Source of the DNA: Curvibacter sp. PAE-UM
Lineage (GTDB): Bacteria > Pseudomonadota > Gammaproteobacteria > Burkholderiales > Burkholderiaceae_C
NCBI RefSeq assembly: GCF_001432305.1
Contig: NZ_KQ483358.1
Coordinates: 1,780,616-1,844,615, forward strand
Length of the DNA: 64,000 nucleotides
Reading direction: 5' to 3'
Made by a program: the position numbers and the translations under genes. Under the pieces are notes generated by a model. The model saw only the letters and a list, made by a program, of their open reading frames with translations. It was not told where the DNA came from and ran no database searches. Positions 1 to 64,000 of the stretch are shown piece by piece (within the stretch, counting starts at the first letter, position 1; the number at the start of each line of letters is the position of its first letter).

Positions 1-2
1 CG

Positions 3-1355
3 CAGCGCGCCAGTCTGTTGCGCGCCCTGGCCGCAGATCTGGAAGCCGGTCGTGAAGCCCTCGTGGCCGTGGCCGACCAGGAAACCGCGCTGGGTCCGGT
101 GCGCCTCAATGGCGAGCTTGACCGCACGGCCTTCCAGCTGCGCCGTTTTGCCGATATCGCCGAGCGCGATGTGCCTTTCGATTACCTCGACGATCCCGCC
201 GTGGCCGGTGGACCGCCCGCGGGCCATCCCGCCATGCAGCGCTGGTCCGTGCCCCTGGGCCCTGTGGCCATGTACGCGGCCAGCAACTTTCCCTTCGCCT
301 TCTCGGTGCTCGGCGGCGATACGGCCTCGGCCCTGGCCGCCGGTTGTCCGGTGGTGATCAAGGCCCATCCGGGCCACCCGCAACTCTCGTTGCAGACCCA
401 CGCCATGATCCGCCAGGTGCTGACCGCGCAGAACCTGCCGGCCGGCCTCGTGGGTTTGGTGCAGGGCGCGAGCAATGACGTGGGCGTGCAGCTGGTGCGC
501 CACCCGGCCATCGCGGCCGCGGCCTTCACGGGCTCCACGCGCGGCGGCGCTGCATTGGCGGCCGAAGCGGCGGCGCGCCCGCGCCCCATTCCTTTCTTTG
601 GCGAGCTGGGTTCCATCAACCCCGTGCTCGCTCTGCCGGCTGAACTCCAGGCCAACGGTGCAACCTTGGCCACCACGCTGGCCGGCTCCATCGCGCTGGG
701 CTGCGGCCAGTTCTGCACCAACCCGGGTGTGATCGTGCTGCTTGACGCTCTGCAGGCCGATGCCAAAGCGGTCAACGACACTTTTGTGCAGCAGCTGGCC
801 CAGGCCCTGGCCGGCCAGAACCCGCACGCCATGCTCACGCAGGGCATGCGCAAGAACTTCGATGCGGGTGTGGCCCATTGGGGGGAGGTCGGTGCTGCGT
901 TTCCGCTGCGCGAGGTCGCCGCTGCGGGCCAGCCGCCGCGCCCGGTGCTGGCGCAGGTGAGCGCAGAGGCTTTCATGACCAAGCTGGCCCTGCGTGAAGA
1001 AGTCTTCGGGCCCAGCAGCCTCGTCGTGCGTGCGGCCAGCGTGGCCCAGGCCCTGCAGGTGCTGCAGGCCGTGGGCGGCTCGCTGACCGTCACGGTCTGG
1101 GGCGCGCAGGCCGAGAACGCGGATGTGCAGGCGCTGGTGCGCGGTGCCATGGCCATCGCCGGTCGGGTGCTCTTCGCCGGTGTGCCCACGGGCGTGGCCG
1201 TCACGGCGGCCCAGCAGCACGGCGGCCCCTGGCCCAGCAGCACGCGGCCCGAGAGCACCTCGGTCGGTGATGCGGCCTTGCTGCGTTTCCTGCGCCCGGT
1301 CAGCCTGCAGGACGCGCCCGCCTGGCTGCTCGCGCGCCAGGGCCGGCCGCTCTAG
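3..1355 (+). CDS. Aldehyde dehydrogenase (NADP+-type, ketoglutarate-semialdehyde dehydrogenase-like), 5' end cut by window
   Basis: Oxidises an aldehyde to the acid with NAD(P)+; the closest remembered relatives are 2,5-dioxovalerate (alpha-ketoglutarate semialdehyde) dehydrogenases of sugar-acid catabolism. The frame is open to the window edge, so the true start lies upstream. A TTG at 18 is only the first start-like codon, and the 450 visible codons fall short of the roughly 520 residues usual for this subgroup. Visible motifs are ASNFPFAFSVLGGD (substrate tunnel), PHPGHP-like cofactor segment (VIKAHPGHP), GELGSINP with the general-base Glu, and GCGQFCTNPG with the catalytic Cys at about 714-716. 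Its TAG stop lies inside the left end of the MITE-like element that follows. Family assignment is firm; substrate is inferred. Confidence 0.88.
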   Translation, partial: QRASLLRALAADLEAGREALVAVADQETALGPVRLNGELDRTAFQLRRFADIAERDVPFDYLDDPAVAGGPPAGHPAMQRWSVPLGPVAMYAASNFPFAFSVLGGDTASALAAGCPVVIKAHPGHPQLSLQTHAMIRQVLTAQNLPAGLVGLVQGASNDVGVQLVRHPAIAAAAFTGSTRGGAALAAEAAARPRPIPFFGELGSINPVLALPAELQANGATLATTLAGSIALGCGQFCTNPGVIVLLDALQADAKAVNDTFVQQLAQALAGQNPHAMLTQGMRKNFDAGVAHWGEVGAAFPLREVAAAGQPPRPVLAQVSAEAFMTKLALREEVFGPSSLVVRAASVAQALQVLQAVGGSLTVTVWGAQAENADVQALVRGAMAIAGRVLFAGVPTGVAVTAAQQHGGPWPSSTRPESTSVGDAALLRFLRPVSLQDAPAWLLARQGRPL

Positions 1356-1373
1356 GGCCTGTTCGCACTATTG
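1353..1373 (+). repeat. Left terminal inverted repeat of MITE-like element
   Basis: Begins TAGGGCCTGTTCGCACTATT. It matches the reverse complement of 1701-1721 with a single mismatch at the twelfth base (G versus A). The first three bases are the stop codon of the aldehyde dehydrogenase. Confidence 0.75.
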
Positions 1374-1700
1374 ATCTGTTCATAAATCGCGACAAATCTT
1401 TCCCGGCCAATCACATGGCCGAACCATGCGTGCGCATGCGTCCAGGCCTGGAGGGCCGGGCCAGCGACTCCGTTCGTGTCCCCCGCCCTGCGGGCTCCTC
1501 CTTTACCTCACTGCGTCACTCACCCAGCCCTCCAGGCGCGAGCGGTATGGGTGTTACCGCGCACAGCCCGGGCCGACCGGAGGAGGGGATGCTTTGCGTA
1601 GCGAAATCAAGGGGGAGCCCGAAGGGCGGAGGACATTCGCGGAGCAGAGTAGCCTCTCCTCCTGCACACCACCTGACCTTGTCATGAATTCGGGAACTCT

Positions 1701-1721
1701 CAATAGTGTGAACAGGCCCTA
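1701..1721 (-). repeat. Right terminal inverted repeat of MITE-like element
   Basis: Read on the minus strand it begins TAGGGCCTGTTCACACTATT, the inverted copy of the left end. Its outermost three bases form the TAG stop codon of the IclR regulator gene. Confidence 0.75.
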
Positions 1722-2480
1722 ACCCCAGGTCCGCGCCAGAGCCAGTGCGGCCTCCTGCAGACGCGGCAACTTCTCGATCGCCTGTGCCAGCGACATGCGG
1801 GCCACCGGGGCTTGCAGCGCCACCGCGCAGCGCGCGCCTTGCCCGTCCGGGCCGCGCACCGGCACGGCCACGCAGACCAGGCCCTCGACGAACTCCTCGG
1901 CATCCACCGAATAGTCATCCTTGCGGATGCGCTTGAACTCGGCCTCCAGCGCGGCGCGTGTGGTCAAGGTGGTGGCGGTGTGGCGCTCCAGCGGCAGGCC
2001 GTCGAGCAGGGCGTTGCGCTGCGCGGCCGGCAGGTGGGCCAGCAGCAGCTTGCCGCTGGCCGAGCAGTGGATGGGCACGCGTGTGCCCGGCCGCAGATTG
2101 AGCTGCAGCGGGAAGGCCGATTCGATGCGGTCCAGGTACAGCACTTCGCTGCCCGAGAGCGCCGTGAAGTTGCAGCTCTCGCCCACGTCGGCCACCAGCT
2201 GGCGCAGCACCGCGTGGCGCACACCCTGCTGGGTGCTGCCGGCCAAGGCCGCCTCGGACAGGCGCAGCAGGCGTGGTGCCAGCGCATAACGGCGCCCGTC
2301 GGGCTCGCGCACCAGCAGTTCACCGGTCTCCAGTTGCGCCAGCATGCGATGCACCGTGGGCTTGGGCCAGCCGCTGGCCGCCACGGCCTCGGCCAGGGTC
2401 AGTGCGCGGCCTTCGCGCACCAGCACTTCCAGCAGGTCGAAGAGGCGCAGGCCGGGGGAGGGGGCTGATTTTTCCGTCAT
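1719..2480 (-). CDS. IclR-family transcriptional regulator
   Basis: A 253-residue DNA-binding regulator. Residues 10-75 form the winged helix-turn-helix (TLAEAVAASGWPKPTVHRML), and residues 85-245 form the IclR effector-binding GAF-like domain, with the family-typical HCSASGKLLLA and DDYSVDAEEFVEG segments. It is transcribed away from the SDR/monooxygenase operon, with 131 bp between the starts. IclR proteins usually control the divergent operon and themselves, and a perfect 16-bp palindrome lies in the gap. The ATG at 2480 starts the conserved region. Its last codon is a TAG provided by the neighbouring MITE-like element. The inducer is unknown. Confidence 0.9.
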   Translation of the reverse strand: MTEKSAPSPGLRLFDLLEVLVREGRALTLAEAVAASGWPKPTVHRMLAQLETGELLVREPDGRRYALAPRLLRLSEAALAGSTQQGVRHAVLRQLVADVGESCNFTALSGSEVLYLDRIESAFPLQLNLRPGTRVPIHCSASGKLLLAHLPAAQRNALLDGLPLERHTATTLTTRAALEAEFKRIRKDDYSVDAEEFVEGLVCVAVPVRGPDGQGARCAVALQAPVARMSLAQAIEKLPRLQEAALALARTWG

Positions 2481-2509
2481 GAATCTCTGATTTCGAGACG
2501 AATTAACAA

Positions 2510-2525
2510 AATATTCCGGAATATT
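2510..2525. promoter_or_regulatory. Palindromic operator candidate for IclR regulator
   Basis: AATATTCCGGAATATT is a perfect 16-bp palindrome 30 bp upstream of the iclR-type start and 87 bp upstream of the divergent SDR. Its position and symmetry suit binding of a dimeric IclR-family regulator controlling both directions. The protein-site pairing is inferred from context. Confidence 0.6.
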
Positions 2526-2611
2526 CTCGCACTCTCTTACAGTTCAGCACAAGACCTGAACGGCCAGCACCTTGCTGGCCGCATAGGACAGAACACTGTT
2601 CCGGAGACCCC

Positions 2612-3439
2612 ATGCCGTCCCTGCCGTTTCGCAATGCCGTGATCACGGGCGCCTGTGGCGGCCTGGGCCAGGCGCTGGCGCGTGAGCTGCTGGCCGTGGG
2701 CGCGCAGGTGGCCCTGGTCGGGATGAACCGCGCGGTGCTCGAAGCGCTGGCGGCTTCGGCCCCGGGCCGCTGCGCCATCTACACACCCGACATGGCCGAC
2801 AGCGTGGCCATGCAGGCTCTGGCGGCCGACTGGATACAGCGCGCCGGCCTGCCGGACCTGGTGATTGCCAACGCCGGCGTGGCCGGCGGTTACGAGACCG
2901 CCGAGGCCGGCGACCTGGCCGTCATGCGTCGCATGTTGGAGATCAACCTGCTGGGCCCCGCCACCACCTTCCAGCCTTTTGTGGCGGCCGCGCGTGCGTT
3001 GCCGCAGGCGCGTTGCGCCCTGGTCGGTGTGGCCAGCATCGCGGGCTGGCGCGGGATGCCGGGCAATGGCGCCTACTGCGCGAGCAAGGGCGGCCTGATC
3101 CGTTACCTGGAAAGCCTGCGCGCCGAATGCCGCGGCAGCCCCCTGAGCGTGCACACGGTGAGCCCCGGTTACCTGCGCACGGCGCTCACGGCCGGCAACC
3201 GCTTTGCCATGCCCGGGCTGATGTCGCCCGAGGATGCCGCGCACGCACTGCTTGCGGGTGTGGCGCGCGGACGCGAGCACATCGTGCTGCCCCGGCGCAT
3301 CGGCTGGCTCTCGCGCCTGTTGTCCTGTCTGCCGGCGCACCTGCACGACCATCTGCTGCGCAGCCAGCCGCGCAAGCCACGCGTTGGCGAGGCCGGTGCC
3401 ACCGCCATCCCCGGCCTGAATCCGCCGCCCGGTCCCTGA
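2612..3439 (+). CDS. Short-chain dehydrogenase/reductase (SDR)
   Basis: NAD(P)-dependent oxidoreductase of 275 residues. The N-terminal cofactor motif is ITGACGGLGQ (a TGxxxGxG variant), followed by IANAGVAGG, a catalytic Ser in VGVASIAG, and the YCASK catalytic pair (Tyr155, Lys159). The C-terminal 30 residues are basic (RSQPRKPR) and extend beyond the usual 250-residue core. A GGAG ribosome site sits 7 bases before the ATG. It is the first gene of a plus-strand operon with a flavin monooxygenase and a BASS transporter. The natural pairing is alcohol to ketone oxidation ahead of a Baeyer-Villiger-type oxygenation; the substrate is unknown. Confidence 0.85.
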   Translation: MPSLPFRNAVITGACGGLGQALARELLAVGAQVALVGMNRAVLEALAASAPGRCAIYTPDMADSVAMQALAADWIQRAGLPDLVIANAGVAGGYETAEAGDLAVMRRMLEINLLGPATTFQPFVAAARALPQARCALVGVASIAGWRGMPGNGAYCASKGGLIRYLESLRAECRGSPLSVHTVSPGYLRTALTAGNRFAMPGLMSPEDAAHALLAGVARGREHIVLPRRIGWLSRLLSCLPAHLHDHLLRSQPRKPRVGEAGATAIPGLNPPPGP

Positions 3440-3491
3440 GCCGGCCGCAGCGTCCAGCGATTTCCCAGAACGACCACGAGACACACAGCCC

Positions 3492-4823
3492 ATGCTGCCT
3501 GATTCTTCCGCTACCGTTCCCACGCAAGAGATGATCGCGCTCATCGGCGCCGGCCCCTCGGGCCTGGCGGGCGCACGCAATCTGCAAAAGCTCGGTATCC
3601 CCTTCCAGGGTTTCGAGGCCTATACCGATGTGGGCGGCCTGTGGAACATCGACAACCCGCGTTCCACCGTCTATGAATCGGCGCACCTGATCTCCAGCAA
3701 GCGCACCACCGAGTTCACCGAGTTCCCCATGCCCGAGGGCACGGCCGACTACCCCGGCCACCGCGAGCTCTGCCGTTATTTCAGCGACTTCGCCGACCAC
3801 TTCGACCTGCGTCGCCACTACCGTTTCGGTGTGCGTGTGTTGAAAGTCGATCCGGTCAGTGACAGTCCCGACACGCTGTGGCGCGTAACCATCGCCACCA
3901 GCGACGGCCGGCAGGAGACCGCCGAGTACAAGGGCGTGATCATCGCCAACGGCACGCTGGCCGAGCCGAACATGCCGCGTTTCGAAGGCCGCTTCGACGG
4001 CGAGCTGCTGCACACCTCGGCCTACAAACACGCCCGGCAGTTCACGGACAAGCGTGTGCTCATCGTGGGCGCCGGCAACTCGGGTTGCGACATCGCCGTC
4101 GATGCCGTGCACTACGCACAGAGTGTGGACATCTCGGTGCGGCGCGGGTATTACTTCGTGCCCAAGTACGTCTTCGGCAAGCCGGCCGACACCCTGGGCG
4201 GCAAACGCCCGCTGCCGGCCTGGCTCAAGCAGAAGGTCGACAGCACCGTCCTCAAGTGGTTCACGGGCGACCCCACGCGTTTCGGTTTCCCCAAGCCCGA
4301 GTACAAGATGTACGAGTCGCACCCCGTGGTGAACTCGCTGATCCTGCACCACCTGGGCCATGGCGACATCCACGTCAAGCCCGACATCGCGCGCTTCGAA
4401 GGCCGCACCGTGCATTTCAAGGACGGCACGCAGCAGGACTACGACATGGTGCTGGCCGCCACCGGCTACACCCTGCATTACCCCTTCATCGCGCGCGAAC
4501 ACCTGAACTGGCAGGGCATGGCGCCGCAGCTCTACCTCAACATATTCGCGCCGCGTTTCCAGCGCCTGGCCGTGCTGGGCATGATCGAGGCCAGCGGCAT
4601 CGGCTGGCAGGGCCGGTATGAGCAGGCCGAACTGGTGGCGCGCTATTTCAAGGCGCTGGACGAACAGAAGCCGCAGGCCCGTGCCCTGCAGGCCGCCATG
4701 GCCGGGCCCGCGCCAGACATGTCGGGCGGCTACAAATATCTGAAGCTCGAACGTATGGCCTACTACGTCCACAAGGACACCTACCGCGCCGCCGTGCGCC
4801 GTGCCGCGGCCGCTTTGGTCTGA
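3492..4823 (+). CDS. Flavin-dependent monooxygenase (FMO / Baeyer-Villiger type)
   Basis: A 443-residue FAD and NADPH-dependent oxygenase. It has two Rossmann motifs, GAGPSG near residues 19-24 (FAD) and GAGNSG at residues 193-198 (NADPH). Between them, at residues 168-178, FDGELLHTSAY fits the FxGxxxHxxxY signature of FMOs and Baeyer-Villiger monooxygenases. LAATGY is the usual C-terminal FMO motif. The start at 3492 has a poor ribosome site; an in-frame ATG at 3531 is an alternative that keeps the first Rossmann fold. It sits 52 bp after the SDR gene and 16 bp before the BASS transporter gene. Oxygenation of a ketone made by the SDR is inferred. Confidence 0.86.
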   Translation: MLPDSSATVPTQEMIALIGAGPSGLAGARNLQKLGIPFQGFEAYTDVGGLWNIDNPRSTVYESAHLISSKRTTEFTEFPMPEGTADYPGHRELCRYFSDFADHFDLRRHYRFGVRVLKVDPVSDSPDTLWRVTIATSDGRQETAEYKGVIIANGTLAEPNMPRFEGRFDGELLHTSAYKHARQFTDKRVLIVGAGNSGCDIAVDAVHYAQSVDISVRRGYYFVPKYVFGKPADTLGGKRPLPAWLKQKVDSTVLKWFTGDPTRFGFPKPEYKMYESHPVVNSLILHHLGHGDIHVKPDIARFEGRTVHFKDGTQQDYDMVLAATGYTLHYPFIAREHLNWQGMAPQLYLNIFAPRFQRLAVLGMIEASGIGWQGRYEQAELVARYFKALDEQKPQARALQAAMAGPAPDMSGGYKYLKLERMAYYVHKDTYRAAVRRAAAALV

Positions 4824-4839
4824 TAACAGGGAGACCCAC

Positions 4840-5763
4840 ATGCTGCCGGTCGACGAAATACGCCTGAACTTCAACCCCGCCTCGCTCATGGTGCTCAACG
4901 CCGTGCTGGGTTTCCTGATGTTCGGCATTGCGCTGGACACCCGTGTAGAGGACTTCAAGCGCGTGGCCAAGATGCCCTGGGCCATGGCGGTGGGCATTGC
5001 CGCGCAGTTCATCGTGCTGCCCGCCGTCACCTATGTGCTCACCCTGCTGCTGGGCGTGGGCCCCAGCATCGCCCTGGGCATGATCCTGGTGGCCTGCTGC
5101 CCGCCGGGCAATGTGAGCAACATCCTCACGCACCGCGCGCGTGGCAACGTGGCCCTGTCGGTCTCCATGACGGCCATCTCCAACGCCATCGCCATCGTGG
5201 TCATGCCGCTGAACTTCGCCTTCTGGGGCAGCCTGCACCCGGATGCCTCGGCCCTGCTCAAGACCATCGCGCTGGACCCGCTGGAGATGGTGGGGCACAT
5301 CGTGGCCATCATCGGCCTGCCCTTCGTGCTGGGCCTGCTGTGCGCGCACCAGCTGCCCAACTTCACGCAGCGCGTCAAGAAACCCGCACGCATCGTGAGC
5401 TTCCTGGCGCTGATCGCTTTCATCATCGGCGCCATTGCCGGCAACTGGCGCTTTTTCCTCGACTACGTGGGCCTGGTGCTGCTGGCCGTGGCCCTGCACG
5501 ATGCCCTGGCCTTCGGCACGGGTTACGTCTGCGCGCGTGTGACGGGCCTGCAGGACTACGACCGCCGCGCCGTGAGCATCGAGGTCGGCATCCGCAACGC
5601 CGGTCTGGGCCTGGTGCTGATCTTCAGCTTCTTCGGCGGCCTGGGCGGCATGGCCGTGGTGGCCGGGGTCTGGGGCTTCTGGGACATCATCGCCGGCCTG
5701 GCCCTGGCCAGCTGGTGGGGGCGCCGTGCGCCGGTGCCGGCCCCCGAGGAGCTGCGCGCATGA
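4840..5763 (+). CDS. Bile acid:sodium symporter (BASS) family transporter
   Basis: Inner-membrane protein of 307 residues with about nine or ten hydrophobic segments and the family-typical VACCPPGNVSNILTHRARGNVALSVSMTA region, split here into its start CCPPGN and the following NVALSV helix. Members move bile acids, pantoate, pyruvate or other organic anions with sodium. The start is the ATG at 4840, preceded by AGGGAGA; a longer in-frame opening from 4801 overlaps the previous gene and is not needed. It ends in an ATGA overlap with the epimerase gene. In this operon it is the likely uptake route for the SDR/monooxygenase substrate, an inference from position only. Confidence 0.88.
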   Translation: MLPVDEIRLNFNPASLMVLNAVLGFLMFGIALDTRVEDFKRVAKMPWAMAVGIAAQFIVLPAVTYVLTLLLGVGPSIALGMILVACCPPGNVSNILTHRARGNVALSVSMTAISNAIAIVVMPLNFAFWGSLHPDASALLKTIALDPLEMVGHIVAIIGLPFVLGLLCAHQLPNFTQRVKKPARIVSFLALIAFIIGAIAGNWRFFLDYVGLVLLAVALHDALAFGTGYVCARVTGLQDYDRRAVSIEVGIRNAGLGLVLIFSFFGGLGGMAVVAGVWGFWDIIAGLALASWWGRRAPVPAPEELRA

Positions 5764-6767
5764 GCATGAATGCCACGCCGCGCGCGCGGCGCATCCTGGT
5801 CACGGGCGCGGACGGTTTCCTGGGCCGCGGTGTGATTGCCGCCCTGACACGACGCGACGAAACCGACGTGGTGTTGGCCGTGGACGTGCGCGAGGTGCCC
5901 ATGCAGCGGCGCGAGGCCGGTGTGATCTACCGCCAGCAGGACGTGCGCGACCCGGCCCTGCGGGCCACGCTGCGCGAGCACGCCATCGACACCGTGGTGC
6001 ATCTGGCCTCCATCGTCACGCCGGGGCGCGACTCGAATCGCGCCTTCGAATACGACGTGGACGTGAACGGCACGCGCAATGTGCTGCAGGCCTGCGTGGA
6101 CGAGGGCGTGCGCCACGTGCTGGTGTCTTCCAGCGGCGCGGCCTACGGCTACCACGCCGACAACGCGCCCTGGCTGACGGAAATGCATGCGCTGCGCGGC
6201 AATGAGAGTTTTGCCTACGCCCACCACAAGCGCCTGGTGGAGGAGATGCTGGCCGTATGGCGGCAGAAACATCCGCAGCTGGCGCAAACCGTCTTTCGCA
6301 TCGGCACCATCCTGGGCGAGCGGGTCGACAACCAGATCACCGCGCTCTTCGAGAAACCCCGCCTGCTGGCCGTGCGCGGCAGCGACAGCCCCTTCGTTTT
6401 CATCTGGGACGAAGACGTGACGGGCGCGATGCTGCATGCCCTGGAAGGCGCCGAACCCGGCTGCTACAACCTGGCCGGTGACGGCGCGCTCACCATCCAC
6501 CAGATCGCCCTGCGCCTGGGCAAGCGCACGCGCGATCTGCCGGCCTGGCTGCTGACCGCCGCGCTGGCCATCGGTTCGCGGCTGGGCCTGACCCGTTACG
6601 GCCCCGAGCAGCTGGACTTCCTGCGCTACCGGCCCGTGCTGCTCAACACTGCGCTCAAGCAGCGCTTCGGCTACCTGCCCCGCAAGACCAGCGCCCAGGC
6701 GCTGGACGCCTTCATCGCCGCGCGGGAGCGCCAGGGGCGCCCGGTGACGCGGAGCGAGGCCGCGTGA
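5760..6767 (+). CDS. NAD-dependent epimerase/dehydratase family protein (extended SDR)
   Basis: A 335-residue protein of the extended SDR fold. It has VTGADGFLGRG near the N-terminus (GxxGxxG), an Asp-containing second strand (AVDVRE), VHLASIVTPG, SSSGAAYG, and the catalytic YAHHK motif. The C-terminal half binds the substrate. Members act on nucleotide sugars but also on hydroxysteroids and dihydroflavonols, so the sugar label should not be taken literally here. The start ATG overlaps the transporter stop (ATGA), which indicates translational coupling; ATG 5766 is possible. The end overlaps the GTG start of the EamA gene. Its place in a catabolic-looking operon suggests action on the same small molecule. 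Confidence 0.85.
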   Translation: MSMNATPRARRILVTGADGFLGRGVIAALTRRDETDVVLAVDVREVPMQRREAGVIYRQQDVRDPALRATLREHAIDTVVHLASIVTPGRDSNRAFEYDVDVNGTRNVLQACVDEGVRHVLVSSSGAAYGYHADNAPWLTEMHALRGNESFAYAHHKRLVEEMLAVWRQKHPQLAQTVFRIGTILGERVDNQITALFEKPRLLAVRGSDSPFVFIWDEDVTGAMLHALEGAEPGCYNLAGDGALTIHQIALRLGKRTRDLPAWLLTAALAIGSRLGLTRYGPEQLDFLRYRPVLLNTALKQRFGYLPRKTSAQALDAFIAARERQGRPVTRSEAA

Positions 6768-7666
6768 CGCAGCGTGCCCTCTCCACCGGGGACCTGCTGC
6801 GTGTCCTGGGCGTGGTCCTCATCTGGGGCCTGAACTTCGTCGTGATGAAGATGGGCCTGCAGTCGCTCAGCCCCATGCTGCTGGGCGCGCTGCGTTTCAC
6901 GGCGGCCTCGCTGCCGTTCCTGCTTTTCGTGCCGCGGCCCGACTTGCCCTGGACCTACGTCGTCGCCTACGGCCTGGCGCAGGGCGTGGGCCAGTTCGGC
7001 TTCCTGTTCCTGGGCCTCAAGCTGGGCATGACGGCGGGCATGGCCTCGGTGGTCATGCAGACCCAGGCCTTCTTCACGCTGCTCATGGCCGTGACGCTGC
7101 TGGGCGAGCGCGCAAGACTGGTCCAGTGGCTGGGCCTGTGCATCTCCTTCGCCGGCCTGCTGATGATCGCCGGCGCCCACGGTGAAGGTGCGCAGCAGAT
7201 GACGCTGGCGGGTTTCGTGCTCACCCTGGGTGCGGCCTTCATGTGGGCCGTCTCCAACCTGGTGGCGCGCAAGGCGGCGCAGGCCGGGCACTACGAGCCC
7301 TTTCCCTTCATCGTCTGGAGCAGCCTGGTGCCCATCCTTCCCTTCTTCGCGCTTGCCTGGTGGGTGGACGGCCCGCAGCAGATGAGCGCGCAGCTGCTGG
7401 CCTTCGACGGCAAGGCCCTGTTCGCCGTGCTCTACCTGGCCCTGCTGGCCACGCTGCTGGCCTACAGCCTCTGGACGCGTTTGCTGCAACGCCACCCGGC
7501 GGGTCGTGTCACGCCCTTCTCGTTGCTGGTGCCCGTGGTGGGCCTGGTGGCTGCCATGACCTTGTTGGGCGAACAGCCCAGCTCTTTGCAGTGGGCCGGT
7601 ACCGTGGCCGTGCTCTGCGGCATGCTGGTCAACCAGAGCGGGAGCTGGTGGGCGGGGCGGCGCTGA
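6764..7666 (+). CDS. EamA-family (DMT superfamily) transporter
   Basis: A 300-residue inner-membrane protein with ten predicted helices in two EamA repeats (roughly residues 10-140 and 150-290). The family-typical glutamate in LLGERARL closes the first repeat and LLGEQPSS marks the second. Members usually export metabolites or amino acids. The start is GTG at 6764 in a GTGA overlap with the epimerase stop, so it is the last gene of the operon. A long loop follows with no clear terminator. Substrate unknown. Confidence 0.86.
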   Translation: MTQRALSTGDLLRVLGVVLIWGLNFVVMKMGLQSLSPMLLGALRFTAASLPFLLFVPRPDLPWTYVVAYGLAQGVGQFGFLFLGLKLGMTAGMASVVMQTQAFFTLLMAVTLLGERARLVQWLGLCISFAGLLMIAGAHGEGAQQMTLAGFVLTLGAAFMWAVSNLVARKAAQAGHYEPFPFIVWSSLVPILPFFALAWWVDGPQQMSAQLLAFDGKALFAVLYLALLATLLAYSLWTRLLQRHPAGRVTPFSLLVPVVGLVAAMTLLGEQPSSLQWAGTVAVLCGMLVNQSGSWWAGRR

Positions 7667-7786
7667 GGCTGTGGCTGTATCCCCCGTTTGGGGGATAGGC
7701 TTATGGAGGGACGAAACCTAGAATCCGGTCGGTAGGTATTCGTTTTCATCGCAAGTGCTGCGGTCTAAATTACTTAGGCATTCAAT

Positions 7787-8191
7787 ATGAAATTCCCAAG
7801 CGAACGAGAAGTACTCCATTGCGTTGCGAAGATGTATGAGTCCTCGTATCCGGGTTCTCGGCCTGGTGAGAACGATCCATATCTCCCCGTAGATGTGACC
7901 GCTGTAGCGCAGAAGCTCGCTTGCAAGCCGGAGTTGCTGTTTGGCTATCTCTACTACTATTTGGATCATAAGCATCGGTACGAGACAGCTCCTCACACGT
8001 GGACGCACCTCTTCGCTCTGAAGGTTGGTGAGCGACGCCATTGCGTCAACTATCCGTACCTTGTAGGCATTCTGGCGGCGCATGACGTAGAACACACGCG
8101 TAGCCAGTGGGCAATCTGGTTGTCAATAGCTGCCCTTGTTCTGTCGCTTGCAGCAATCGTCGTGCAGGTCGCCTCTTCTGGAAAGTCCTAA
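7787..8191 (+). CDS. Hypothetical protein with C-terminal membrane anchor
   Basis: A 134-residue protein I do not recognise. Residues 1-105 are soluble and polar with several His and Tyr residues (YLYYYLDHKHRYETAPHTW). Residues 108-130 form one hydrophobic helix (AIWLSIAALVLSLAAIVVQV), leaving a very short C-terminal tail, so it looks tail-anchored. The surrounding DNA is visibly more A/T-rich and uses a wider set of codons than its neighbours, which suggests acquired DNA. A real gene is likely because of the coherent amphipathic plus membrane layout, but no function is supported. Confidence 0.6.
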   Translation: MKFPSEREVLHCVAKMYESSYPGSRPGENDPYLPVDVTAVAQKLACKPELLFGYLYYYLDHKHRYETAPHTWTHLFALKVGERRHCVNYPYLVGILAAHDVEHTRSQWAIWLSIAALVLSLAAIVVQVASSGKS

Positions 8192-8288
8192 AAATTCCTC
8201 CAATCGACGTGGTGCGACCTACGGCCTTTGAACGCGACTGAGCTCAAACACTAAATCTTATTGATCACTTTCCGGGAGGTACCTTTTC

Positions 8289-8591
8289 ATGACAAGCCCA
8301 GACACACCGAAGGATGGAGATTTCGCGTCTTACCTGGAGGAAAAATCTCGGATTCGCTCGACAGTCTTGCCTGCGCAGGGTGGAGAGCTGAACATTCAAA
8401 CCGATGTCCCCGCCGCAGCACCTCCGCGCCAGACGATCCAGCAAGTTCTGGTTGACGGCGAAGAGCCCAGTGACGAGTTTCTCGAAGAGTGGAACGCACT
8501 CGAAAATGCGCCAGAGCTTTCGGACGAGGAACTCGAAAAGCAGGCTATGAGTGCCCCGGGTGACGACGGCGACACGCGGACCCCCGAGTGA
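8289..8591 (+). CDS. Small acidic hypothetical protein
   Basis: A 100-residue, strongly acidic and hydrophilic protein (for example SDEELEKQ and DEFLEEWN) with no hydrophobic segment, probably partly disordered. The ATG at 8289 is preceded by a strong GGGAGGT ribosome site, which decides the start. It lies in the same compositionally unusual stretch as the membrane-anchored protein upstream. No family recognised. Confidence 0.6.
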   Translation: MTSPDTPKDGDFASYLEEKSRIRSTVLPAQGGELNIQTDVPAAAPPRQTIQQVLVDGEEPSDEFLEEWNALENAPELSDEELEKQAMSAPGDDGDTRTPE

Positions 8592-8663
8592 TCGTGCGAT
8601 AGAACTCGAACCCAAAAAATCTCAACATTCCGTTCCAGAAGCGGTCATGGTTTTCGCCCCATC

Positions 8664-9467
8664 ATGATTTCATCCCCGGACGACCTCGCCGACGCCAATC
8701 TGCTGCAAGCGCTACGCGAGCATGCGCGTTGGCAGGAGCCCTGCACCTGCGTGGAAGAGGGGGGTGTGCTGCTGATGGCCGGGGCGAATGCCTTTCCGGG
8801 TGCTTTCCGCAACTGCGTGGTGCGGGTCGATGCAAGCGTGCCCGCCGCCGAGGTGCTGCAACGGGCACAAGCTTTCTTTTCTGAACATGGGCGTGGCTAC
8901 ACGCTGCTGGCGCGGGCCAGCCGTGACGCAGACCTGATCGCTGCTTTGCACGCCGCGGGTATGACGCCGCTGGCCGACAGCCCCTGCATGCTGATCGAGT
9001 CGCCGGTGGCGGAGCCCGCGGTGCCGGCCGGTATTCGCATCGAACGCATGACGGCGCTGCGCCATGTGCAGGACGCCGTGGCCATCAACGCCGAGGCCTA
9101 CGAGGCGCTCAAGCTGCCGGCGGCGGAAACAAGGGTGTTCTTCGGGCGGCCGCAGGAGGTGCTGTCGCCCAGGATGGTGGGTTTTGTCGCTTACCGCGAC
9201 GGTGTGCCGCTGTCCACGGCGCTCACGCTGCTCAGCGGCGAGGGCGCCGGGGTGTACTGGGTGGGTACGGCGGCCGCGGCGCGGCGTTCGGGCCTGGGCG
9301 AGTTGTGCACGCGGCTGGCGACCAATGCCGGGTTCGCTGCCGGTGCGCGGGTGGTGACGCTGCAGGCAAGCCCCTTTGGCGAGCCGATCTACCAGCGGCT
9401 CGGGTACCGGACCTACGACCGGCAGCTGCGTTTCCGCTTTCCGGCGCCGGTGAGCGCCGGGAAGTAA
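8664..9467 (+). CDS. GNAT-family N-acetyltransferase
   Basis: A 267-residue protein whose C-terminal 120 residues form a GNAT acetyl-CoA-binding fold. The pyrophosphate loop is RRSGLGELC and the terminal strand-helix is PFGEPIYQRLGYRTYDR, typical of GNAT enzymes. The N-terminal half resembles a degenerate second GNAT domain. It transfers an acetyl group from acetyl-CoA to an amine or similar acceptor, which cannot be named from sequence. It ends only four bases from the convergent yqeY gene. The base composition returns to that of the main chromosome. Confidence 0.82.
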   Translation: MISSPDDLADANLLQALREHARWQEPCTCVEEGGVLLMAGANAFPGAFRNCVVRVDASVPAAEVLQRAQAFFSEHGRGYTLLARASRDADLIAALHAAGMTPLADSPCMLIESPVAEPAVPAGIRIERMTALRHVQDAVAINAEAYEALKLPAAETRVFFGRPQEVLSPRMVGFVAYRDGVPLSTALTLLSGEGAGVYWVGTAAAARRSGLGELCTRLATNAGFAAGARVVTLQASPFGEPIYQRLGYRTYDRQLRFRFPAPVSAGK

Positions 9468-9471
9468 AAGC

Positions 9472-9918
9472 TCAACCGGCCAGCGCGGCCTTCACGGCGG
9501 CGGAGACCTGGCCCATCTCGGCCTTGCCGGCCAGGCGGGTCTTGACCACGCCCATCACCTTGCCCATGTCGCCCGGGCCTTTGGCACCGAGTTCGGCCAC
9601 GATGGCCTTCACTTCGGCCAGCACTTCATCAGCCGAGAGACGCTGGGGCAGATAGGCTTCCAGCACCTTGATCTCGGTGCTTTCCTTGTCGGCCAGATCC
9701 TGGCGCGCGGCCTGCACATAGGCGGCGACCGAGTCCTTGCGCTGTTTGATGAGCTTGTCGATGATGCTGACGACGTTGGCGTCATCGAGCGTGACGCGCT
9801 CGTCCACTTCCTTCTGTTTCATGGCGGCCAGCAGCAGGCGGATGGTGCCCAGGCGCTCGCTGTCCTTGGCACGCATGGCGGCCTTCATGTCTTCAGTGAT
9901 CTGGTCTTTGAGGGACAT
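9472..9918 (-). CDS. yqeY: GatB/YqeY domain-containing protein
   Basis: A 148-residue all-helical protein of the YqeY family, related to the tRNA-binding tail domain of GatB amidotransferase. It starts MSLKDQITEDMKAAMRAKD and carries the typical RLGTIRLLLAAMKQKE and AYLPQRLS segments. The start is the ATG at 9918 with GGAG upstream; the open frame to 9939 is not needed. It follows rpsU on the minus strand, the usual rpsU-yqeY pairing, but a terminator hairpin lies between them and its U-tract runs almost into this gene's ribosome site. Function in the cell is not established; a role in tRNA-dependent amidation is only suggested by homology. Confidence 0.9.
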   Translation of the reverse strand: MSLKDQITEDMKAAMRAKDSERLGTIRLLLAAMKQKEVDERVTLDDANVVSIIDKLIKQRKDSVAAYVQAARQDLADKESTEIKVLEAYLPQRLSADEVLAEVKAIVAELGAKGPGDMGKVMGVVKTRLAGKAEMGQVSAAVKAALAG

Positions 9919-9930
9919 ATCTATCTCCGG

Positions 9931-9969
9931 AAAAAACAAAACCCGCGCCTGGCGTCCCGAGCGCGGGTT
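9931..9969 (-). terminator. Rho-independent terminator between rpsU and yqeY
   Basis: On the minus strand an AACCCGCGC/GCGCGGGTT stem is followed by TTTGTTTTTT. It lies after rpsU and ends about 12 bases before the yqeY start, so it should limit read-through and favour rpsU expression. Confidence 0.8.
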
Positions 9970-10004
9970 GTCTGATTGCAGTGAGGTCGGGGACCCCAGG
10001 ACGA

Positions 10005-10217
10005 TCAGTACAGCTTCTTGGGCAGCTGCATCGAGCGGATGCGCTTGTAGTTGCGCTTGACGGCGGCAGCCTTCTTGCGCTTGCGCTCGGACGTCGGCTT
10101 TTCGTAGAACTCGCGGGCGCGCAGGTCGGTCAGCAGGCCCAGTTTCTCGATGGTGCGCTTGAAGCGGCGCAGAGCCACGTCAAACGGCTCGTTTTCTTTA
10201 ACACGGATGGTCGTCAT
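10005..10217 (-). CDS. rpsU: 30S ribosomal protein S21
   Basis: A 70-residue, very basic protein of the small ribosomal subunit needed for initiation on many mRNAs. It matches S21 throughout: the N-terminus [20 protein letters not shown] and the basic tail [14 protein letters not shown]. The start is the ATG at 10217; the longer open frame to 10274 lies in the leader. It is preceded by a good sigma-70 promoter at 10345-10372 and followed by a terminator. Confidence 0.97.
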
Positions 10218-10344
10218 TACGTCATGGTTTCCGAAATGTGCGGACAGAGGGTGGGCAGGAGATCGGGCCTGCACGCCGTGAATCGCGAAATGCCCCGCCT
10301 GTAACTAGTATTTGGCCGGCGGGGCTATGCCAGCAAAGTCAAGC

Positions 10345-10372
10345 ATTATAGCGGGTTAAGCCGCCCCGGCAA
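10345..10372 (-). promoter_or_regulatory. Sigma-70 promoter for rpsU
   Basis: On the minus strand TTGCCG, a 16-bp spacer and a perfect TATAAT -10 box. Transcription would start near 10338, giving a leader of about 120 nt before rpsU. Confidence 0.7.
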
Positions 10373-10391
10373 CCGGCGCCTGAGGCGCCGG
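10373..10391. repeat. Perfect inverted repeat upstream of rpsU promoter
   Basis: CCGGCGCC-TGA-GGCGCCGG forms an 8-bp stem with a 3-base loop, just beyond the rpsU -35 box. It has no T-tract. It may be the 3' structure of the HI0933-type gene region or a family repeat. Confidence 0.5.
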
Positions 10392-10482
10392 GCCAGGGGC
10401 TCCAACCAGGGCCGCCAGCGGCGGCCCGCCCCCGGATGGGGGCCAGCGACCCACACGTAGTGGGGGAGCGCGGGGGAGAAGC

Positions 10483-11706
10483 CTAGTTTGGCCCCTGGGC
10501 TTGGGCGACGGCCATGCCTACGGCATGGCCGCTCGCCCAAGCCCATTGGAAGTTGTAACCGCCCAGCCACCCCGTCACGTCCACCACCTCCCCGATGAAA
10601 TACAGCCCCGGCTGCTTCTGGGCTTCCATGGTCTGGCTGGACAGCTCCCGGGTGTCCACCCCGCCGGCCGTGACCTCGGCCTTGGCGTAGCCCTCGGTGC
10701 CGGTGGGGGTCAACTCCCAGCGGCTGAGCTTCTCGGCCAGGGCGGCCAGGGCCTTGTCGGCGGCCTCGTTGATCGGGCGCGCCCAGGCCGGGTCCTGGCT
10801 GGCCCAGGCTTCGGCCAGGCGGCTGGGCAACAGGGTGGCCAGTTCATTCACGATGAGCTTGCGCGAGCGCAGCTTGGCGTCCTGCAACAGGGGCAGCAAG
10901 TCGCGGTCCGGCGCCAGGTTGATGCGGATGGGGGTCTGCGGCTTCCAGTAGCTGGAGATCTGCAGCACCCCCGGGCCCGAGAGGCCGCGGTGGGTGAACA
11001 GCAGGTCTTCGAGAAAGGCCGTTCTTTCCTTTTTCGTGCCGGTCTCGATCTGCACGGGCAGGGCTAGGCCAGCCAGACCGGCATAGGGCGCCCAGGCCGC
11101 GCCGTCAAAAGTCAGCGGCACCAGGGCCGGGCGGGTTTCGATGATCTTCAAGCCGAACTGCTTCGCGATGCGGTAGCCGAAATCCGTGGCGCCGATCTTG
11201 GGGATGGACAGGCCGCCGGTGGCGATGACCAGGGACTTGCAAGTGACGGTGCCCTGGTCGGTGTCGAGCTCGTAGCCTGCGGCCCCGTGGCGCACGGCTT
11301 GCACCCCGCAGGGCTGCCAGCGTGTCACGCCCCCTTTGTCACACTCGCGCAGCAGCAGCTGGATGACGTCGTCGGCCGTGCGGTCGCAGAAGAGCTGGCC
11401 CTTGTGTTTCTCGTGGAAGGCGATGCCGTCGCGCTGGAGCAGGGCGATGAAGTCGGCCGGCGTGTAGCGGCTCAGCGCCGAGCGACAGAAGTTCGGGTTC
11501 TCGCTGATGAAGTGCTTGTGCGGCTGGCGCACGTCGATGTCGCGGTTGGTGAAGTTGCAGCGCCCACCGCCCGAGATGCGGATCTTCTCCGCCACCTTGG
11601 GCGCGTGGTCGATCAGCAGCACCCTGGCGCCGCGCTGGCCGGCCACACCGGCACAAAAAAGGCCGGCGGCGCCGGCCCCGATGACGACGACGTCAAAACG
11701 CTGCAT
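10483..11706 (-). CDS. HI0933/YhiN-family FAD-dependent oxidoreductase
   Basis: A 407-residue flavoprotein of the BaiN/HI0933 family. The N-terminus has VVVIGAGAAGLFCAG for FAD binding, followed by the family hallmark ISGGGRCNFTNRD. LVIATGGLSIPKIGATDFGY lies mid-protein and GEVVDVTGWLGGYNFQWAWASG closes the FAD site near the C-terminus (quoted here only as positions 10500-10570). The start is the ATG at 11706, overlapping the stop of the upstream hydroxylase gene (ATGA), so the two are translationally coupled. The much longer frame to 12144 overlaps that gene and is a shadow. The physiological substrate of this family is mostly unknown. Confidence 0.9.
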   Translation of the reverse strand: MQRFDVVVIGAGAAGLFCAGVAGQRGARVLLIDHAPKVAEKIRISGGGRCNFTNRDIDVRQPHKHFISENPNFCRSALSRYTPADFIALLQRDGIAFHEKHKGQLFCDRTADDVIQLLLRECDKGGVTRWQPCGVQAVRHGAAGYELDTDQGTVTCKSLVIATGGLSIPKIGATDFGYRIAKQFGLKIIETRPALVPLTFDGAAWAPYAGLAGLALPVQIETGTKKERTAFLEDLLFTHRGLSGPGVLQISSYWKPQTPIRINLAPDRDLLPLLQDAKLRSRKLIVNELATLLPSRLAEAWASQDPAWARPINEAADKALAALAEKLSRWELTPTGTEGYAKAEVTAGGVDTRELSSQTMEAQKQPGLYFIGEVVDVTGWLGGYNFQWAWASGHAVGMAVAQAQGPN

Positions 11707-12830
11707 CAGCCTTTCCAGGTGAAAGGGAACTTCAGTTGCTTGAAGAAACCGTTGGGCACGTAGTCGCCCAGCACGCCGTAGCGCTCGGGCCAGAGCTTGG
11801 TGCTCTTGACGGCCGTGCCGAAGAGGTAGTCCAGGAAGGCGAAGTGCGCCGCGTAGTTGCGGTCCAGCGCTTCCTTGTCCTGGCTGTGGTGCCAGTGGTG
11901 GAAGTTGGGCGTGACGATGATGTAACGCAGCGGGCCCAGGCGCACGCTGACGTTGGCGTGGTTGAACACGGCCTGGAAACCGACGATCACGATGTAGGTG
12001 TCGATGACTTCCTTGGAGAAACCCAGCACGAAGATGGGCGCCAGCACCAGGGTGCGGGTGATCAGCAGTTCCAGGATGTGCTGGCGCGAGCCGGCCAGCC
12101 AGTCCATGCTCTTGGCGCTGTGGTGCACGGCGTGCAGGCGCCACAGCAGCGGCACCTCATGGTAGGCGCGGTGGGTCCAGTACTGCACGAAGTCCGACAC
12201 CAGCAGGATCAGCAGCACCGCGGCCACAAAGGGCAGGTCACGCACCCAGGCCTGGATGCCGTCGGCCGCGGCCCAGCCGAACAGCCGGTGCACCAGCAGG
12301 TTGGTGGCCAGCAGGATGAAACCCACCACCATGTGGTTCACGATGAAGTGGTGCAGGTCGGTCTGCCATTCGGGGCGGAAGACGGGCTGATCCTTGCGCA
12401 GGGCGAAGAGCTTCTCGACGAAGATGAAGATCAGCGAGGAGCCCAGCAGGTCCAGGATGAACCAGTCCAGGCCGATGTAAGGGGTGTTGTCGGCGAAGTC
12501 GTTCACCGGCACCTTGTGGCCGCCCAGCAGCGCGGTCAGCGCCACCAGCAGGAACGCAAAGGCCGAGAGCCAGCGCGAACGGTTGAAGAGCACGTTGACC
12601 AGCGACAGGCCGCCAGCCACCACCATGGCGATGAACATGATGGTGCGCACCGTCTCCACGTTGTAGCTGCGGCGCAGCTCCGGCGTGGTCAGGTACTCGG
12701 GGAAGAGAAAGGCCAGCACGCCCAGGAAACAGAGGAAGGCCAGCGCCAGGGCGATGACGCCGGTCACCAGGCCGGAGCCGGGTTTCAGTTCGCCGGCGCC
12801 CTCGGCGAGTTCATTGAGCTCTTTCAGCAT
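11706..12830 (-). CDS. Sterol desaturase / fatty acid hydroxylase family membrane protein
   Basis: A 374-residue inner-membrane protein of the di-iron hydroxylase superfamily. The three histidine clusters are visible: HRAYH near residue 218, HAVHH near residue 232, and HHWHH near residue 312. Six or so hydrophobic helices surround them. Such enzymes use O2 to hydroxylate or desaturate lipids. The lipid substrate is unknown. The gene starts at an ATG at 12830 and overlaps by ATGA with the HI0933-type flavoprotein gene downstream; a flavoprotein next to a di-iron oxygenase could supply electrons, but that is only inferred. Confidence 0.87.
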   Translation of the reverse strand: MLKELNELAEGAGELKPGSGLVTGVIALALAFLCFLGVLAFLFPEYLTTPELRRSYNVETVRTIMFIAMVVAGGLSLVNVLFNRSRWLSAFAFLLVALTALLGGHKVPVNDFADNTPYIGLDWFILDLLGSSLIFIFVEKLFALRKDQPVFRPEWQTDLHHFIVNHMVVGFILLATNLLVHRLFGWAAADGIQAWVRDLPFVAAVLLILLVSDFVQYWTHRAYHEVPLLWRLHAVHHSAKSMDWLAGSRQHILELLITRTLVLAPIFVLGFSKEVIDTYIVIVGFQAVFNHANVSVRLGPLRYIIVTPNFHHWHHSQDKEALDRNYAAHFAFLDYLFGTAVKSTKLWPERYGVLGDYVPNGFFKQLKFPFTWKG

Positions 12831-12929
12831 GCTTGCCCCCTTTGGTGTGTGGCCGTGGTGCTCACCACGGCTTTGGGCAGCAGTGTAGCGCCGGCTCGGG
12901 GCTGGGCGAGTCGCCTGGGCGCAGCGCCT

Positions 12930-13637
12930 TCAGGCGGCGAGCTTGTTGCGGTCGGCCAGCACCGCGGCCTTGCGTGTCAGGCCGTCGATCTCGCCGGTGA
13001 TGTCCGACAGCACGTTGGCGACGACGGCAAATTCACGGCCATGCTGTCCGGCGCGCGCGGCCATGATCTGGGCGTTGAAGCTCACCACCTTGGCTTCCTT
13101 GGCCACGCTCTGGATGTCCCCCACGATGCCCGCCAGCTCCTTCATCATGGCCTCGGACTTGGCCTTGGTGATGTCGTCGAAGGTTGTGGTGACGGTGTTG
13201 AGCGCCTCCAGGATGCGGTCGGTGTGGCCCACCAGCTCGATCAGCGACTCGGCCACACCGGGCGCCTTGCGTTCGATCTGCTCCAGCGTGCGGCGCATGA
13301 GCTGCATGAAGGTATCGATGACGGGGCCCACACCGCGCGCGCCCTCGTAGGTGGCCTGGATCTTCTGCGCACTGGCCGGCTCCAGCTGGCGGGGCGTGGC
13401 CAGCAGGTGCTGCTGGCTTTCCGTGAAGATCTGCAGGCTGCGTTGCGCGGCTTCGAGCTTCTGGGCATCGCCGCGCGCGGCCAGCAGGGTCTGCAGGATC
13501 ATGCGCTGCGAGAGCATGCGCTGGCGCGCCGCCAGGTTGACCAGCGAGATGCCGGTGATGTGGGCCGGCAGGGCCTGCGTGCTGGTGGGTGCGCGCGGGG
13601 TGAGGGGTGTGACAGCGGTAGTGGGCTTGTGGTTCAT
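12930..13637 (-). CDS. Soluble PilJ-type/MCP-like sensor protein in the nitrate cluster
   Basis: A 235-residue protein without membrane segments or signal peptide. Residues 35-45 hold RQRMLSQRM, the hallmark of the PilJ-type (type IV pili methyl-accepting transducer N-terminal) domain related to nitrate-sensing helical bundles such as NarX. The C-terminal part (AKVVSFNAQIMAARAGQHG) is like the tip of a chemoreceptor signalling hairpin, but the full long coiled-coil with methylation sites is absent. It lies 36 bp after cobA on the same strand, probably in the nirB operon. It could be a cytoplasmic nitrate/nitrite sensor or scaffold; partner unknown. Confidence 0.72.
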   Translation of the reverse strand: MNHKPTTAVTPLTPRAPTSTQALPAHITGISLVNLAARQRMLSQRMILQTLLAARGDAQKLEAAQRSLQIFTESQQHLLATPRQLEPASAQKIQATYEGARGVGPVIDTFMQLMRRTLEQIERKAPGVAESLIELVGHTDRILEALNTVTTTFDDITKAKSEAMMKELAGIVGDIQSVAKEAKVVSFNAQIMAARAGQHGREFAVVANVLSDITGEIDGLTRKAAVLADRNKLAA

Positions 13638-13673
13638 GTCGGGGGCCTGCAGGGCGGGACCCGATGGCCCCGT

Positions 13674-14462
13674 TCAAGTACCCCAAGCAAGCCTTGGGCC
13701 AGTCTGCTGCAGCTGCAAGACGCCCTGCAGCACGTCACCCACGACGATGACGCAGGGGCTGCCGAGTTCTTCACGCACCAGCGTGGCGTGCAACTGGTCC
13801 AGTGTGGTGAGCGCATGACGCTGCGTGGGCAAGGAGGCGTGCTGCACCAGCGCCACGGGTGTGTGGCCGGGCAGGCCGCACAGCAGGCCCTGTTCGATCT
13901 GCAACGCACCGCTCACGCCCATGTAGATCACCAGCGTGAGGCGGGCGGCGTGCGCGGTGGCGGCGATGGCCGCCCAGTCCGGGCCGCTGCCGCCGGGTTT
14001 GGCGTGGCCGGTGAGGAAGATCACGCCCTGCGCATGCTCGCGGTGGGTCAGCGGCACGCCCAGGCTGGTGACGGCGGCCAGGCCCGAGGTGATGCCGTTG
14101 ACCACGTCCACGCGGATGCCGGCTTCCTGAAGGTGTTCCACTTCTTCGCCGCCGCGGCCGAAGATGAAGGGGTCGCCGCCCTTGAGGCGCACCACGTGCT
14201 CGCCTTCCTGCACGGCGGTGATCATGAGTTTCTCGATGAAGGATTGCGGTGTGGAGGTGCAGCCCCCGCGTTTGCCCACGTGCACGATGCGCGCGGTGGG
14301 CGCGGCATGCGCCACGATCGCTTCGTTGACCAGGTCGTCGACCAGCAGCACGGTGGCGCGCTGGATGGCTTTCAGCGCCTTGAGCGTGAGGAGCTCGGGG
14401 TCGCCGGGGCCGGCACCTACGAGCGTGCAGGAACCGGTGAGGGGCAGGGTGTTCGTGTGCAT
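13674..14462 (-). CDS. cobA: Uroporphyrinogen-III C-methyltransferase
   Basis: Methylates uroporphyrinogen III twice with S-adenosylmethionine to give precorrin-2, the precursor of siroheme. The 262-residue protein has the SUMT signatures VGAGPGDPELLTLKA, the LVNEAIV region, RLKGGDPFIFGRGGEE and VNGITSGLAA. There is no CysG oxidase/ferrochelatase domain, so another protein must complete siroheme. The ATG at 14462 is preferred over a TTG at 14477 because AAGG and AGGA lie just upstream. It follows nasA by 18 bp. Siroheme is the cofactor of NirB, which explains its place in this operon. Confidence 0.93.
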   Translation of the reverse strand: MHTNTLPLTGSCTLVGAGPGDPELLTLKALKAIQRATVLLVDDLVNEAIVAHAAPTARIVHVGKRGGCTSTPQSFIEKLMITAVQEGEHVVRLKGGDPFIFGRGGEEVEHLQEAGIRVDVVNGITSGLAAVTSLGVPLTHREHAQGVIFLTGHAKPGGSGPDWAAIAATAHAARLTLVIYMGVSGALQIEQGLLCGLPGHTPVALVQHASLPTQRHALTTLDQLHATLVREELGSPCVIVVGDVLQGVLQLQQTGPRLAWGT

Positions 14463-14480
14463 GTCCTGGCCTTGCAAGTT

Positions 14481-17285
14481 TCAGGCCGCCTGCTTGAGCG
14501 GCACGACGCGGCGCACCAGGCGCTGCAGCTCGGGCACGCAGGAGCCGCAGTTGGTACCGCATTTCAGGGTCTGCTGTAGGGAGGCCAGGCGCTCGCTCTC
14601 GCTGCCGCTGCATAACGCCAGCGTGGACTCGATGGCGCTTTCGCCGACGTTGAAGCAGGTGCAGACCTGGCGGCTGCGCGCGGGCACGGCCACCGGGGCC
14701 TGGGCACCGGGCAGCAGCAGCAGGCGGCCGTAGCTCTGGGCCGGCAGTTCCTGCTGCAGCAGGGAACGTATCCAGGCCTCGGCGCGCGTGTCGCCGGCCA
14801 GCAGCACGGCCTGCAGCGTGGTCTGCTCGCCCTCGCGCTGCAGACGCGCGGCGCGGTGCTGGCCGCGCTTGCGGTCGGCGTAGCGCAGCGTGCCGGCCTC
14901 GTTCAGGCCCAGCAGGGCTTCGATCTCGGCCAGCAGATCGTCGGGCACGGCTTCGTGCGCAGCAGCGCGGAGCAGCACACCAGTGCGCTGCGCGCCACCG
15001 CTGCCGTCCAGCGGCGCGGCATTGCCAAAAGGCACGCAGCTGGCAAAAGGAAAACGCACCATCAGGCGGCGCAGCGCCTCGCGTGTGCTCAGCGCGCGCT
15101 CGGCCGGCAACCAGGCCATGGCCAGCAGGGTCCAGGGCAGTTCGGCCTTGAGGATCTTGACGGCCGCGTGCTTGAGTTCGGGTTGTTTGGAGCTGGGGCA
15201 GAAGGCCGAGGTGGTCAGCGCGTTGACGCCGGCCAGGGGCTGGCCGGCGCTGCTCATGCCGCTGAGGTATTCCGCACCCCAGTGCATGGCCATGAAAGCC
15301 TGGCCGCTGGCCAGTTCCTCGCTGGCCTGCAGCGGCACCAGGATGGAGCCGCGTTTGCTGGTGACGTGCACCAGTTCGCCCTCGACCAAGCCGCGGCGGC
15401 TCATGTCGCCGGGGCTCATCTGCACGCAGGGCTCGGCCACGTGGCCGAAGAGACGGCCCAGGGTGCCGGTGCGGCTCATGCCGTGCCACTGGTCGCGCAG
15501 GCGGCCGGTGGTGAGCGCAAAGGGAAAGCGTGACTCGCGCGGCTCGGCCACGGGTTTGTAGAGCGTGTTGGCAAAACGCGCACGGCCGTCCTCGGTGGGG
15601 AAGATGCCGTCTTCGTAGAGGCGGGACTTGCCCGTTGTGGCGCCTTCAGGCAGGGGCCATTGCTGGGGTTTTTCTTCGAGCTGACCGTAGCTCATGCCCG
15701 TGATGTCCAGGTCACGGCCACGGGTGGACTCACGGTGTTCGTTCCAGACCGCTTCGGGGCTGTCGTAAGCGAACAGCCCGGTGCGCGGGCCGATGCCCAG
15801 CGCTTCGAGCCGGCGCGCGAAGTCCACGGCGATCTGCCAGTCGTGTCGCGCTGCGCCGGGTGCAGGCACGGCGGGGCGCACGCGCGTGATGCGGCGTTCG
15901 CTGTTGGTGACGGTGCCGTCCTTCTCGCCCCAGGTGCTGGCGGGCAGCAGCAGGTCGGCGTAGTCGCAGGTGGTCGGGGTGGCAAAGGCTTCCTGCACCA
16001 CCACGAACTCGGCGCGCTCCAGCGCGCGGCGCACGGTGGCCAGGTCGGGCATGCTTTGCGCGGGGTTGGTGCACGCTATCCACAGTGCCTTGATCTCGCC
16101 ATCGGCGGCGGCCTGGAACATCTCGACCGCGGTTTTGCCCGGCTTCTCGGGCACGGCGGGGATGCCCCAGAGCGCGGCCACTTCGGCACGGTGCTGCGGG
16201 TTGGTCAGGTCACGGTGCGCACTCAGCAGATTGGCCAGGCCACCGACCTCGCGCCCGCCCATGGCATTGGGCTGGCCCGTCAGCGAGAAGGGGCCGGCAC
16301 CGGGTTTGCCGATCTGGCCCGTGGCCAGGTGCAGGTTGATCAGGGCCGCGTTCTTGGCCGTGCCGCTGCTGGATTGGTTGAGGCCCTGGCAATAGAGGCT
16401 GAGCGTGGCCTGGGAGGTGGCGAACAGGCGCGCCGCTTCGTACAGCGTGTCCTTGGCGATGCCGCAGGTCTGCGTCACCATGTCGGGCGTGTAGTCGCGC
16501 ACCGTGGCCTTGAGCTCATCGAAGCCGCGCGTGCGGGTGCTGATGTAGTTGCTGTCGGTCCAGCCTTCCCACAGCATCAGGTGCAGCATGCCGTTGAAGA
16601 GGGCCACGTCGGTGCCGGGCTGGATCTGCACGAACAGATCGGCCGTGCCGGCGGTGTCGGTGCGGCGCGGGTCCACCACCACGATCTTCAGGCCAGGGCG
16701 ATTCTTTTTCGCTTCCTCGATGCGGCGGAACAGGATGGGGTGGGCCCAGGCCGCGTTGGAGCCGGCGATGAAGAGGCAGTCGGCGTGGTCCACGTCCTCG
16801 TAGCAGGCCGGCGGCGCATCGGCCCCCAGGGTCTGCTTGTAGCCGGCCACGGCGCTGCTCATGCACAGGCGCGAGTTGGTGTCGATGTTGTTGGTGCCGA
16901 TCAGCCCCTTGGCCAGCTTGTTGAAGACGTAGTAGTCCTCGGTCAGCAGCTGCCCGCTCACATAGAAACCCACGGCGTCGGGGCCGTGCGTGCGGATGGT
17001 GTCGGCAAAACGCGTGGCGGCCAGGTCCAGCGCGGCGTCCCAGCCCAGGGGCTGAGGTGCCGCGCCGCGCTGCAGGCGCTGCATGGGTTGCAGCAGCCGC
17101 GTCTGCGCGATCACCTCGGGCGTGGCGGTCAGATGCAGGGTGGAACCCTTGGAGCACAGGCGGCCGAAGTTGGCTGGGTGCGTGGGGTCGCCCTTGACCC
17201 CGACGATCTGCTCGCCCCTGGATTCGATGATGACGCCGCAGCCCACCCCACAGTATGGGCAAGTCGAGCGGGTCTCCTTGTGCAT
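14481..17285 (-). CDS. nasA: Assimilatory nitrate reductase, catalytic subunit, with C-terminal BFD-like domain
   Basis: Cytoplasmic molybdopterin enzyme of 934 residues that reduces nitrate to nitrite. The N-terminal CPYCGVGCGV plus a later GRLCSKG ligates a [4Fe-4S] cluster. The centre has the molybdopterin oxidoreductase domain (DTNSRLCMSSAVAGYK, GSNAAWAHPI), and residues 590-730 form the molydopterin dinucleotide-binding domain. The last 60 residues (VCTCFNVGE ... CGTNCGSCVPEL) form a BFD-like [2Fe-2S] domain with four cysteines, as in NasA of Klebsiella type. It lies between nirD and cobA on the minus strand. There is no separate electron-transfer subunit gene in view, so the donor may dock at the BFD domain. 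Confidence 0.95.
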   Translation of the reverse strand: MHKETRSTCPYCGVGCGVIIESRGEQIVGVKGDPTHPANFGRLCSKGSTLHLTATPEVIAQTRLLQPMQRLQRGAAPQPLGWDAALDLAATRFADTIRTHGPDAVGFYVSGQLLTEDYYVFNKLAKGLIGTNNIDTNSRLCMSSAVAGYKQTLGADAPPACYEDVDHADCLFIAGSNAAWAHPILFRRIEEAKKNRPGLKIVVVDPRRTDTAGTADLFVQIQPGTDVALFNGMLHLMLWEGWTDSNYISTRTRGFDELKATVRDYTPDMVTQTCGIAKDTLYEAARLFATSQATLSLYCQGLNQSSSGTAKNAALINLHLATGQIGKPGAGPFSLTGQPNAMGGREVGGLANLLSAHRDLTNPQHRAEVAALWGIPAVPEKPGKTAVEMFQAAADGEIKALWIACTNPAQSMPDLATVRRALERAEFVVVQEAFATPTTCDYADLLLPASTWGEKDGTVTNSERRITRVRPAVPAPGAARHDWQIAVDFARRLEALGIGPRTGLFAYDSPEAVWNEHRESTRGRDLDITGMSYGQLEEKPQQWPLPEGATTGKSRLYEDGIFPTEDGRARFANTLYKPVAEPRESRFPFALTTGRLRDQWHGMSRTGTLGRLFGHVAEPCVQMSPGDMSRRGLVEGELVHVTSKRGSILVPLQASEELASGQAFMAMHWGAEYLSGMSSAGQPLAGVNALTTSAFCPSSKQPELKHAAVKILKAELPWTLLAMAWLPAERALSTREALRRLMVRFPFASCVPFGNAAPLDGSGGAQRTGVLLRAAAHEAVPDDLLAEIEALLGLNEAGTLRYADRKRGQHRAARLQREGEQTTLQAVLLAGDTRAEAWIRSLLQQELPAQSYGRLLLLPGAQAPVAVPARSRQVCTCFNVGESAIESTLALCSGSESERLASLQQTLKCGTNCGSCVPELQRLVRRVVPLKQAA

Positions 17286-17304
17286 GCCGGGTCCTCGTTC
17301 GTGG

Positions 17305-17694
17305 TTAGGCGCAGGAAGCGGTCTTGCGTGTGCAGGGCCCGGCCACCGGCGGCTGGATGTCCAGCGCCAGGGTGCTGAGTTCCTGGCCGTCCAGGTGCAC
17401 CACGCCGTCTTCCACCTTCACGGCGAAACGCGGCGTGCTGCCTTCATCGGGCGCGCGGGCGCAGCCCGTGTCCAGGCCGATGGTCCAGTTGTGTAGCGGG
17501 CAGGCCACGTTGGTGCCGAAGACGATGCCTTGCGAGAGCGGGCCGCCCTTGTGCGGGCAGCGGTCGAGCAGGGCAAAGACCTGGTCCTGGTCGTTGCGGA
17601 ACACGGCCACGGCCATGCCCTGCTGGCGGTTCACACGGCGCGAGCCCAGCACGGGGATGTCATCGACGCGGCAGATGGGTTTCCATTCACTCAT
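17305..17694 (-). CDS. nirD: Nitrite reductase [NAD(P)H] small subunit
   Basis: A 129-residue Rieske-fold subunit of assimilatory nitrite reductase. Unlike some NirD proteins it keeps a full set of Rieske ligands: CPH at about residue 44 and CPLHNW at about residue 64 with HKGGPLSQG between. The mature protein joins NirB. It lies between the PilJ-like exported protein and nasA on the minus strand, consistent with one transcript. Confidence 0.93.
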   Translation of the reverse strand: MSEWKPICRVDDIPVLGSRRVNRQQGMAVAVFRNDQDQVFALLDRCPHKGGPLSQGIVFGTNVACPLHNWTIGLDTGCARAPDEGSTPRFAVKVEDGVVHLDGQELSTLALDIQPPVAGPCTRKTASCA

Positions 17695-17706
17695 TTCTGT
17701 ACTCCT

Positions 17707-18486
17707 TCAGGCTTTCAGGCCGGCGTAGAGGCCGGTGATGCGGTCCATGACACTCAGCAGGTTCTCGCTGGTCACGAACATGTCGGACAGGGCCTTCGGG
17801 CCGGCGCTGTTGATCTCTTTCAGGGCCAGGTCGAAGAACAGCCACTGGTTGTCGGCCAGGGCCAGCTGGTCCTTGATGGGGTTGGTGGCTTCGGGCGCGT
17901 TGCGCAGCAGCTCCATGGCCGAGAGAAATTCGGTGCGCGCCTTGGTGATTTCGGCCTGGGCCTGCGCGGGTTCCACCTTCAGGGCCGCGGCATAGAAGTA
18001 CTTGGCCATGCGCTGCGAGAGCATGCGCTGGCGGCCTGCGACGTTGACGAGTTTGCCCACGGGCTTGCTGGTGACGGCCTCGTACTGCACCGTTCCCTGG
18101 TGGGCCAGGGCCAGTACGCGCGCGTCGGTGTTGAGCAGGCCGCCGGCACCGTCGCGTGTGGGGTGGCTGCCCACCAGCGCGCCCTTGTACTCGCTCCACG
18201 CGCCTTCGAGATCCGCATAGGTCTTGCGCAGTTCGGCGTTGGGCGCGTAGGCCTTGAGCTCGACCAGCTGGCGGTCGAACAGGGCCATGGAGCGGTCCAG
18301 GATCTGCTGGGCCGAGTTGCTTTCTGTCTTGTGCACCATGGCCAGCCAGGCCTTGGCCATGCGCTGCGAGAGCATGCGCTGGCGACCGGCCTTGTTGATG
18401 GCGTCGTTCACGTCCAGCACCTGGGCCTGTGCGCCCAGACCCAGGCCGGCGGCGCCGCTGAGGACGAGCAGGTCGCGGCGTTTCAT
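17707..18486 (-). CDS. Exported protein with two PilJ-type (nitrate-sensor-like) domains
   Basis: A 259-residue protein starting MKRRDLLVLSGAAGLGLGAQA, a signal sequence with a twin-arginine flavour and a likely cut after AQA. The mature part carries two copies of the RQRMLSQRMAK motif, about 120 residues apart, each heading a helical PilJ-type domain. These domains resemble the periplasmic nitrate-binding bundle of NarX-type sensors. The ATG overlaps the nirB stop (ATGA), so synthesis is coupled to the nitrite reductase. No signalling domain is present, so it would have to hand a signal to a membrane partner, or act as a periplasmic nitrate/nitrite-binding protein. Function is not established. 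Confidence 0.78.
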   Translation of the reverse strand: MKRRDLLVLSGAAGLGLGAQAQVLDVNDAINKAGRQRMLSQRMAKAWLAMVHKTESNSAQQILDRSMALFDRQLVELKAYAPNAELRKTYADLEGAWSEYKGALVGSHPTRDGAGGLLNTDARVLALAHQGTVQYEAVTSKPVGKLVNVAGRQRMLSQRMAKYFYAAALKVEPAQAQAEITKARTEFLSAMELLRNAPEATNPIKDQLALADNQWLFFDLALKEINSAGPKALSDMFVTSENLLSVMDRITGLYAGLKA

Positions 18487-20942
18487 GCCGTGACTCCTTC
18501 GACCTTGATCGGGATGAACTGGCGCGTGTCGACGCGGGCCTTCTCGCCCTCGAACCAGGGATCGGGCTCGCCGTCCAGCGCGAACTGCAGGCGCTCCCAC
18601 AGGGCCTTGCGGCCTTCGTGGTCATCGAGGATCTTCTTCTTCACGTAGTCCAGGCCCACGCGGTTCACGTAGTGCACGGTGCGCTCCAGGTACCAGCCCT
18701 CTTCGCGGTAGAGCTGCATGAAGGCGCCGGTGTACTCCAGCACCTCTTCCGCCGTCTTGAGCTTGGTGAAGAAATGCGCCACCTCGGTCTTGATGCCGCC
18801 GTTGCCGGCGATGTGCATTTCCCAGCCCGAATCGACGCCGATGATGCCCACGTCCTTGATGCCGGCCTCGGCGCAGTTGCGCGGGCAGCCGCTGACGGCG
18901 AACTTGACCTTGTGCGGGGCGTACATGCGCCACATGGCGCGCTCCAGGTCCTTGCCCATCTGCGTGCTGTCCTGCGTGCCCATGCGGCACCATTCGCTGC
19001 CCACGCAGGTCTTCACCGTGCGCAGGGCCTTGGCGTAGGCGTGGCCGCTGGGCATGCCGATGTCGTTCCACACCGCCTGCAGGTCTTCCTTCTTGACGCC
19101 CAGCAGGTCGATGCGCTGGCCGCCCGTGACCTTGACGGTGGGGATCTTGTACTTGTCCACCGCGTTGGCGATGCGGCGCAGTTCATCCGCTGTGGTCTCG
19201 CCGCCCCACATGCGCGGGATCACGCTGTAGGTGCCGTCCTTCTGGATGTTGGCGTGGCTGCGTTCGTTGATGTAACGGCTCTGCGGATCGTCCTTGGCCT
19301 CCTTGGGCCAGCTGGAGATCAGGTAGTAATTGACGGCCGGGCGGCAGCTGGCGCAGCCGTTGGGGGTCTTCCAGTTCAGGGTCTTGAAGACATCACCGAT
19401 GGTCAGCAGCTTGCTCGCCACGATGGCCTCGCGCACTGCCTGGTGGCCGTGTTCGGTGCAGCCGCACATGGCCTTGGTCTTGGGCGTGGCCGAGTAGTCG
19501 CCGCCGGCGGTGAACATCAGGATCTGTTCCACCAGGCCCGTGCAGGAGCCGCAGGAGGCGCTGGCCTTGGTGTGCTTGCGCACCTCGTCCAGCGTGAACA
19601 GGCCTTTTTCCTTGATGGCCTTGCAGATCGTGCCCTTGGTCACGCCGTTGCAGCCGCAGACCTCGTCACTGTCGGCCATGGCGGCGGCCTTGCTGTGGCC
19701 TTCGTGGCCAGCGTCACCGATATTCGATTCGCCGAACATCAGGCGGTCGCGGATGTCGCCCACGCTGCGGCCGTCGCGCAGCAGTTTGAAGTACCAGCTG
19801 CCGTCCACCGTGTCGCCGTAGAGGCAGGCGCCCACCAGCTTGTCGTCCCGGATGACCAGCTTCTTGTAGACGCCGCCGGCCGGGTCGCTCATCACGATCT
19901 CTTCGGTGTTCTCGCCGCCCATGAAGTCGCCGGCGCTGAACAGGTCGATGCCCGTGACCTTGAGCTTGGTGGAGGTGAGCGAGCCGGTGTAACGGCCGAT
20001 GCCGAACTGCGCCAGGTGGTTGGCCAGCACCTTGCCCTGCTCGAACAGGGGCGCGACCAGGCCGTAGGCAATGCCGCGGTGCGCGGCGCATTCACCCACG
20101 GCGTAGATGCGCGCGTCGGTGGTGGTCTGCAGTGTGTCGCTGACCACGATGCCGCGGTTCACGTGCAGCTTCATGCTCTCGGCCAGCGCCGTGTTGGGGC
20201 GGATGCCCACGGCCATCACCACCAGGTCGGCCGGCACTTCCGTGCCATCCTTGAACTTCACGCTCTTGACGCGGCCGTCTTCGCCGCCCACCAGCTCCTG
20301 CGTCTGCGCGCCGATCAGAAACTGCATGCCGCGGTCTTCCAGCGACTTCTGCAGCATCTTGCCGGCCACATCGTCGAGCTGGCGTTCCATCAGCCAGGGC
20401 ATCACGTGCACCACGCTGACCGTCATGCCGCGTTTCATCAGGCCGTTGGCTGCTTCCAGGCCCAGCAGGCCGCCGCCGATGACCACGGCGTGCTTGTATT
20501 TGGCGGCGGCCGCGATCATGGCCTCGGTGTCGGCGATGTCGCGGTAGGCCAGCACGCCTTTGAGGTCCTTGCCCGGCACGGGCAGGATGAAGGGGTTGGA
20601 GCCGGTGGCCAGGATCAGGCGGTCGTATTCGGCGCTGATCGTCTCGCTCTTGGCATTTTTCGCGTGCACCACGCGCTTGACGCGGTCCACCTCGGTCACG
20701 GTCCAGCCGGCGTGCAGGGTGATGCCGTTGTCCTGGTACCAGGCCCAGTCGTTGAGGACGATGTCTTCCAGCTTCTGTTCGCCGGCCAGCACCGGCGAGA
20801 GCAGGATGCGGTTGTAGTTGGGGTGGGGTTCGGCGCCGAAGACCGTGATCTCGTACAGCTCGGGCGCAATCTTCAGCAGCTCTTCGAGCGAGCGCACGCC
20901 GGCCATGCCGTTGCCGATCATCACCAGTTTGAGTTTTTTCAT
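18483..20942 (-). CDS. nirB: Nitrite reductase [NAD(P)H] large subunit
   Basis: Cytoplasmic enzyme of 819 residues that reduces nitrite to ammonium with six electrons from NAD(P)H. Residues 1-300 are the FAD/NAD(P)H oxidoreductase module (VMIGNGMAG, GGGLLGLEAA). Two BFD-like [2Fe-2S] modules follow: CGCNGVTKGTIC ... CGSC and CGCTEHG ... CASC. The C-terminal half is the siroheme/[4Fe-4S] domain with CVGSEWC and SGCPRNC. The ATG at 20942 lies 6 bases after GGAG; a GTG one codon upstream is an alternative. It is the first gene of the nirB-pilJ-like-nirD-nasA-cobA operon and has a 155-nt leader with antitermination signals and a sigma-54 promoter. Confidence 0.96.
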   Translation of the reverse strand: MKKLKLVMIGNGMAGVRSLEELLKIAPELYEITVFGAEPHPNYNRILLSPVLAGEQKLEDIVLNDWAWYQDNGITLHAGWTVTEVDRVKRVVHAKNAKSETISAEYDRLILATGSNPFILPVPGKDLKGVLAYRDIADTEAMIAAAAKYKHAVVIGGGLLGLEAANGLMKRGMTVSVVHVMPWLMERQLDDVAGKMLQKSLEDRGMQFLIGAQTQELVGGEDGRVKSVKFKDGTEVPADLVVMAVGIRPNTALAESMKLHVNRGIVVSDTLQTTTDARIYAVGECAAHRGIAYGLVAPLFEQGKVLANHLAQFGIGRYTGSLTSTKLKVTGIDLFSAGDFMGGENTEEIVMSDPAGGVYKKLVIRDDKLVGACLYGDTVDGSWYFKLLRDGRSVGDIRDRLMFGESNIGDAGHEGHSKAAAMADSDEVCGCNGVTKGTICKAIKEKGLFTLDEVRKHTKASASCGSCTGLVEQILMFTAGGDYSATPKTKAMCGCTEHGHQAVREAIVASKLLTIGDVFKTLNWKTPNGCASCRPAVNYYLISSWPKEAKDDPQSRYINERSHANIQKDGTYSVIPRMWGGETTADELRRIANAVDKYKIPTVKVTGGQRIDLLGVKKEDLQAVWNDIGMPSGHAYAKALRTVKTCVGSEWCRMGTQDSTQMGKDLERAMWRMYAPHKVKFAVSGCPRNCAEAGIKDVGIIGVDSGWEMHIAGNGGIKTEVAHFFTKLKTAEEVLEYTGAFMQLYREEGWYLERTVHYVNRVGLDYVKKKILDDHEGRKALWERLQFALDGEPDPWFEGEKARVDTRQFIPIKVEGVTA

Positions 20943-20975
20943 CACAAGCTCCGTCGATCCAAGTCAAGCAAGAAA

Positions 20976-21029
20976 CAAAAAAGGCGTCCACACGGTGCCT
21001 GCTTGGTGCAGCGCACGTGGGGACGCCTT
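20976..21029 (-). terminator. Attenuator terminator in nirB leader
   Basis: On the minus strand a 13-bp stem (AAGGCGTCCCCAC pairing with GTGTGGACGCCTT, 12 of 13 matched) is followed by TTTTTTGTTT. Its 5' arm overlaps the second antiterminator hairpin (21021-21034), so the two structures exclude each other. Confidence 0.85.
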
Positions 21030-21066
21030 CGTCCTGAGATCATCCGCTGCGCCGTTGCACCGGATG
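21021..21066 (-). promoter_or_regulatory. ANTAR (NasT) target: tandem hexaloop hairpins in nirB leader
   Basis: Hairpin P1 (21041-21066) has a ten-pair stem with one G-G mismatch and the loop AACGGC, which has A at position 1 and G at position 4 as ANTAR targets require. Hairpin P2 (21021-21034) is GGAC/GTCC around GAAGGC; it keeps G4 but has G at position 1. P2 shares bases with the terminator downstream. Binding of NasT would stabilise P1-P2 and allow read-through into nirB. Confidence 0.82.
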
Positions 21067-21108
21067 AGTGAATGGGGGCCAGCTTTGGCCGGGTACGCCT
21101 GAAGCGAT

Positions 21109-21124
21109 GCAAGGGTCGTGCCAG
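21109..21124 (-). promoter_or_regulatory. Sigma-54 (-24/-12) promoter of nirB
   Basis: Minus-strand TGGCACGACCCTTGC matches the RpoN consensus TGGCAC-N5-TTGC exactly, with GG-N10-GC spacing. The start would be near 21097, giving a leader of about 155 nt. The distance from the -12 GC to the nirB ATG (167) equals that in front of nrtA. Confidence 0.85.
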
Positions 21125-21218
21125 TTTTGTGCGGGGCAACAAAAGAAAGGAGACTGCCTGGCCGGCAGGCGCCTTCAAAATGCACCAACACCGGCATCAA
21201 TCTTGCGGAACGGTCAGC

Positions 21219-22973
21219 ATGAGCTTTGAAATGGACATCGGCTACACCTCGCTTGCAGGTGCCAAGGCCGTCAACGAGGACTTCGCCGGCGCCATGCTGC
21301 CCGAGGACGGGCGCGAGGACATGGGGGTGATCGCCGCCATTGCCGACGGCGTGAGCGCCGGCGGCCTGGGCCAGGAGGCGGCCCAGACCACGGTGGCCAC
21401 ATTGGTGCGTGATTACTACAGCACGCCCCAAACCTGGGATACCACCGTGGCGCTGGACCGCCTGATCGCCGCGCAGAACACCTGGCTGGCCGCCACCAAC
21501 CGCCGGCGTGCGCCCGCCACCGGCATGACCACGCTCACCGCCCTGGTGCTGCGCGGGCACTCCTACACCCTGGCCCATGTGGGCGACACGCGGGCCTACC
21601 TGCTGCGCGAGGGGCAGGTGACCCAGCTCACGGTGGACCACGTCATGCCCCACCCCGATTTCCGCCACCAGCTCATGCGCGTGGTGGGCGCGGAAGACCG
21701 CCTGGTGGTGGACTACATCCAGGGCGACCTGCAGGTGGGCGACGTCTTCATCCTGCTGAGCGACGGCGTGCACGGCTCGCTGCGTCTGCGCCTGCTCGCG
21801 GAAATGGCCGAACTGGCCAACGCGCAGCTCATCAGCGAAAGCCTGGTGCAGGCCGCCATCAAGGCCGGCAGCAACGACAACGCCACCGCCCTGGTGGTGC
21901 GTGTGCTGGGCCTGCTGGACGCCACGCTGCAGGACGTGAGCCGCAGCGCCCAGGCCCTGCCGGTGCCGGTGCGCCTGAAACCGGGCGAACTGATCGACGG
22001 CCTGCGTGTGGAAGAGGTGGCCGCCGACAACGGCATCAACCTGATCTACAAAGTGCGGGACACCCACACCCAGACCGACTACGCCCTCAAGACCCTGCAT
22101 CCCTCGCGCGCCCACGACCCCGAGGAATGCGCCATGCTGGCCCACGAGGCCTGGCTGGCGCAATGCATGCAGACCTCACGCGCGGCCGAGCACCTGGTGC
22201 GCCTGCACGAGAAGCCGCCCGCCGGCAAGGGGCAGACGGCTTTCTACCTGCTCTACGACTGGCATGCCGGCGAGACCCTGCAGCAGATGCTGGCCCGCCA
22301 GCAGCGCTTCAGCCCGGCCCAGGCCGTGGCCCTGGCCACCCAGGTGCTCAAGGCCCTGGGCCGCCTGCACCGCCAGAGCGTGGTGCACCGCGACATCAAA
22401 CCCGCCAACCTGCACCAGGGCGAAGACGGCGTGCTGCGCCTGCTGGACCTGGGCGTGGCCCTGAGCGGGCGCGAGCCCGAGGCCATGCGCCGTCTGCACG
22501 CGGGCACGCCCAGCTATATCAACCCCGAGCAATGGGGCTTTACCGTGCGCGCCGGCGGCATCGACACCAATGTGCCGCCCGAGGACCCCGACGCCATGAG
22601 CGACCTCTTCGCCCTGGGTGTCACCTTCTACCAACTGCTGGCCGAGGGCAAGCTGCCCTACGGCGAGGTGCTGCCCTACCAGAGCGGCCGTTATTACCGC
22701 GACCCGACGCCACCGAGCCGCCACAACCCCGAGGTGCCCATCTGGCTGGACCACGTGGTGCTCAAGGCCGTGGCCCGCGACAAGCGCCAACGCTTCGAGA
22801 CGGCGGAGGAGTTTCTGCTGGCGCTGGAGCGCGGGGCTTCTCGGCCGTTGACGGCGCCGCCGGCCTCGCCGCTGTTGCAGCGGGACCCGACCTTTGTGTG
22901 GAAACTGTTGTTCGGGGTTAGTGCTCTGTTTAATGTGCTGTTGATCTACTGGTTGCTGTTTTTGCCGAAGTAG
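21219..22973 (+). CDS. Bifunctional PP2C phosphatase / Ser-Thr protein kinase, membrane-anchored
   Basis: A 584-residue fusion. Residues 1-240 are a PP2C-type phosphatase with metal-site motifs ADGVSAGG, HVGDTRAYL, LSDGVHG and NDNATALVV. Residues 265-555 are a Hanks-type kinase with Lys291 in YALKTLHP, VHRDIKPAN (His390, Asp392), DLG at 410-412 and AGTPSYINPEQ. The last 25 residues form one membrane helix ending at FLPK, so the enzyme domains face the cytoplasm. The ATG at 21219 begins the conserved PP2C fold. It is divergent from nirB and shares its upstream region. Both catalytic sets look complete. It probably phosphorylates and dephosphorylates a component linked to nitrate uptake or reduction; the target is unknown. 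Confidence 0.88.
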   Translation: MSFEMDIGYTSLAGAKAVNEDFAGAMLPEDGREDMGVIAAIADGVSAGGLGQEAAQTTVATLVRDYYSTPQTWDTTVALDRLIAAQNTWLAATNRRRAPATGMTTLTALVLRGHSYTLAHVGDTRAYLLREGQVTQLTVDHVMPHPDFRHQLMRVVGAEDRLVVDYIQGDLQVGDVFILLSDGVHGSLRLRLLAEMAELANAQLISESLVQAAIKAGSNDNATALVVRVLGLLDATLQDVSRSAQALPVPVRLKPGELIDGLRVEEVAADNGINLIYKVRDTHTQTDYALKTLHPSRAHDPEECAMLAHEAWLAQCMQTSRAAEHLVRLHEKPPAGKGQTAFYLLYDWHAGETLQQMLARQQRFSPAQAVALATQVLKALGRLHRQSVVHRDIKPANLHQGEDGVLRLLDLGVALSGREPEAMRRLHAGTPSYINPEQWGFTVRAGGIDTNVPPEDPDAMSDLFALGVTFYQLLAEGKLPYGEVLPYQSGRYYRDPTPPSRHNPEVPIWLDHVVLKAVARDKRQRFETAEEFLLALERGASRPLTAPPASPLLQRDPTFVWKLLFGVSALFNVLLIYWLLFLPK

Positions 22974-23058
22974 GGGCGGCGAGACTGTGGCACTTACCTT
23001 TCTGTGGGAAGGCTGATATAAATCAGGCGCTTACAACAAATAAGGGGAGAACGACTTG

Positions 23059-23118
23059 ATGGACTTGAACCTTGTTCATATGGCAGTTTTGCTGTTTGTA
23101 TCGAGTCAGATGGCATGA
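23059..23118 (+). CDS. Possible 19-residue hydrophobic leader peptide
   Basis: An ATG at 23059 lies 8 bases after AGGGGAGA and opens a 19-codon hydrophobic frame (MDLNLVHMAVLLFVSSQMA). It stops in an ATGA overlap with the next gene, so translation would be coupled. It may be a real leader or micro-membrane peptide, or simply the ribosome-loading site for the next gene, whose own ribosome site is poor. Confidence 0.4.
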   Translation: MDLNLVHMAVLLFVSSQMA

Positions 23119-23420
23119 AGGTCTTCCTCTGGATATTCCGATTCTTCAGAGCGTGGATGCTGGTTTGCTTCGCCTTGACCTTCTTTGTTGTTCCGCTTTA
23201 CTTGGTTGCCATCTATCCAGATGTTCCGCAACCGTACCTCAATTTCAAGCGCTACATTGGGTACGGCGTTGTCAGTGGCGAGCCCTCGGCACTTGGCTTT
23301 TTCTATCGCCTGACCAGCTGTGGTCTTATGGTCTCTCTTGGTTTGTTAATCGTTTGGGGGTGGTCGCGGGACGGCGACTCATCAAAGAGGAATGGAAGAG
23401 GTCGTGGGAATTCCGTCTAA
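23115..23420 (+). CDS. Small hypothetical membrane protein
   Basis: A 101-residue protein I do not recognise, with two hydrophobic segments (about residues 3-33 and 66-83) and a basic, Gly/Arg-rich tail. The ATG overlaps the stop of a preceding 19-codon frame. The region is more A/T-rich than the surrounding operons. A competing 246-codon frame over the same DNA (23072-23812) is rich in Cys, Trp and Arg and reads like an out-of-frame translation, so this frame is preferred. Confidence 0.5.
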   Translation: MKVFLWIFRFFRAWMLVCFALTFFVVPLYLVAIYPDVPQPYLNFKRYIGYGVVSGEPSALGFFYRLTSCGLMVSLGLLIVWGWSRDGDSSKRNGRGRGNSV

Positions 23421-23503
23421 TTCATCTCAACCGAGAGTGGGATGCCAGCGGTTCTCGCTCATTTCAAACGTCAGCTTTCATTAGTGCCACCTCACCTCGA
23501 CTA

Positions 23504-23812
23504 ATGGACAAGAGAACAAGTAATCTCAAAAAACAGCGGCTTCAGGAGAGGCGAGTAGTCCCTGTCTTCCTTTTCGTCGCCGTTGCTGTTCTCTTCTATT
23601 GGCTGGCTTTCAGGGTCTTCACCGCCACCGACTGCGAGTTCTTTGGTTCAAAGCTCGCGCTGGTGCTTGTTCCTGCATGTGCTGCCTTCGGAAACCAAGG
23701 TGCCGCTGTATTCCCCTTTCTCATTGCCTCTGCGTCACTCGTCATTGGGGTCCTGTCGCTGAGGCAATATAGCAATCCAACTCGCCGTTCCACGCGACAC
23801 CCTCCGAACTAG
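23504..23812 (+). CDS. Small hypothetical membrane protein
   Basis: A 102-residue protein with a basic N-terminus (KRTSNLKKQRLQERR), a strong helix at residues 17-38 (PVFLFVAVAVLFYWLAFRVF), and a second helix at about 68-87. It is the 3' part of a longer open frame, and the ATG at 23504 is the first that gives a sensible membrane topology. No family recognised. Confidence 0.45.
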   Translation: MDKRTSNLKKQRLQERRVVPVFLFVAVAVLFYWLAFRVFTATDCEFFGSKLALVLVPACAAFGNQGAAVFPFLIASASLVIGVLSLRQYSNPTRRSTRHPPN

Positions 23813-23825
23813 TACGTTAAACAGC

Positions 23826-24236
23826 ATGTCGGGTTTCACTCTTGCAACGGTGGGCAGATTCTTGGTCGAGTACGGACTGCTCGGCATTTTGATCACCATG
23901 CCACCCGCACTGCTTCTGGCTCTGGGCTTGAGGATGAAGAGCCGTTGGACGCTTTTCCCTAGCGGAGGCCTGTTTCTGTCTCTTGGGTGTGCCATTTTTG
24001 GGCTGACCCTCGAAGGCATCAGCACCGGAGAGGTACTGGCGCTGTCGCGATCAACCCTGACCGTGGCACAGGCTGGCCACCCTGTTTTCTTCTGGGTGTC
24101 GACCGCGGCTTTTTTGCTTGGCTCTTTGGCTATCGTTGGCCTAGGCCTTTTTCTTTTGGGGCGAGCGTGTTTTCCATTGAACAACCCAGCCCACGCTGAT
24201 CCAGCAAAGGCTGTCAGCAGCCCACTGCGCCCATAA
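23826..24236 (+). CDS. Hypothetical four-helix membrane protein
   Basis: A 136-residue protein with hydrophobic segments near residues 6-35, 43-62 and 87-115 and a short soluble tail. It lies 14 bp after the previous small membrane protein and just before a bidirectional terminator, so the small genes from 23059 may form one unit. No family recognised. Confidence 0.55.
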   Translation: MSGFTLATVGRFLVEYGLLGILITMPPALLLALGLRMKSRWTLFPSGGLFLSLGCAIFGLTLEGISTGEVLALSRSTLTVAQAGHPVFFWVSTAAFLLGSLAIVGLGLFLLGRACFPLNNPAHADPAKAVSSPLRP

Positions 24237-24272
24237 AAAAGCCGGCCCTCCTTAACGGAGGGCCGGCTTTTT
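24235..24272. terminator. Bidirectional terminator
   Basis: AAAAAAGCCGGCCCTCC, loop TTAAC, GGAGGGCCGGCTTTTT: an 11-bp GC-rich stem with A- and T-tracts on both sides. It serves the convergent small membrane-protein gene and azoR. Confidence 0.92.
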
Positions 24273-24286
24273 AACGCTGACGTTCA

Positions 24287-24934
24287 TCAGGCCGCGATGG
24301 CTGCCTGGTCCTGGTTGGCGGCCTTGCGGGTGGCGGCCTTGAGTTGCAGGGTGGCGCTGTCCAGGGCTGCGGCCTTCTTGGCATCGCCCATGGCCACGCC
24401 TTCGGCGCGCACGAAGCGCACGTCGGTGATGCCGAAGAAGCCGAACACCGTCTGCAGATAGCTTTCCTGGTGTTCCATGGCGCGGCCACCTTCGCTGGTG
24501 GAGTACACGCCGCCGCGGGTGGAGGCCACGATCACCGTCTTGCCGCCGGCCAGGCCCACGGGGCCGGTCTCGGTGTACTTGAAGGTGCGGCCCACCTGGG
24601 CGACGCGGTCGATCCAGGCCTTGAGCTGGCTGGGGATGCTGAAGTTGTACAGCGGTGCGCCCACCACGATGACATCGGCGGCCAGGAACTGGCTCACCAG
24701 CGCTTCGGACACGGCGTTTTCACGGCGTTGTGCGTCCGTCAGGGTGGCGGTGGCCGGCAGGCGGAAACCCAGGGATTCGGCGCTCAGGTGGCTGGGGGCC
24801 TCGGCGGCCAGGTCCAGGTAGTCCACCGTGGTGCCCGGGTGCTGGGCTTGCCATTCGGCCACGATGGTGCGGGTCAGCTGGCGCGAAACGGAGTTGTCGC
24901 TCAGGATGCTGGAGTCGATGTGCAGAACTTTCAT
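24287..24934 (-). CDS. azoR: FMN-dependent NADH-azoreductase
   Basis: A 215-residue flavodoxin-like quinone reductase that also cleaves azo dyes. It starts [21 protein letters not shown], with the FMN phosphate site at S-rich residues 9-18. [18 protein letters not shown] and the ASTRGGVYS loop are the family landmarks. The ATG at 24934 is the conserved start; the codons upstream to 24949 are not needed. It is divergent from a LysR regulator with an operator-like inverted repeat between them. Role: two-electron reduction of quinones, azo or nitro compounds. Confidence 0.94.
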
Positions 24935-25016
24935 GGGGGTCCTCATCAAGTGGGTTATCGATGTTGTTATTCTGAGGATGAGACCAATGAATGACTAGAT
25001 GGCTAAATCGCGTTAT

Positions 25017-25038
25017 ATTGTCCTGAAAATAGGACAAT
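25017..25038. promoter_or_regulatory. LysR operator candidate (azoR/lysR intergenic)
   Basis: ATTGTCCT-GAAAAT-AGGACAAT is a perfect 8+8 inverted repeat, 12 bp before the LysR start and about 83 bp before azoR. It contains the T-N11-A geometry of LysR-type sites and overlaps the regulator's ribosome region, so autoregulation is likely. Confidence 0.65.
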
Positions 25039-25049
25039 AGAGGGCCCAG

Positions 25050-25997
25050 ATGCAGGATCTCAACGACATGCTGTATTTCGCCGAGGTGGCCGAACGCGGC
25101 GGTTTTGCCGCGGCCAGCCGGCACCTGGGCATCCCCAAATCCAAGCTCTCGCGCCGGGTGGCCGAACTCGAAGGGCGCCTGGGCGTGCGCCTGCTGCACA
25201 GGACCACGCGCAAGCTTTCGCTGACCGACGTGGGCGAGCACTACCTGCGCCACTGCCTGGCCATGCGCGATGCGGCCGAAGCGGCCACCGAGGCGGTGGA
25301 GCAGGTGCAGACCGAGCCGGGCGGCACGGTGCGCGTGGCCTGCCCGGTGACACTGGCGCAGACCACGGTGGGCCCCATCCTGCCGGCCTTCCTGGCGCGC
25401 TACCCGCAGGTGCGCGTGGACATGCGCGTCAGCAACCGCGTGGTGGATCTGGTCGAAGAGGGTTTTGACGTGGCGCTGCGTGTGCGCGTGAGCCTGGAGG
25501 ACAGCCGCAGCCTGGTGGTCAAGCATCTGGGCTTGACGCGCACCGTGCTGGCGGCCAGCCCGGCCTTGCTCAAGCGTCTGGGGCAGCCGACCACGCCCGA
25601 GGATCTGCAGAGCATGGACACAGTCGCCATGTCCGGTATCGACGGCAAGGCGAGCATGGTCCTGCAGGGGCCGGGCGGACAGACTTACACGCTGATCCAC
25701 ACCCCGCGCCTGCTGGCCGACGATCTGCTCACGCTCAAGTTTGCCGTGCTGCAAGGTGTGGGCATGAGTTTCCTGCCCGATTACATGTGCCGCGCCGAAC
25801 TGGACGACGGCCGCCTCGTGCATGTGCTGTCGGGCTGGGCGCCACCGCCCGGCGTCTTCCACGCGGTGTACCCCTCGCGGCGCGGCATGGTGCCGGCGGT
25901 GCGGCGTTTCCTGGATTTTCTCGGCGAGTACGTGCTGGCCGAAGGGGTGCCGTCGGCGTCACAGGCCGAGGCCGTGCTGGACCACGCCAGGGACTGA
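25050..25997 (+). CDS. LysR-family transcriptional regulator
   Basis: A 315-residue regulator. The winged helix-turn-helix is at residues 4-62 (FAEVAERGGFAAASRHLGIP, then SRRVAELEGRLGVRLLHRTT). The periplasmic-binding-like effector domain spans about residues 90-295. It belongs to the AaeR/DsdC-like group that controls an adjacent divergent oxidoreductase. The divergent azoR is its likely target; the inducer could be a quinone or an aromatic electrophile. It ends 14 bases before the convergent nitrate carrier gene. Confidence 0.9.
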   Translation: MQDLNDMLYFAEVAERGGFAAASRHLGIPKSKLSRRVAELEGRLGVRLLHRTTRKLSLTDVGEHYLRHCLAMRDAAEAATEAVEQVQTEPGGTVRVACPVTLAQTTVGPILPAFLARYPQVRVDMRVSNRVVDLVEEGFDVALRVRVSLEDSRSLVVKHLGLTRTVLAASPALLKRLGQPTTPEDLQSMDTVAMSGIDGKASMVLQGPGGQTYTLIHTPRLLADDLLTLKFAVLQGVGMSFLPDYMCRAELDDGRLVHVLSGWAPPPGVFHAVYPSRRGMVPAVRRFLDFLGEYVLAEGVPSASQAEAVLDHARD

Positions 25998-26011
25998 GTC
26001 CCAGGCTGCGG

Positions 26012-27226
26012 TCACGCGCTGCGCGCGCGGCCTCCCCTCTCAGCCCAGGTGCGGGTCCAGCGGAGCTGCATCACGCGTGTCATGCCCAGCACCAGGAGCG
26101 AGAGCATGGCGAAGAGGGCGAACCCCCAGAAATAGGTGCCGGTGTATTGCTTGGACAGGCCCATGGCGTTGGGCACCAGGCCGCCGCCCAGGGCGCCGAT
26201 CTCGCCGATCATGGAGCCGGCCACGGCGGTGCTCAGCGGCCAGCGCAGGGGAACCAGCTGGAACAGCGCGCCGTTGCCCGCGCCCAGGGCGGCGAAGCAC
26301 AACATCATGAGCAGGGTGGTGAGCACCAGCGAGCCGCCGGCCAGCCCGCACAGCAGCAGGGAGATGGTGACGATGACGAGCACGGCGGTCAGCGTGTTGA
26401 TGCCGCCCCAGTGGTCGGAGATCCAGCCGCCGAAGATGCGCAGCGCCGCGCCCATGAAGGCGGCCAGCATGGTCAACTGGCCGGCCTGCACCTTGCTCAC
26501 GCCGAACTGGTCGTAGTAATAACTCGGCAGGAAAGTGGTCAGGCCGATGAAACCGCCGAAGGTGATGGCGTAGATGATGCTGAAGGCCCAGCCGTCTTTC
26601 TCGAAGAGGCAGGCGATGTGGTCGCGGAAGCTGGCGTGTTTGTCCACGTCGTCGGGCTCGCGCGCGATGAAGACCATCACCAGCACCGGCAGCAGCAGGC
26701 CGATGGCGGCCAGGCCGTAGACGGCCTTCCAGCCGTAGGCCTGGGCCAGCTGCGGCGCCAGCAGGGCCGAGATGGAGGTGCCCACGTTGCCCGCGCCCAC
26801 CAGGCCCATGGCCAGGCCCTTGTAGCGCGCGGGGAAGGAGCCCGAGCCCAGCGAGAGCGCCACGCCGAAGCTCGCACCCGCAATGCCCAGCAGCACGCCC
26901 ATGGCCAGCAGGTCGTTGAAGGACTCGACGAAGAAGTAGCCGTAGAGCAGGGCGATGGCGATGCCGCCCATTTCCACCAGGGTGGCGTTCTTGCGGCCGA
27001 TGTACTGCGCCAGGATGCCCAGCGGAAAACGCATGAGCGCGCCGGCAAAGATCGGGATGGAGAGCATCAGCCCGATCTGCGCGGGGCTGAGCTGCAGCGA
27101 TTCCTTGATGAAAGGCGCCATGGCGCCGTTGGTCACCCAGACGCCGCAGCAGTAGGTGAAGTACACGAAGGAGGCCAGCAGCGTGGGGCTGTGGCCGGCC
27201 TGGAGGAAATTGCGAAAGCTGTTCAT
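26012..27226 (-). CDS. MFS nitrate/nitrite transporter (NarK/NasA type)
   Basis: A 404-residue inner-membrane carrier with twelve helices. It has nitrate-carrier features: the first helix FVYFTYCCGVWVTNGA, GIAGASFGVALSLGSGSFP-like nitrate signature (positions 26820-26890), and a matching second signature in the C-terminal half (ALGAGNGALFQLVPLRWP). The ATG at 27226 begins the first helix. It has its own leader with an attenuator and ANTAR-type hairpins, so it is not simply the end of the nrtABD transcript. Role: nitrate uptake or nitrite exchange at higher concentrations than the ABC importer. Confidence 0.93.
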   Translation of the reverse strand: MNSFRNFLQAGHSPTLLASFVYFTYCCGVWVTNGAMAPFIKESLQLSPAQIGLMLSIPIFAGALMRFPLGILAQYIGRKNATLVEMGGIAIALLYGYFFVESFNDLLAMGVLLGIAGASFGVALSLGSGSFPARYKGLAMGLVGAGNVGTSISALLAPQLAQAYGWKAVYGLAAIGLLLPVLVMVFIAREPDDVDKHASFRDHIACLFEKDGWAFSIIYAITFGGFIGLTTFLPSYYYDQFGVSKVQAGQLTMLAAFMGAALRIFGGWISDHWGGINTLTAVLVIVTISLLLCGLAGGSLVLTTLLMMLCFAALGAGNGALFQLVPLRWPLSTAVAGSMIGEIGALGGGLVPNAMGLSKQYTGTYFWGFALFAMLSLLVLGMTRVMQLRWTRTWAERGGRARSA

Positions 27227-27246
27227 CGTGCTTGTCCGTGGGCCAA

Positions 27247-27301
27247 CAAAAAAGGCGTCGACACGTGCATGGCAGCAGGGCTGCGCACATGTGGACGCCT
27301 T
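27247..27301 (-). terminator. Attenuator terminator in nitrate carrier leader
   Basis: Minus-strand AAGGCGTCCACAT...GTGTCGACGCCTT stem followed by TTTTTTGTTG. The arms are the same as those in the nirB and nrtA leaders (AAGGCGTCC core), and the 5' arm overlaps hairpin P2. Confidence 0.83.
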
Positions 27302-27336
27302 CGTCTGGAACGATCCGGTGCGCCTTTGCACCGAAT
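27293..27336 (-). promoter_or_regulatory. ANTAR (NasT) target hairpins in nitrate carrier leader
   Basis: P1 (27313-27336) is a nine-pair stem, all paired with one G-U, carrying the loop AAAGGC (A1, G4). P2 (27293-27306) is a short GAC/GTC stem around GAAGGC. The layout matches the nirB and nrtA leaders. Confidence 0.82.
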
Positions 27337-27378
27337 GCGGGATTTCAGGCCGGCATTGGCCTGTTCATCTCAATGCAA

Positions 27379-27393
27379 GCAATATCTGCGCCC
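27379..27393 (-). promoter_or_regulatory. Weak sigma-54-like promoter of nitrate carrier
   Basis: Minus-strand GGGCGCAGATATTGC keeps GG-N10-GC spacing and TTGC at -12 but departs from TGGCAC at three places. The leader from a start near 27367 would be about 140 nt, like the other two. Less certain than the nirB and nrtA promoters. Confidence 0.45.
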
Positions 27394-27441
27394 GGACTTG
27401 GGGCGGTCATGCCGATAGCCGCAGTGCCCGGTTTTCAGCGC

Positions 27442-27487
27442 GGGGACACCGCGGAACCGGCTTCGCCGGGCCGCTGGTGTCGCCCCC
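27442..27487. repeat. Long GC-rich inverted repeat after nrtD
   Basis: GGGGACACCGCGG and CCGCTGGTGTCGCCCC are near-complementary arms around a CCGGCTTCGCCGG inner hairpin. It lies between nrtD and the nitrate-carrier promoter. It may end nrtABD transcription or be one of the family's interspersed intergenic repeats; the remaining 27488-27534 is GC-rich with no visible gene. Confidence 0.6.
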
Positions 27488-27534
27488 TTGAGGGTGGGGG
27501 CCGCGCTCAGGCGCGGCACGGGGGTGTACTTAAT

Positions 27535-28371
27535 TCAAGCTGCTTTTTCCACGTGCGCCTGGCGCGTGTAGAGGAAGTCGATCACGGCCTTGCGGCAGTT
27601 GATGTAACGCGGGTCTTCGGCCAGCTCCACACGTTTGCGCGGACGCGGCAGGTCCACCGCCAGCACTTCGCCAATGGTGGCGGCCGGGCCGTTGGTCATC
27701 ATCACGATCTTGTCGCTCAGCAGCACGGCCTCGTCCACGTCGTGCGTGACCATCACCACGGTGCTTTTGGTGCGCGCCACGATCTCCAGCAGCTCGTCCT
27801 GCAGCTTGGCGCGGGTGAGTGCGTCCAGGGCGCCGAAGGGTTCGTCCATCAGCAGCACCTGGGGTTCCATGGACAGGGCGCGGGCGATGCCCACGCGCTG
27901 TTTCATGCCGCCCGAGATTTCGCCGGGGCGCTTTTGTGCCGCGGGCGTCAGGCCCACCAGGGCCAGGGCGGCCTCGGTGCGGGCCTTGAGCTGGGCCTTG
28001 TTCTCGGCGGCTGCGCCCGTGCTCTTGCTGCCGGCGCCGAAGACGCGTTCCACGGCGAGGTAGACGTTCTCGTAGCAGGTCAGCCAGGGCAGCAGCGAAT
28101 GGTTCTGGAACACCACCGCGCGCTCGGGGCCGGGGCCGGCGATCTCGCGGTTGGCGCACAGCAATGTGCCGTTGGTGGGCGTGGTCAGGCCGGCGATCAG
28201 GTTGAGCAGGGTGGACTTGCCGCAGCCCGAGTGGCCGATCAGCGCCACGAACTCGCCCTTGGCGACCGTGAGGTTGATGTCGCGCAGCGCAGGGAAGGAG
28301 CCCTTGGCGGTCTTGAAGGTCTGCTCGACGCCCTGGACCTCGATGTACTTGGTGCTCAGTGATTCGTTCAT
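27535..28371 (-). CDS. nrtD: Nitrate ABC transporter ATP-binding protein
   Basis: A 278-residue ABC ATPase with Walker A GHSGCGKST, signature ISGGMKQRVGIARAL, and Walker B VLLMDEPFGALD followed by the switch His in VTHDVDEAV. It belongs to the NrtD/SsuB group that energises uptake of nitrate, sulfonates and cyanate. The position after NrtB and NrtA identifies the substrate as nitrate. It starts 10 bases after nrtB ends. Confidence 0.94.
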   Translation of the reverse strand: MNESLSTKYIEVQGVEQTFKTAKGSFPALRDINLTVAKGEFVALIGHSGCGKSTLLNLIAGLTTPTNGTLLCANREIAGPGPERAVVFQNHSLLPWLTCYENVYLAVERVFGAGSKSTGAAAENKAQLKARTEAALALVGLTPAAQKRPGEISGGMKQRVGIARALSMEPQVLLMDEPFGALDALTRAKLQDELLEIVARTKSTVVMVTHDVDEAVLLSDKIVMMTNGPAATIGEVLAVDLPRPRKRVELAEDPRYINCRKAVIDFLYTRQAHVEKAA

Positions 28372-28381
28372 GACGGACTCC

Positions 28382-29290
28382 TCAGTTTTTCACTTCTTCG
28401 AAGGTGAAGGCGGTGGCCAGCTTGATCAGCGCAAATTCGAGCACCAGGCCGACGATGCCGATCACGAAGATGGCGATGATGATGTTCTTGACGTTGAGGT
28501 TGTTCCACTCGTCCCAGACCCAGAAGCCGATGCCCACGCCGCCGGTCAGCATCTCGGCCGCGACGATCACCAGCCAGGCCGTACCCACGGCCAGGCGCAC
28601 GCCGGTCAGCATGTAGGGCAACACGGCTGGGAAGAGGATCTTGGTGACGATCTTCCATTCCGAGAGCTGCAGCACGCGCGCCACGTTCATGTAGTCCTGC
28701 GGCACGCGCTGCACGCCCACCGCGGTGTTGATGATCATGGGCCAGATGGAGCAGATGAAGATGGTCCAGATGGCCGCCGGGTTGGCGCCCTTGAAGACCA
28801 GCAGGCCGATGGGCAGCCAGGCCAGCGGCGAGACCGGGCGCAGCAGGCTGATCAGCGGGTTGAACATGCGGCTCAGGAAGGTGAAGCGCCCGATCATGAA
28901 ACCGGCCGGGATGCCCACCGCCGCCGCCAGGCCGAAGCCCAGCGCCACACGTTCGAGCGACATCAGCACGTTCCAGCCCACGCCCTGGTCGTTCGGGCCC
29001 TTGCGGTAGAACGGGTCGCTGAAGATGATGAGCGCCTGCTTGAAGGTGTCGGCCGGGCTGGGGATGCTGCTGTTGCTGGTGATGGTCACCAGCGCCCAGA
29101 TGCCCACCAGCAGGGCCAGGCCCAGCACCGGCGGGATCACGCGCAGCCACAGGCCGCGCCAGTCGTAGCCCGGCGTCTTGACGGCCTCCACGGCGGGGGC
29201 TGCCGGGGTCGTTGCCTTTTTCCCGCCGGTGGGCGGGAGGGGAACGGGGGTCGCCCGTTCCAGGGGGGTATGAAACACGGCGCTGACCAT
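28382..29290 (-). CDS. nrtB: Nitrate ABC transporter permease
   Basis: A 302-residue inner-membrane permease with a proline-rich cytoplasmic N-terminus (residues 1-45), six hydrophobic segments, and the EAA loop (RVLQLSEWKIVTKILFPA) that contacts the ATPase. The ATG at 29290 follows AGAGGA; the open frame extending upstream to 30085 runs over nrtA and is a shadow. It lies between nrtA and nrtD. Confidence 0.93.
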   Translation of the reverse strand: MVSAVFHTPLERATPVPLPPTGGKKATTPAAPAVEAVKTPGYDWRGLWLRVIPPVLGLALLVGIWALVTITSNSSIPSPADTFKQALIIFSDPFYRKGPNDQGVGWNVLMSLERVALGFGLAAAVGIPAGFMIGRFTFLSRMFNPLISLLRPVSPLAWLPIGLLVFKGANPAAIWTIFICSIWPMIINTAVGVQRVPQDYMNVARVLQLSEWKIVTKILFPAVLPYMLTGVRLAVGTAWLVIVAAEMLTGGVGIGFWVWDEWNNLNVKNIIIAIFVIGIVGLVLEFALIKLATAFTFEEVKN

Positions 29291-29358
29291 GATGGGTTCC
29301 TCTTTCCTATTCAGTTGAGGACAGAGCAAGCCTGCGGCCTGGTCTGTCCCGCAAGGTT

Positions 29359-30603
29359 TCAGGCTTTGATCTTGAAACTGTCGGCGTACTTCTTCGGGTC
29401 CTTGCCGTCCCAGACCACACCGTCGATCATCTTGCTGGTGCGCATCACGTCCTTGGGCACGGAGGCCTTGGCGGCGGTGGCGGCCTGCTTGTAGATGTCG
29501 ATCTGGTTGATCTGCTTGGCCACGGCCAGGTAGTCCGGGTGCTCTTTCAGCAGACCCCAGCGCTTGTGCTGGGTCAGGAACCACATGCCGTCGGAGAGGT
29601 AGGGGAAGCTCGCCTTGCCGTCGTTGTAGAACTTCATGTGGTTGGGGTCGTCCCAGGTCTTGCCCATGCCGTTCTGGTAACGGCCCAGGATGCGCTGGTT
29701 GATCGCGTCCACGCTGGTGTTGACGTAGCTCTTGTCGGCCACGGTCTCGGCCATCTTCATCTTGTTGGACAGGCTCGCGTCGATCCACTGGCCGGCCTCG
29801 ATGATGGCGGCCGTCACGGCGCGCGCGGTGTTCGGGTACTTCTTGACGAACTCGCCGGTGGTGCCCAGCGCCTTCTCGGGGTGGTCCTTCCAGATGTCCT
29901 GCGTGGTGACCGCGGTGACGCCGATGCCGTCGATGATGGCGCGGTGGCCCCAGGGCTCGCCCACGCAGTAGCCGTCCATATTGCCCACGCGCATGTTCGC
30001 CACCATCTGGGGCGGCGGCACGGTGATGACCTTGGCGTCCTTCATGGGGTTGATGCCGGCCGAGGCCAGCCAGTAGTACAGCCACATGGCGTGGGTGCCG
30101 GTGGGGAAGGTCTGGGCAAAGGTGTATTCGCGCTTGTCCGTGGCCATCAGCTTGGCCAGGCTGGCGGCGTCCACCGCGCCCTTGTCGGCCAGCTTCTTGG
30201 ACAGGGTGATGGCCTGGCCGTTGTTGTTCAGGCTCATCAGGATGGCCATGTCCTTCTTGGGACCGGAGACACCCAGGTGCACGCCGTAGATCAGGCCGTA
30301 GAGCACGTGGGCCATGTCCAGTTCGCCGTTGACCAGCTTGTCGCGCACACCGGCCCAGCTGGCTTCCTTGCTGGGGATGATCTTCACGCCGTACTTCTGG
30401 TCGATGCCCAGCACCGAGGCCATGACCACGCTGGCGCAGTCGGTCAGCGGGATGAAGCCGATCTTCACTTCCTTCTTCTCGGGTGCATCCGAGCCGGCGG
30501 CGTAGACGGCAGCGCGCAGGGCGGGGTCGATGCCGACGGCGCCGACGGCGGCGGTCTGCAGCACGGCGCGGCGGCTGAGTTTGGCGTTCAGAAGATCAGG
30601 CAT
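29359..30603 (-). CDS. nrtA: Nitrate ABC transporter substrate-binding protein
   Basis: A 414-residue periplasmic nitrate-binding protein. The N-terminus has a twin-arginine-like signal (SRRAVLQTAAVGAVG) and the mature part begins near SDAPEKKEV. The NrtA-typical GFIPLTDCASVVMA and MDGYCVGEPWGHRAI segments are present. The ATG at 30603 has AAGGAG upstream; the open frame to 30717 falls in the leader RNA. First gene of nrtABD. It is the only NrtA/NasS-type protein in this window, and its export signal argues it is a transporter part and not the cytoplasmic NasS sensor. Confidence 0.94.
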   Translation of the reverse strand: MPDLLNAKLSRRAVLQTAAVGAVGIDPALRAAVYAAGSDAPEKKEVKIGFIPLTDCASVVMASVLGIDQKYGVKIIPSKEASWAGVRDKLVNGELDMAHVLYGLIYGVHLGVSGPKKDMAILMSLNNNGQAITLSKKLADKGAVDAASLAKLMATDKREYTFAQTFPTGTHAMWLYYWLASAGINPMKDAKVITVPPPQMVANMRVGNMDGYCVGEPWGHRAIIDGIGVTAVTTQDIWKDHPEKALGTTGEFVKKYPNTARAVTAAIIEAGQWIDASLSNKMKMAETVADKSYVNTSVDAINQRILGRYQNGMGKTWDDPNHMKFYNDGKASFPYLSDGMWFLTQHKRWGLLKEHPDYLAVAKQINQIDIYKQAATAAKASVPKDVMRTSKMIDGVVWDGKDPKKYADSFKIKA

Positions 30604-30634
30604 GAAAGCTCCTTGTGGCGATGAAGAAAACAAG

Positions 30635-30697
30635 AAAGGCGTCCTCACCGAGCCGGCGCGTCTGGATGACGCGGCCATGCTCCGTGGGGACGCCTTT
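30635..30697 (-). terminator. Attenuator terminator in nrtA leader
   Basis: Minus-strand AAAGGCGTCCCCAC pairs with GTGAGGACGCCTTT (30635-30648 with 30684-30697), followed by CTTGTTTTCTT. The U-run is interrupted, so it is weaker than the nirB and carrier versions. The 5' arm overlaps hairpin P2. Confidence 0.75.
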
Positions 30698-30732
30698 GTC
30701 CGTACCGGTGGCCACATCCGCCGTTGGACGGG
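30688..30732 (-). promoter_or_regulatory. ANTAR (NasT) target hairpins in nrtA leader
   Basis: P1 (30712-30732) carries the loop AACGGC (A1, G4) on a stem with one G-U and one mismatch. P2 (30688-30701) is GGAC-AAAGGC-GTCC, also A1 and G4. This is the best match of the three leaders because both hexaloops fit. Confidence 0.84.
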
Positions 30733-30769
30733 CTGCCGGTTGACCGTGAGTGGTCTTGTTAACTGCTAC

Positions 30770-30785
30770 GCAAAGGGCGTGCCAG
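30770..30785 (-). promoter_or_regulatory. Sigma-54 (-24/-12) promoter of nrtABD
   Basis: Minus-strand TGGCACGCCCTTTGC fits TGGCAC-N5-TTGC exactly with GG-N10-GC spacing. The distance to the nrtA ATG is 167 bases, the same as for nirB. Confidence 0.85.
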
Positions 30786-30803
30786 CTTCGGGGTTTTGGG
30801 GGT

Positions 30804-30846
30804 GCTACTGATTTAGTAGCTTTAAACCCATGTCTATCAATGGGTT
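30804..30846 (-). terminator. Two hairpins downstream of nasT
   Basis: GCTACT-GATTT-AGTAGC (30804-30820) and AACCCAT-N8-ATGGGTT (30825-30846) are perfect stems in tandem. They lie between nasT and the nrtA promoter and probably end the nasT transcript, although no strong U-tract follows. The same short palindromes may be family repeats. Confidence 0.5.
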
Positions 30847-30884
30847 ACCGAGGTCCGTGCGCTGAAGGGGGTGATGCGCCGGAA

Positions 30885-30899
30885 TGGTGCAGTGCACCA
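30885..30899. promoter_or_regulatory. NtrC-like palindrome upstream of nrtA promoter
   Basis: TGGTGCAGTGCACCA is a perfect palindrome about 100 bp upstream of the nrtA -24 box. Its half-sites (TGGTGCA, TGCACCA) are those of NtrC enhancers, but they face the opposite way with one base between, so the match to a classical NtrC site is partial. Confidence 0.5.
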
Positions 30900-30921
30900 A
30901 AAGGAGATGCTGTGCGCTGCT

Positions 30922-31566
30922 CTAAAGCAGATCGGCCACGTCGAGCATGCGCTGCGCGACCTCGGCCAGTTTCATGCCCTTGTCCATGGCGGTCTTGCGC
31001 AGCTTCTCGTAGGCCAGCTGTTCGCTCAGGCCCTGGCGCTGCATGAGCAGGCCCTTGGCGCGGTCGATGGTCTTGCGGTCCTTGAGCTCGGCGCTGAGTT
31101 CGTCGAGCTCGTTGCGTGTGACGGCCAGTTCCTGGCGCAGGGCCTGCTCGTGCTGGAAGCGCGCCAGGGCCACGTCCAGGATGGGGCGGATGCGCTCGGC
31201 CGACAGGCCGGCCACGATGTAGGCCGTCACGCCCGCGGCCACGGCGGCGCGCACGTGCGAGGTGTCCTGGTCGTTGGTGAACATGACGATGGGGCGCGGT
31301 GCCTCGCGCGTGGCCATCACCACGTGCTCCAGCGCGTCGCGCGCGTCGCTCTCGGCGTCAACGATCACCAAATCGGGTTGCAGCTGCGCGAGGCGTTCGT
31401 TGAGGAAGACGTCGGCCGGCAGCGAGGCGACCAGGTTGAAGCCGCTCTCGAGCAGGCCGATGCGCAGGCTGCGCGAACGGTCGGCCTGCTGCAGGGCGTC
31501 TTCGTCCCCGGGGTCGCCCACCCCCAGGTCCGAGGTCACCACCACGATGCGCAAGGCTTCATTCAT
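30922..31566 (-). CDS. nasT: ANTAR-domain response regulator, nitrate antiterminator NasT
   Basis: A 214-residue RNA-binding regulator. Residues 5-125 form a receiver-like domain (LVIVDAESDA, IVMFTND, AGVTAYIVAGLS). A coiled-coil linker leads to the C-terminal ANTAR domain with KTIDRAKGLLMQRQGLSE and AYEKLRKTAMDKG. ANTAR dimers bind paired hexaloop hairpins in leader RNA and block terminators. The ATG at 31566 is preferred; a TTG at 31596 is the only upstream option. It is transcribed toward nrtA, and three matching RNA targets lie in this window. NasS, its usual partner that holds it inactive without nitrate, is not encoded here. Confidence 0.92.
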   Translation of the reverse strand: MNEALRIVVVTSDLGVGDPGDEDALQQADRSRSLRIGLLESGFNLVASLPADVFLNERLAQLQPDLVIVDAESDARDALEHVVMATREAPRPIVMFTNDQDTSHVRAAVAAGVTAYIVAGLSAERIRPILDVALARFQHEQALRQELAVTRNELDELSAELKDRKTIDRAKGLLMQRQGLSEQLAYEKLRKTAMDKGMKLAEVAQRMLDVADLL

Positions 31567-31635
31567 ATAGGGATCAACTTGCAAGAAATGCGCCAAAACA
31601 AGGCGGCAGGTTTGCCGCTTGGCATAGAATTATCC

Positions 31636-31729
31636 CTGCTCCGGGGTGTCGTCCGCGCAAGTGGAGGGCTGAGATGGTCGAACCGAACCCGTGAACTTGA
31701 CTCGGATCATGCCGACGTAAGAAGAGCTG
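31636..31729 (+). promoter_or_regulatory. TPP riboswitch (THI box) aptamer
   Basis: The conserved parts of the thiamine pyrophosphate aptamer are in order: P1 GCTC (31638-31641) pairing with GAGC (31724-31727), GGGGTGTC, GGCTGAGATGG, then AACCCGTGAACTTGA and CGGATCATGCCGACGTA. CTGAGA and the TGAAC/GGAT-AT-CCG core are the ligand-binding bases. It is followed within 70 nt by a LuxE-like gene. High confidence in the class. Confidence 0.95.
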
Positions 31730-31753
31730 TTAGCCAGGCCCCCGCCTCGCCAC

Positions 31754-31792
31754 ACCTTTCGGAGCACGCGCCGCCGGCGCATCAGGAAAGGT
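31754..31792 (+). promoter_or_regulatory. Riboswitch expression platform sequestering the ribosome site
   Basis: ACCTTTC (31754-31760) is perfectly complementary to GAAAGGT (31786-31792), which contains the Shine-Dalgarno of the LuxE-like gene (AGGAAAGG). The enclosed GCGCC-GCC-GGCGC would form an inner hairpin. When TPP is bound this stem should hide the ribosome site, so control is probably at translation start. No strong U-tract is seen. Confidence 0.65.
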
Positions 31793-31796
31793 TTTC

Positions 31797-32903
31797 GTGG
31801 CAGAAGCAGTACACCCATCGTCGCAACCAGCTTCGGGCATCGTTCCCGATCTGCTGGCGTTCATCGCGCGCCCGGATGAGGGGGAAAACAGCTTCAACGC
31901 CCTGGCCCTGCGCCTCTTTGCCCACCAGTTCCAGCACAACACCGCCTTCCAGAAGTTCTGCCAGCAGCGCGGCCGCACGCCGCGTACCGTGAAAAGCTGG
32001 TGCGACATTCCGGCCGTGCCCATCAACGGCTTCAAGGACCTGACGCTGAGCTGTCTGCCGCCCGAGGCCTGTGAGCGCGTTTTCATGACCAGCGGCACCA
32101 CGCGCGGCGACGTCAAGGGCCGGCACTACCACCCGCAGCTGCAGGTCTACGACCTGTCGATGACCTTGAACTTCCGCCAGCGTTTCATGGGCGGGTCTGA
32201 TCGTGTGCGTATGGGCCTCCTTTTTCCGAGCGAACAGCTGATGCCCAATTCCTCGCTGGCGCATTACCTGGCGCTGGCCCTGCACAACTTCGGTACACCC
32301 GAGAGCCGCTATTACCTGGACACCGAAGGCCTGCAGGTGGACGCGCTCTGCGCCACGCTGGCGCAGGTGCAGGCCAGCGGCGAACCTTTTGCGCTGCTGG
32401 GCGCGAGCTACAGCTTCGTGCACCTGATGGATGCGCTGCAGGCGCGCGGCCTGCAATTCAAATTGCCGGCCGGCAGCCGCTTGCTCGACACCGGTGGTTT
32501 CAAGGGCCAGTCGCGCGAGATGGACATGGACGCGTTCTACGACGCGCTCGCATCGACTTTCGGCGTGCCGCGCAGCGCCTGCATCAATATGTACGGCATG
32601 ACGGAACTCAGTACGCAGTTCTACGATGCGGGCAATGCCGTGCTGCCGGCCGTCAAATCCGGTCCGCACTGGATCCGCACGCGCGTGCTGGACCCGCTCA
32701 CCGGGCAGGAGATGCCCCGGGGTGAGCGAGGCATCCTGGCGCATACGGACCTGGGCAACTTCAATTCCGTCACCACCATCCTCACCGAGGACGTGGGCGT
32801 GGCAGTGGAGGGTGGTTTCCTGCTGCTGGGCCGCGCCCAGGGCGCGCAGGCCAAGGGCTGCTCGCTGGCGGTGGATGAATTCCTGCGGGCGGCACAGTCA
32901 TGA
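31797..32903 (+). CDS. LuxE-like acyl-protein synthetase (acid activation)
   Basis: A 368-residue ANL-superfamily enzyme. TSGTT at residues 98-102 is the adenylate-forming P-loop, YGMTELSTQFY follows near residue 265, and KGCSLAVDEF near the C-terminus carries Cys355, the position acylated in LuxE. It should activate a carboxylic acid with ATP, load it on Cys355 and pass it to the LuxC-like reductase. The start is a GTG at 31797 after AGGAAAGG, inside the riboswitch platform. Its stop overlaps the luxC-like ATG. No luciferase (luxAB) is present, so the acid is not for light; the TPP switch points to a thiamine-related acid. Confidence 0.88.
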   Translation: MAEAVHPSSQPASGIVPDLLAFIARPDEGENSFNALALRLFAHQFQHNTAFQKFCQQRGRTPRTVKSWCDIPAVPINGFKDLTLSCLPPEACERVFMTSGTTRGDVKGRHYHPQLQVYDLSMTLNFRQRFMGGSDRVRMGLLFPSEQLMPNSSLAHYLALALHNFGTPESRYYLDTEGLQVDALCATLAQVQASGEPFALLGASYSFVHLMDALQARGLQFKLPAGSRLLDTGGFKGQSREMDMDAFYDALASTFGVPRSACINMYGMTELSTQFYDAGNAVLPAVKSGPHWIRTRVLDPLTGQEMPRGERGILAHTDLGNFNSVTTILTEDVGVAVEGGFLLLGRAQGAQAKGCSLAVDEFLRAAQS

Positions 32904-34351
32904 AAGTCACCGCCGGTTATCTGCCGGGCCTGAACTCCAGCGAGGTGCAGTGGCACACGCTGGGCTTTGGCGCCGGTGCACAGCAGGTCGATGTGCTGGT
33001 GCCGCAGCTCACGCCAGCCCAGCTGCACACGCTGGCCGCGCATGTGCGCAGCCAGGGGCGCACGCAACTCAAGCCCATGCCGGTCACGCAGATCATTGCC
33101 GCCATCGACCGCGCCATCGAGCGCCTGCTCAACCCCGCCGATCCTTACCGACTGGAACTGGAGCTGCTGCTGCCACGCATCAGCGGCTTCGACGCCGAGA
33201 TGGTGCGCCTGGGCCTCAACGCCTACCTCAAGACCTTCCGCGCGCCGCAACTGCAGCGTTTCGTGGCCGAGGACTTCAGCAACCCCAAGCTGCTCGACGA
33301 GTTCCAGCCACGGGCCAAGGGCGGCATGGCGCGCGCACTCGGCCCCGAACTGCTGGTGCACGTCTGGGCCGGCAACGTGCCGGGCCTGCCGCTGTGGAGC
33401 CTGGTCTGCGGCCTGCTGGTCAAGGCGCCGGCCATCGGCAAGGTGGCCAGCGCCGAGCCGCTGTTCGCTTCCTTGTTCGCGCGCCTGCTGGCCGAGGTGG
33501 AACCGCGCCTGGCCGAGGTGCTGGCCATCGTCTGGTTCAAGGGCGGCGACACGGCCAGCGAGCGCGCGCTGTTTGCCGAAGCCGACACGGTGCTGGCCTA
33601 TGGCGGCAATGACACGTTGACAGCGCTCAGGCAGCAGGTACCGGTGAGCACGCGTTTCCTGCCGCACGGCCACAAGCTCAGCGTGGGCCTGGTCTCGGCG
33701 GCCGCGCTGGACGTGGCCCATGCCCCGGCCACGGCACGCGCCGCGGCGCTGGACGTGGTGCGCTACGAGCAGCAGGGTTGTTATTCGCCGCACACCTATT
33801 ACGTGGCGCGCGGTGGCCGCGTGACGCCGCGCGAGTTCGCGCAGCAGCTGGCCGGTGAGCTGGCCGCACTCCAGCATAAATTTGCGCGCCGCACGCTCAC
33901 GCTGGAAGAATCCGCCAGCGTGGCCGGCTGGCGCCAGGGCCAGGAGCTGCAAGGTTTTGCCGGGGCCGGCGTGGAACTGCTGGGCGACGCCGGTGCCCCC
34001 TGGTGCGTGGCCTATGCTGAGCAGGCCAGCGCCTTGCTGCCCTGCGCGCTGAACCGCACGGTGCAGGTGCAGGCGGTGGACCGCCTGGCGGACACGCTGC
34101 CCCTGCTGGCCGCGCAGCGCGAGGTGCTACAGACCGTGGGCCTGGCCGCTGCGCCGCAGGAACTGCATGCGCTGGCCGAACGGCTGGGCGCGGCCGGTGC
34201 CACGCGCATCTGCGCCCTGGGCCAGATGACCGCGCCCGAAGCCGGCTGGCACCACGACGGGCGTTTCAGCCTGCTGGACCTGGTGCGCATGGTCGAGCTC
34301 GAACAATCGGCCGAGGATGCGGCTGAGGCCTACGCGCCGTACAGGGATTGA
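32900..34351 (+). CDS. LuxC-like acyl-CoA/acyl-enzyme reductase
   Basis: A 483-residue aldehyde-dehydrogenase-fold enzyme of the LuxC family. VWAGNVPGLPLWSLVCG begins the cofactor region, WFKGGD lies mid-protein, and YEQQGCYSPH contains the nucleophile Cys294. LuxC accepts an acyl group from LuxE on this Cys and reduces it with NADPH to the aldehyde. The pair is joined by an ATGA overlap. Its length is that of LuxC. Because the operon is under a TPP riboswitch, the product is predicted to be an aldehyde on the path to a thiamine precursor alcohol; this is inference. Confidence 0.87.
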   Translation: MKVTAGYLPGLNSSEVQWHTLGFGAGAQQVDVLVPQLTPAQLHTLAAHVRSQGRTQLKPMPVTQIIAAIDRAIERLLNPADPYRLELELLLPRISGFDAEMVRLGLNAYLKTFRAPQLQRFVAEDFSNPKLLDEFQPRAKGGMARALGPELLVHVWAGNVPGLPLWSLVCGLLVKAPAIGKVASAEPLFASLFARLLAEVEPRLAEVLAIVWFKGGDTASERALFAEADTVLAYGGNDTLTALRQQVPVSTRFLPHGHKLSVGLVSAAALDVAHAPATARAAALDVVRYEQQGCYSPHTYYVARGGRVTPREFAQQLAGELAALQHKFARRTLTLEESASVAGWRQGQELQGFAGAGVELLGDAGAPWCVAYAEQASALLPCALNRTVQVQAVDRLADTLPLLAAQREVLQTVGLAAAPQELHALAERLGAAGATRICALGQMTAPEAGWHHDGRFSLLDLVRMVELEQSAEDAAEAYAPYRD

Positions 34352-34352
34352 T

Positions 34353-35111
34353 ATGAGCGCTGCCCCCTTCCTCGACATGCAGCAGGTGAGTTACACCTTC
34401 CCCGGCTGGCCGCCGGTGGTGCAGCGTGTGGACTGGGACATCGCGCCCGGCGAGTTCCACTGCCTGGTGGGGCGCAGCGGCTGCGGCAAGACCACCCTGC
34501 TCAAGCTGGCCGCGGGCCTGCTGCAACCCGATGCGGGCACGGTGAGCCTGCAGGGCCAGGCGCTGCACGCGCCCGGCCCCGGCACAGGTTTTGTGTTCCA
34601 GCAGCCCACGCTGCTGGACTGGCTCACTGTGCTGGACAACGTGCTGCTGCCCCTGACCCTGCAGCGCACGCCGACAGACGTCGACCGCGCACGCGCCGAA
34701 CAGCTGCTGGCGCAGATGGGCCTGAGTGCTTACCTGCGACACCATCCGCGCCAGTTGTCCGGCGGACAGCAGAGCCGCGTGGCGATAGCTCGCGCGCTGC
34801 TGCTCGATCCGCCCATCCTGCTGATGGACGAGCCTTTCGCCGCGCTCGATGCCATCACGCGCGAGGAACTGCAGGACGAGTTGCAAGCCATGTGCCGTGC
34901 GCGCGGCACCTCGGTGTTTTTTGTCACGCACGACATCGCCGAGGCGGTCTACCTGGCCGACCGCGTGGCGGTGATGGACGCCGGCCGCATCCGCCATGAC
35001 ATCCGTGTGGACCTGCCGCGCCCGCGCGGACGGGACCTGCGCTACAGCGCGGCCTTCAACGCGATCTGCGCCGAACTGCGGCATGCCATGGACGGGGAGG
35101 GGGCTGAATGA
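34353..35111 (+). CDS. ABC transporter ATP-binding protein (ThiZ/NrtD/SsuB-type)
   Basis: A 252-residue ABC ATPase with Walker A GRSGCGKTT, signature LSGGQQSRVAIARAL, Walker B ILLMDEPFAALD and VTHDIAEAV. The subgroup serves importers of thiamine pyrimidine, nitrate and sulfonates. The ATG at 34353 lies one base after the luxC-like stop; the frame upstream to 34317 is not needed. It overlaps the permease gene (ATGA). Under the same riboswitch, it should energise uptake of a thiamine building block. Confidence 0.9.
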   Translation: MSAAPFLDMQQVSYTFPGWPPVVQRVDWDIAPGEFHCLVGRSGCGKTTLLKLAAGLLQPDAGTVSLQGQALHAPGPGTGFVFQQPTLLDWLTVLDNVLLPLTLQRTPTDVDRARAEQLLAQMGLSAYLRHHPRQLSGGQQSRVAIARALLLDPPILLMDEPFAALDAITREELQDELQAMCRARGTSVFFVTHDIAEAVYLADRVAVMDAGRIRHDIRVDLPRPRGRDLRYSAAFNAICAELRHAMDGEGAE

Positions 35112-35866
35112 TCCGCTACCCGCGTCTTTTGGCTTTCGCCTTGCTGGTCATCCTGCTGCTGGCCTGGGAGTGGGCCGTGTCGGCCTTCAGGTTTTCGCCG
35201 CTGGTGCTGCCCGCGCCCAGCGTGATCGGCGCAGCGTTGCTGCGCGGCCTGCAGACGGGTTATCTCTGGCCGCACGTGGCCCAGACCCTGCTGGAACTGG
35301 GCCTGGGGCTGGCGCTGGGTGTGGCCATGGGTTTTATCGGGGGCGTGTTGCTCGGTGAATCGGCCGTCTTGCGCCGCGTGCTCATGCCCTATGTGGTGAC
35401 CAGCCAGGTGGTGCCGAAGCTGGCGCTGGTGCCGCTGTTCATCGTCTGGTTCGGTTTCGGCACCGTGCCCACGGTGGTCATCACCGCGCTGATCTGCTTC
35501 TTCCCCCTGCTGGAAAACACCTTGACCGGCATCGCCCAGGTTGACGCCGCGCGGCTCGAACTGTTCCGCATGCTGGGGGCAACCCGCTGGCAGACCCTGT
35601 GGCGGCTCAAGGTGCCCGCCGGGCTGCCCGCCATCCTGGCCGGCCTGCGTGTGGCCGTGGTACTGGCCCTGGTGGGGGCGGTGGTGGGTGAGTTCATAGG
35701 CGCCAGCAAGGGCCTGGGCGCGCTGATCATCGCCGCCCAGGGCTCGATGGACACGCCGCTGATGTTTGCCGTGCTGCTGCTGATCACGCTGATCGGCCTG
35801 CTGCTGTACGAGGCCACGCTCTGGATCGAGCGTCGGTTGCTGCGACCCTATTCATCCAACCTTTGA
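35108..35866 (+). CDS. ABC transporter permease (ThiX-like)
   Basis: A 252-residue inner-membrane permease with about six hydrophobic segments and the EAA loop ARLELFRMLGATRWQTLWRL followed by the PAGLPAILAGLRV motif. It belongs with the ThiX/SsuC group. ATGA overlap with the ATPase gene; 10 bp gap to the binding protein gene. Substrate inferred from the riboswitch. Confidence 0.9.
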   Translation: MIRYPRLLAFALLVILLLAWEWAVSAFRFSPLVLPAPSVIGAALLRGLQTGYLWPHVAQTLLELGLGLALGVAMGFIGGVLLGESAVLRRVLMPYVVTSQVVPKLALVPLFIVWFGFGTVPTVVITALICFFPLLENTLTGIAQVDAARLELFRMLGATRWQTLWRLKVPAGLPAILAGLRVAVVLALVGAVVGEFIGASKGLGALIIAAQGSMDTPLMFAVLLLITLIGLLLYEATLWIERRLLRPYSSNL

Positions 35867-35876
35867 GGACGACACC

Positions 35877-36863
35877 ATGAAACGACATTTCCTGCGCACC
35901 TTCGCTGCGCTCGCACTCGGTGCCCTGTGCACCGGCGCCTGGGCCCAGGCCAAGCTGGACAAGGTGACGATCGCCGGCTGGGGCGGCCCCATCTCCGAGA
36001 TCACCAATCTGCTGGTCGAGCCCGACAAGGGCTTCTTCCGCGCGCAGGGCATCGCCATGGTCTTCATGCCCGGCACCGGTGGTGGCGATGCCGTGCGCAA
36101 CCTGCTCAGCGGCCAGGCCGACGTGGCCTTCACCGACCCGGGTTCGCTCTACGCCGCGCTGGACAAGGGCGAGAAGCTGCGCGTGATCTACGACATCTAC
36201 CCGCAGAACATCTTCAACGTGGTGGCGCTCAAGAGCCGCGGTATCAGCAAGCCTGCGGATCTGAAAGGCAAGAAGATCGGCGTCTACAGCCTGTCCAGCG
36301 GCACGCTGACCAATCTGCAGCTTCTGCTGAACCAGGCCGGCCTGAGCGAGAAGGACGTGACCATTGTCGTCACGGGCCTGCTGAACTTCGCGCCGCTGAT
36401 GCAGGGGCAGGTGGACGCCACCGCCGCTACCGACACCGGCCTGCTGGTGGCCCGCGCCAGAGGCGTGGGTGAGGTGAACGTGATGGAAGTGCGCAACTCG
36501 CTCAACGTCTCCAGCGACATCTTCGTGGTGCGCGAGGAAACGTACCAGCAGAAGAAGGACGTGCTCAAGCGTTTCCTGGCCGCTTACCGCGACAGCATGC
36601 AGTGGATGATCAACAACCCGCAGGAAGCCGCCGCGCTGGCGGTCAAGCGCGCCATCAACGGCCAGAACGAAACCGTGAACCTGGAAGTGATCAAGCTGCG
36701 CAATCTCTCCAGCGTCTCGCCACTGACGCAGAAGAACGGGCTGGGTGCCATCGATGTCGACATGCTGCAAAAGGGCGCCGACGCCTGGAAGAAGATCGGC
36801 CTGGTCCAGCGCGACCTCAAGATGAAGGACGTGGTGTCCGCCGACCTGCTGCCCGGTAAATAA
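35877..36863 (+). CDS. ABC substrate-binding protein, NMT1/THI5-like
   Basis: A 328-residue exported protein with a Sec signal (residues 1-24, cut after AWA in LCTGAWAQA). The mature part is NMT1/THI5-like: GGGDAVRNLLSGQADVAF, LKGKKIGVYSLSSGT and YRDSMQWMINNPQEAA. THI5-like binding proteins of TPP-controlled operons usually bind a pyrimidine such as HMP or formyl-aminopyrimidine. Here the presence of acid-reducing enzymes suggests an oxidised relative. RBS GAGGACG precedes the ATG. Confidence 0.89.
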   Translation: MKRHFLRTFAALALGALCTGAWAQAKLDKVTIAGWGGPISEITNLLVEPDKGFFRAQGIAMVFMPGTGGGDAVRNLLSGQADVAFTDPGSLYAALDKGEKLRVIYDIYPQNIFNVVALKSRGISKPADLKGKKIGVYSLSSGTLTNLQLLLNQAGLSEKDVTIVVTGLLNFAPLMQGQVDATAATDTGLLVARARGVGEVNVMEVRNSLNVSSDIFVVREETYQQKKDVLKRFLAAYRDSMQWMINNPQEAAALAVKRAINGQNETVNLEVIKLRNLSSVSPLTQKNGLGAIDVDMLQKGADAWKKIGLVQRDLKMKDVVSADLLPGK

Positions 36864-36865
36864 GC

Positions 36866-37645
36866 ATGAATTTCCAGGGCCAGGTCATCCTCGTCACCGG
36901 CGCCAGCCGCGGCATCGGCGCGGCCATCACGCAGGCTTTTGCGGCCGAGGGTGGCTTCGTGGTGGTGAACTACCTGCGCAACGAGGCCGCCGCCGACGCG
37001 GTGGTGGCGCAGTGCAAGGCGGCGGGTGCTGCAACAGGTGGAGATGCCTGGGCCATTCGCGCCGACGTGAATGACGCCGCTCAGGTGCAGGCCCTGGTGG
37101 CCCAGGTGCAGGCCGAACTGGGCCGCATCGACGTGCTGGTCAACAACGCCTTCGCGCCCTACCGCTTCGACCCCGAACAGCGCAAGCGTTTCTGGGAAAC
37201 CGGGTGGGACGACTACCAGACCCAGTTCGACGGTGCCGTGCGCGCGACGTACAACGTCTGCCAGGCCGTGCTGCCCGGCATGCGCCAGCGCGCGCAGGGC
37301 TGCATCGTCAACCTGGCCAGTGATCTGGTCGAGCGGCCCGTGGTGCCGTATCACGACTACGCAACGGCCAAGTCCGCGCTGGTGGGCTTCAGCCGCAACC
37401 TCGCGGCCGAACTGGGGCCGCTGGGCATCCGCGTGAACTGCGTGGCGCCGGGCCTGGTCTACCCGACCGATGCCAGCCGCGCGACCAAAGAGGATGTGAA
37501 AGAAGCCATCGTGGCGCAGACACCCTTGCGGCGCATCGCCCGGCCTGAAGACGTGGCCGGCCCGGTGCTTTTCCTTGCTTCGGACTGGAGCCGTTTCATG
37601 ACCGGGCAGGTGCTGGTGGTGGACGGCGGGCTGGTGATGAAGTAG
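36866..37645 (+). CDS. SDR-family oxidoreductase, last gene of TPP operon
   Basis: A 259-residue classical SDR. The cofactor motif is VTGASRGIGAAI, NNAFAPYRF replaces NNAG, and the catalytic residues are Ser in NLASDL and Tyr165/Lys169 in YATAK. The C-terminal GQVLVVDGGLVM is family-typical. It begins 3 bases after the binding-protein stop, so it is part of the operon. In the proposed pathway it reduces the LuxC-made aldehyde to the alcohol, completing carboxylate to alcohol conversion; this is an inference. Confidence 0.87.
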   Translation: MNFQGQVILVTGASRGIGAAITQAFAAEGGFVVVNYLRNEAAADAVVAQCKAAGAATGGDAWAIRADVNDAAQVQALVAQVQAELGRIDVLVNNAFAPYRFDPEQRKRFWETGWDDYQTQFDGAVRATYNVCQAVLPGMRQRAQGCIVNLASDLVERPVVPYHDYATAKSALVGFSRNLAAELGPLGIRVNCVAPGLVYPTDASRATKEDVKEAIVAQTPLRRIARPEDVAGPVLFLASDWSRFMTGQVLVVDGGLVMK

Positions 37646-37707
37646 CTTGTCCTGAGGACCGCATAATCGGCAGGGTTCCCTGACGTTCAACCTAGGAAAG
37701 CAAGCAG

Positions 37708-38757
37708 ATGCTGAACAGAGTATTAGGGGCCCTGGTGTTGTGCTGGGCCGGTATGGCGCAGGCGCAGCCTGCGGCGATCCCCCTGGTCGACACGCACATG
37801 CATTTCGAATCGGTTCCCCAGATGAACTTCCATGCATCGCTTGCAATCGCGATCAAGGAGATGAACCGCCGCAACATCCGCATGTCGCTGCTCATGTCGC
37901 CACCACGAGCCAGCTTCTACGCGAGCATCAACCACGACATCGAGGACCTGCTGTTTGCGGCCCAGGCGCATCCAGACCGTTTTGCCGTGCTCGGCGGCGG
38001 CGGATCGCTGACCATCATGATCAACGAAACCCGCCCCGAGGCGGTGGACGAAGCGATGCGGCAGAAGTTTCGCCAGCGGGCCGAGCGCATCATCGCGCTG
38101 GGCGGCGTGGGTTTCGGGGAGATGTTCATCCAGCACCTGTCCCTGCCGGCCATGGGGCCCGGCCACGCCTATTCCAGCGTACCGGCCGACCACCCGCTGC
38201 TCCTGCTGCTGGCCGACATTGCCGCCGAACACGACGTGCCGATCGACATGCACTTCGACATGGTGCCGCAGGACATGCCGCTCCCGCCCATCCTCAAGAG
38301 CCCACCCAACCCGGCCCAGCTCCAGGCCAACCGCGCGGCGTTCGAGCGGCTGCTGGCACACAACCGCAAGGCCAGGATCGTCTGGTCGCACGTGGGCTTC
38401 GAGCCCATCAACACCCGCAACCCGCAGGTGGTCACGGAAATGCTCCAGGCCCACCCCAATCTGTACATGAGCTTCCGCCTCAACCGCGGCGGCCCGCGCA
38501 ACACCATGGCGCTGGAGCCCTCGGGCCAGCTCAGGGGGGGCTGGCTGGCGCTGGTCCAGGCCTTTCCCGACCGTTTCATGCTGGGCAGCGATGCCTTCTA
38601 CGCCCCGACCGGCATTTCCCGCGGTTCCAGCGCGGAAGGCATGGACAACCTGCGCGGTCTGATCGAGCAGCTTCCCCCCGAACTGGCACTCCAGGTGGCG
38701 AGCGAGAACGCGCGGCGCCTCTACAAGCTCAAGCCCGGCCAGCCGGCTGCGAACTGA
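37708..38757 (+). CDS. Exported amidohydrolase-family metal-dependent hydrolase
   Basis: A 349-residue TIM-barrel hydrolase with a Sec signal (residues 1-19, WAGMAQAQP). Metal-site motifs are VDTHMHF at the first strand, DMHFD near residue 183, WSHVGFEP near residue 230 and LGSDAFY near residue 290. The family cleaves C-N, C-O or C-C bonds; the substrate is unknown. It lies 62 bp after the TPP operon's SDR with its own ribosome site AGGAAAG, and could be co-transcribed, but nothing links it to thiamine. An exported amidohydrolase is less common than cytosolic ones. Confidence 0.8.
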   Translation: MLNRVLGALVLCWAGMAQAQPAAIPLVDTHMHFESVPQMNFHASLAIAIKEMNRRNIRMSLLMSPPRASFYASINHDIEDLLFAAQAHPDRFAVLGGGGSLTIMINETRPEAVDEAMRQKFRQRAERIIALGGVGFGEMFIQHLSLPAMGPGHAYSSVPADHPLLLLLADIAAEHDVPIDMHFDMVPQDMPLPPILKSPPNPAQLQANRAAFERLLAHNRKARIVWSHVGFEPINTRNPQVVTEMLQAHPNLYMSFRLNRGGPRNTMALEPSGQLRGGWLALVQAFPDRFMLGSDAFYAPTGISRGSSAEGMDNLRGLIEQLPPELALQVASENARRLYKLKPGQPAAN

Positions 38758-38760
38758 ACC

Positions 38761-39819
38761 ATGCACGATCCGGCCAAGATGCTGATCCTGGGCATCGAAT
38801 CCTCCTGCGACGAAACCGGCGTGGCCCTGGTGCAAAGCCATGGCGGCCCGGTGCCGCAGCTGCTCTCGCACGCGCTTTACAGCCAGATCGAGATGCACCA
38901 GGCCTATGGCGGCGTGGTGCCGGAACTCGCCAGCCGCGACCACATCCGCCGTGTGCTGCCTTTGACCACGCAGGTCATGCAGGAGGCGGGCAAGACACTC
39001 CAGGACATCGACGTGGTGGCCTACACACGCGGCCCCGGCCTGGCCGGTGCACTGCTGGTGGGCGCCGGAGTGGCCTGCGCCTTGGGAGCGGCCCTGGGCA
39101 AGCCGGTGCTGGGCGTGCACCACCTCGAAGGCCATCTGCTCTCGCCCTTCCTGAGCGCCGATCCGCCCGAGTTCCCCTTTGTCGCCCTGCTGGTCTCGGG
39201 CGGGCACACGCAGCTGATGCGGGTGGACGGGGTGGGGCGCTACGAGATTCTGGGCGAAACGATCGACGACGCGGCCGGTGAAGCCTTCGACAAATCGGCC
39301 AAGCTCATGGGCCTGCCGTACCCTGGCGGCCCGGGGCTGGCCAAACTGGCAGAGCAGGGCGACGGCGCGGCCTTCAAGCTGCCGCGGCCGCTCTTGCACA
39401 GCGGCAACCTGGATTTTTCCTTTGCGGGTCTGAAGACGGCCGTGCTGACGCAGGCGCAACGCCTGGGCGGCGAACTCGAGGCACGCAAGGCCGATCTGGC
39501 AGCCTCGACGCAGGCCGCCATCGTCGAAGTGCTGGTGAAGAAATCACTGGCTGCGCTGAAAGAAACGGGGCTGAAGCGCCTGGTGGTGGCCGGTGGCGTG
39601 GGCGCCAACCGCCTGTTGCGCGAACAGCTCAATGCCCAATGCGCCAAGCTCAAGGTGCGCGTTCACTACCCCGAGCTGCACCTGTGCACCGACAACGGCG
39701 CCATGATCGCCATGGCCGCCGCCATGCGCCTGCAGGCCGGCATGCAGGAGGCCACGCGGGCCTACACCTTCGAGGTCAAGCCGCGCTGGCCGCTGGATGC
39801 GATCAGTCAGTCGGTCTGA
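38761..39819 (+). CDS. tsaD: tRNA N6-adenosine threonylcarbamoyltransferase
   Basis: Transfers threonylcarbamoyl to A37 of tRNAs that read ANN codons, with TsaB and TsaE. The 352-residue protein has the ASKHA-fold hallmarks: [22 protein letters not shown], the metal-binding [10 protein letters not shown] and [13 protein letters not shown]. The start at 38761 leaves 3 bases after the previous stop; an ATG at 38779 giving 346 residues fits the family length better. There is no clear ribosome site for either. Confidence 0.96.
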
Positions 39820-39882
39820 GCTGACGCGCACGCGGCTGCCGGCTTTGCTGGCGTGTTCATGGAAATTCCGGTGGGGCAAAAC

Positions 39883-39907
39883 GCTTGAAACCCGATATAT
39901 TTCAAGC
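39883..39907. repeat. Inverted repeat downstream of tsaD
   Basis: GCTTGAAA (39883-39890) and TTTCAAGC (39900-39907) form a perfect 8-bp stem with a 9-base loop, without a T-tract. It is a possible 3' structure for tsaD and lies just before the first putative integron cassette boundary. Confidence 0.5.
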
Positions 39908-39992
39908 ACTTGAATCAAGAAGCGGGAGGCGCCATGAACTTTGTTATGCCGACAAATTTGCAGCCTATATCAAGTTATGCCTCTCAGATGCC

Positions 39993-40487
39993 ATGTCCGA
40001 TAGCGATTTCATAGCCTATGCAGCCGCTTTAGTTGCGCTCCTCGCCGCGCTATATGCGCGGCACACGCGAGATGCCGCTCGGAGGGCCAATGACATTGCA
40101 GTTCAGAACGGCCTCAGGCCATTCCGCCTTGAGGTCTATCGTTCAATGCAGGACTTCGCTCACTACTGTTCAACGTATCGAACGCTTTGGCATCTTGGCG
40201 CAGTAAAGGGAACGCGGGACTTGGTCGGGCGAATTGAAAGTTTCAAGTGGGAAATTGAGCACCAAGGGCCTTTGGCGATGCCGTCAGTTGAAGCCAAGGT
40301 CGCGGAGTTTCAAAACAAAGCCTGGCAAATGCAGCGACTATTGGACCGCTTGCCTGCTGGTCAAAACAATCCAGAAGATCGAGTCTACCAATCTGGCGAA
40401 GAAAACATGGATGGCCTCGTTGAATGGTTTGCAAATGAAAGAAAAGCACTCAATGCCACTTTCCAGCCTTACCTCAGCGAGGTATAA
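39993..40487 (+). CDS. Hypothetical membrane-anchored protein in putative integron cassette
   Basis: A 164-residue protein with one hydrophobic helix at residues 5-20 (AYAAALVALLAALYARH) followed by a basic, then helical soluble region. I do not recognise a family. The DNA is visibly more A/T-rich than neighbours. The stop codon lies inside an attC-like site at 40482-40550, as in gene cassettes. The ATG at 39993 is preferred over the longer open frame from 39885. Confidence 0.6.
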   Translation: MSDSDFIAYAAALVALLAALYARHTRDAARRANDIAVQNGLRPFRLEVYRSMQDFAHYCSTYRTLWHLGAVKGTRDLVGRIESFKWEIEHQGPLAMPSVEAKVAEFQNKAWQMQRLLDRLPAGQNNPEDRVYQSGEENMDGLVEWFANERKALNATFQPYLSEV

Positions 40488-40550
40488 CCCTGCGGTCCAC
40501 CGGACGCTGCGCGATAAAGCCGCGCAGCGCCGGTGACCTCCACGTTAGGC
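40482..40550 (+). other. attC-like recombination site 1 (integron cassette)
   Basis: A 69-base imperfect palindrome. GTATAAC at the left and GTTAGGC at the right are R'' and R' (RYYYAAC/GTTRRRY; the right is perfect). Between them GGTCCACCGG pairs with CCGGTGACC, leaving one extra base, and CGCTGCGCG pairs with CGCGCAGCG. Five-base spacers lie on both sides. These are the defining features of integron attC sites. Confidence 0.78.
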
Positions 40551-40638
40551 ATCACATGAGAGCTCATTTGCGCAACCGCGGACGAACCTCGGATCCACGA
40601 ACCACCGCTATGCCAAGAGCAACTTTGAGGCACCAATC

Positions 40639-40968
40639 ATGAAGATGGAAGGTATACCCTTTGGCACCACCGACTGGGATTCGATGCCTCGCACCGAGCA
40701 CAAAGGAATTACCGGGGTCGCCTACTGGCGCACGGCCAACTTCGGAAGTATTCGAGTGCGCATGGTTGAATACTCACAAGGCTACGACGCCGACCACTGG
40801 TGCTCCAAGGGTCACATCCTGCTGTGCCTGGACGGCCAGCTCGAAACCGAGCTTGAAGACGGTCGCATATTCATTCTGAAGCCGGGCATGAGCTACCAGG
40901 TTGCCGACGGAGCAGAACCGCACCGTTCTCGCACCAAAGTCGGCGCCACACTGTTCATCGTCGACTGA
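40639..40968 (+). CDS. DHCW-motif cupin-fold protein in integron cassette
   Basis: A 109-residue cupin of the DHCW group: DADHWCSKGHILLCLDGQLE contains the conserved Asp-His-Trp-Cys block (residues 50-56) with the cupin strand that follows. This family is frequently found in integron gene cassettes. It is bounded by two attC-like sites, beginning after GTTAGGC at 40544 and ending before the second site at 41002. Function is unknown; the cupin fold and conserved Cys/His suggest a metal or small-molecule role. Confidence 0.8.
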   Translation: MKMEGIPFGTTDWDSMPRTEHKGITGVAYWRTANFGSIRVRMVEYSQGYDADHWCSKGHILLCLDGQLETELEDGRIFILKPGMSYQVADGAEPHRSRTKVGATLFIVD

Positions 40969-41001
40969 AAACCGCGCATGCAAGCCACCGTGCGCAGTGA
41001 T

Positions 41002-41130
41002 GTTTAGCCCCTCGGTCAACCTGACCCGCTACGGTAGCCGCCGCTTGGCCGCTTCAGGCCCCAGTGGCATCATGCCTTCCGCGGCCAAGCGCTGTCTGCC
41101 TACGCGGGCAGGTTACCTCGAACGTTCGCA
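41002..41130 (+). other. attC-like recombination site 2, with altered 3' core
   Basis: A 129-base imperfect palindrome. GTTTAGC (one change from RYYYAAC), then GGTCAACC-TGACCCGC pairing with GCGGGCA-GGTTACC with single extra bases. Inner arms CGCTTGGCCGC and GCGGCCAAGCG pair. The right end reads ACCTCGAACGTT but then CGCA in place of RRRY, as expected if cassette DNA was joined to unrelated chromosome at the G/TT cut. Confidence 0.65.
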
Positions 41131-41185
41131 GCGCTGAAAGCCCCGGGGTACTAGACTCCGCCCTTGTACAGAACCCAGGAACCCC

Positions 41186-41608
41186 ATGACGAGTTATGTT
41201 GAAGACGCCTTGGTCAAGGACGAGAGAATCGTCCATCTCGGGCATATCAGCCTCTGGGCCCTCTGGCATCTGATCGCGCTGGGGGTCGTTCTGCTGCCAG
41301 CCTTCGGCCTGGGTCTCATCTTCCTGGTGTTGGCCTATGTGAAGTACAGGACCACCGAACTGGCCATCACCAACAAGCGGGTGATTGTGAAGTCCGGCTT
41401 CATCCGGCGCAGCACGATCGAGATCAACATCAACAAGGTCGAGAGCCTGCAGGTTGATCAAGAGGTGCTCGGGCGTCTGTTCAATTTCGGTACCTTGATC
41501 ATTTCAGGGGCCGGCACGCCGCAAGCACCTGTCGCCGGCATTTCAAGGCCCATGGAGTTCCGGAAGGCCTTCATTGAAGCGCAAGACCAGTCGAAGTCAG
41601 TCGTCTGA
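41186..41608 (+). CDS. PH-domain (bPH2) membrane protein
   Basis: A 140-residue protein with two adjacent hydrophobic helices (residues 24-55) followed by a bacterial PH-like domain (YRTTELAITNKRVIVKSGFI, then VESLQVDQEVLGRLFNFG). Similar small YdbS-type proteins are membrane-associated with unknown function. It follows the second cassette boundary by about 60 bp and has chromosomal-type codon use. A terminator lies 55 bp after its stop. Confidence 0.8.
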   Translation: MTSYVEDALVKDERIVHLGHISLWALWHLIALGVVLLPAFGLGLIFLVLAYVKYRTTELAITNKRVIVKSGFIRRSTIEININKVESLQVDQEVLGRLFNFGTLIISGAGTPQAPVAGISRPMEFRKAFIEAQDQSKSVV

Positions 41609-41662
41609 CGCGCCAATCGAGATCGGGTCGCCTGCGGCTTCGGCCCATCGTCAATGTTGAAG

Positions 41663-41702
41663 CCAAGAAAAAGGCCGCGAGATTCGCGGCCTTTTTTCTT
41701 GG
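41663..41702. terminator. Bidirectional terminator
   Basis: AAGGCCGCGA-GAT-TCGCGGCCTT is a perfect 10-bp stem flanked by AAGAAA and TTTCTT tracts, between the PH-domain gene and hsp20 on the opposite strand. Confidence 0.93.
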
Positions 41703-41712
41703 AAGGTGAGGC

Positions 41713-42072
41713 TCAGTTGATTGCCAGCTTGACGGTCTTGTCGGCCGGCTGGACCTTGACCAGCTTGAGCGTAAGCACACCGTTTTCCAGCTTGGCTTCG
41801 CTGGCAGAGACGTCGATGTCCTGCGGCAACTCGTAGGCGGCCTTGTACTGGCGCTTGGCTTCGGGCAGGGTTTCGATGCGGATCACATTGCCTTCGATGC
41901 CGATGGACAGCTGCTCGCGGCTGACGCCAGGCACGTCGAAGCTCAGCTCATAAGCCTTGTCTTCGGCGGCGCTGGCCGGTTGCTCGGCGGGCGCGGACTC
42001 GTTGAAGAAGCGGTCGAAAGCGCGCAGCGAGGGGGCGAAGGCGGAACGGCGGATGACGGGAACAAACAGCAT
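41713..42072 (-). CDS. Hsp20 / alpha-crystallin family small heat-shock protein
   Basis: A 119-residue small chaperone. Residues 28-119 form the alpha-crystallin domain (YELSFDVPGVSREQLSIGIEG, then LENGVLTLKLVKV with the GVLTL groove motif). The N-terminal arm is short. The ATG at 42072 has AGGAG upstream. It holds unfolded proteins; this copy is short and shares an intergenic region with a divergent aminotransferase. No CIRCE or sigma-32 site is obvious to me. Confidence 0.9.
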   Translation of the reverse strand: MLFVPVIRRSAFAPSLRAFDRFFNESAPAEQPASAAEDKAYELSFDVPGVSREQLSIGIEGNVIRIETLPEAKRQYKAAYELPQDIDVSASEAKLENGVLTLKLVKVQPADKTVKLAIN

Positions 42073-42287
42073 GGTTGAACTCCTGTGGTGTAAACGGTGG
42101 ACTCGGTGTGCGGAGGCACTGCCGGCCGCAGGGCATAACTGGGAACGGGCCAAGACGTTTTCAAGGCCTGCAGCGTGCGGCAAATTTTTGGCGGCCAGGT
42201 CTTGAAAACATGGGCGCTGTCTCTATGTCGGGCCGCTGCGCCCGTGCCGGGCAGGCGGCACAATCGACCCCTTGCGATGGAGAAAAC

Positions 42288-43448
42288 ATGCGCCAGGTAA
42301 TCCGAAACCTCGAAGAATCCAAAATCCGCGAAGTGGCCAATGCCGGCCTGGGGCGCAGCGACGTGCTGGCCTTCTGGTTCGGCGAGGGCGACGAGGTCAC
42401 GCCCGACTTCATCCGCCAGGCGGCCATTGACTCCCTGCAGAAGGGCGAGACCTTCTACAGCCACAACCTGGGACTGCCCGAGCTGCGCACGGCCATCGCC
42501 CTGCACCTGAGCCGCCTGCACGGGACCGTGGCGCCGGACCGCATTGCCGTGACCTCGGGTGGTGTCAACGCGCTGATGATCGCCATGCAGGCCCTGCTGG
42601 AAGCGGGCGACGAGGTGGCCATCGTGACGCCGGTCTGGCCCAACCTGACGGCGCAGCCGCTGATCCTGGGTGCGCGGCTCAAGCCCATCCCCCTCAAGCC
42701 CGTGGCCGGTGCCTGGACGCTGGACCTGGAAGCGCTGCTGGCCGCGGTGACCCCGGTCACCAAGGTGCTTATCCTCAATGCACCGAGCAACCCGACCGGC
42801 TGGACCCTGACGCGCGAGGAGCAGCAGCGCATCCTGGAGCATTGCCGCAAGACCGGCACCTGGATCCTGGCCGACGAGGTGTACTCGCAGCTGTATTACG
42901 AAGCCGATACGCCCAATGGTTGCGCTCCGAGCTTCCTGGACATTGCCTCCTCCGAAGACCGGCTGGTCGTGGTGCACAGCTTTTCCAAGAGCTTCCTGAT
43001 GACGGGCTGGCGCCTGGGCTGGCTGGTGCTGCCCTCTGCCATCACGCACGATGTGGGCAAGCTGATCGAGTTCAACACCTCCTGCGCCAGCGTCTTCACC
43101 CAGCGCGCGGCCCAGGTGGCGCTGGAGCGTGCGGATGAGATCACGCCGCGGGTCGTGGCCCACCTGAAAACCTGCCGCGACACCCTGGTGCCCCTGCTGC
43201 AGGCCCTGCCGGGTGTGGAGCTGGCCAAACCCGCGGCCGGCATGTACGCCTTTTTCCGGCTGGCCGGATACGACGATTCCCTGGCCACGGCCAAGCGCCT
43301 GGTGCGCGAGGCCGGCCTGGGTCTGGCGCCGGGCGAGGCCTTTGCCCCCGAGGCCCAGGGCTGGCTGCGCTGGTGTTTTGCGTCCAAGGACCCGCAGCGC
43401 CTGGTGCTGGGGGTGGAGCGGCTTCAGAAATGGCTGGGAAGTAAGTAG
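42288..43448 (+). CDS. Pyridoxal-phosphate-dependent aminotransferase (class I/II)
   Basis: A 386-residue fold-type I aminotransferase. FYSHNLGLPELRTAIA, NAPSNPTGWTL, ADEVYSQLYYE and the PLP lysine in HSFSKSFLMTGWRLGW are visible, ending with the substrate Arg region FAPEAQGWLRWCFA. It is closest in pattern to aspartate/aromatic aminotransferases; the substrate is not certain. The ATG at 42288 lies 7 bases after GGAGA. Confidence 0.9.
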   Translation: MRQVIRNLEESKIREVANAGLGRSDVLAFWFGEGDEVTPDFIRQAAIDSLQKGETFYSHNLGLPELRTAIALHLSRLHGTVAPDRIAVTSGGVNALMIAMQALLEAGDEVAIVTPVWPNLTAQPLILGARLKPIPLKPVAGAWTLDLEALLAAVTPVTKVLILNAPSNPTGWTLTREEQQRILEHCRKTGTWILADEVYSQLYYEADTPNGCAPSFLDIASSEDRLVVVHSFSKSFLMTGWRLGWLVLPSAITHDVGKLIEFNTSCASVFTQRAAQVALERADEITPRVVAHLKTCRDTLVPLLQALPGVELAKPAAGMYAFFRLAGYDDSLATAKRLVREAGLGLAPGEAFAPEAQGWLRWCFASKDPQRLVLGVERLQKWLGSK

Positions 43449-43473
43449 GCGCTCCGCGAAACAGGTTTGGGCT

Positions 43474-43479
43474 ATAATT
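43474..43479 (+). promoter_or_regulatory. -10 element of rpsO promoter
   Basis: A perfect TATAAT sits 138 bp before rpsO. The -35 region (around 43451-43456) is not a good match, so only the -10 is confident. The long leader is a candidate site for S15 autoregulation. Confidence 0.6.
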
Positions 43480-43611
43480 CCATGGTTCTGCGGCCTGCCA
43501 AGGCTTGTAGAGCGCACGTCAGTAGCAGTTCCAGCCGCTGACGCAAGTTGTAAACCCTGGGACGTCCCGACCGAAAGCGGCCGGTTTCGTCCCGCATGAC
43601 AGGAAATAGAA

Positions 43612-43878
43612 ATGATCGCTACCAGCATCAAGGCCGAAGTTGTCAAGGCCAATGCCCGTTCCGCTACCGACACCGGCAGCCCGGAAGTCCAGGTCGCCCT
43701 GCTGACCGCCCGCATCAACGAGCTGACCCCCCACTTCAAGACCCACGCCAAGGACCACCACGGCCGTCGCGGTCTGCTGCGCATGGTGAGCCGTCGCCGC
43801 AAGCTGCTGGACTACCTGAAGTCCAAGGACTTCGACCGTTACAGCGCGCTGATCACCAAGCTGGGTCTGCGCAAGTAA
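43612..43878 (+). CDS. rpsO: 30S ribosomal protein S15
   Basis: An 88-residue rRNA-binding protein of the small subunit platform. It has the S15 landmarks [21 protein letters not shown] and [21 protein letters not shown], both abbreviated here by position (residues 22-42 and 46-66). It precedes pnp in the conserved rpsO-pnp order. Confidence 0.97.
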
Positions 43879-43900
43879 TCGCCCCGAACAGATGAACAGG

Positions 43901-43935
43901 AGCGCCTGAGTTGGATTTCTAGCTCAGGCGCTTTG
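43901..43935 (+). terminator. Terminator-like hairpin after rpsO
   Basis: AGCGCCTGAG and CTCAGGCGCT form a perfect 10-bp stem around a 12-base loop, followed by TTGT. The short U-run suggests partial termination so that some transcripts continue into pnp. Confidence 0.7.
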
Positions 43936-43971
43936 TACTTCGGAGCAGACAGGAACAGAGCGAAGCTGTGT

Positions 43972-44018
43972 CATTCCAGAGGAAATTGAGCGAATTTCCC
44001 TCTGATTTCTCTGGAATG
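43972..44018 (+). promoter_or_regulatory. Long stem-loop before pnp, RNase III-type candidate
   Basis: CATTCCAGAG and CTCTGGAATG are a perfect 10-bp outer stem; inside, AGAGGAAATT and AATTTCCCTCT pair again with one extra base. In E. coli a similar leader stem is cut by RNase III and used by PNPase to control its own mRNA; that role here is by analogy. Confidence 0.6.
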
Positions 44019-44095
44019 GCATCGTGTTCTGTGATGTGGCTTCGAGCCCTAGGGGAGGCGGCTCAGACCTCCCTTGATCCATAAAGGAGAAACAC

Positions 44096-46219
44096 ATGAC
44101 CATGTTCAACAAAGTCACCAAGACCTTCCAGTGGGGCCAGCACACGGTCACCATGGAAACCGGCGAAATCGCCCGCCAGGCCACCGGCGCCGTGCTGGTC
44201 AACATCGACGACACCGTGGTGCTGGCCACCGTGGTGGCGACCAAGAGCGCCAAGCCCGGCCAGGACTTCTTCCCCCTGACGGTGGACTACACCGAGAAGT
44301 CCTACGCCGCCGGCAAGATCCCGGGCAGCTTCTTCAAGCGTGAAGGCCGTCCCAGCGAGCTGGAGACCCTGACCTGCCGCCTGATCGACCGTCCGATCCG
44401 TCCGCTGTTCCCCGAAGGCTTCTACAACGAAGTCCAGGTGATCGTGCACGTGGTGAGCCTGAACCCCGAAGTGCAGGCCGACATCGCCGCCATGATCGCC
44501 ACCAGCGCCGCGCTGAGCATCAGCGGCATCCCCTTCAACGGCCCCATCGGCGCCGCGCGCGTGGGTTACATCAACGGTGAATACGTCCTGAACCCGGGCC
44601 AGACCCAGCTCAAGGACAGCCAGATGGACCTGGTGGTTGCCGGTACCGAATCCGCCGTGCTGATGGTGGAATCCGAAGCGCAACAGCTGTCGGAAGAGAT
44701 CATGCTGGGCGCCGTGGTGTTCGGCCACGAGCAGGGCAATATCGCCATCAACGCCATCCACGACCTGGTGCGTGACGCCGGCAAGCCGGCCTGGGACTGG
44801 AAGGCTCCTGCCAAGGATGAGGCCCTGATCGCCAAGGTCAATGCGCTGGCCGAAGAGAAGCTGCGCGCCGCCTACCAGATCCGCAACAAGCAGGCCCGTA
44901 CCCACGCCTGCCGCGAGACCTACGCCGTCGTGATGGCCGACCTGAAAGAGGCCGGCGTCGAGTTCGACAGCGTCAAGGTCGAAGGCATGCTGTTCGACAT
45001 CGAAGCGCGCATCGTGCGCAGCCAGATCCTGGCCGGCGAGCCGCGCATCGACGGTCGCGACACGCGCACCGTGCGCCCCATCGAGATCCGCAACGGCGTG
45101 CTGCCCCGTACCCACGGTTCGGCCCTGTTCACGCGTGGTGAAACCCAGGCCCTGGTGGTTGCCACGCTGGGCACCGAGCGCGACGCACAGCGCATCGACG
45201 CGCTGGCTGGCGAGTTCGAAGACCGCTTCATGCTGCACTACAACATGCCTCCCTTCGCCACTGGCGAAGCTGGCCGTTTCGGCACCCCGAAGCGCCGTGA
45301 AATCGGCCACGGCCGTCTGGCCAAGCGTGCCCTGGTGGCCTGCCTGCCGACCAAGGAAGAGTTCCCCTACACCATGCGTGTGGTGTCCGAGATCACCGAG
45401 TCCAATGGTTCCTCGTCGATGGCTTCGGTCTGCGGCGGCTGCCTGTCGCTGATGGACGCCGGCGTGCCGATGAAGGCCCACGTGGCCGGCATCGCCATGG
45501 GCCTGATCAAGGACGGCAACCGTTTCGCCGTGCTGACCGACATCCTGGGTGACGAAGATCACCTGGGTGACATGGACTTCAAGGTGGCCGGTACCACCAA
45601 CGGCATCAACGCCCTGCAGATGGACATCAAGATCCAGGGCATCACCAAGGAAATCATGCAGGTTGCCCTGGCCCAGGCCAAGGAAGCCCGCATGCACATC
45701 CTGGGCAAGATGCAGGAAGCCATGGGCGAGGCCAAGACCGAGGTGAGCAACTTCGCGCCCAAGCTCTTCACCATGAAGATCAACCCCGAGAAGATCCGTG
45801 ACGTGATCGGCAAGGGCGGCTCCGTGATCCGCGCGCTGACCGACGAGACCGGCTGCCAGATCAACATCGAGGAAGACGGCACCATCACCATCGCCGCGAC
45901 CGACGCCACCAAGGCCGAGGAAGCCAAGCGCCGCATCGCCGAGATCACCGCCGAAGTCGAAATCGGCAAGGTCTACGAAGGCCCGATCACCAAGATCCTG
46001 GACTTCGGTGCCCTGGTCAACCTGCTGCCCGGCAAGGACGGCCTGCTGCACATCAGCCAGATCGCCCACGAGCGCGTCGAGAAGGTCACGGACTACCTGT
46101 CCGAAGGCCAGATCGTCAAGGTCAAGGTGCTGGAGACCGACGAGAAGGGTCGCATCAAGCTGTCCATGAAGGCGCTGCTGGACCGTCCGGCCCAGAACAA
46201 CGGCGGCGAACAGGCCTGA
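44096..46219 (+). CDS. pnp: Polynucleotide phosphorylase
   Basis: Degrades RNA 3' to 5' by phosphorolysis and is part of the RNA degradosome. The 707 residues hold two RNase PH domains (about 10-145 and 310-460, with the catalytic [15 protein letters not shown] segment near 482), a KH domain near 555-615 ([17 protein letters not shown]) and an S1 domain near 620-690 ([20 protein letters not shown]). The order and length are those of typical PNPase. It follows rpsO, with an RNase III-type stem in the leader. Confidence 0.97.
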
Positions 46220-46286
46220 TCCGACTTTGTCACCCTGACGATGGCGTCCTGCGGCAAGTCCGCAGGCGCTGTCGGAGCGAAAGACC

Positions 46287-47306
46287 ATGAAAGCCATCGA
46301 AATCACTTCCTACGGTGCGCCCGAGGTGCTGCGTCTGGGCCAGCGCCCCGACCCGGTGCCGGGCGCGGGTGAGCTGCTGATCCGCGTGGCGGCCAGCGGC
46401 ATCAACCGGCCCGACGTGTTCCAGCGCACCGGCAACTACCCGGTGCCGCCGGGCGCCTCCGACATCCCCGGTCTCGAAGTGGCCGGCACGGTCGTGGGCG
46501 GCAATGCCGCGGAACTGGCTCAAGCAGGGCTCAAGCTCGGCGACAAGGTGTGCGCGTTGGTCGCCGGCGGCGGTTATGCCGAGCTGTGCACCGCGCCGAT
46601 TGCGCAGTGCCTGCCGTATCCGAAAGGCCTGAGCGATGTCGAGGCGGCTTCGCTGCCCGAGACCTTCTTCACCGTCTGGAGCAATGTGTTCGACCGCGGC
46701 CGCCTGCAGGCCGGCGAGACGCTGCTGATCCAGGGCGGCTCCAGCGGCATCGGCGTCACCGCCATCCAGCTGGCCAAGGCCATGGGCGCCAAGGTCATCG
46801 TGACGGTGGGCAGCGACGAGAAGTGCGCCGCCTGCCTCAAGTTGGGCGCCGACCATGCCATCAACTACAAGACGCAGGACTTCAAGGAAGAGGTCAAGCG
46901 CCTGACCGACGGCAAGGGTGTGGACGTGATCCTCGACATGGTGGGCGGCGAGTACGTCGCGCGCGAGGTCGAGAGCCTGGCCGAGGACGGCCGCATCGTC
47001 ATCATCGCCGTGCAGGGCGGCACCAAGAGCAACTTCAACGCCGGCCTGGTACTGCGCCGCCGCCTGACCATCACCGGTTCCACACTGCGCCCGCGCCCCA
47101 TCGCCTTCAAGCAGGCGATCGCGCAGGCCTGTCTGAAACACGCCTGGCCCCTGATCGAGGCCGGCAAGGTCAAGCCGGTGATCCACAGCACCTACGCGGC
47201 CGTGGACGCCAAGGACCCCACAGGTAGCGGTGCGGCACGTGCGCATGCGCTGATGGAATCGAACCAGCACATCGGCAAGATCGTGCTGACCTGGAGCCAC
47301 GCATGA
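46287..47306 (+). CDS. NAD(P)H:quinone oxidoreductase, zinc-independent MDR family (QOR/PIG3-like)
   Basis: A 339-residue medium-chain dehydrogenase/reductase. [15 protein letters not shown] begins the catalytic half, and [19 protein letters not shown] is the NADPH Rossmann motif. The catalytic zinc ligands of alcohol dehydrogenases are absent, as in quinone oxidoreductases. The stop overlaps the tpiA ATG. Role: reduction of quinones or reactive enals. Confidence 0.9.
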
Positions 47307-48046
47307 GCAAGAAACTGATTGCCGGCAACTGGAAGATGAATGGCAGCCTGGCGACCAACCAGGCGCTGCTGCAGGGCATACGCGGTGGCCTGAAGGCACC
47401 GGCCTGCGACATCGCGGTCTGCGTGCCGGCGGCCTACCTGGCGCAGTGCCAGGGCCTGCTGGCTGGCAGCCCGGTGGATCTGGGTGCGCAGGATGTCTCG
47501 CAGCACGAGGCGGGTGCCTACACCGGCGAGACTTCGGTGGCCATGCTCAAGGAATTCGGCGTGCGTTACGCCATCGTCGGCCACTCGGAGCGCCGCCAGT
47601 ACCATGGCGAGACCGATGCCGTGGTGGCCGCCAAGGCCCAGCAGGCGCTGGCCGGCGGCGTGACCCCCATCGTCTGCGTGGGCGAGACCCTGGCCGAGCG
47701 TGAAGCGGGCCGGACGGAAGAGGTCGTGAAGCGCCAGCTGGCTGCGGTGATCCATCTCAACGGCCACTGCATCAGCGAGATCGTCGTGGCCTACGAGCCT
47801 GTCTGGGCCATCGGCACCGGCAAGACCGCCAGTCCCGAGCAGGCGCAGCAGGTGCATGCCGTGCTGCGCGCGCAGCTCAAGGCGGCCACGCCGCAGGCCG
47901 AGCGCATCAAGCTGCTGTATGGCGGCAGCATGAACGCGGCCAACGCCGCTCAGCTGCTGTCCCAGCCTGACATCGACGGCGGCCTGATCGGCGGCGCTTC
48001 GCTCAAGGCCCCGGATTTCCTCACCATCATCGCTGCAGCTGGCTGA
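47303..48046 (+). CDS. tpiA: Triosephosphate isomerase
   Basis: Interconverts dihydroxyacetone phosphate and glyceraldehyde 3-phosphate. The 247-residue barrel has GNWKMNGS (catalytic Lys), GHSERR (catalytic His), [14 protein letters not shown] (catalytic Glu with the flexible loop) and [11 protein letters not shown]. It overlaps the preceding gene by ATGA and is followed by secG. Confidence 0.97.
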
Positions 48047-48082
48047 TACAGCTGCTCGATTGCTACGAATTTAGGAGTAAAC

Positions 48083-48484
48083 ATGAGTTTCATCGTCACC
48101 ATCATCCTCACGGTGCAGATCGTCACGGCCGTGGCCATGATCGGCCTGATCCTGATCCAGCACGGCAAGGGCGCCGACATGGGCGCCGCCTTCGGCAGCG
48201 GCTCCTCGGGCAGCCTGTTCGGCGCCAGCGGCAGTGCCAACTTCCTCTCGCGCACCACGGCCGTGCTGGCCACGGTGTTTTTCGTCTGCACGCTGCTGCT
48301 GGCCTATTTCAGCAACGCCCGCCCCGCCAGCACGGGCAGCGTGCTCGAAGGCAGCGCCGTGACCGCGCCGGCACCCGCCGCGCCCGAGACCTCGGCACAG
48401 ATTCCGGGCACCTCGGCACCGGTCGATACCGCTCCCGCTTCGGCCCCCGCCGCGCCTGGCCCGGCGCAGATTCCGGCGCGATGA
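48083..48484 (+). CDS. secG: Protein-export membrane protein SecG
   Basis: A 133-residue SecYEG subunit with two hydrophobic helices (about residues 2-26 and 53-75), the short GKGADMGAAFGSGSSGSLFG loop that is diagnostic of SecG, and an Ala/Pro-rich tail typical of Burkholderiales. It follows tpiA, the normal order. Confidence 0.94.
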   Translation: MSFIVTIILTVQIVTAVAMIGLILIQHGKGADMGAAFGSGSSGSLFGASGSANFLSRTTAVLATVFFVCTLLLAYFSNARPASTGSVLEGSAVTAPAPAAPETSAQIPGTSAPVDTAPASAPAAPGPAQIPAR

Positions 48485-48598
48485 CCTGAGTCAATAAATC
48501 CGGAATTTCTCCCCGGGGCGAGGGGGGAATTCGGAGTAAACTCCAAGGCTTGCCGGGTTAGCTATCAGACCCTCATGCAAGCCTGGCAACAGAGACAA

Positions 48599-48683
48599 GC
48601 CGTCGTGGTGAAATTGGTAGACACGCTATCTTGAGGGGGTAGTGGCGAAAGCTGTGCGAGTTCGAGTCTCGCCGACGGCACCA
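48599..48683 (+). tRNA. tRNA-Leu (anticodon GAG)
   Basis: An 85-nt class II tRNA with encoded CCA. Acceptor GCCGTCG pairs with CGACGGC, the anticodon stem CTATC/GGTAG holds loop TTGAGGG with anticodon GAG, the variable arm is long, and the T arm is GCGAG-TTCGAGT-CTCGC. It lies between secG and nuoA. Confidence 0.96.
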
Positions 48684-48739
48684 GATAAATGACTGCCCGG
48701 GCATCGTCCGGGCGGACCAACGGTGATCAGCATTTCAAG

Positions 48740-49099
48740 ATGAGCCTCGATCAGTACCTCCCCGTCCTTCTGTTCATCTTGGTCGGCATTGCCGTCGGGG
48801 TCATCCCCCAGGTCATCGGCTATGTGCTGGGCCCCAACCGCCCCGATGCGGCCAAAAATTCCCCCTACGAGTGTGGTTTCGAAGCGTTCGAAGACGCGCG
48901 CATGAAGTTTGACGTGCGCTACTACCTCGTGGCCATCCTCTTCATCCTGTTCGACCTGGAAATCGCCTTCCTCTTCCCCTGGGCCGTGGCGCTCAAGGAA
49001 GTGGGTGCGGTGGGTTTCTGGGCGGCCATGGTGTTCATCGCCATCCTCGTCGTGGGTTTTGCCTACGAGTGGAAAAAAGGCGCCCTGGACTGGGAATGA
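48740..49099 (+). CDS. nuoA: NADH-quinone oxidoreductase subunit A
   Basis: A 119-residue membrane subunit of complex I with three helices and the conserved [20 protein letters not shown] loop between helices 1 and 2, close to the quinone site. First gene of the fourteen-gene nuo operon. The ATG at 48740 is preferred; the earlier open frame runs into the tRNA region. Confidence 0.96.
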
Positions 49100-49100
49100 A

Positions 49101-49177
49101 TATGGCCCCCACGCTTGCCACTTCGTGTGCTGCGCTGCCCCCCGAGGGGGCCCAGTCGCCTTGGGGCGGCCCGGCGG
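49101..49177. repeat. GC-rich intergenic repeat, copy A (nuoA-nuoB)
   Basis: Contains CGCTGCCCCCCGAGGGGGC and TTGGGGCGGCCCGGC, closely matching copy B before nuoG. It sits inside the nuo operon between nuoA and nuoB, within a 122-bp gap. Confidence 0.7.
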
Positions 49178-49221
49178 CGACCGCGCATCTGCGACTGCGT
49201 ACTTAGACTAGGAACGTTGCC

Positions 49222-49701
49222 ATGATTGAAGGCGTGATGAAAGAAGGCTTCGTCACCACCAGTTACGACACGGTGGTGAACTGGGCCAAGACCGGCTCGC
49301 TCTGGCCCATGACCTTCGGTCTGGCCTGCTGCGCGGTCGAGATGATGCATGCGGCAGCCGCCCGTTACGACATCGGCCGCTTCGGCGCCGAGGTGTTCCG
49401 TGCCAGCCCGCGCCAGTCCGACCTGATGATCGTCGCCGGCACGCTGTGCAACAAGATGGCGCCGGCCCTGCGCAAGGTCTACGACCAGATGAGCGAGCCG
49501 CGCTGGGTCATCTCCATGGGCTCCTGCGCCAACGGTGGCGGTTATTACCACTACAGCTACTCGGTGGTTCGCGGCTGCGACCGCATCGTGCCGGTCGACG
49601 TCTACGTGCCGGGCTGCCCACCCACGGCCGAGGCGCTGATCTACGGCATCATCCAGCTGCAGCAGAAGATCCGCCGCACGCAGACCATCGCCCGCGTCTG
49701 A
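49222..49701 (+). CDS. nuoB: NADH-quinone oxidoreductase subunit B
   Basis: A 159-residue subunit that holds the last iron-sulfur cluster (N2) before quinone. [11 protein letters not shown] supplies two tandem Cys, [14 protein letters not shown] the third, and GCPPTAEAL the fourth. It is 122 bp after nuoA, with a repeat in between, and is followed closely by nuoC. Confidence 0.97.
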
Positions 49702-49711
49702 GGAACCATTG

Positions 49712-50320
49712 ATGACTGCATTTGCCGTTAATCCCGAAGCCATCAAGAACACCGTGACTGCCGCTTTGGGCGGCAAGGCACGCCGTGTCGACGTCAAGCT
49801 GGGCGAAGTCACCGTCGAGGTCGCGCCCCAGGACTACCTGGCCGCGGCCCGCATCCTGCGCGATGCGCCCGGCTGCCGTTTCGAACAGCTGATCGACCTC
49901 TGCGGTGTCGACTACTCCGCCTGGGGTGAGGGTGCCTGGGACGGTGCACGTTACTGCGTCGTCTCGCACCTGCTCTCCGTCAGCCTGAACCAGCGCGTGC
50001 GCCTCAAGGTCTTTGCTGCCGACGACGACTTCCCGGTGGTGGACACGCTCACCGACGTCTGGCGTGCCGCCAACTGGTACGAGCGCGAGGCCTTCGACCT
50101 GTACGGCATCGTGTTCGAAGGGCACGACGACCTGCGCCGCATCCTGACCGACTACGGTTTCATCGGCCACCCCTTCCGCAAGGACTTCCCGCTCAGCGGT
50201 CACGTCGAGATGCGCTATGACGCCGAACTCAAGCGCGTGATCTACCAGCCGGTGAGCATCGAGCCGCGCGAGATCACGCCGCGCATCATCCGTGAAGACA
50301 ACTACGGAGGCCTGAAGTAA
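49712..50320 (+). CDS. nuoC: NADH-quinone oxidoreductase subunit C
   Basis: A 202-residue subunit of the peripheral arm (30-kDa type) with [20 protein letters not shown] and [20 protein letters not shown] as family landmarks. It is separate from NuoD, unlike the fused NuoCD of E. coli. The ATG at 49712 is used; a TTG one codon earlier is the track alternative. Confidence 0.96.
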
Positions 50321-50322
50321 TC

Positions 50323-51576
50323 ATGGCCGAGATCAAGAACTACACGCTGAATTTTGGCCCCCAGCACCCGGCCGCGCACGGCGTGCTGCGCCTGGTGCTC
50401 GAGCTCGACGGCGAGGTCGTGCAACGCGCCGACCCGCACATCGGCCTGCTGCACCGCGCCACCGAGAAGCTGGCCGAGAGCAAGACCTACATCCAGTCGC
50501 TGCCCTACATGGACCGTCTCGATTACGTGTCCATGATGTGCAACGAGCAGGCCTACTGCCTGGCCATCGAGAAGATGCTGGGCATCGAAGTGCCCCTGCG
50601 CGCCCAGTACATCCGCACCATGTTCGGCGAGATCACGCGCCTGCTCAACCACCTGATGTGGCTGGGCTCGCACGGCAACGACTGTGGCAGCTCCACCATC
50701 CTGATCTACACCTTTCGCGAGCGCGAAGACCTGTTCGACATGTACGAGGCCGTCTCCGGCGCGCGCATGCACGCGGCCTACTTCCGTCCGGGCGGTGTCT
50801 ACCGCGACCTGCCCGACAGCATGGCGCAGCACAAGGTCAACAAGATCCGCAACGCCCGCGCCGTCGCCGAGATCAATGCCAACCGCCAGGGTTCGCTGCT
50901 GGACTTCATCGACGACTTCTGTGCCCGCTTCCCCAAGTGCGTGGACGAGTACGAGACCCTGCTGACCGACAACCGCATCTGGAAACAGCGTACGGTTGGC
51001 ATCGGCGTCGTCACGCCCGAGCGTGCCCTGAACCTGGGCATGACCGGCCCCATGCTGCGGGGCTCGGGCATCGCCTGGGACCTGCGCAAGACCCAGCCCT
51101 ACGACGCCTACGACCGTGTCGACTTCGACATCCCGGTGGGCAAGACCGGCGACAGCTACGACCGCTACCTCGTGCGCGTGCAGGAGATGCGCGAGTCCAA
51201 CCGCATCATCCAGCAGTGCTCGGCCTGGCTGCGCGCCAACCCCGGCCCGGTCATCACGGACAACCACAAGGTGGCTCCGCCCGCTCGCGAGGCCATGAAG
51301 TCCAACATGGAAGAGCTGATCCACCACTTCAAGCTCTTCACCGAAGGTTTCCGCGTGCCCGCTGGCGAGGCCTATGCCGCCGTCGAGCACCCCAAGGGCG
51401 AGTTCGGCATCTACATGGTGAGCGACGGCGCCAACAAACCCTACCGTCTCAAGATTCGTGCCCCGGGCTTCGCCCATCTGGCCACGCTCGATGAACTCAC
51501 GCGCGGACACATGCTGGCCGACGCCGTGGCCATCATCGGCACGCTCGATATCGTGTTTGGAGAGATTGACCGATGA
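50323..51576 (+). CDS. nuoD: NADH-quinone oxidoreductase subunit D
   Basis: A 417-residue subunit (49-kDa type) that forms the quinone pocket with Nuo[15 protein letters not shown] at residues 9-22 and the C-terminal [16 protein letters not shown] are conserved. Overlaps nuoE by ATGA. Confidence 0.97.
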
Positions 51577-52061
51577 TCTCGGAAGCCACCAAAGCGCGCT
51601 TCGCCAAGGAAGTCGCCAAATACCCGGCCGAGCAGAAGCAGTCTGCCGTCATGGCCTGCCTGGCCATCGTGCAGCAGGAGCTCGGTCATGTGAGCACCGA
51701 CAGCGAGGCCGAAATCGCCAGCTATCTCGGCATGCCGGCCATGGCCGTGCACGAAGTCACGACCTTCTACAACATGTACAACCAGCGCCCGCTGGGCAAG
51801 TACAAGCTCAACGTCTGCACCAACCTGCCCTGCCAGCTGCGTGATGGCCAGAAGGCGCTGCACCACCTGGAGCGCAAGCTGGGTATCAGCATGGGCGAGA
51901 CCACGGCCGACGGCCTGTTCACGCTGCAGCAGAGCGAATGCCAGGGCGCCTGCGCCGACGCGCCGGTGCTGCTGGTCAACGACCGCACCATGTGCAGTTA
52001 CATGAGCAATGACAAGCTGGACCAGCTGATCGACGGCCTGAAAGCTGGAGGGGCCAAGTGA
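51573..52061 (+). CDS. nuoE: NADH-quinone oxidoreductase subunit E
   Basis: A 162-residue subunit (24-kDa type) with a [2Fe-2S] cluster bound by CTNLPCQL and CQGACADAP (four Cys). The [18 protein letters not shown] segment is typical. It overlaps nuoF. Confidence 0.96.
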
Positions 52062-53413
52062 TGTCGGTTGAAAAACTTCTTTCGCAGTTCGCCGCCACCG
52101 GCGCCGAGACCTGCTTCCACAACCGTCACATCGAACCCCAGATCTACGCCGGCCTCAACGGCGGCAACTGGCACCTCAAGGACTACGAGGCGCGCGGTGG
52201 TTACCAGGCCCTGCGCAAGATCCTGGGGAAGGACGGCGGTGAAGGCCTCACACAAGACCAGGTGATCGCCACCGTCAAGGAATCCGCCCTGCGCGGCCGC
52301 GGCGGCGCCGGTTTCCCTACCGGCCTGAAGTGGAGCTTCATGCCGCGCCAGTTCCCGGGCCAGAAGTACCTGGTGTGCAACTCCGACGAGGGCGAGCCCG
52401 GGACCTGCAAGGACCGCGACATCCTCATGTACAACCCGCACATCGTGATCGAGGGCATGGCCATTGCGGCCTATGCCATGGGCATCACGGTGGGCTACAA
52501 CTACATCCACGGCGAGATCTTCCAGGTCTATGACCGCTTCGAAGCCGCGCTGGAAGAGGCGCGCGCCGCCGGCCTGCTGGGCAACAACATAGCTGGCAGC
52601 AACTTCAGCTTCCAGCTGCATGCGGCCCACGGTTTCGGCGCCTACATCTGCGGTGAAGAGACCGCGCTGCTCGAATCGCTCGAAGGCAAGAAGGGCCAGC
52701 CGCGTTTCAAGCCGCCGTTCCCGGCCAGTTTCGGCCTGTATGGCAAGCCCACCACCATCAACAACACCGAGACCTTCGCGGCCGTGCCCTGGATCATCCG
52801 CAACGGCGGCCAGGCCTACCTCGAATGCGGCAAGCCCAACAACGGCGGCACCAAGATCTATTCGATCAGCGGCGACGTCGAGCGCCCGGGCAACTACGAG
52901 ATCCCCATGGGCACGCCCTTCGCCAAGCTGCTGGAGCTCGCCGGCGGCGTGCGCGGCGGCAAGAAGCTCAAGGCCGTGATCCCCGGCGGTTCCTCGGCCC
53001 CGGTGCTGCCGGCCGACATCATGATGCAGTGCACGATGGACTACGACTCCATTGCCAAGGCCGGCTCCATGCTGGGTTCGGGCGCCGTCATCGTGATGGA
53101 CGAGACCCGCTGCATGGTCAAGGCCCTGCAACGCCTGTCCTACTTTTACATGCACGAATCCTGCGGCCAGTGCACGCCCTGCCGCGAAGGCACGGGCTGG
53201 CTCTCGCGTGTGGTCGACCGCATCGAAAACGGCCAGGGCCGCCCGGAAGACCTGGACCTGCTGGACAACGTGGCCGAGAACATCCAGGGCCGCACCATCT
53301 GCGCGCTGGGCGACGCGGCGGCCATGCCGGTGCGCGCCATGATCAAGCACTTCCGTCCCGAATTCGAACATCACGTGGCCCACAAGACCTGTCTGGTCCC
53401 GGCCTACGTCTGA
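52061..53413 (+). CDS. nuoF: NADH-quinone oxidoreductase subunit F
   Basis: A 450-residue subunit (51-kDa type) that binds NADH and [19 protein letters not shown] is the NADH/FMN site and [12 protein letters not shown] the [4Fe-4S] ligands. The ATG at 52061 overlaps the nuoE stop; a GTG at 52058 is possible. A repeat separates it from nuoG. Confidence 0.97.
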
Positions 53414-53430
53414 GCGACATAGCGAGAAGT

Positions 53431-53502
53431 ACATGACCCCCAAGCTCACTAATCGTTCGCTGCCCCCCAAGGGGGCGCCCGCCTTTATTGGGGCGGCCCG
53501 GC
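53431..53502. repeat. GC-rich intergenic repeat, copy B (nuoF-nuoG)
   Basis: CGCTGCCCCCCAAGGGGGC and TTGGGGCGGCCCGGC align with copy A at 49101-49177. It occupies most of the 101-bp gap between nuoF and nuoG. Confidence 0.7.
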
Positions 53503-53514
53503 TAAAGGCTCAAC

Positions 53515-55629
53515 ATGGTTGAAATCGAACTCGACGGCAAGAAGGTAGAGATCCAGGAAGGCAGCATGGTCATGCATGCAGCCGAGAAGTCCGGCGTCTA
53601 CATCCCGCATTTCTGCTATCACAAGAAGCTCAGCATTGCGGCCAACTGCCGCATGTGCCTGGTGGACGTGGAGAAGGCGCCCAAGCCCATGCCGGCCTGC
53701 GCCACCCCCGTCACCCAGGGCATGATCGTGCGCACCAAGACCGACAAGGCCCTCAAGGCCCAGAAGTCGGTCATGGAGTTCCTGCTGATCAACCATCCGC
53801 TGGATTGCCCCATCTGCGACCAGGGCGGCGAGTGCCAGCTGCAGGACCTGGCCGTGGGTTACGGCGCCTCCGCCTCGCGCTACGAGGAAGAGAAGCGCGT
53901 GGTCCTGCACAAGGACGTTGGCCCGCTGATCTCCATGGAAGAGATGAGCCGTTGCATCCACTGCACGCGCTGCGTGCGTTTCGGCCAGGAAGTCGCTGGC
54001 GTGATGGAGCTCGGCATGAGCCACCGCGGCGAGCATTCCGAGATCGAGACCTTTGTCGGTCACTCGGTGGACTCCGAGCTGTCGGGCAACATGATCGACA
54101 TCTGCCCGGTGGGCGCGCTCACCAGCAAGCCTTTCCGCTACCAGGCCCGCACCTGGGAACTGGGTCGCCGCAAGTCGGTCAGCCCGCATGACTCCACCGG
54201 CGCCAACCTGATCGTGCAGGTCAAGAACAACCGGGTCCTGCGTGTGGTCCCCCTGGAGAACGAAGACGTCAACGAGTGCTGGATCGCCGACCGCGACCGC
54301 TACTCCTACGAAGCCCTCGATGGCGCCGACCGCCTGAGCAGCCCCATGATCAAGCAGGGCGGCCAGTGGAAGGAAGTCGACTGGCAGACCGCGCTGGAGT
54401 ACGTGGCCAACGGCCTGAAGACCATCAAGGGCGACCACGGTGCCAACAGCATCGGCGCCCTGGTCAGCCCGCACAGCACGCTCGAAGAACTCTACCTGGC
54501 CGCCGGCCTGCTGCGTGGCCTGGGCAGCGACAACATCGATTACCGCCTGCGCAACGCTGAATTCGGCAAGGCCGAAGGTGTGCGTTGGCTGGGCCTGCCC
54601 ATTGCCGCACTCACGCAGTTGCAGCGCGTGCTGGTCGTGGGCAGCAACCTGCGCAAGGACCATCCGCTGTTCGCCCAGCGCATCCGCCAGGCCGTGCGCC
54701 ATGGTGCGCAGGTGAGCACCATCACCTCGAAGAACCTGTACCAGAGCGCCGACGCCTGGGCCATGAAGGTGGCTCAAGCGCAGGTGACGCCGGCTGCGCA
54801 GTGGGCCCAGGCCCTGGCCAATGTGGCTGCGGCTATCGCGGCAGAGAAGGGCGTCACCGCCCCGGCCGCCGGCCAGGCCACGCCTGAAGCCAAGGCCATC
54901 GCCTCATCGCTGCTCGGCGGTGAGCGCAAGGCCGTGCTGCTGGGCAATGCCGCCGCACACGCTGCCAATGCCTCCAGCCTGCTGGCCCTGGCCAACTGGA
55001 TCGGTGCCCAGACCGGCGCCAGCGTCGGTTACCTGAGCGAAGCCGCCAACACCGTGGGCGCGCAGTGGGTGGGTGCCCAGCCGCAGGCGGCAGGCCAGAA
55101 CGCCGCGCAGATGCTGATGGGCGGCAAGCTCAAGGCCGCCGTGCTGCTGGCCGTCGAGCCCGAATACGACACGGCCGCCGGCCAGGCCGCTGCGGCCGCG
55201 CTGGATGCCGCCGAGATGGTCGTCACGCTCAGCCCCTTCAAGACCAACCTGGCCTTCAGCGACGTGCTGCTGCCCATCGCACCTTTCAGCGAGACCTCGG
55301 GCAGCTTCGTCAACGCCGAAGGCCGCCTGCAGAGCTTTCACGCCGTGGTCAAGCCCCAGGGCGAGACGCGTCCGGCCTGGAAGGTGCTGCGCGTGCTGGG
55401 CAATCTGCTGGGTCTGCAGGGCTTCGAGTTCGAATCCTCGCAGGACGTGCTGGCCGCGGCCACGGCCAAGGCTGCGAACCTGTCCAACGCCACGCAGGCA
55501 ACCATCAACGTGGCCGCTACGGCAGCCGAGCCGGTGGTGGCCTCCATCTACCAACTCGACGGCCTGGTCCGTCGCGCGCCGTCGCTGCAGCTGACGGCCG
55601 ACGCCCGTGAACAAGGGGTAGCCGCATGA
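53515..55629 (+). CDS. nuoG: NADH-quinone oxidoreductase subunit G
   Basis: A 704-residue subunit (75-kDa type). The N-terminus binds a [2Fe-2S] cluster ([17 protein letters not shown]), then [4Fe-4S] clusters at [10 protein letters not shown] and [11 protein letters not shown]. The rest is a molybdopterin-like domain without molybdenum. Overlaps nuoH. Confidence 0.96.
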
Positions 55630-56708
55630 TCGATGCGTTTTACAACGGCGGCCTGAACCTGATCGCCGCCAGCTGGTGGGCCACGATGGCCTGGCCGGTC
55701 CTGTGGATCCTGATCAAGATCGTCTGTGTGCTCGCGCCGCTGATGGGCGCGGTCGCCTACCTGACGCTGTGGGAGCGCAAGCTGCTGGGTTTCATGCAGG
55801 TGCGTTTTGGTCCCAACCGCGTGGGCCCTTTCGGCCTGCTGCAGCCCATCGCCGATGCGCTCAAGCTGCTGACCAAGGAGATCATCACCCCCAGCGCGGT
55901 GAGCGGCGGCTTGTTCCGCCTCGGCCCCATCATGGCCATCATGCCGGCGCTGGCCGCCTGGGTGGCGATCCCCTTCGGCCCCGATGTCGCGCTGACCAAC
56001 GTCAACGTCGGCCTGCTGCTCATCATGGCCATCACCTCGATCGAGGTCTACGGCGTCATCATCGCGGGCTGGGCCTCCAACTCCAAGTACGCCTTCCTGG
56101 GCGCGCTGCGCGCCTCGGCGCAGATGGTCAGCTACGAGATCGCCATGGGCTTCTGCTTCCTGGTGGTGCTGATGGTCTCGGGCAGCATGAACCTGACCAA
56201 CATCGTGCTGGGGCAGGGCGAGGGTTATTTCGCCGACATGGGCCTGGGTTTCCTGTCCTGGAACTGGCTGCCGTTGCTGCCGATCTTCCTGGTCTACCTG
56301 ATCTCCGGCGTGGCCGAGACCAACCGCCACCCCTTCGACGTGGTCGAGGGCGAGGCCGAGATCGTGGCCGGCCACATGGTCGAGTACTCGGGCATGGGCT
56401 TCGCCATCTTCTTCCTGGCCGAATACGCCAGCATGTGGCTGGTGTCCATCCTGGCCGTGGTCATGTTCCTGGGCGGCTGGCTGCCCCCGATCGACAGCGC
56501 GCTGTTCAACTGGATTCCGGGCTGGATCTGGCTGGGCCTCAAGACTTTCGTGGTGGTCTCCATGTTCATCTGGATCCGCGCCACCTTCCCGCGTTTCCGC
56601 TACGACCAGATCATGCGTCTGGGCTGGAAGATCTTCATCCCGGTCACCCTGGTGTGGCTGATCGTCGTCGGCATCTGGATGCAGACGTCGTGGAACATCT
56701 GGAACTAA
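55626..56708 (+). CDS. nuoH: NADH-quinone oxidoreductase subunit H
   Basis: A 360-residue membrane subunit with eight helices that forms the junction with the peripheral arm and the quinone chamber. [20 protein letters not shown] and [16 protein letters not shown] are conserved. Overlaps nuoG by ATGA and precedes nuoI by 12 bp. Confidence 0.97.
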
Positions 56709-56720
56709 GGGGCTGACGAC

Positions 56721-57233
56721 ATGCAAGCCGCTTCAACTGCTACTGCTTTCTCCTTCAAGGACTTCTTCAAGAGCTTCATGCTCGTGGAGCTCTTCAAGGG
56801 CATGGCCCTGACGGGCCGTTACGCCTTCGCCCGCAAGGTGACGATCCAGTACCCCGAAGAGAAGACCCCGCTGTCGCCGCGCTTCCGCGGCCTGCACGCC
56901 CTGCGCCGTTATGACAACGGCGAGGAGCGCTGCATCGCCTGCAAGCTGTGCGAGGCCGTCTGCCCGGCCATGGCCATCACCATCGAGTCCGAAGTGCGCC
57001 AGGACGGCAGCCGCCGCACCACGCGCTACGACATCGACCTCACCAAGTGCATCTTCTGCGGCTTCTGCGAAGAGAGCTGCCCGGTGGACTCCATCGTCGA
57101 GACCCACATCCTCGAATACCACGGCGAAAAGCGCGGCGACCTGTACTTCACCAAGGACATGCTGCTGGCCGTGGGTGACCGCTACGAGACCGAGATCGCT
57201 GCCGCCCGTGCGGCCGACGCCAAGTACCGCTAA
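56721..57233 (+). CDS. nuoI: NADH-quinone oxidoreductase subunit I
   Basis: A 170-residue subunit (23-kDa, TYKY) with two [4Fe-4S] ferredoxin motifs, [12 protein letters not shown] and [12 protein letters not shown]. It links NuoG to NuoB in the electron path. Confidence 0.97.
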
Positions 57234-57260
57234 GGCGCCACGAACCACTACGAACCGATC

Positions 57261-57905
57261 ATGGACGTCAAAACCGGCTTCTTTCTCCTCTTCTCGATCG
57301 TGCTGATCCTGTCAGCCCTTCGGGTGATCACGGCGCGCAACCCCGTGCATGCCGTGCTCTTCCTCATGCTGGCCTTCTCGCAGGCCTCGGGCATCTGGCT
57401 GCTGCTGAAGGCAGAGTTCCTGGCCATCACCCTGGTGCTGGTCTACCTCGGCGCGGTGATGGTGCTCTTCCTCTTCGTGGTCATGATGCTGGACATCAAG
57501 ATCGACCAGCTGCGCCAGGGCTTCTGGAAGCACCTGCCGCTGGCCGCCACCCTGGGGGCTGTGGTGGTGCTGGAGATGGGGGCCGTGCTGCTGACGGGCT
57601 TTCGCGTCAGCGACGAGCCGGCCGTGGCCCAGGTCATCGGCGAGGTGGTCGAGGTGGACAACGCCAAGGAACTGGGCATCCTGCTCTACACCGAATACGT
57701 CTACCCGATCCAGGTGGCCGCGGCCATCCTGCTGGTGGCCATGATCGCCGCCATCGCGCTGACCCTGCGCCAGCGCAAGGACAGCAAGGCCATCGACCCG
57801 TCGCTGCAGGTGCGCGTGCGCGCCAGCGAGCGCATGTCCATCGTGAAAGTCGAGACCACCCGCGCTGCGCCCCCGGCCGCCGCGCCCGAGGAGAACAAAC
57901 CATGA
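57261..57905 (+). CDS. nuoJ: NADH-quinone oxidoreductase subunit J
   Basis: A 214-residue membrane subunit with five hydrophobic segments and the conserved [15 protein letters not shown] segment. The C-terminal 30 residues are soluble. Overlaps nuoK by ATGA. Confidence 0.96.
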
Positions 57906-58210
57906 CCCTGACCCTGGGACACTACCTCACACTGGGCGCCGCGCTGTTTGCCATCGCGGTGGTCGGCATCTTCCTGAACCGCAAGAACCTGATCGTGCTG
58001 CTGATGGCCATCGAGCTGATGTTGCTGGCGGTCAACCTGAACTTCGTGGCCTTCTCGCACTACCTGGGCGACATGCACGGCCAAGTCTTCGTGTTCTTCA
58101 TCCTCACCGTGGCAGCGGCCGAATCGGCCATCGGCCTGGCCATCCTGGTGCTGCTGTTCCGCAACAAGTCCAGCATCAATGTGGACGAACTCAACACGCT
58201 CAAGGGCTGA
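57902..58210 (+). CDS. nuoK: NADH-quinone oxidoreductase subunit K
   Basis: A 102-residue membrane subunit with three helices and conserved Glu residues in the second and third ([20 protein letters not shown]), part of the proton path. Confidence 0.96.
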
Positions 58211-58238
58211 ACCCGCCGGTTCATCAAGGTACTAGAAG

Positions 58239-60278
58239 ATGAGTCAAACCCTGAATGCATCCACCCTGCTGGCCGTGCCGCTGGCGCCGCTGGTCGGCTC
58301 CGTGCTGGCCGGTATTCTCGGCACCCAGCTGGGCGGCAACTGGATCGGCCGCCGCCTCTCGCACACCTTCACCATCCTGGGTGTGCTGATCGCCTTCATC
58401 ATCTCCGCCATGACGCTCAAGAGCGTGGCCATGGACGGCGCGCGCTTCAACGAAACCATCTACGAATGGATGGTGATCGGCGGCATGAAGATGGAAATCG
58501 GCTTCATGGTCGATGGCCTCACCGCCATGATGATGTGCGTGGTGACCTTCGTCTCGCTCATGGTGCACATCTACACCATCGGCTACATGGAAGAGGACGA
58601 GGGCTACAACCGCTTCTTCGCCTACATCTCCCTGTTCACCTTCTCCATGCTCATGCTGGTCATGAGCAACAACCTGCTGCAGCTGTTCTTCGGCTGGGAG
58701 GCGGTGGGCCTGGTGTCCTACCTGCTGATCGGCTTCTGGTTCAACAAGCCCACGGCCATCTTCGCCAACATGAAGGCCTTCCTGGTCAACCGCGTGGGCG
58801 ACTTCGGTTTCATCCTGGGCATCGGCCTGATCGCCGCCTACGCCGGCACGCTGAACTACACCGAGGTCTTTGCCAAGTCCGGCGACCTGGGCAAGCTGAT
58901 CTTCCCCGGCACCGAGTGGCTGCTGATCACCGTGATCTGCATCTGCCTGTTCATCGGCGCCATGGGCAAGTCGGCCCAGTTCCCGCTGCACGTCTGGCTG
59001 CCGGATTCGATGGAAGGCCCCACGCCCATCTCCGCGCTGATCCACGCCGCCACCATGGTGACGGCCGGCATCTTCATGGTGGCGCGCATGTCTCCGCTGT
59101 TCGAGCTGAGCGACACGGCCCTGAGCTTCATCATGGTCATCGGCGCCATCACGGCCCTGTTCATGGGTTTCCTGGGCATCATCCAGAACGATATCAAGCG
59201 TGTGGTGGCCTATTCCACGCTCTCGCAGCTGGGCTACATGACGGTGGCGCTCGGCGCCTCGGCCTACTCGGTCGCCGTGTTCCACCTGATGACGCACGCC
59301 TTCTTCAAGGCCCTGCTGTTTCTTGGCGCGGGCTCGGTCATCATCGGCATGCACCACAACCAGGACATCCGCTGGATGGGCGGCGTGCGCAAGTACATGC
59401 CCATCACCTGGATCACCTCGCTGCTGGGTTCCCTGGCCCTGATCGGTACGCCGCTCTTCGCCGGCTTCTATTCCAAGGACAGCATCATCGAGGCGGTGCA
59501 CGAGAGCCACCTGTGGGGTGCCGGCTTCGCCAACTTCGCGGTGCTGGCCGGCGTCTTCGTCACGGCCTTCTATTCCTTCCGCATGTACTTCCTGGTCTTC
59601 CACGGCAAGGAACGCTACGACCAGAACCCCGACGCGCACCATGACGACCATGGTCACGGCCATGATGATCACCACGAGCCGCACGAGTCGCCCTGGGTGG
59701 TGACGGTGCCGCTGGTGCTGCTGGCCATCCCCTCGGTGGTGATCGGCTACCTGACCATCCAGCCCATGCTGTACGGCGACTTCTTCAAGGACGCCATCTT
59801 CGTGGACGCCACCAAACACCATGTGATGGTCGAACTGGCCGCCGCCTTCCACGGCCCGCTGGCCATGGCTGCGCACGCCTTCAGCACGCTGCCCTTCTGG
59901 CTGGCGGTGGCCGGCGTGGCCACGGCGTATTACATGTACATGGTCAACCCGGCCGTGCCGGCGGCCATCAAGCGCGCCGTGCAGCCGATCTATACCCTGC
60001 TGGACAACAAGTACTACCTGGACTGGTTCAACGAGAACGTCCTGGCGCGCGGCGCCCGCATGCTGGGTGTCGGTCTGTGGAAGGGTGGCGACCAGGCTGT
60101 CATCGACGGCACCCTGGTCAACGGTTCCTGGAAGGTGGTGGGCTGGGTGGCCGGCGTGGTGCGCTGGTTCCAGTCCGGTTACCTCTATCACTATGCCCTG
60201 GCCATGATCCTGGGCATCGTGGTGCTGATGTCGTATTTCGTGACCTGGCCCATGCTGGCCCAGTGGCTAAGCCGCTAA
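58239..60278 (+). CDS. nuoL: NADH-quinone oxidoreductase subunit L
   Basis: A 679-residue antiporter-like proton-pumping subunit with about sixteen helices and the long C-terminal lateral helix. LIHAATMVTAGIFMVAR and the lysine in GKSAQFPLHVWLPD are conserved. A His/Asp-rich stretch (HHDDHGHGHDDHHEPHE) lies near residues 467-483 in a loop. Confidence 0.96.
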   Translation: MSQTLNASTLLAVPLAPLVGSVLAGILGTQLGGNWIGRRLSHTFTILGVLIAFIISAMTLKSVAMDGARFNETIYEWMVIGGMKMEIGFMVDGLTAMMMCVVTFVSLMVHIYTIGYMEEDEGYNRFFAYISLFTFSMLMLVMSNNLLQLFFGWEAVGLVSYLLIGFWFNKPTAIFANMKAFLVNRVGDFGFILGIGLIAAYAGTLNYTEVFAKSGDLGKLIFPGTEWLLITVICICLFIGAMGKSAQFPLHVWLPDSMEGPTPISALIHAATMVTAGIFMVARMSPLFELSDTALSFIMVIGAITALFMGFLGIIQNDIKRVVAYSTLSQLGYMTVALGASAYSVAVFHLMTHAFFKALLFLGAGSVIIGMHHNQDIRWMGGVRKYMPITWITSLLGSLALIGTPLFAGFYSKDSIIEAVHESHLWGAGFANFAVLAGVFVTAFYSFRMYFLVFHGKERYDQNPDAHHDDHGHGHDDHHEPHESPWVVTVPLVLLAIPSVVIGYLTIQPMLYGDFFKDAIFVDATKHHVMVELAAAFHGPLAMAAHAFSTLPFWLAVAGVATAYYMYMVNPAVPAAIKRAVQPIYTLLDNKYYLDWFNENVLARGARMLGVGLWKGGDQAVIDGTLVNGSWKVVGWVAGVVRWFQSGYLYHYALAMILGIVVLMSYFVTWPMLAQWLSR

Positions 60279-60291
60279 GGAGAAGAACAAT

Positions 60292-61767
60292 ATGGGTTTG
60301 TTGAGCCTTGCCATCTGGATGCCGATTGCTTTCGGCGTGCTGCTGCTCGTCCTCGGGCGTGATGACCAGGCGCGTACCGTGCGCTGGGTCGCGCTGGTGG
60401 GGGCGATCGCCAGCTTCCTCGTCACGCTGCCGCTGTACACCGGTTTTGCGCTCGGCACCGCCGAGATGCAGTTCGTCGAGAAGCTGGTCTGGATGGAGCG
60501 CTTCAATGTGCACTACCACCTGGGTCTGGACGGCATCTCTTTCTGGTTCGTGCCGCTGACCGCCTTCATCAACGTCATCGTCGTGATCGCGGGCTGGGAG
60601 GCCATCACCAGCCGTGTCAACCAGTACATGGGCGCCTTCCTCATCCTGAGCGGCCTCATGATCGGCGTGTTCTCCGCGCTGGACGGTCTGCTGTTCTACG
60701 TCTTCTTCGAGGCCACGCTGATCCCGATGTACCTGATCATCGGCATCTGGGGCGGCCCCAACAAGATCTACGCGGCCTTCAAGTTCTTCCTCTACACGCT
60801 GCTGGGTTCGCTGCTGCTGCTGATCGCCCTGATCTTCCTGTACACCAAGTCGGGCGGCAGCTTCGACATCGCCACCTGGCATTCCCTGCCGCTGGACAGC
60901 ACGACGCAGACGCTGATCTTCTTCGCCTTCTTCGCGGCCTTTGCCGTGAAGGTGCCGATGTGGCCGGTGCACACCTGGCTGCCCGACGTGCACGTCGAGG
61001 CGCCTACCGGCGGCTCCGCCGTGCTGGCGGCCATCATGCTGAAGCTGGGTGCCTACGGCTTCCTGCGTTTCTCCATGCCCATCGCGCCCGACGCCGCGCG
61101 CGAATGGGCCTGGCTGATGATCGCGCTGTCGCTGATCGCCGTGATCTACGTGGGCCTGGTCGCCATGGTGCAGCAGGACATGAAGAAACTCGTGGCCTAC
61201 TCGTCCGTGGCCCACATGGGCTTCGTCACCCTGGGTTTCTTCATCTTCAACGACCTCGGCGTGGCCGGCGGCCTGGTGCAGATGATCGCCCACGGCTTCG
61301 TCTCGGGCGCCATGTTCCTGGGCATCGGCGTGCTGTACGACCGCGTGCACTCGCGCGAGATCGCCAGCTATGGCGGTGTGATCAACACCATGCCCAAGTT
61401 CACGGCCTTCGCCCTGCTGTTTGCCATGGCCAACTGCGGCCTGCCCGCCACCGCCGGTTTCGTCGGCGAGTGGATGGTGATCCTGGGTGCCATCAAGGCC
61501 AACTTCTGGCTGGGCCTGGCGGCTTCCACGGCGCTGATCTTCGGCGCCGCCTACACCCTGTGGATGTTCAAGCGCGTCTATCTCGGCCCCGTGGCCAATG
61601 AGGACGTCAAGGGCCTGCAGGACATCAACAGCCGCGAGTTCCTGATGCTGACCCTGCTGGCCATCGCCGTCTTGTGGATGGGCGTCCATCCCAAGCCCTT
61701 CACCGACGTGATGGACAGCTCGGTGGCCGAACTGCTCAAGCACGTGGCCCAGTCCAAGCTGAACTGA
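60292..61767 (+). CDS. nuoM: NADH-quinone oxidoreductase subunit M
   Basis: A 491-residue antiporter-like subunit with fourteen helices. [18 protein letters not shown] carries the conserved Glu and [20 protein letters not shown] the Lys and loop. It lies 13 bp after nuoL. Confidence 0.97.
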
Positions 61768-61798
61768 GCCGGCCCCGAACCGAATAAAGAGACTGAAG

Positions 61799-63286
61799 AT
61801 GACAGACACCATCAGCTGGATCGCGGTATTCCCCGAGGTCATCCTGCTCGTCATGGCCTGCGCCATCACGCTGCTGGACCTGGCCGTGAAGAGCCGCCTG
61901 CGCACCCCCACCTACCTGATCACCCTGCTGACGCTGGCCGCCGTGGCCCTGCTGCAGGGCCTGTACGCCAGCGCCGGCGGCACCATCTACGGCCTGGGCA
62001 ATATGGTCGTCAGCGACGCCATGGGCAACTGGCTCAAGTGCTTTGCCACCATCGCCGTCATGGTGACCCTGGTCTATGCGCGTCCCTACGCGGCCGACCG
62101 CGACATGCTGCGCGGCGGTGAACTGTTCAGCCTGAGCCTGTTTGCGCTGCTGGGCATGTTCATCATGATCTCGGGCAACAACTTCCTGCTGATCTACCTG
62201 GGCCTGGAACTGCTCACGCTCTCCAGCTACGCGCTGGTGGCCCTGCGCCGCGACCACGCCGTCTCGACCGAGGCGGCCATGAAGTACTTCGTGCTGGGTG
62301 CGCTGGCCTCGGGTTTCCTGCTCTACGGCATGTCCATGATGTACGGCGCCACCGGTTCGCTGGATGTCAACCAGGTCTTCCGCGCCGTCAACTCCGGCCT
62401 CATCAACCCGAGCGTGCTGACCTTCGGCCTGGTCTTCGTGGTGGCCGGCCTGGCCTTCAAGCTCGGCGTGGTGCCTTTCCACATGTGGATCCCGGACGTC
62501 TACCAGGGTGCCCCCACCGCCGTCACGCTGATGATCGGCGGAGCGCCGAAGCTGGCGGCCTTTGCCATCGTCATGCGCCTGCTGGTCGAAGGCATGCTGC
62601 CCCTGTGGTTCGACTGGCAGCAGATGCTCGGCCTGCTGGCCATCGCCTCGCTGCTGATCGGCAACCTGGCCGCCATCATGCAGACCAACCTCAAGCGCAT
62701 GCTGGCCTACTCCACCATCTCGCAGATGGGTTTCGTGCTGCTGGGCCTGATGTCGGGCGTGATCAACGGCAACATCTACTCCGCCGCCAACGCCTACAGC
62801 TCGGCCATGTTCTACGTCATCACCTATGTGCTGACCACGCTGGCCTCCTTCGGTGTCATCCTGCTGCTGGCGCGTGAAGGCTTCGAGAGCGAGGAGATCG
62901 CCGACTTCGCCGGCCTCAACCAGCGCAGCCCGCTGTATGCCGCCATCATGGGCATCTGCCTGTTCTCGCTGGCCGGCATCCCGCCCATGGTCGGCTTCTA
63001 CGCCAAGCTCTCGGTGCTGCAGGCCCTGATCGCCTCGGGCCAGACCCTGCACATCGTGCTGGCCGTGTTCGCCGTCATCATGTCGCTGATCGGCGCCTTC
63101 TACTACCTGCGGGTCGTCAAGGTCATGTACTTCGATGAGCCCATCACCGCCACCACCGTCTCGGCCCCGCTGGACGTGCGTGCCGTGCTGTCCGTCAACG
63201 GCCTGCTGGTGCTGGTGCTGGGCATCGTGCCCGGCGGCCTGATGGCGCTGTGCGCCCAGGCCGTGGTGCAGATGCTCGGCACATGA
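61799..63286 (+). CDS. nuoN: NADH-quinone oxidoreductase subunit N
   Basis: A 495-residue antiporter-like subunit with fourteen helices. [20 protein letters not shown] holds the conserved Glu and [20 protein letters not shown] the Lys region. It ends in an ATGA overlap with a DUF2818 gene. Confidence 0.96.
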
Positions 63287-63585
63287 CACAGTCCGCTTCG
63301 GTCTGGTTCGTGGTGCTGGCCGCCGTGGTCTGTGCCAACCTGCCTTTCATCAACAGCCGCCTGCTGGCCGTGCTGCCGCTGAAGTTTCCCAAGAACCTCG
63401 GTGTGCGCCTGCTGGAACTGGTGCTGTTCTATTTCCTGGTGGGCGGCGTGGCCCTGCTGCTGGAGCAGCGCGCCGGCCGCATCGCCCCGCAGGGCTGGGA
63501 GTTCTACGCCATCACCGGCGCGCTCTTCCTGACCCTGGCCTTCCCCGGCTTCGTCTACCGCTACCTCTACAAGCGCCACGGTTGA
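63283..63585 (+). CDS. DUF2818 small membrane protein
   Basis: A 100-residue membrane protein with three hydrophobic segments (about residues 6-26, 40-62 and 72-90). It overlaps the nuoN stop by ATGA, so it is made with complex I. DUF2818 is usually found just after nuoN in Betaproteobacteria, and a role in complex I assembly or function is only suggested by this linkage. Confidence 0.85.
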
Positions 63586-63600
63586 GGCGCGGCAGCGATC

Positions 63601-64000
63601 ATGGATGACCGCCACCTGATCGAAACGCAGCAGAGCAGCGAGGAGCTGCTCAAGGGCCGTTTCCTGCACGCCTTCCGCGACACCGTGCGCCTGCCCGACG
63701 GCAGCAGCGCCGTGCGTGAATACGTCAAGCACCCCGGCGCCGTCATGATCATCCCGCTGCTGCCCGATGCCGCGGGTGAGATGCGCGTGGTGCTGGAGCG
63801 CCAGTACCGCTACCCCGTCAAACAGGTAATGATCGAATTCCCCGCCGGCAAGCTCGACCCGGGCGAAGACATCCTCGCCTGCGCCCAGCGTGAACTGCAG
63901 GAAGAAACCGGCTACCGCGCCACCGAATGGGCGCGCGCCGGCGTGCTGCACCCGGTCATCTCCTATTCCACCGAGTTCATCGAAGTCTGGTTCGCGCGTG
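63601..64000 (+). CDS. NUDIX hydrolase (ADP-ribose pyrophosphatase-like), cut by window end
   Basis: The frame from the ATG at 63601 stays open to the window end (133 codons seen; 180-200 expected). The NUDIX box is GKLDPGEDILACAQRELQEE with the REx2EE core (residues 81-100). N-terminal residues 55-75 (VLERQYRYPVKQVMIEFPAG) are typical of ADP-ribose pyrophosphatases. It probably hydrolyses ADP-ribose or a related nucleotide. It follows DUF2818 by 15 bp. Confidence 0.9.
   Translation, partial: MDDRHLIETQQSSEELLKGRFLHAFRDTVRLPDGSSAVREYVKHPGAVMIIPLLPDAAGEMRVVLERQYRYPVKQVMIEFPAGKLDPGEDILACAQRELQEETGYRATEWARAGVLHPVISYSTEFIEVWFAR

Follow-up and report, generated by a model that had tools for sequence, protein, structure and literature searches.

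Six genes of Curvibacter sp. PAE-UM that lie behind a TPP riboswitch appear to form an operon, repressed by TPP, that salvages the pyrimidine half of thiamine by making HMP from 4-amino-2-methylpyrimidine-5-carboxylate, a reading to which we give a probability of about 0.6. HMP as the product is well supported, and we infer that the carboxylate is the acid imported and that three enzymes act on it in series, in the direction and with the cofactors set out below. To our knowledge, the six core genes include no named thiamine gene. The stretch analysed (the window) comprises 64,000 nt of assembly GCF_001432305.1 (contig NZ_KQ483358.1, positions 1,780,616 to 1,844,615, forward strand), and all positions given here are window coordinates (Table 1).

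Table 1. Features of the riboswitch-linked operon, in window coordinates.
Feature	Position	Strand	Basis
TPP riboswitch aptamer (RF00059)	31632..31740	+	cmscan 54.3 bits, model 1-105 = full length
Probable expression platform hairpin	31749..31801	+	pairs Shine-Dalgarno (GGAAAGG) and luxE GTG start
luxE-like acyl-protein synthetase, Cys355	31797..32903	+	GTG start; Pfam PF04443, LuxE 84.6 bits
luxC-like acyl-thioester reductase, Cys294	32900..34351	+	Pfam PF05893, LuxC 298.1 bits
ABC transporter ATPase	34353..35111	+	Pfam PF00005, ABC_tran 117.8 bits
ABC transporter permease	35108..35866	+	Pfam PF00528, BPD_transp_1 110.8 bits
Periplasmic NMT1/THI5-type substrate-binding protein (SBP)	35877..36863	+	Pfam PF09084, NMT1 167.7 bits
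Short-chain dehydrogenase/reductase (SDR)	36866..37645	+	Pfam PF13561, adh_short_C2 209 bits

The gene order put forward in the original prediction (TPP aptamer, LuxE, LuxC, ATPase, permease, THI5-like SBP and SDR) was confirmed by the Rfam and Pfam matches. The riboswitch and luxE are 56 nt apart, luxE and luxC overlap by 4 nt, and gaps of 10 nt and 2 nt lie between the permease and the SBP and between the SBP and the SDR. The longest frame of the ATPase opens at 34317, and the gene probably starts at the ATG at 34353, one base past the LuxC stop. The SDR scored 301.8 bits against NF006393, above the cut-off of 292, and is proposed to carry out the aldehyde-to-alcohol step. LuxE and LuxC gave profile matches to their counterparts in the solved LuxC-LuxE complex 7xc6 (E 1.4e-29 and 3.5e-34, respectively). 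The residues singled out earlier as catalytic signatures also held up, as the LuxE motif TSGTT (residues 98-102) and Cys355 were invariant in 41/41 aligned sequences and LuxC Cys294 in 40/40, both alignments being made up of the window and a selection of the 71 loci described below. Each of the two cysteines also has a cysteine opposite it in the alignment with 7xc6. The operon thus has the same two enzyme families as the luminescence systems, and by analogy the same acid-to-aldehyde chemistry would be expected of its enzymes. Unlike the luminescence genes, however, it follows a TPP riboswitch and includes an importer and an SDR, and its proteins stay far below the cut-offs of the NCBIfam equivalogs for long-chain fatty acids (LuxE 75.2 bits against 550, LuxC 89.8 against 750). 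As had been claimed, luciferase is absent: a Pfam scan of the nine proteins encoded at 29359-38754 found neither LuxAB nor the LuxD transferase.

The aptamer scored exactly the gathering score of RF00059 (54.3 bits), which places it in the class, and it is the sole Rfam match in the window at the gathering threshold. Its columns are mostly identical among the window and eight close relatives, and the TPP sites of several relatives score under the threshold. The Curvibacter genome has two further TPP sites, one in front of thiC and the other in front of a thiO-like gene that lies upstream of thiG (ThiC and ThiG were recognized by model match, thiO by eye). The hairpin that follows the aptamer (predicted fold -24.8 kcal/mol, z -1.7) is the probable expression platform, in which the luxE Shine-Dalgarno sequence and start would be masked. 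In the window and the eight relatives the pairs that never vary amount to 5/5 in the outer helix and 5/7 in the middle helix, and covariation gave no support to the hairpin, with paired cells at 88.2% against 87.4% in shuffles of these nine sequences. The operon would be switched in a TPP-dependent manner.

The same arrangement is widespread. A total of 71 loci were fetched, 55 from genome contigs and 16 from the family sample, two genomes being counted twice and the weak family LuxE matches G028, G154 and G196 (loci L040-L042) left out. All six genes stand in order in 63/71 loci of Beta- and Alphaproteobacteria and Bacillota; of the other eight, five run into contig ends and three are truly different. 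Of the 55 genome-contig loci, 53 have a TPP riboswitch ahead of the operon, and the remaining two (L096, L097) begin at a contig edge. In 50 of the 55 the site was paired with the operon by coordinate and strand, lying within 800 bp of it in 48 and at 0.9-1.0 kb, with ThiD in between, in two (L068, L082). The riboswitch was also found in 15/16 family loci and in 3/3 newly fetched strong matches of the phylum sample, compared with 0/14 distant LuxE loci, searched within about 1.5 kb. The association of riboswitch and gene order is far beyond chance, and the expectation, set beforehand, that most relatives would carry the riboswitch was borne out. Locus L039 (G093, a genome 55% complete) is a true exception rather than a contig-edge effect: its LuxE (54% identity) is not followed by LuxC, and the 227 bp upstream contain no TPP match. 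Behind its riboswitch L089 carries luxE-luxC-SDR only, and because it keeps just those three genes they look like the enzymatic core. In a tree of LuxE, LuxC and SDR the five Bacillota rows can form a single group beside most Alphaproteobacteria with a support of only 69, which does no more than suggest transfer between phyla. An ANTAR relative lies near the operon only in Curvibacter/Hylemonella-like and some Polaromonas loci, and a downstream amidohydrolase (E 1e-10) only in L048 and L054, so both were left outside the unit.

Nine loci have thi genes clustered with the operon. In L030, L068 and L082 the riboswitch is separated from luxE by ThiD, and the SDR is followed by ThiE; in L037, L038, L086, L092 and L096, ThiD and thiO-thiG adjoin the operon. 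Besides sharing its riboswitch class with known thiamine operons (thiC, thiO-thiS-thiG-thiE), the operon itself includes thiD and then thiE in three loci. In Ramlibacter paludis, where a ThiC match was not found, thiO-thiS-thiG faces thiD-luxE-luxC-ABC-SDR-thiE, the two TPP sites are those of these two units, and the operon fills the gap in a thiamine cluster that is whole in all other respects.

Thiamine genes were counted in 59 operon-carrier genomes. ThiD was matched in all 59, in 57 above the cut-off and in G209 and G222 as fragments. ThiG reached at least 250 bits in 57/59 (the weak matches of G231 and G237, at most 25 bits, being left out), and ThiC and ThiG are both kept in 47/59, so a simple replacement of thiC was rejected as a general rule; since most carriers keep ThiC, the operon is usually an extra route and not a replacement. 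Carriers lacking ThiC and retaining ThiG number 10/59, against 1/59 with the reverse pattern. In a family sample of 200 genomes (17 carriers, 183 non-carriers) the ThiC-minus, ThiG-plus pattern was found in 3/17 carriers and 4/183 non-carriers (p 0.015), an enrichment that rests on three genomes and becomes 2/15 against 3/164 (p 0.057) once genomes under 90% completeness are removed; ThiC was absent from 4/17 carriers and 71/183 non-carriers. Eight of the 11 carriers without ThiC are MAGs, in which absence may be a gap. The earlier idea that the operon occurs where biosynthesis is incomplete thus holds only weakly, with both genes kept in 47/59 carriers.

The SBP was compared by structure using its AlphaFold model (pLDDT 89.7). 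By VIA the first match was ThiY (3ix1; Z 33.1, 2.2 A, 293 residues, 17% identity) and the second a thiamin-bound SBP, SsuA (Z 26.8) coming close to THI5 (about 28). Foldseek placed the thiamin-bound SBP 4nmy first, above ThiY, and by sequence 3qsl (a putative exported protein) and 4nmy were best, with ThiY lower. As modelled, the SBP is nearest in structure to ThiY and the thiamin SBP; NMT1-type proteins bind many different ligands. Trp35 is invariant in 43/43 SBPs and aligns with Trp12 of THI5, and because it is off by one relative to 4nmy, the predicted pocket residues stay provisional. In its NMT1/THI5-type SBP, ABC permease and ATPase the operon resembles the pyrimidine-vitamer importer ThiXYZ, to which the B. 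halodurans ThiY belongs, differing in the low identity of its SBP and in being linked to acid-reducing enzymes. YlmB and TenA are known enzymes of pyrimidine salvage.

When TPP is scarce the riboswitch would free the luxE start, and the ThiY-like SBP with its ABC importer would take up a pyrimidine in oxidised form, most probably 4-amino-2-methylpyrimidine-5-carboxylate. With ATP, LuxE is expected to turn the acid into an acyl-AMP and then into a thioester on Cys355, from which the acyl group would pass to Cys294 of LuxC, to be reduced to the aldehyde with NADPH; the SDR would convert the aldehyde to HMP, and ThiD and ThiE would carry HMP to thiamine phosphate. We judge it somewhat better than an even chance that this four-electron reduction of the carboxylate to HMP, by the LuxE/LuxC relay and the SDR, substitutes for ThiC in some bacteria. 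Salvage of a carboxylated precursor by LuxE, LuxC and SDR, as originally predicted, fits these results, and of the candidate substrates the pyrimidine carboxylate is favoured because ThiD and ThiE stand in the operon at three loci and the SBP is ThiY-like. The same linkage to ThiD/ThiE and the pattern of gene loss fix the branch and not the substrate, and the Trp35 alignment, agreeing with THI5 and displaced in 4nmy, leaves room for another acid (a different 5-substituted pyrimidine or a precursor not classed as a vitamer) that would be imported and reduced with HMP or HMP-P still as the product. This is possible but unlikely, since acid-to-alcohol reduction by LuxE, LuxC and SDR would, by the chemistry of their families, give HMP directly from the 5-carboxylate.

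The original prediction had also named thiazole acetic acid and thiamine acetic acid, and both are disfavoured. The chemistry would be identical if 4-methylthiazole-5-acetic acid were reduced to HET, a thiazole alcohol that needs ThiM, which in TPP-regulated thiazole salvage likewise recovers a half of thiamine. ThiM is present in 11/59 carriers, but the other 48, including the Curvibacter genome (best score for the thiazole kinase TIGR00694 20 bits, cut-off 256.4), have no real match, 18 weak matches of at most 34 bits being left out; moreover, the kinase inside the operon is ThiD, and with ThiG in nearly every carrier thiazole is rarely the missing half. Salvage of thiazole acid is for these reasons very improbable. 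Thiamine acetic acid is said, by the title of a 1970 report of Amos and Neal, to be a rat metabolite, and the high rank of the thiamin-bound SBP in both structural searches would suit its salvage to intact thiamine. Such a product needs TPK, which in a PF04263 search was found in only 5/59 carriers, all Bacillota, and was absent from the other 54 and from the Curvibacter genome, making this route very improbable. The thiazole and thiamine end products were set aside on these ThiM and TPK counts. Least probable of all is that a system for fatty-aldehyde or other acyl reduction, suggested by the homology of LuxE and LuxC to fatty acid reductase, has with its transporter merely fallen under a TPP riboswitch, given the riboswitch in nearly all testable carriers of two phyla and in none of the distant LuxE loci, scores far under the fatty-acid cut-offs, and the clustering with thi genes. 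A role in defence was rejected, PADLOC giving no match to LuxE or LuxC.

The original prediction knew of no pathway of this composition, and no description of the operon or the recycling route was found in the literature that could be searched; subscription journals, supplements and RegPrecise were out of reach, and an earlier annotation there is possible. The operon is not described in the passages seen of PMC8839250, PMC10470507, PMC5627462, PMC7780320, PMC7575681, PMC10881298 and PMC3766115, the last being a 2013 regulon survey from whose main text, as far as seen, LuxE is absent. According to a title cited in PMC7780320, 4-amino-2-methylpyrimidine-5-carboxylate was reported as a thiamine metabolite of rat urine (Neal and Pearson 1964), and the passages found contain no report of the free acid in soil or water. 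A 2024 paper on coastal vitamers (PMC10881298) names in its introduction HMP, AmMP, FAMP, HET and cHET, the oxidised pyrimidine acid being unlisted.

For many microbes thiamine and its halves are limiting. If the pyrimidine-salvage reading is true, carriers of the operon could exploit a breakdown product that is of no use to others, and some genomes without ThiC may be miscalled as pyrimidine auxotrophs. The pyrimidine acid would then be a real environmental vitamer, worth seeking in soil and water. A further consequence would be that the LuxE/LuxC relay works on a small heteroaromatic acid, and LuxC and LuxE would gain a vitamin role beyond bioluminescence.

The original prediction of a TPP aptamer heading a tightly packed LuxE/LuxC/ATPase/permease/SBP/SDR operon, in which SBP is an NMT1/THI5-type substrate-binding protein, was borne out by the aptamer match, the spacing and Pfam, which confirmed all six genes. 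In this 3.63-Mb genome, whose nearest named relatives as judged by the operon are Curvibacter and Hylemonella (Comamonadaceae), luxE, which starts with GTG, lies 56 nt past the aptamer, and luxC and the ATPase, permease, SBP and SDR genes come after it in that order; neighbouring genes overlap slightly or stand no more than 10 nt apart. Fold prediction placed a hairpin between the aptamer and the start, with arms that include the Shine-Dalgarno sequence and the GTG codon. In the window and eight relatives its outer helix is invariant, as are 5 of the 7 pairs of the middle helix, while the loop varies; covariation was unsupported in this set (88.2% of cells pair vs 87.4% in shuffles). Judged from sequence, translational control of luxE through this hairpin is plausible. 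The divergent cluster upstream presumably serves nitrate assimilation with a NasT-type regulator, and similar genes occur upstream in several Curvibacter/Hylemonella-like loci. An Amidohydro_2 relative follows the operon in only two other loci (L048 and L054).

Positions of features in the window and in three loci (L-numbers) fetched around LuxE relatives
Sequence	Feature	Positions	Strand	Basis
Window	Divergent cluster: NMT1_2 (PF13379) binding protein, permease-like frame, ANTAR-domain regulator	28368-31596	-	Pfam; permease-like frame by eye
Window	TPP aptamer	31632-31740	+	TPP riboswitch model match
Window	Amidohydro_2 protein	37708-38757	+	Pfam; 62 nt past SDR
Window	TsaD-like ORF (tRNA t6A modification)	38761-39819	+	N-terminus by eye
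L039	LuxE alone	228-1310
L071	Operon, no ATPase match	9001-14083
L089	Riboswitch, luxE, luxC, SDR	8899-12269

The aptamer belongs to the TPP riboswitch class and the importer is of the ThiY kind; LuxE and LuxC are homologues of the luminescence enzymes, yet fail the curated cut-offs for these. Both align with the solved LuxC-LuxE complex 7xc6 along most of the sequence and keep the two catalytic cysteines, the residues on which LuxC/LuxE carry the acyl group. The predicted SBP model (pLDDT 89.7) was matched by VIA to ThiY first (Z 33.1), then thiamin-bound 4nmy (31.2), THI5 (about 28), 3qsl (27.2) and SsuA (26.8); the two top hits in Foldseek were 4nmy and, behind it, ThiY, and sequence searches ranked 3qsl and 4nmy above THI5 and ThiY. 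The model thus fits a thiamine-related ligand, and does not single out the pyrimidine.

The LuxE scan of genome contigs gave 55 loci, including Polaromonas, Ramlibacter, Limnohabitans, Bosea, Azospirillum and Azorhizobium as well as Domibacillus, Peribacillus, Desulforamulus and Melghirimyces. LuxE matched in 20 of 200 family genomes. For 17 the match was strong (E 1e-118 or better), and a strong LuxC occurs in exactly these 17. All six genes stand in order at 63 of 71 loci with operon-type LuxE, a count in which two genomes appear twice (L024/L051, L025/L050); a contig end interrupts five of the eight incomplete loci (L026, L033, L047, L066, L073). An alphaproteobacterial MAG (L071) gave no ATPase match within its operon, and L039, from a genome 55% complete, has a LuxE of 54% identity with no LuxC after it; a LuxC, at 40% identity, sits on a different contig. 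In Melghirimyces (L089) the whole transporter is missing and ABC genes found no match anywhere in the 19-kb locus, so that the acid must either enter through a separate system or arise inside the cell. Since this locus retains only luxE, luxC and SDR behind its riboswitch, these three genes likely form the enzymatic core, which would lead from acid to aldehyde to alcohol.

A TPP riboswitch was found by coordinate matching within 800 bp upstream on the correct strand in 48 of 50 genomes; in the other two, both Ramlibacter, it lies 0.9-1.0 kb upstream with thiD between. L073, L087 and L088 were also positive, and L096 and L097 start at a contig edge. Family loci carried the riboswitch in 15 of 16 cases, the locus without a match (L039) having 227 bp available upstream. 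Among all these sites a number fall short of Rfam's gathering threshold, their E-values being 1.8e-6 or lower. In the phylum sample LuxE profile matches occurred in 22 of 398 genomes: six reach at least 598 bits, and the best of the remainder scores 94. The riboswitch is present at all six strong loci; at the 14 distant loci retrieved, no riboswitch was found within about 1.5 kb. L112-L116, L118 and L119 hold distant relatives of LuxE/LuxC (25-30% identity), all from one family of that sample and likewise with no TPP riboswitch nearby. Our literature searches gave no description of the combination of riboswitch, LuxE/LuxC and importer, and the main text of a 2013 regulon survey (PMC3766115) does not mention LuxE. 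The operon is read here as probable vitamin-precursor salvage by new chemistry.

The thi genes joined to the operon point to the pyrimidine branch. At three loci (L030, L068, L082) thiD separates luxE from the riboswitch, and thiE comes 0.2-0.4 kb after SDR; in L037, L038, L086, L092 and L096 SDR adjoins a convergent thiD and then thiO-thiG, and in L034 thiD and thiO-thiG lie a few kb away. In Ramlibacter paludis XY19 the two TPP sites found head the facing operons thiO-thiS-thiG (thiS identified by eye) and thiD-luxE-luxC-ATPase-permease-SBP-SDR-thiE, and ThiC had no match in the draft genome; by gene order, the six genes fill the slot in which the cluster would require a source of pyrimidine. 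The LuxE/LuxC/SDR chemistry would convert 4-amino-2-methylpyrimidine-5-carboxylate to HMP, the pyrimidine alcohol. Work of 1964 reported this carboxylate from rat urine as a metabolite of thiamine, going by a title in the reference list of PMC7780320; it is the probable substrate and may occur in the habitats of carriers.

The thiamine genes were counted in 59 carriers: G000, 48 of the 50 riboswitch-scanned genomes (G204 and G223, with the operon on short contigs, being omitted) and 10 of 16 other family carriers (omitting duplicates G014 and G145, congeners G147 and G167, and G048 and G093, less than 90% complete). ThiD is present in all 59, twice as a fragment, TPK in 5 and ThiC in 48; ThiM matched in 29 at E 0.001 and is real by score in only 11, four of these being split in two pieces and one slightly below cut-off. 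ThiG matched in all 59 at E 0.001 and in 57 at 250 bits or more. With known enzymes, most carriers could make no use of a thiazole alcohol or of free thiamine, and all could use HMP. Where one gene is lost it is usually ThiC. The expectation that the operon occurs where biosynthesis is incomplete holds only weakly: 10 carriers are ThiC-/ThiG+, one is ThiC+/ThiG-, one has neither gene, and 47 keep both. In the family sample ThiC-/ThiG+ was found in 3 of 17 carriers vs 4 of 183 non-carriers (p 0.015), in 3/16 vs 4/113 among genomes having ThiG (p 0.041), and in 2/15 vs 3/164 among those at least 90% complete (p 0.057), while both genes were missing in 1/17 vs 67/183 (p 0.013). The majority of carriers look prototrophic. 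Since carriers mostly have ThiC and ThiG, and absence of ThiC is commoner in non-carriers (71/183) than in carriers (4/17) of the family sample, the operon is probably a means of sparing ThiC, not a substitute for it.
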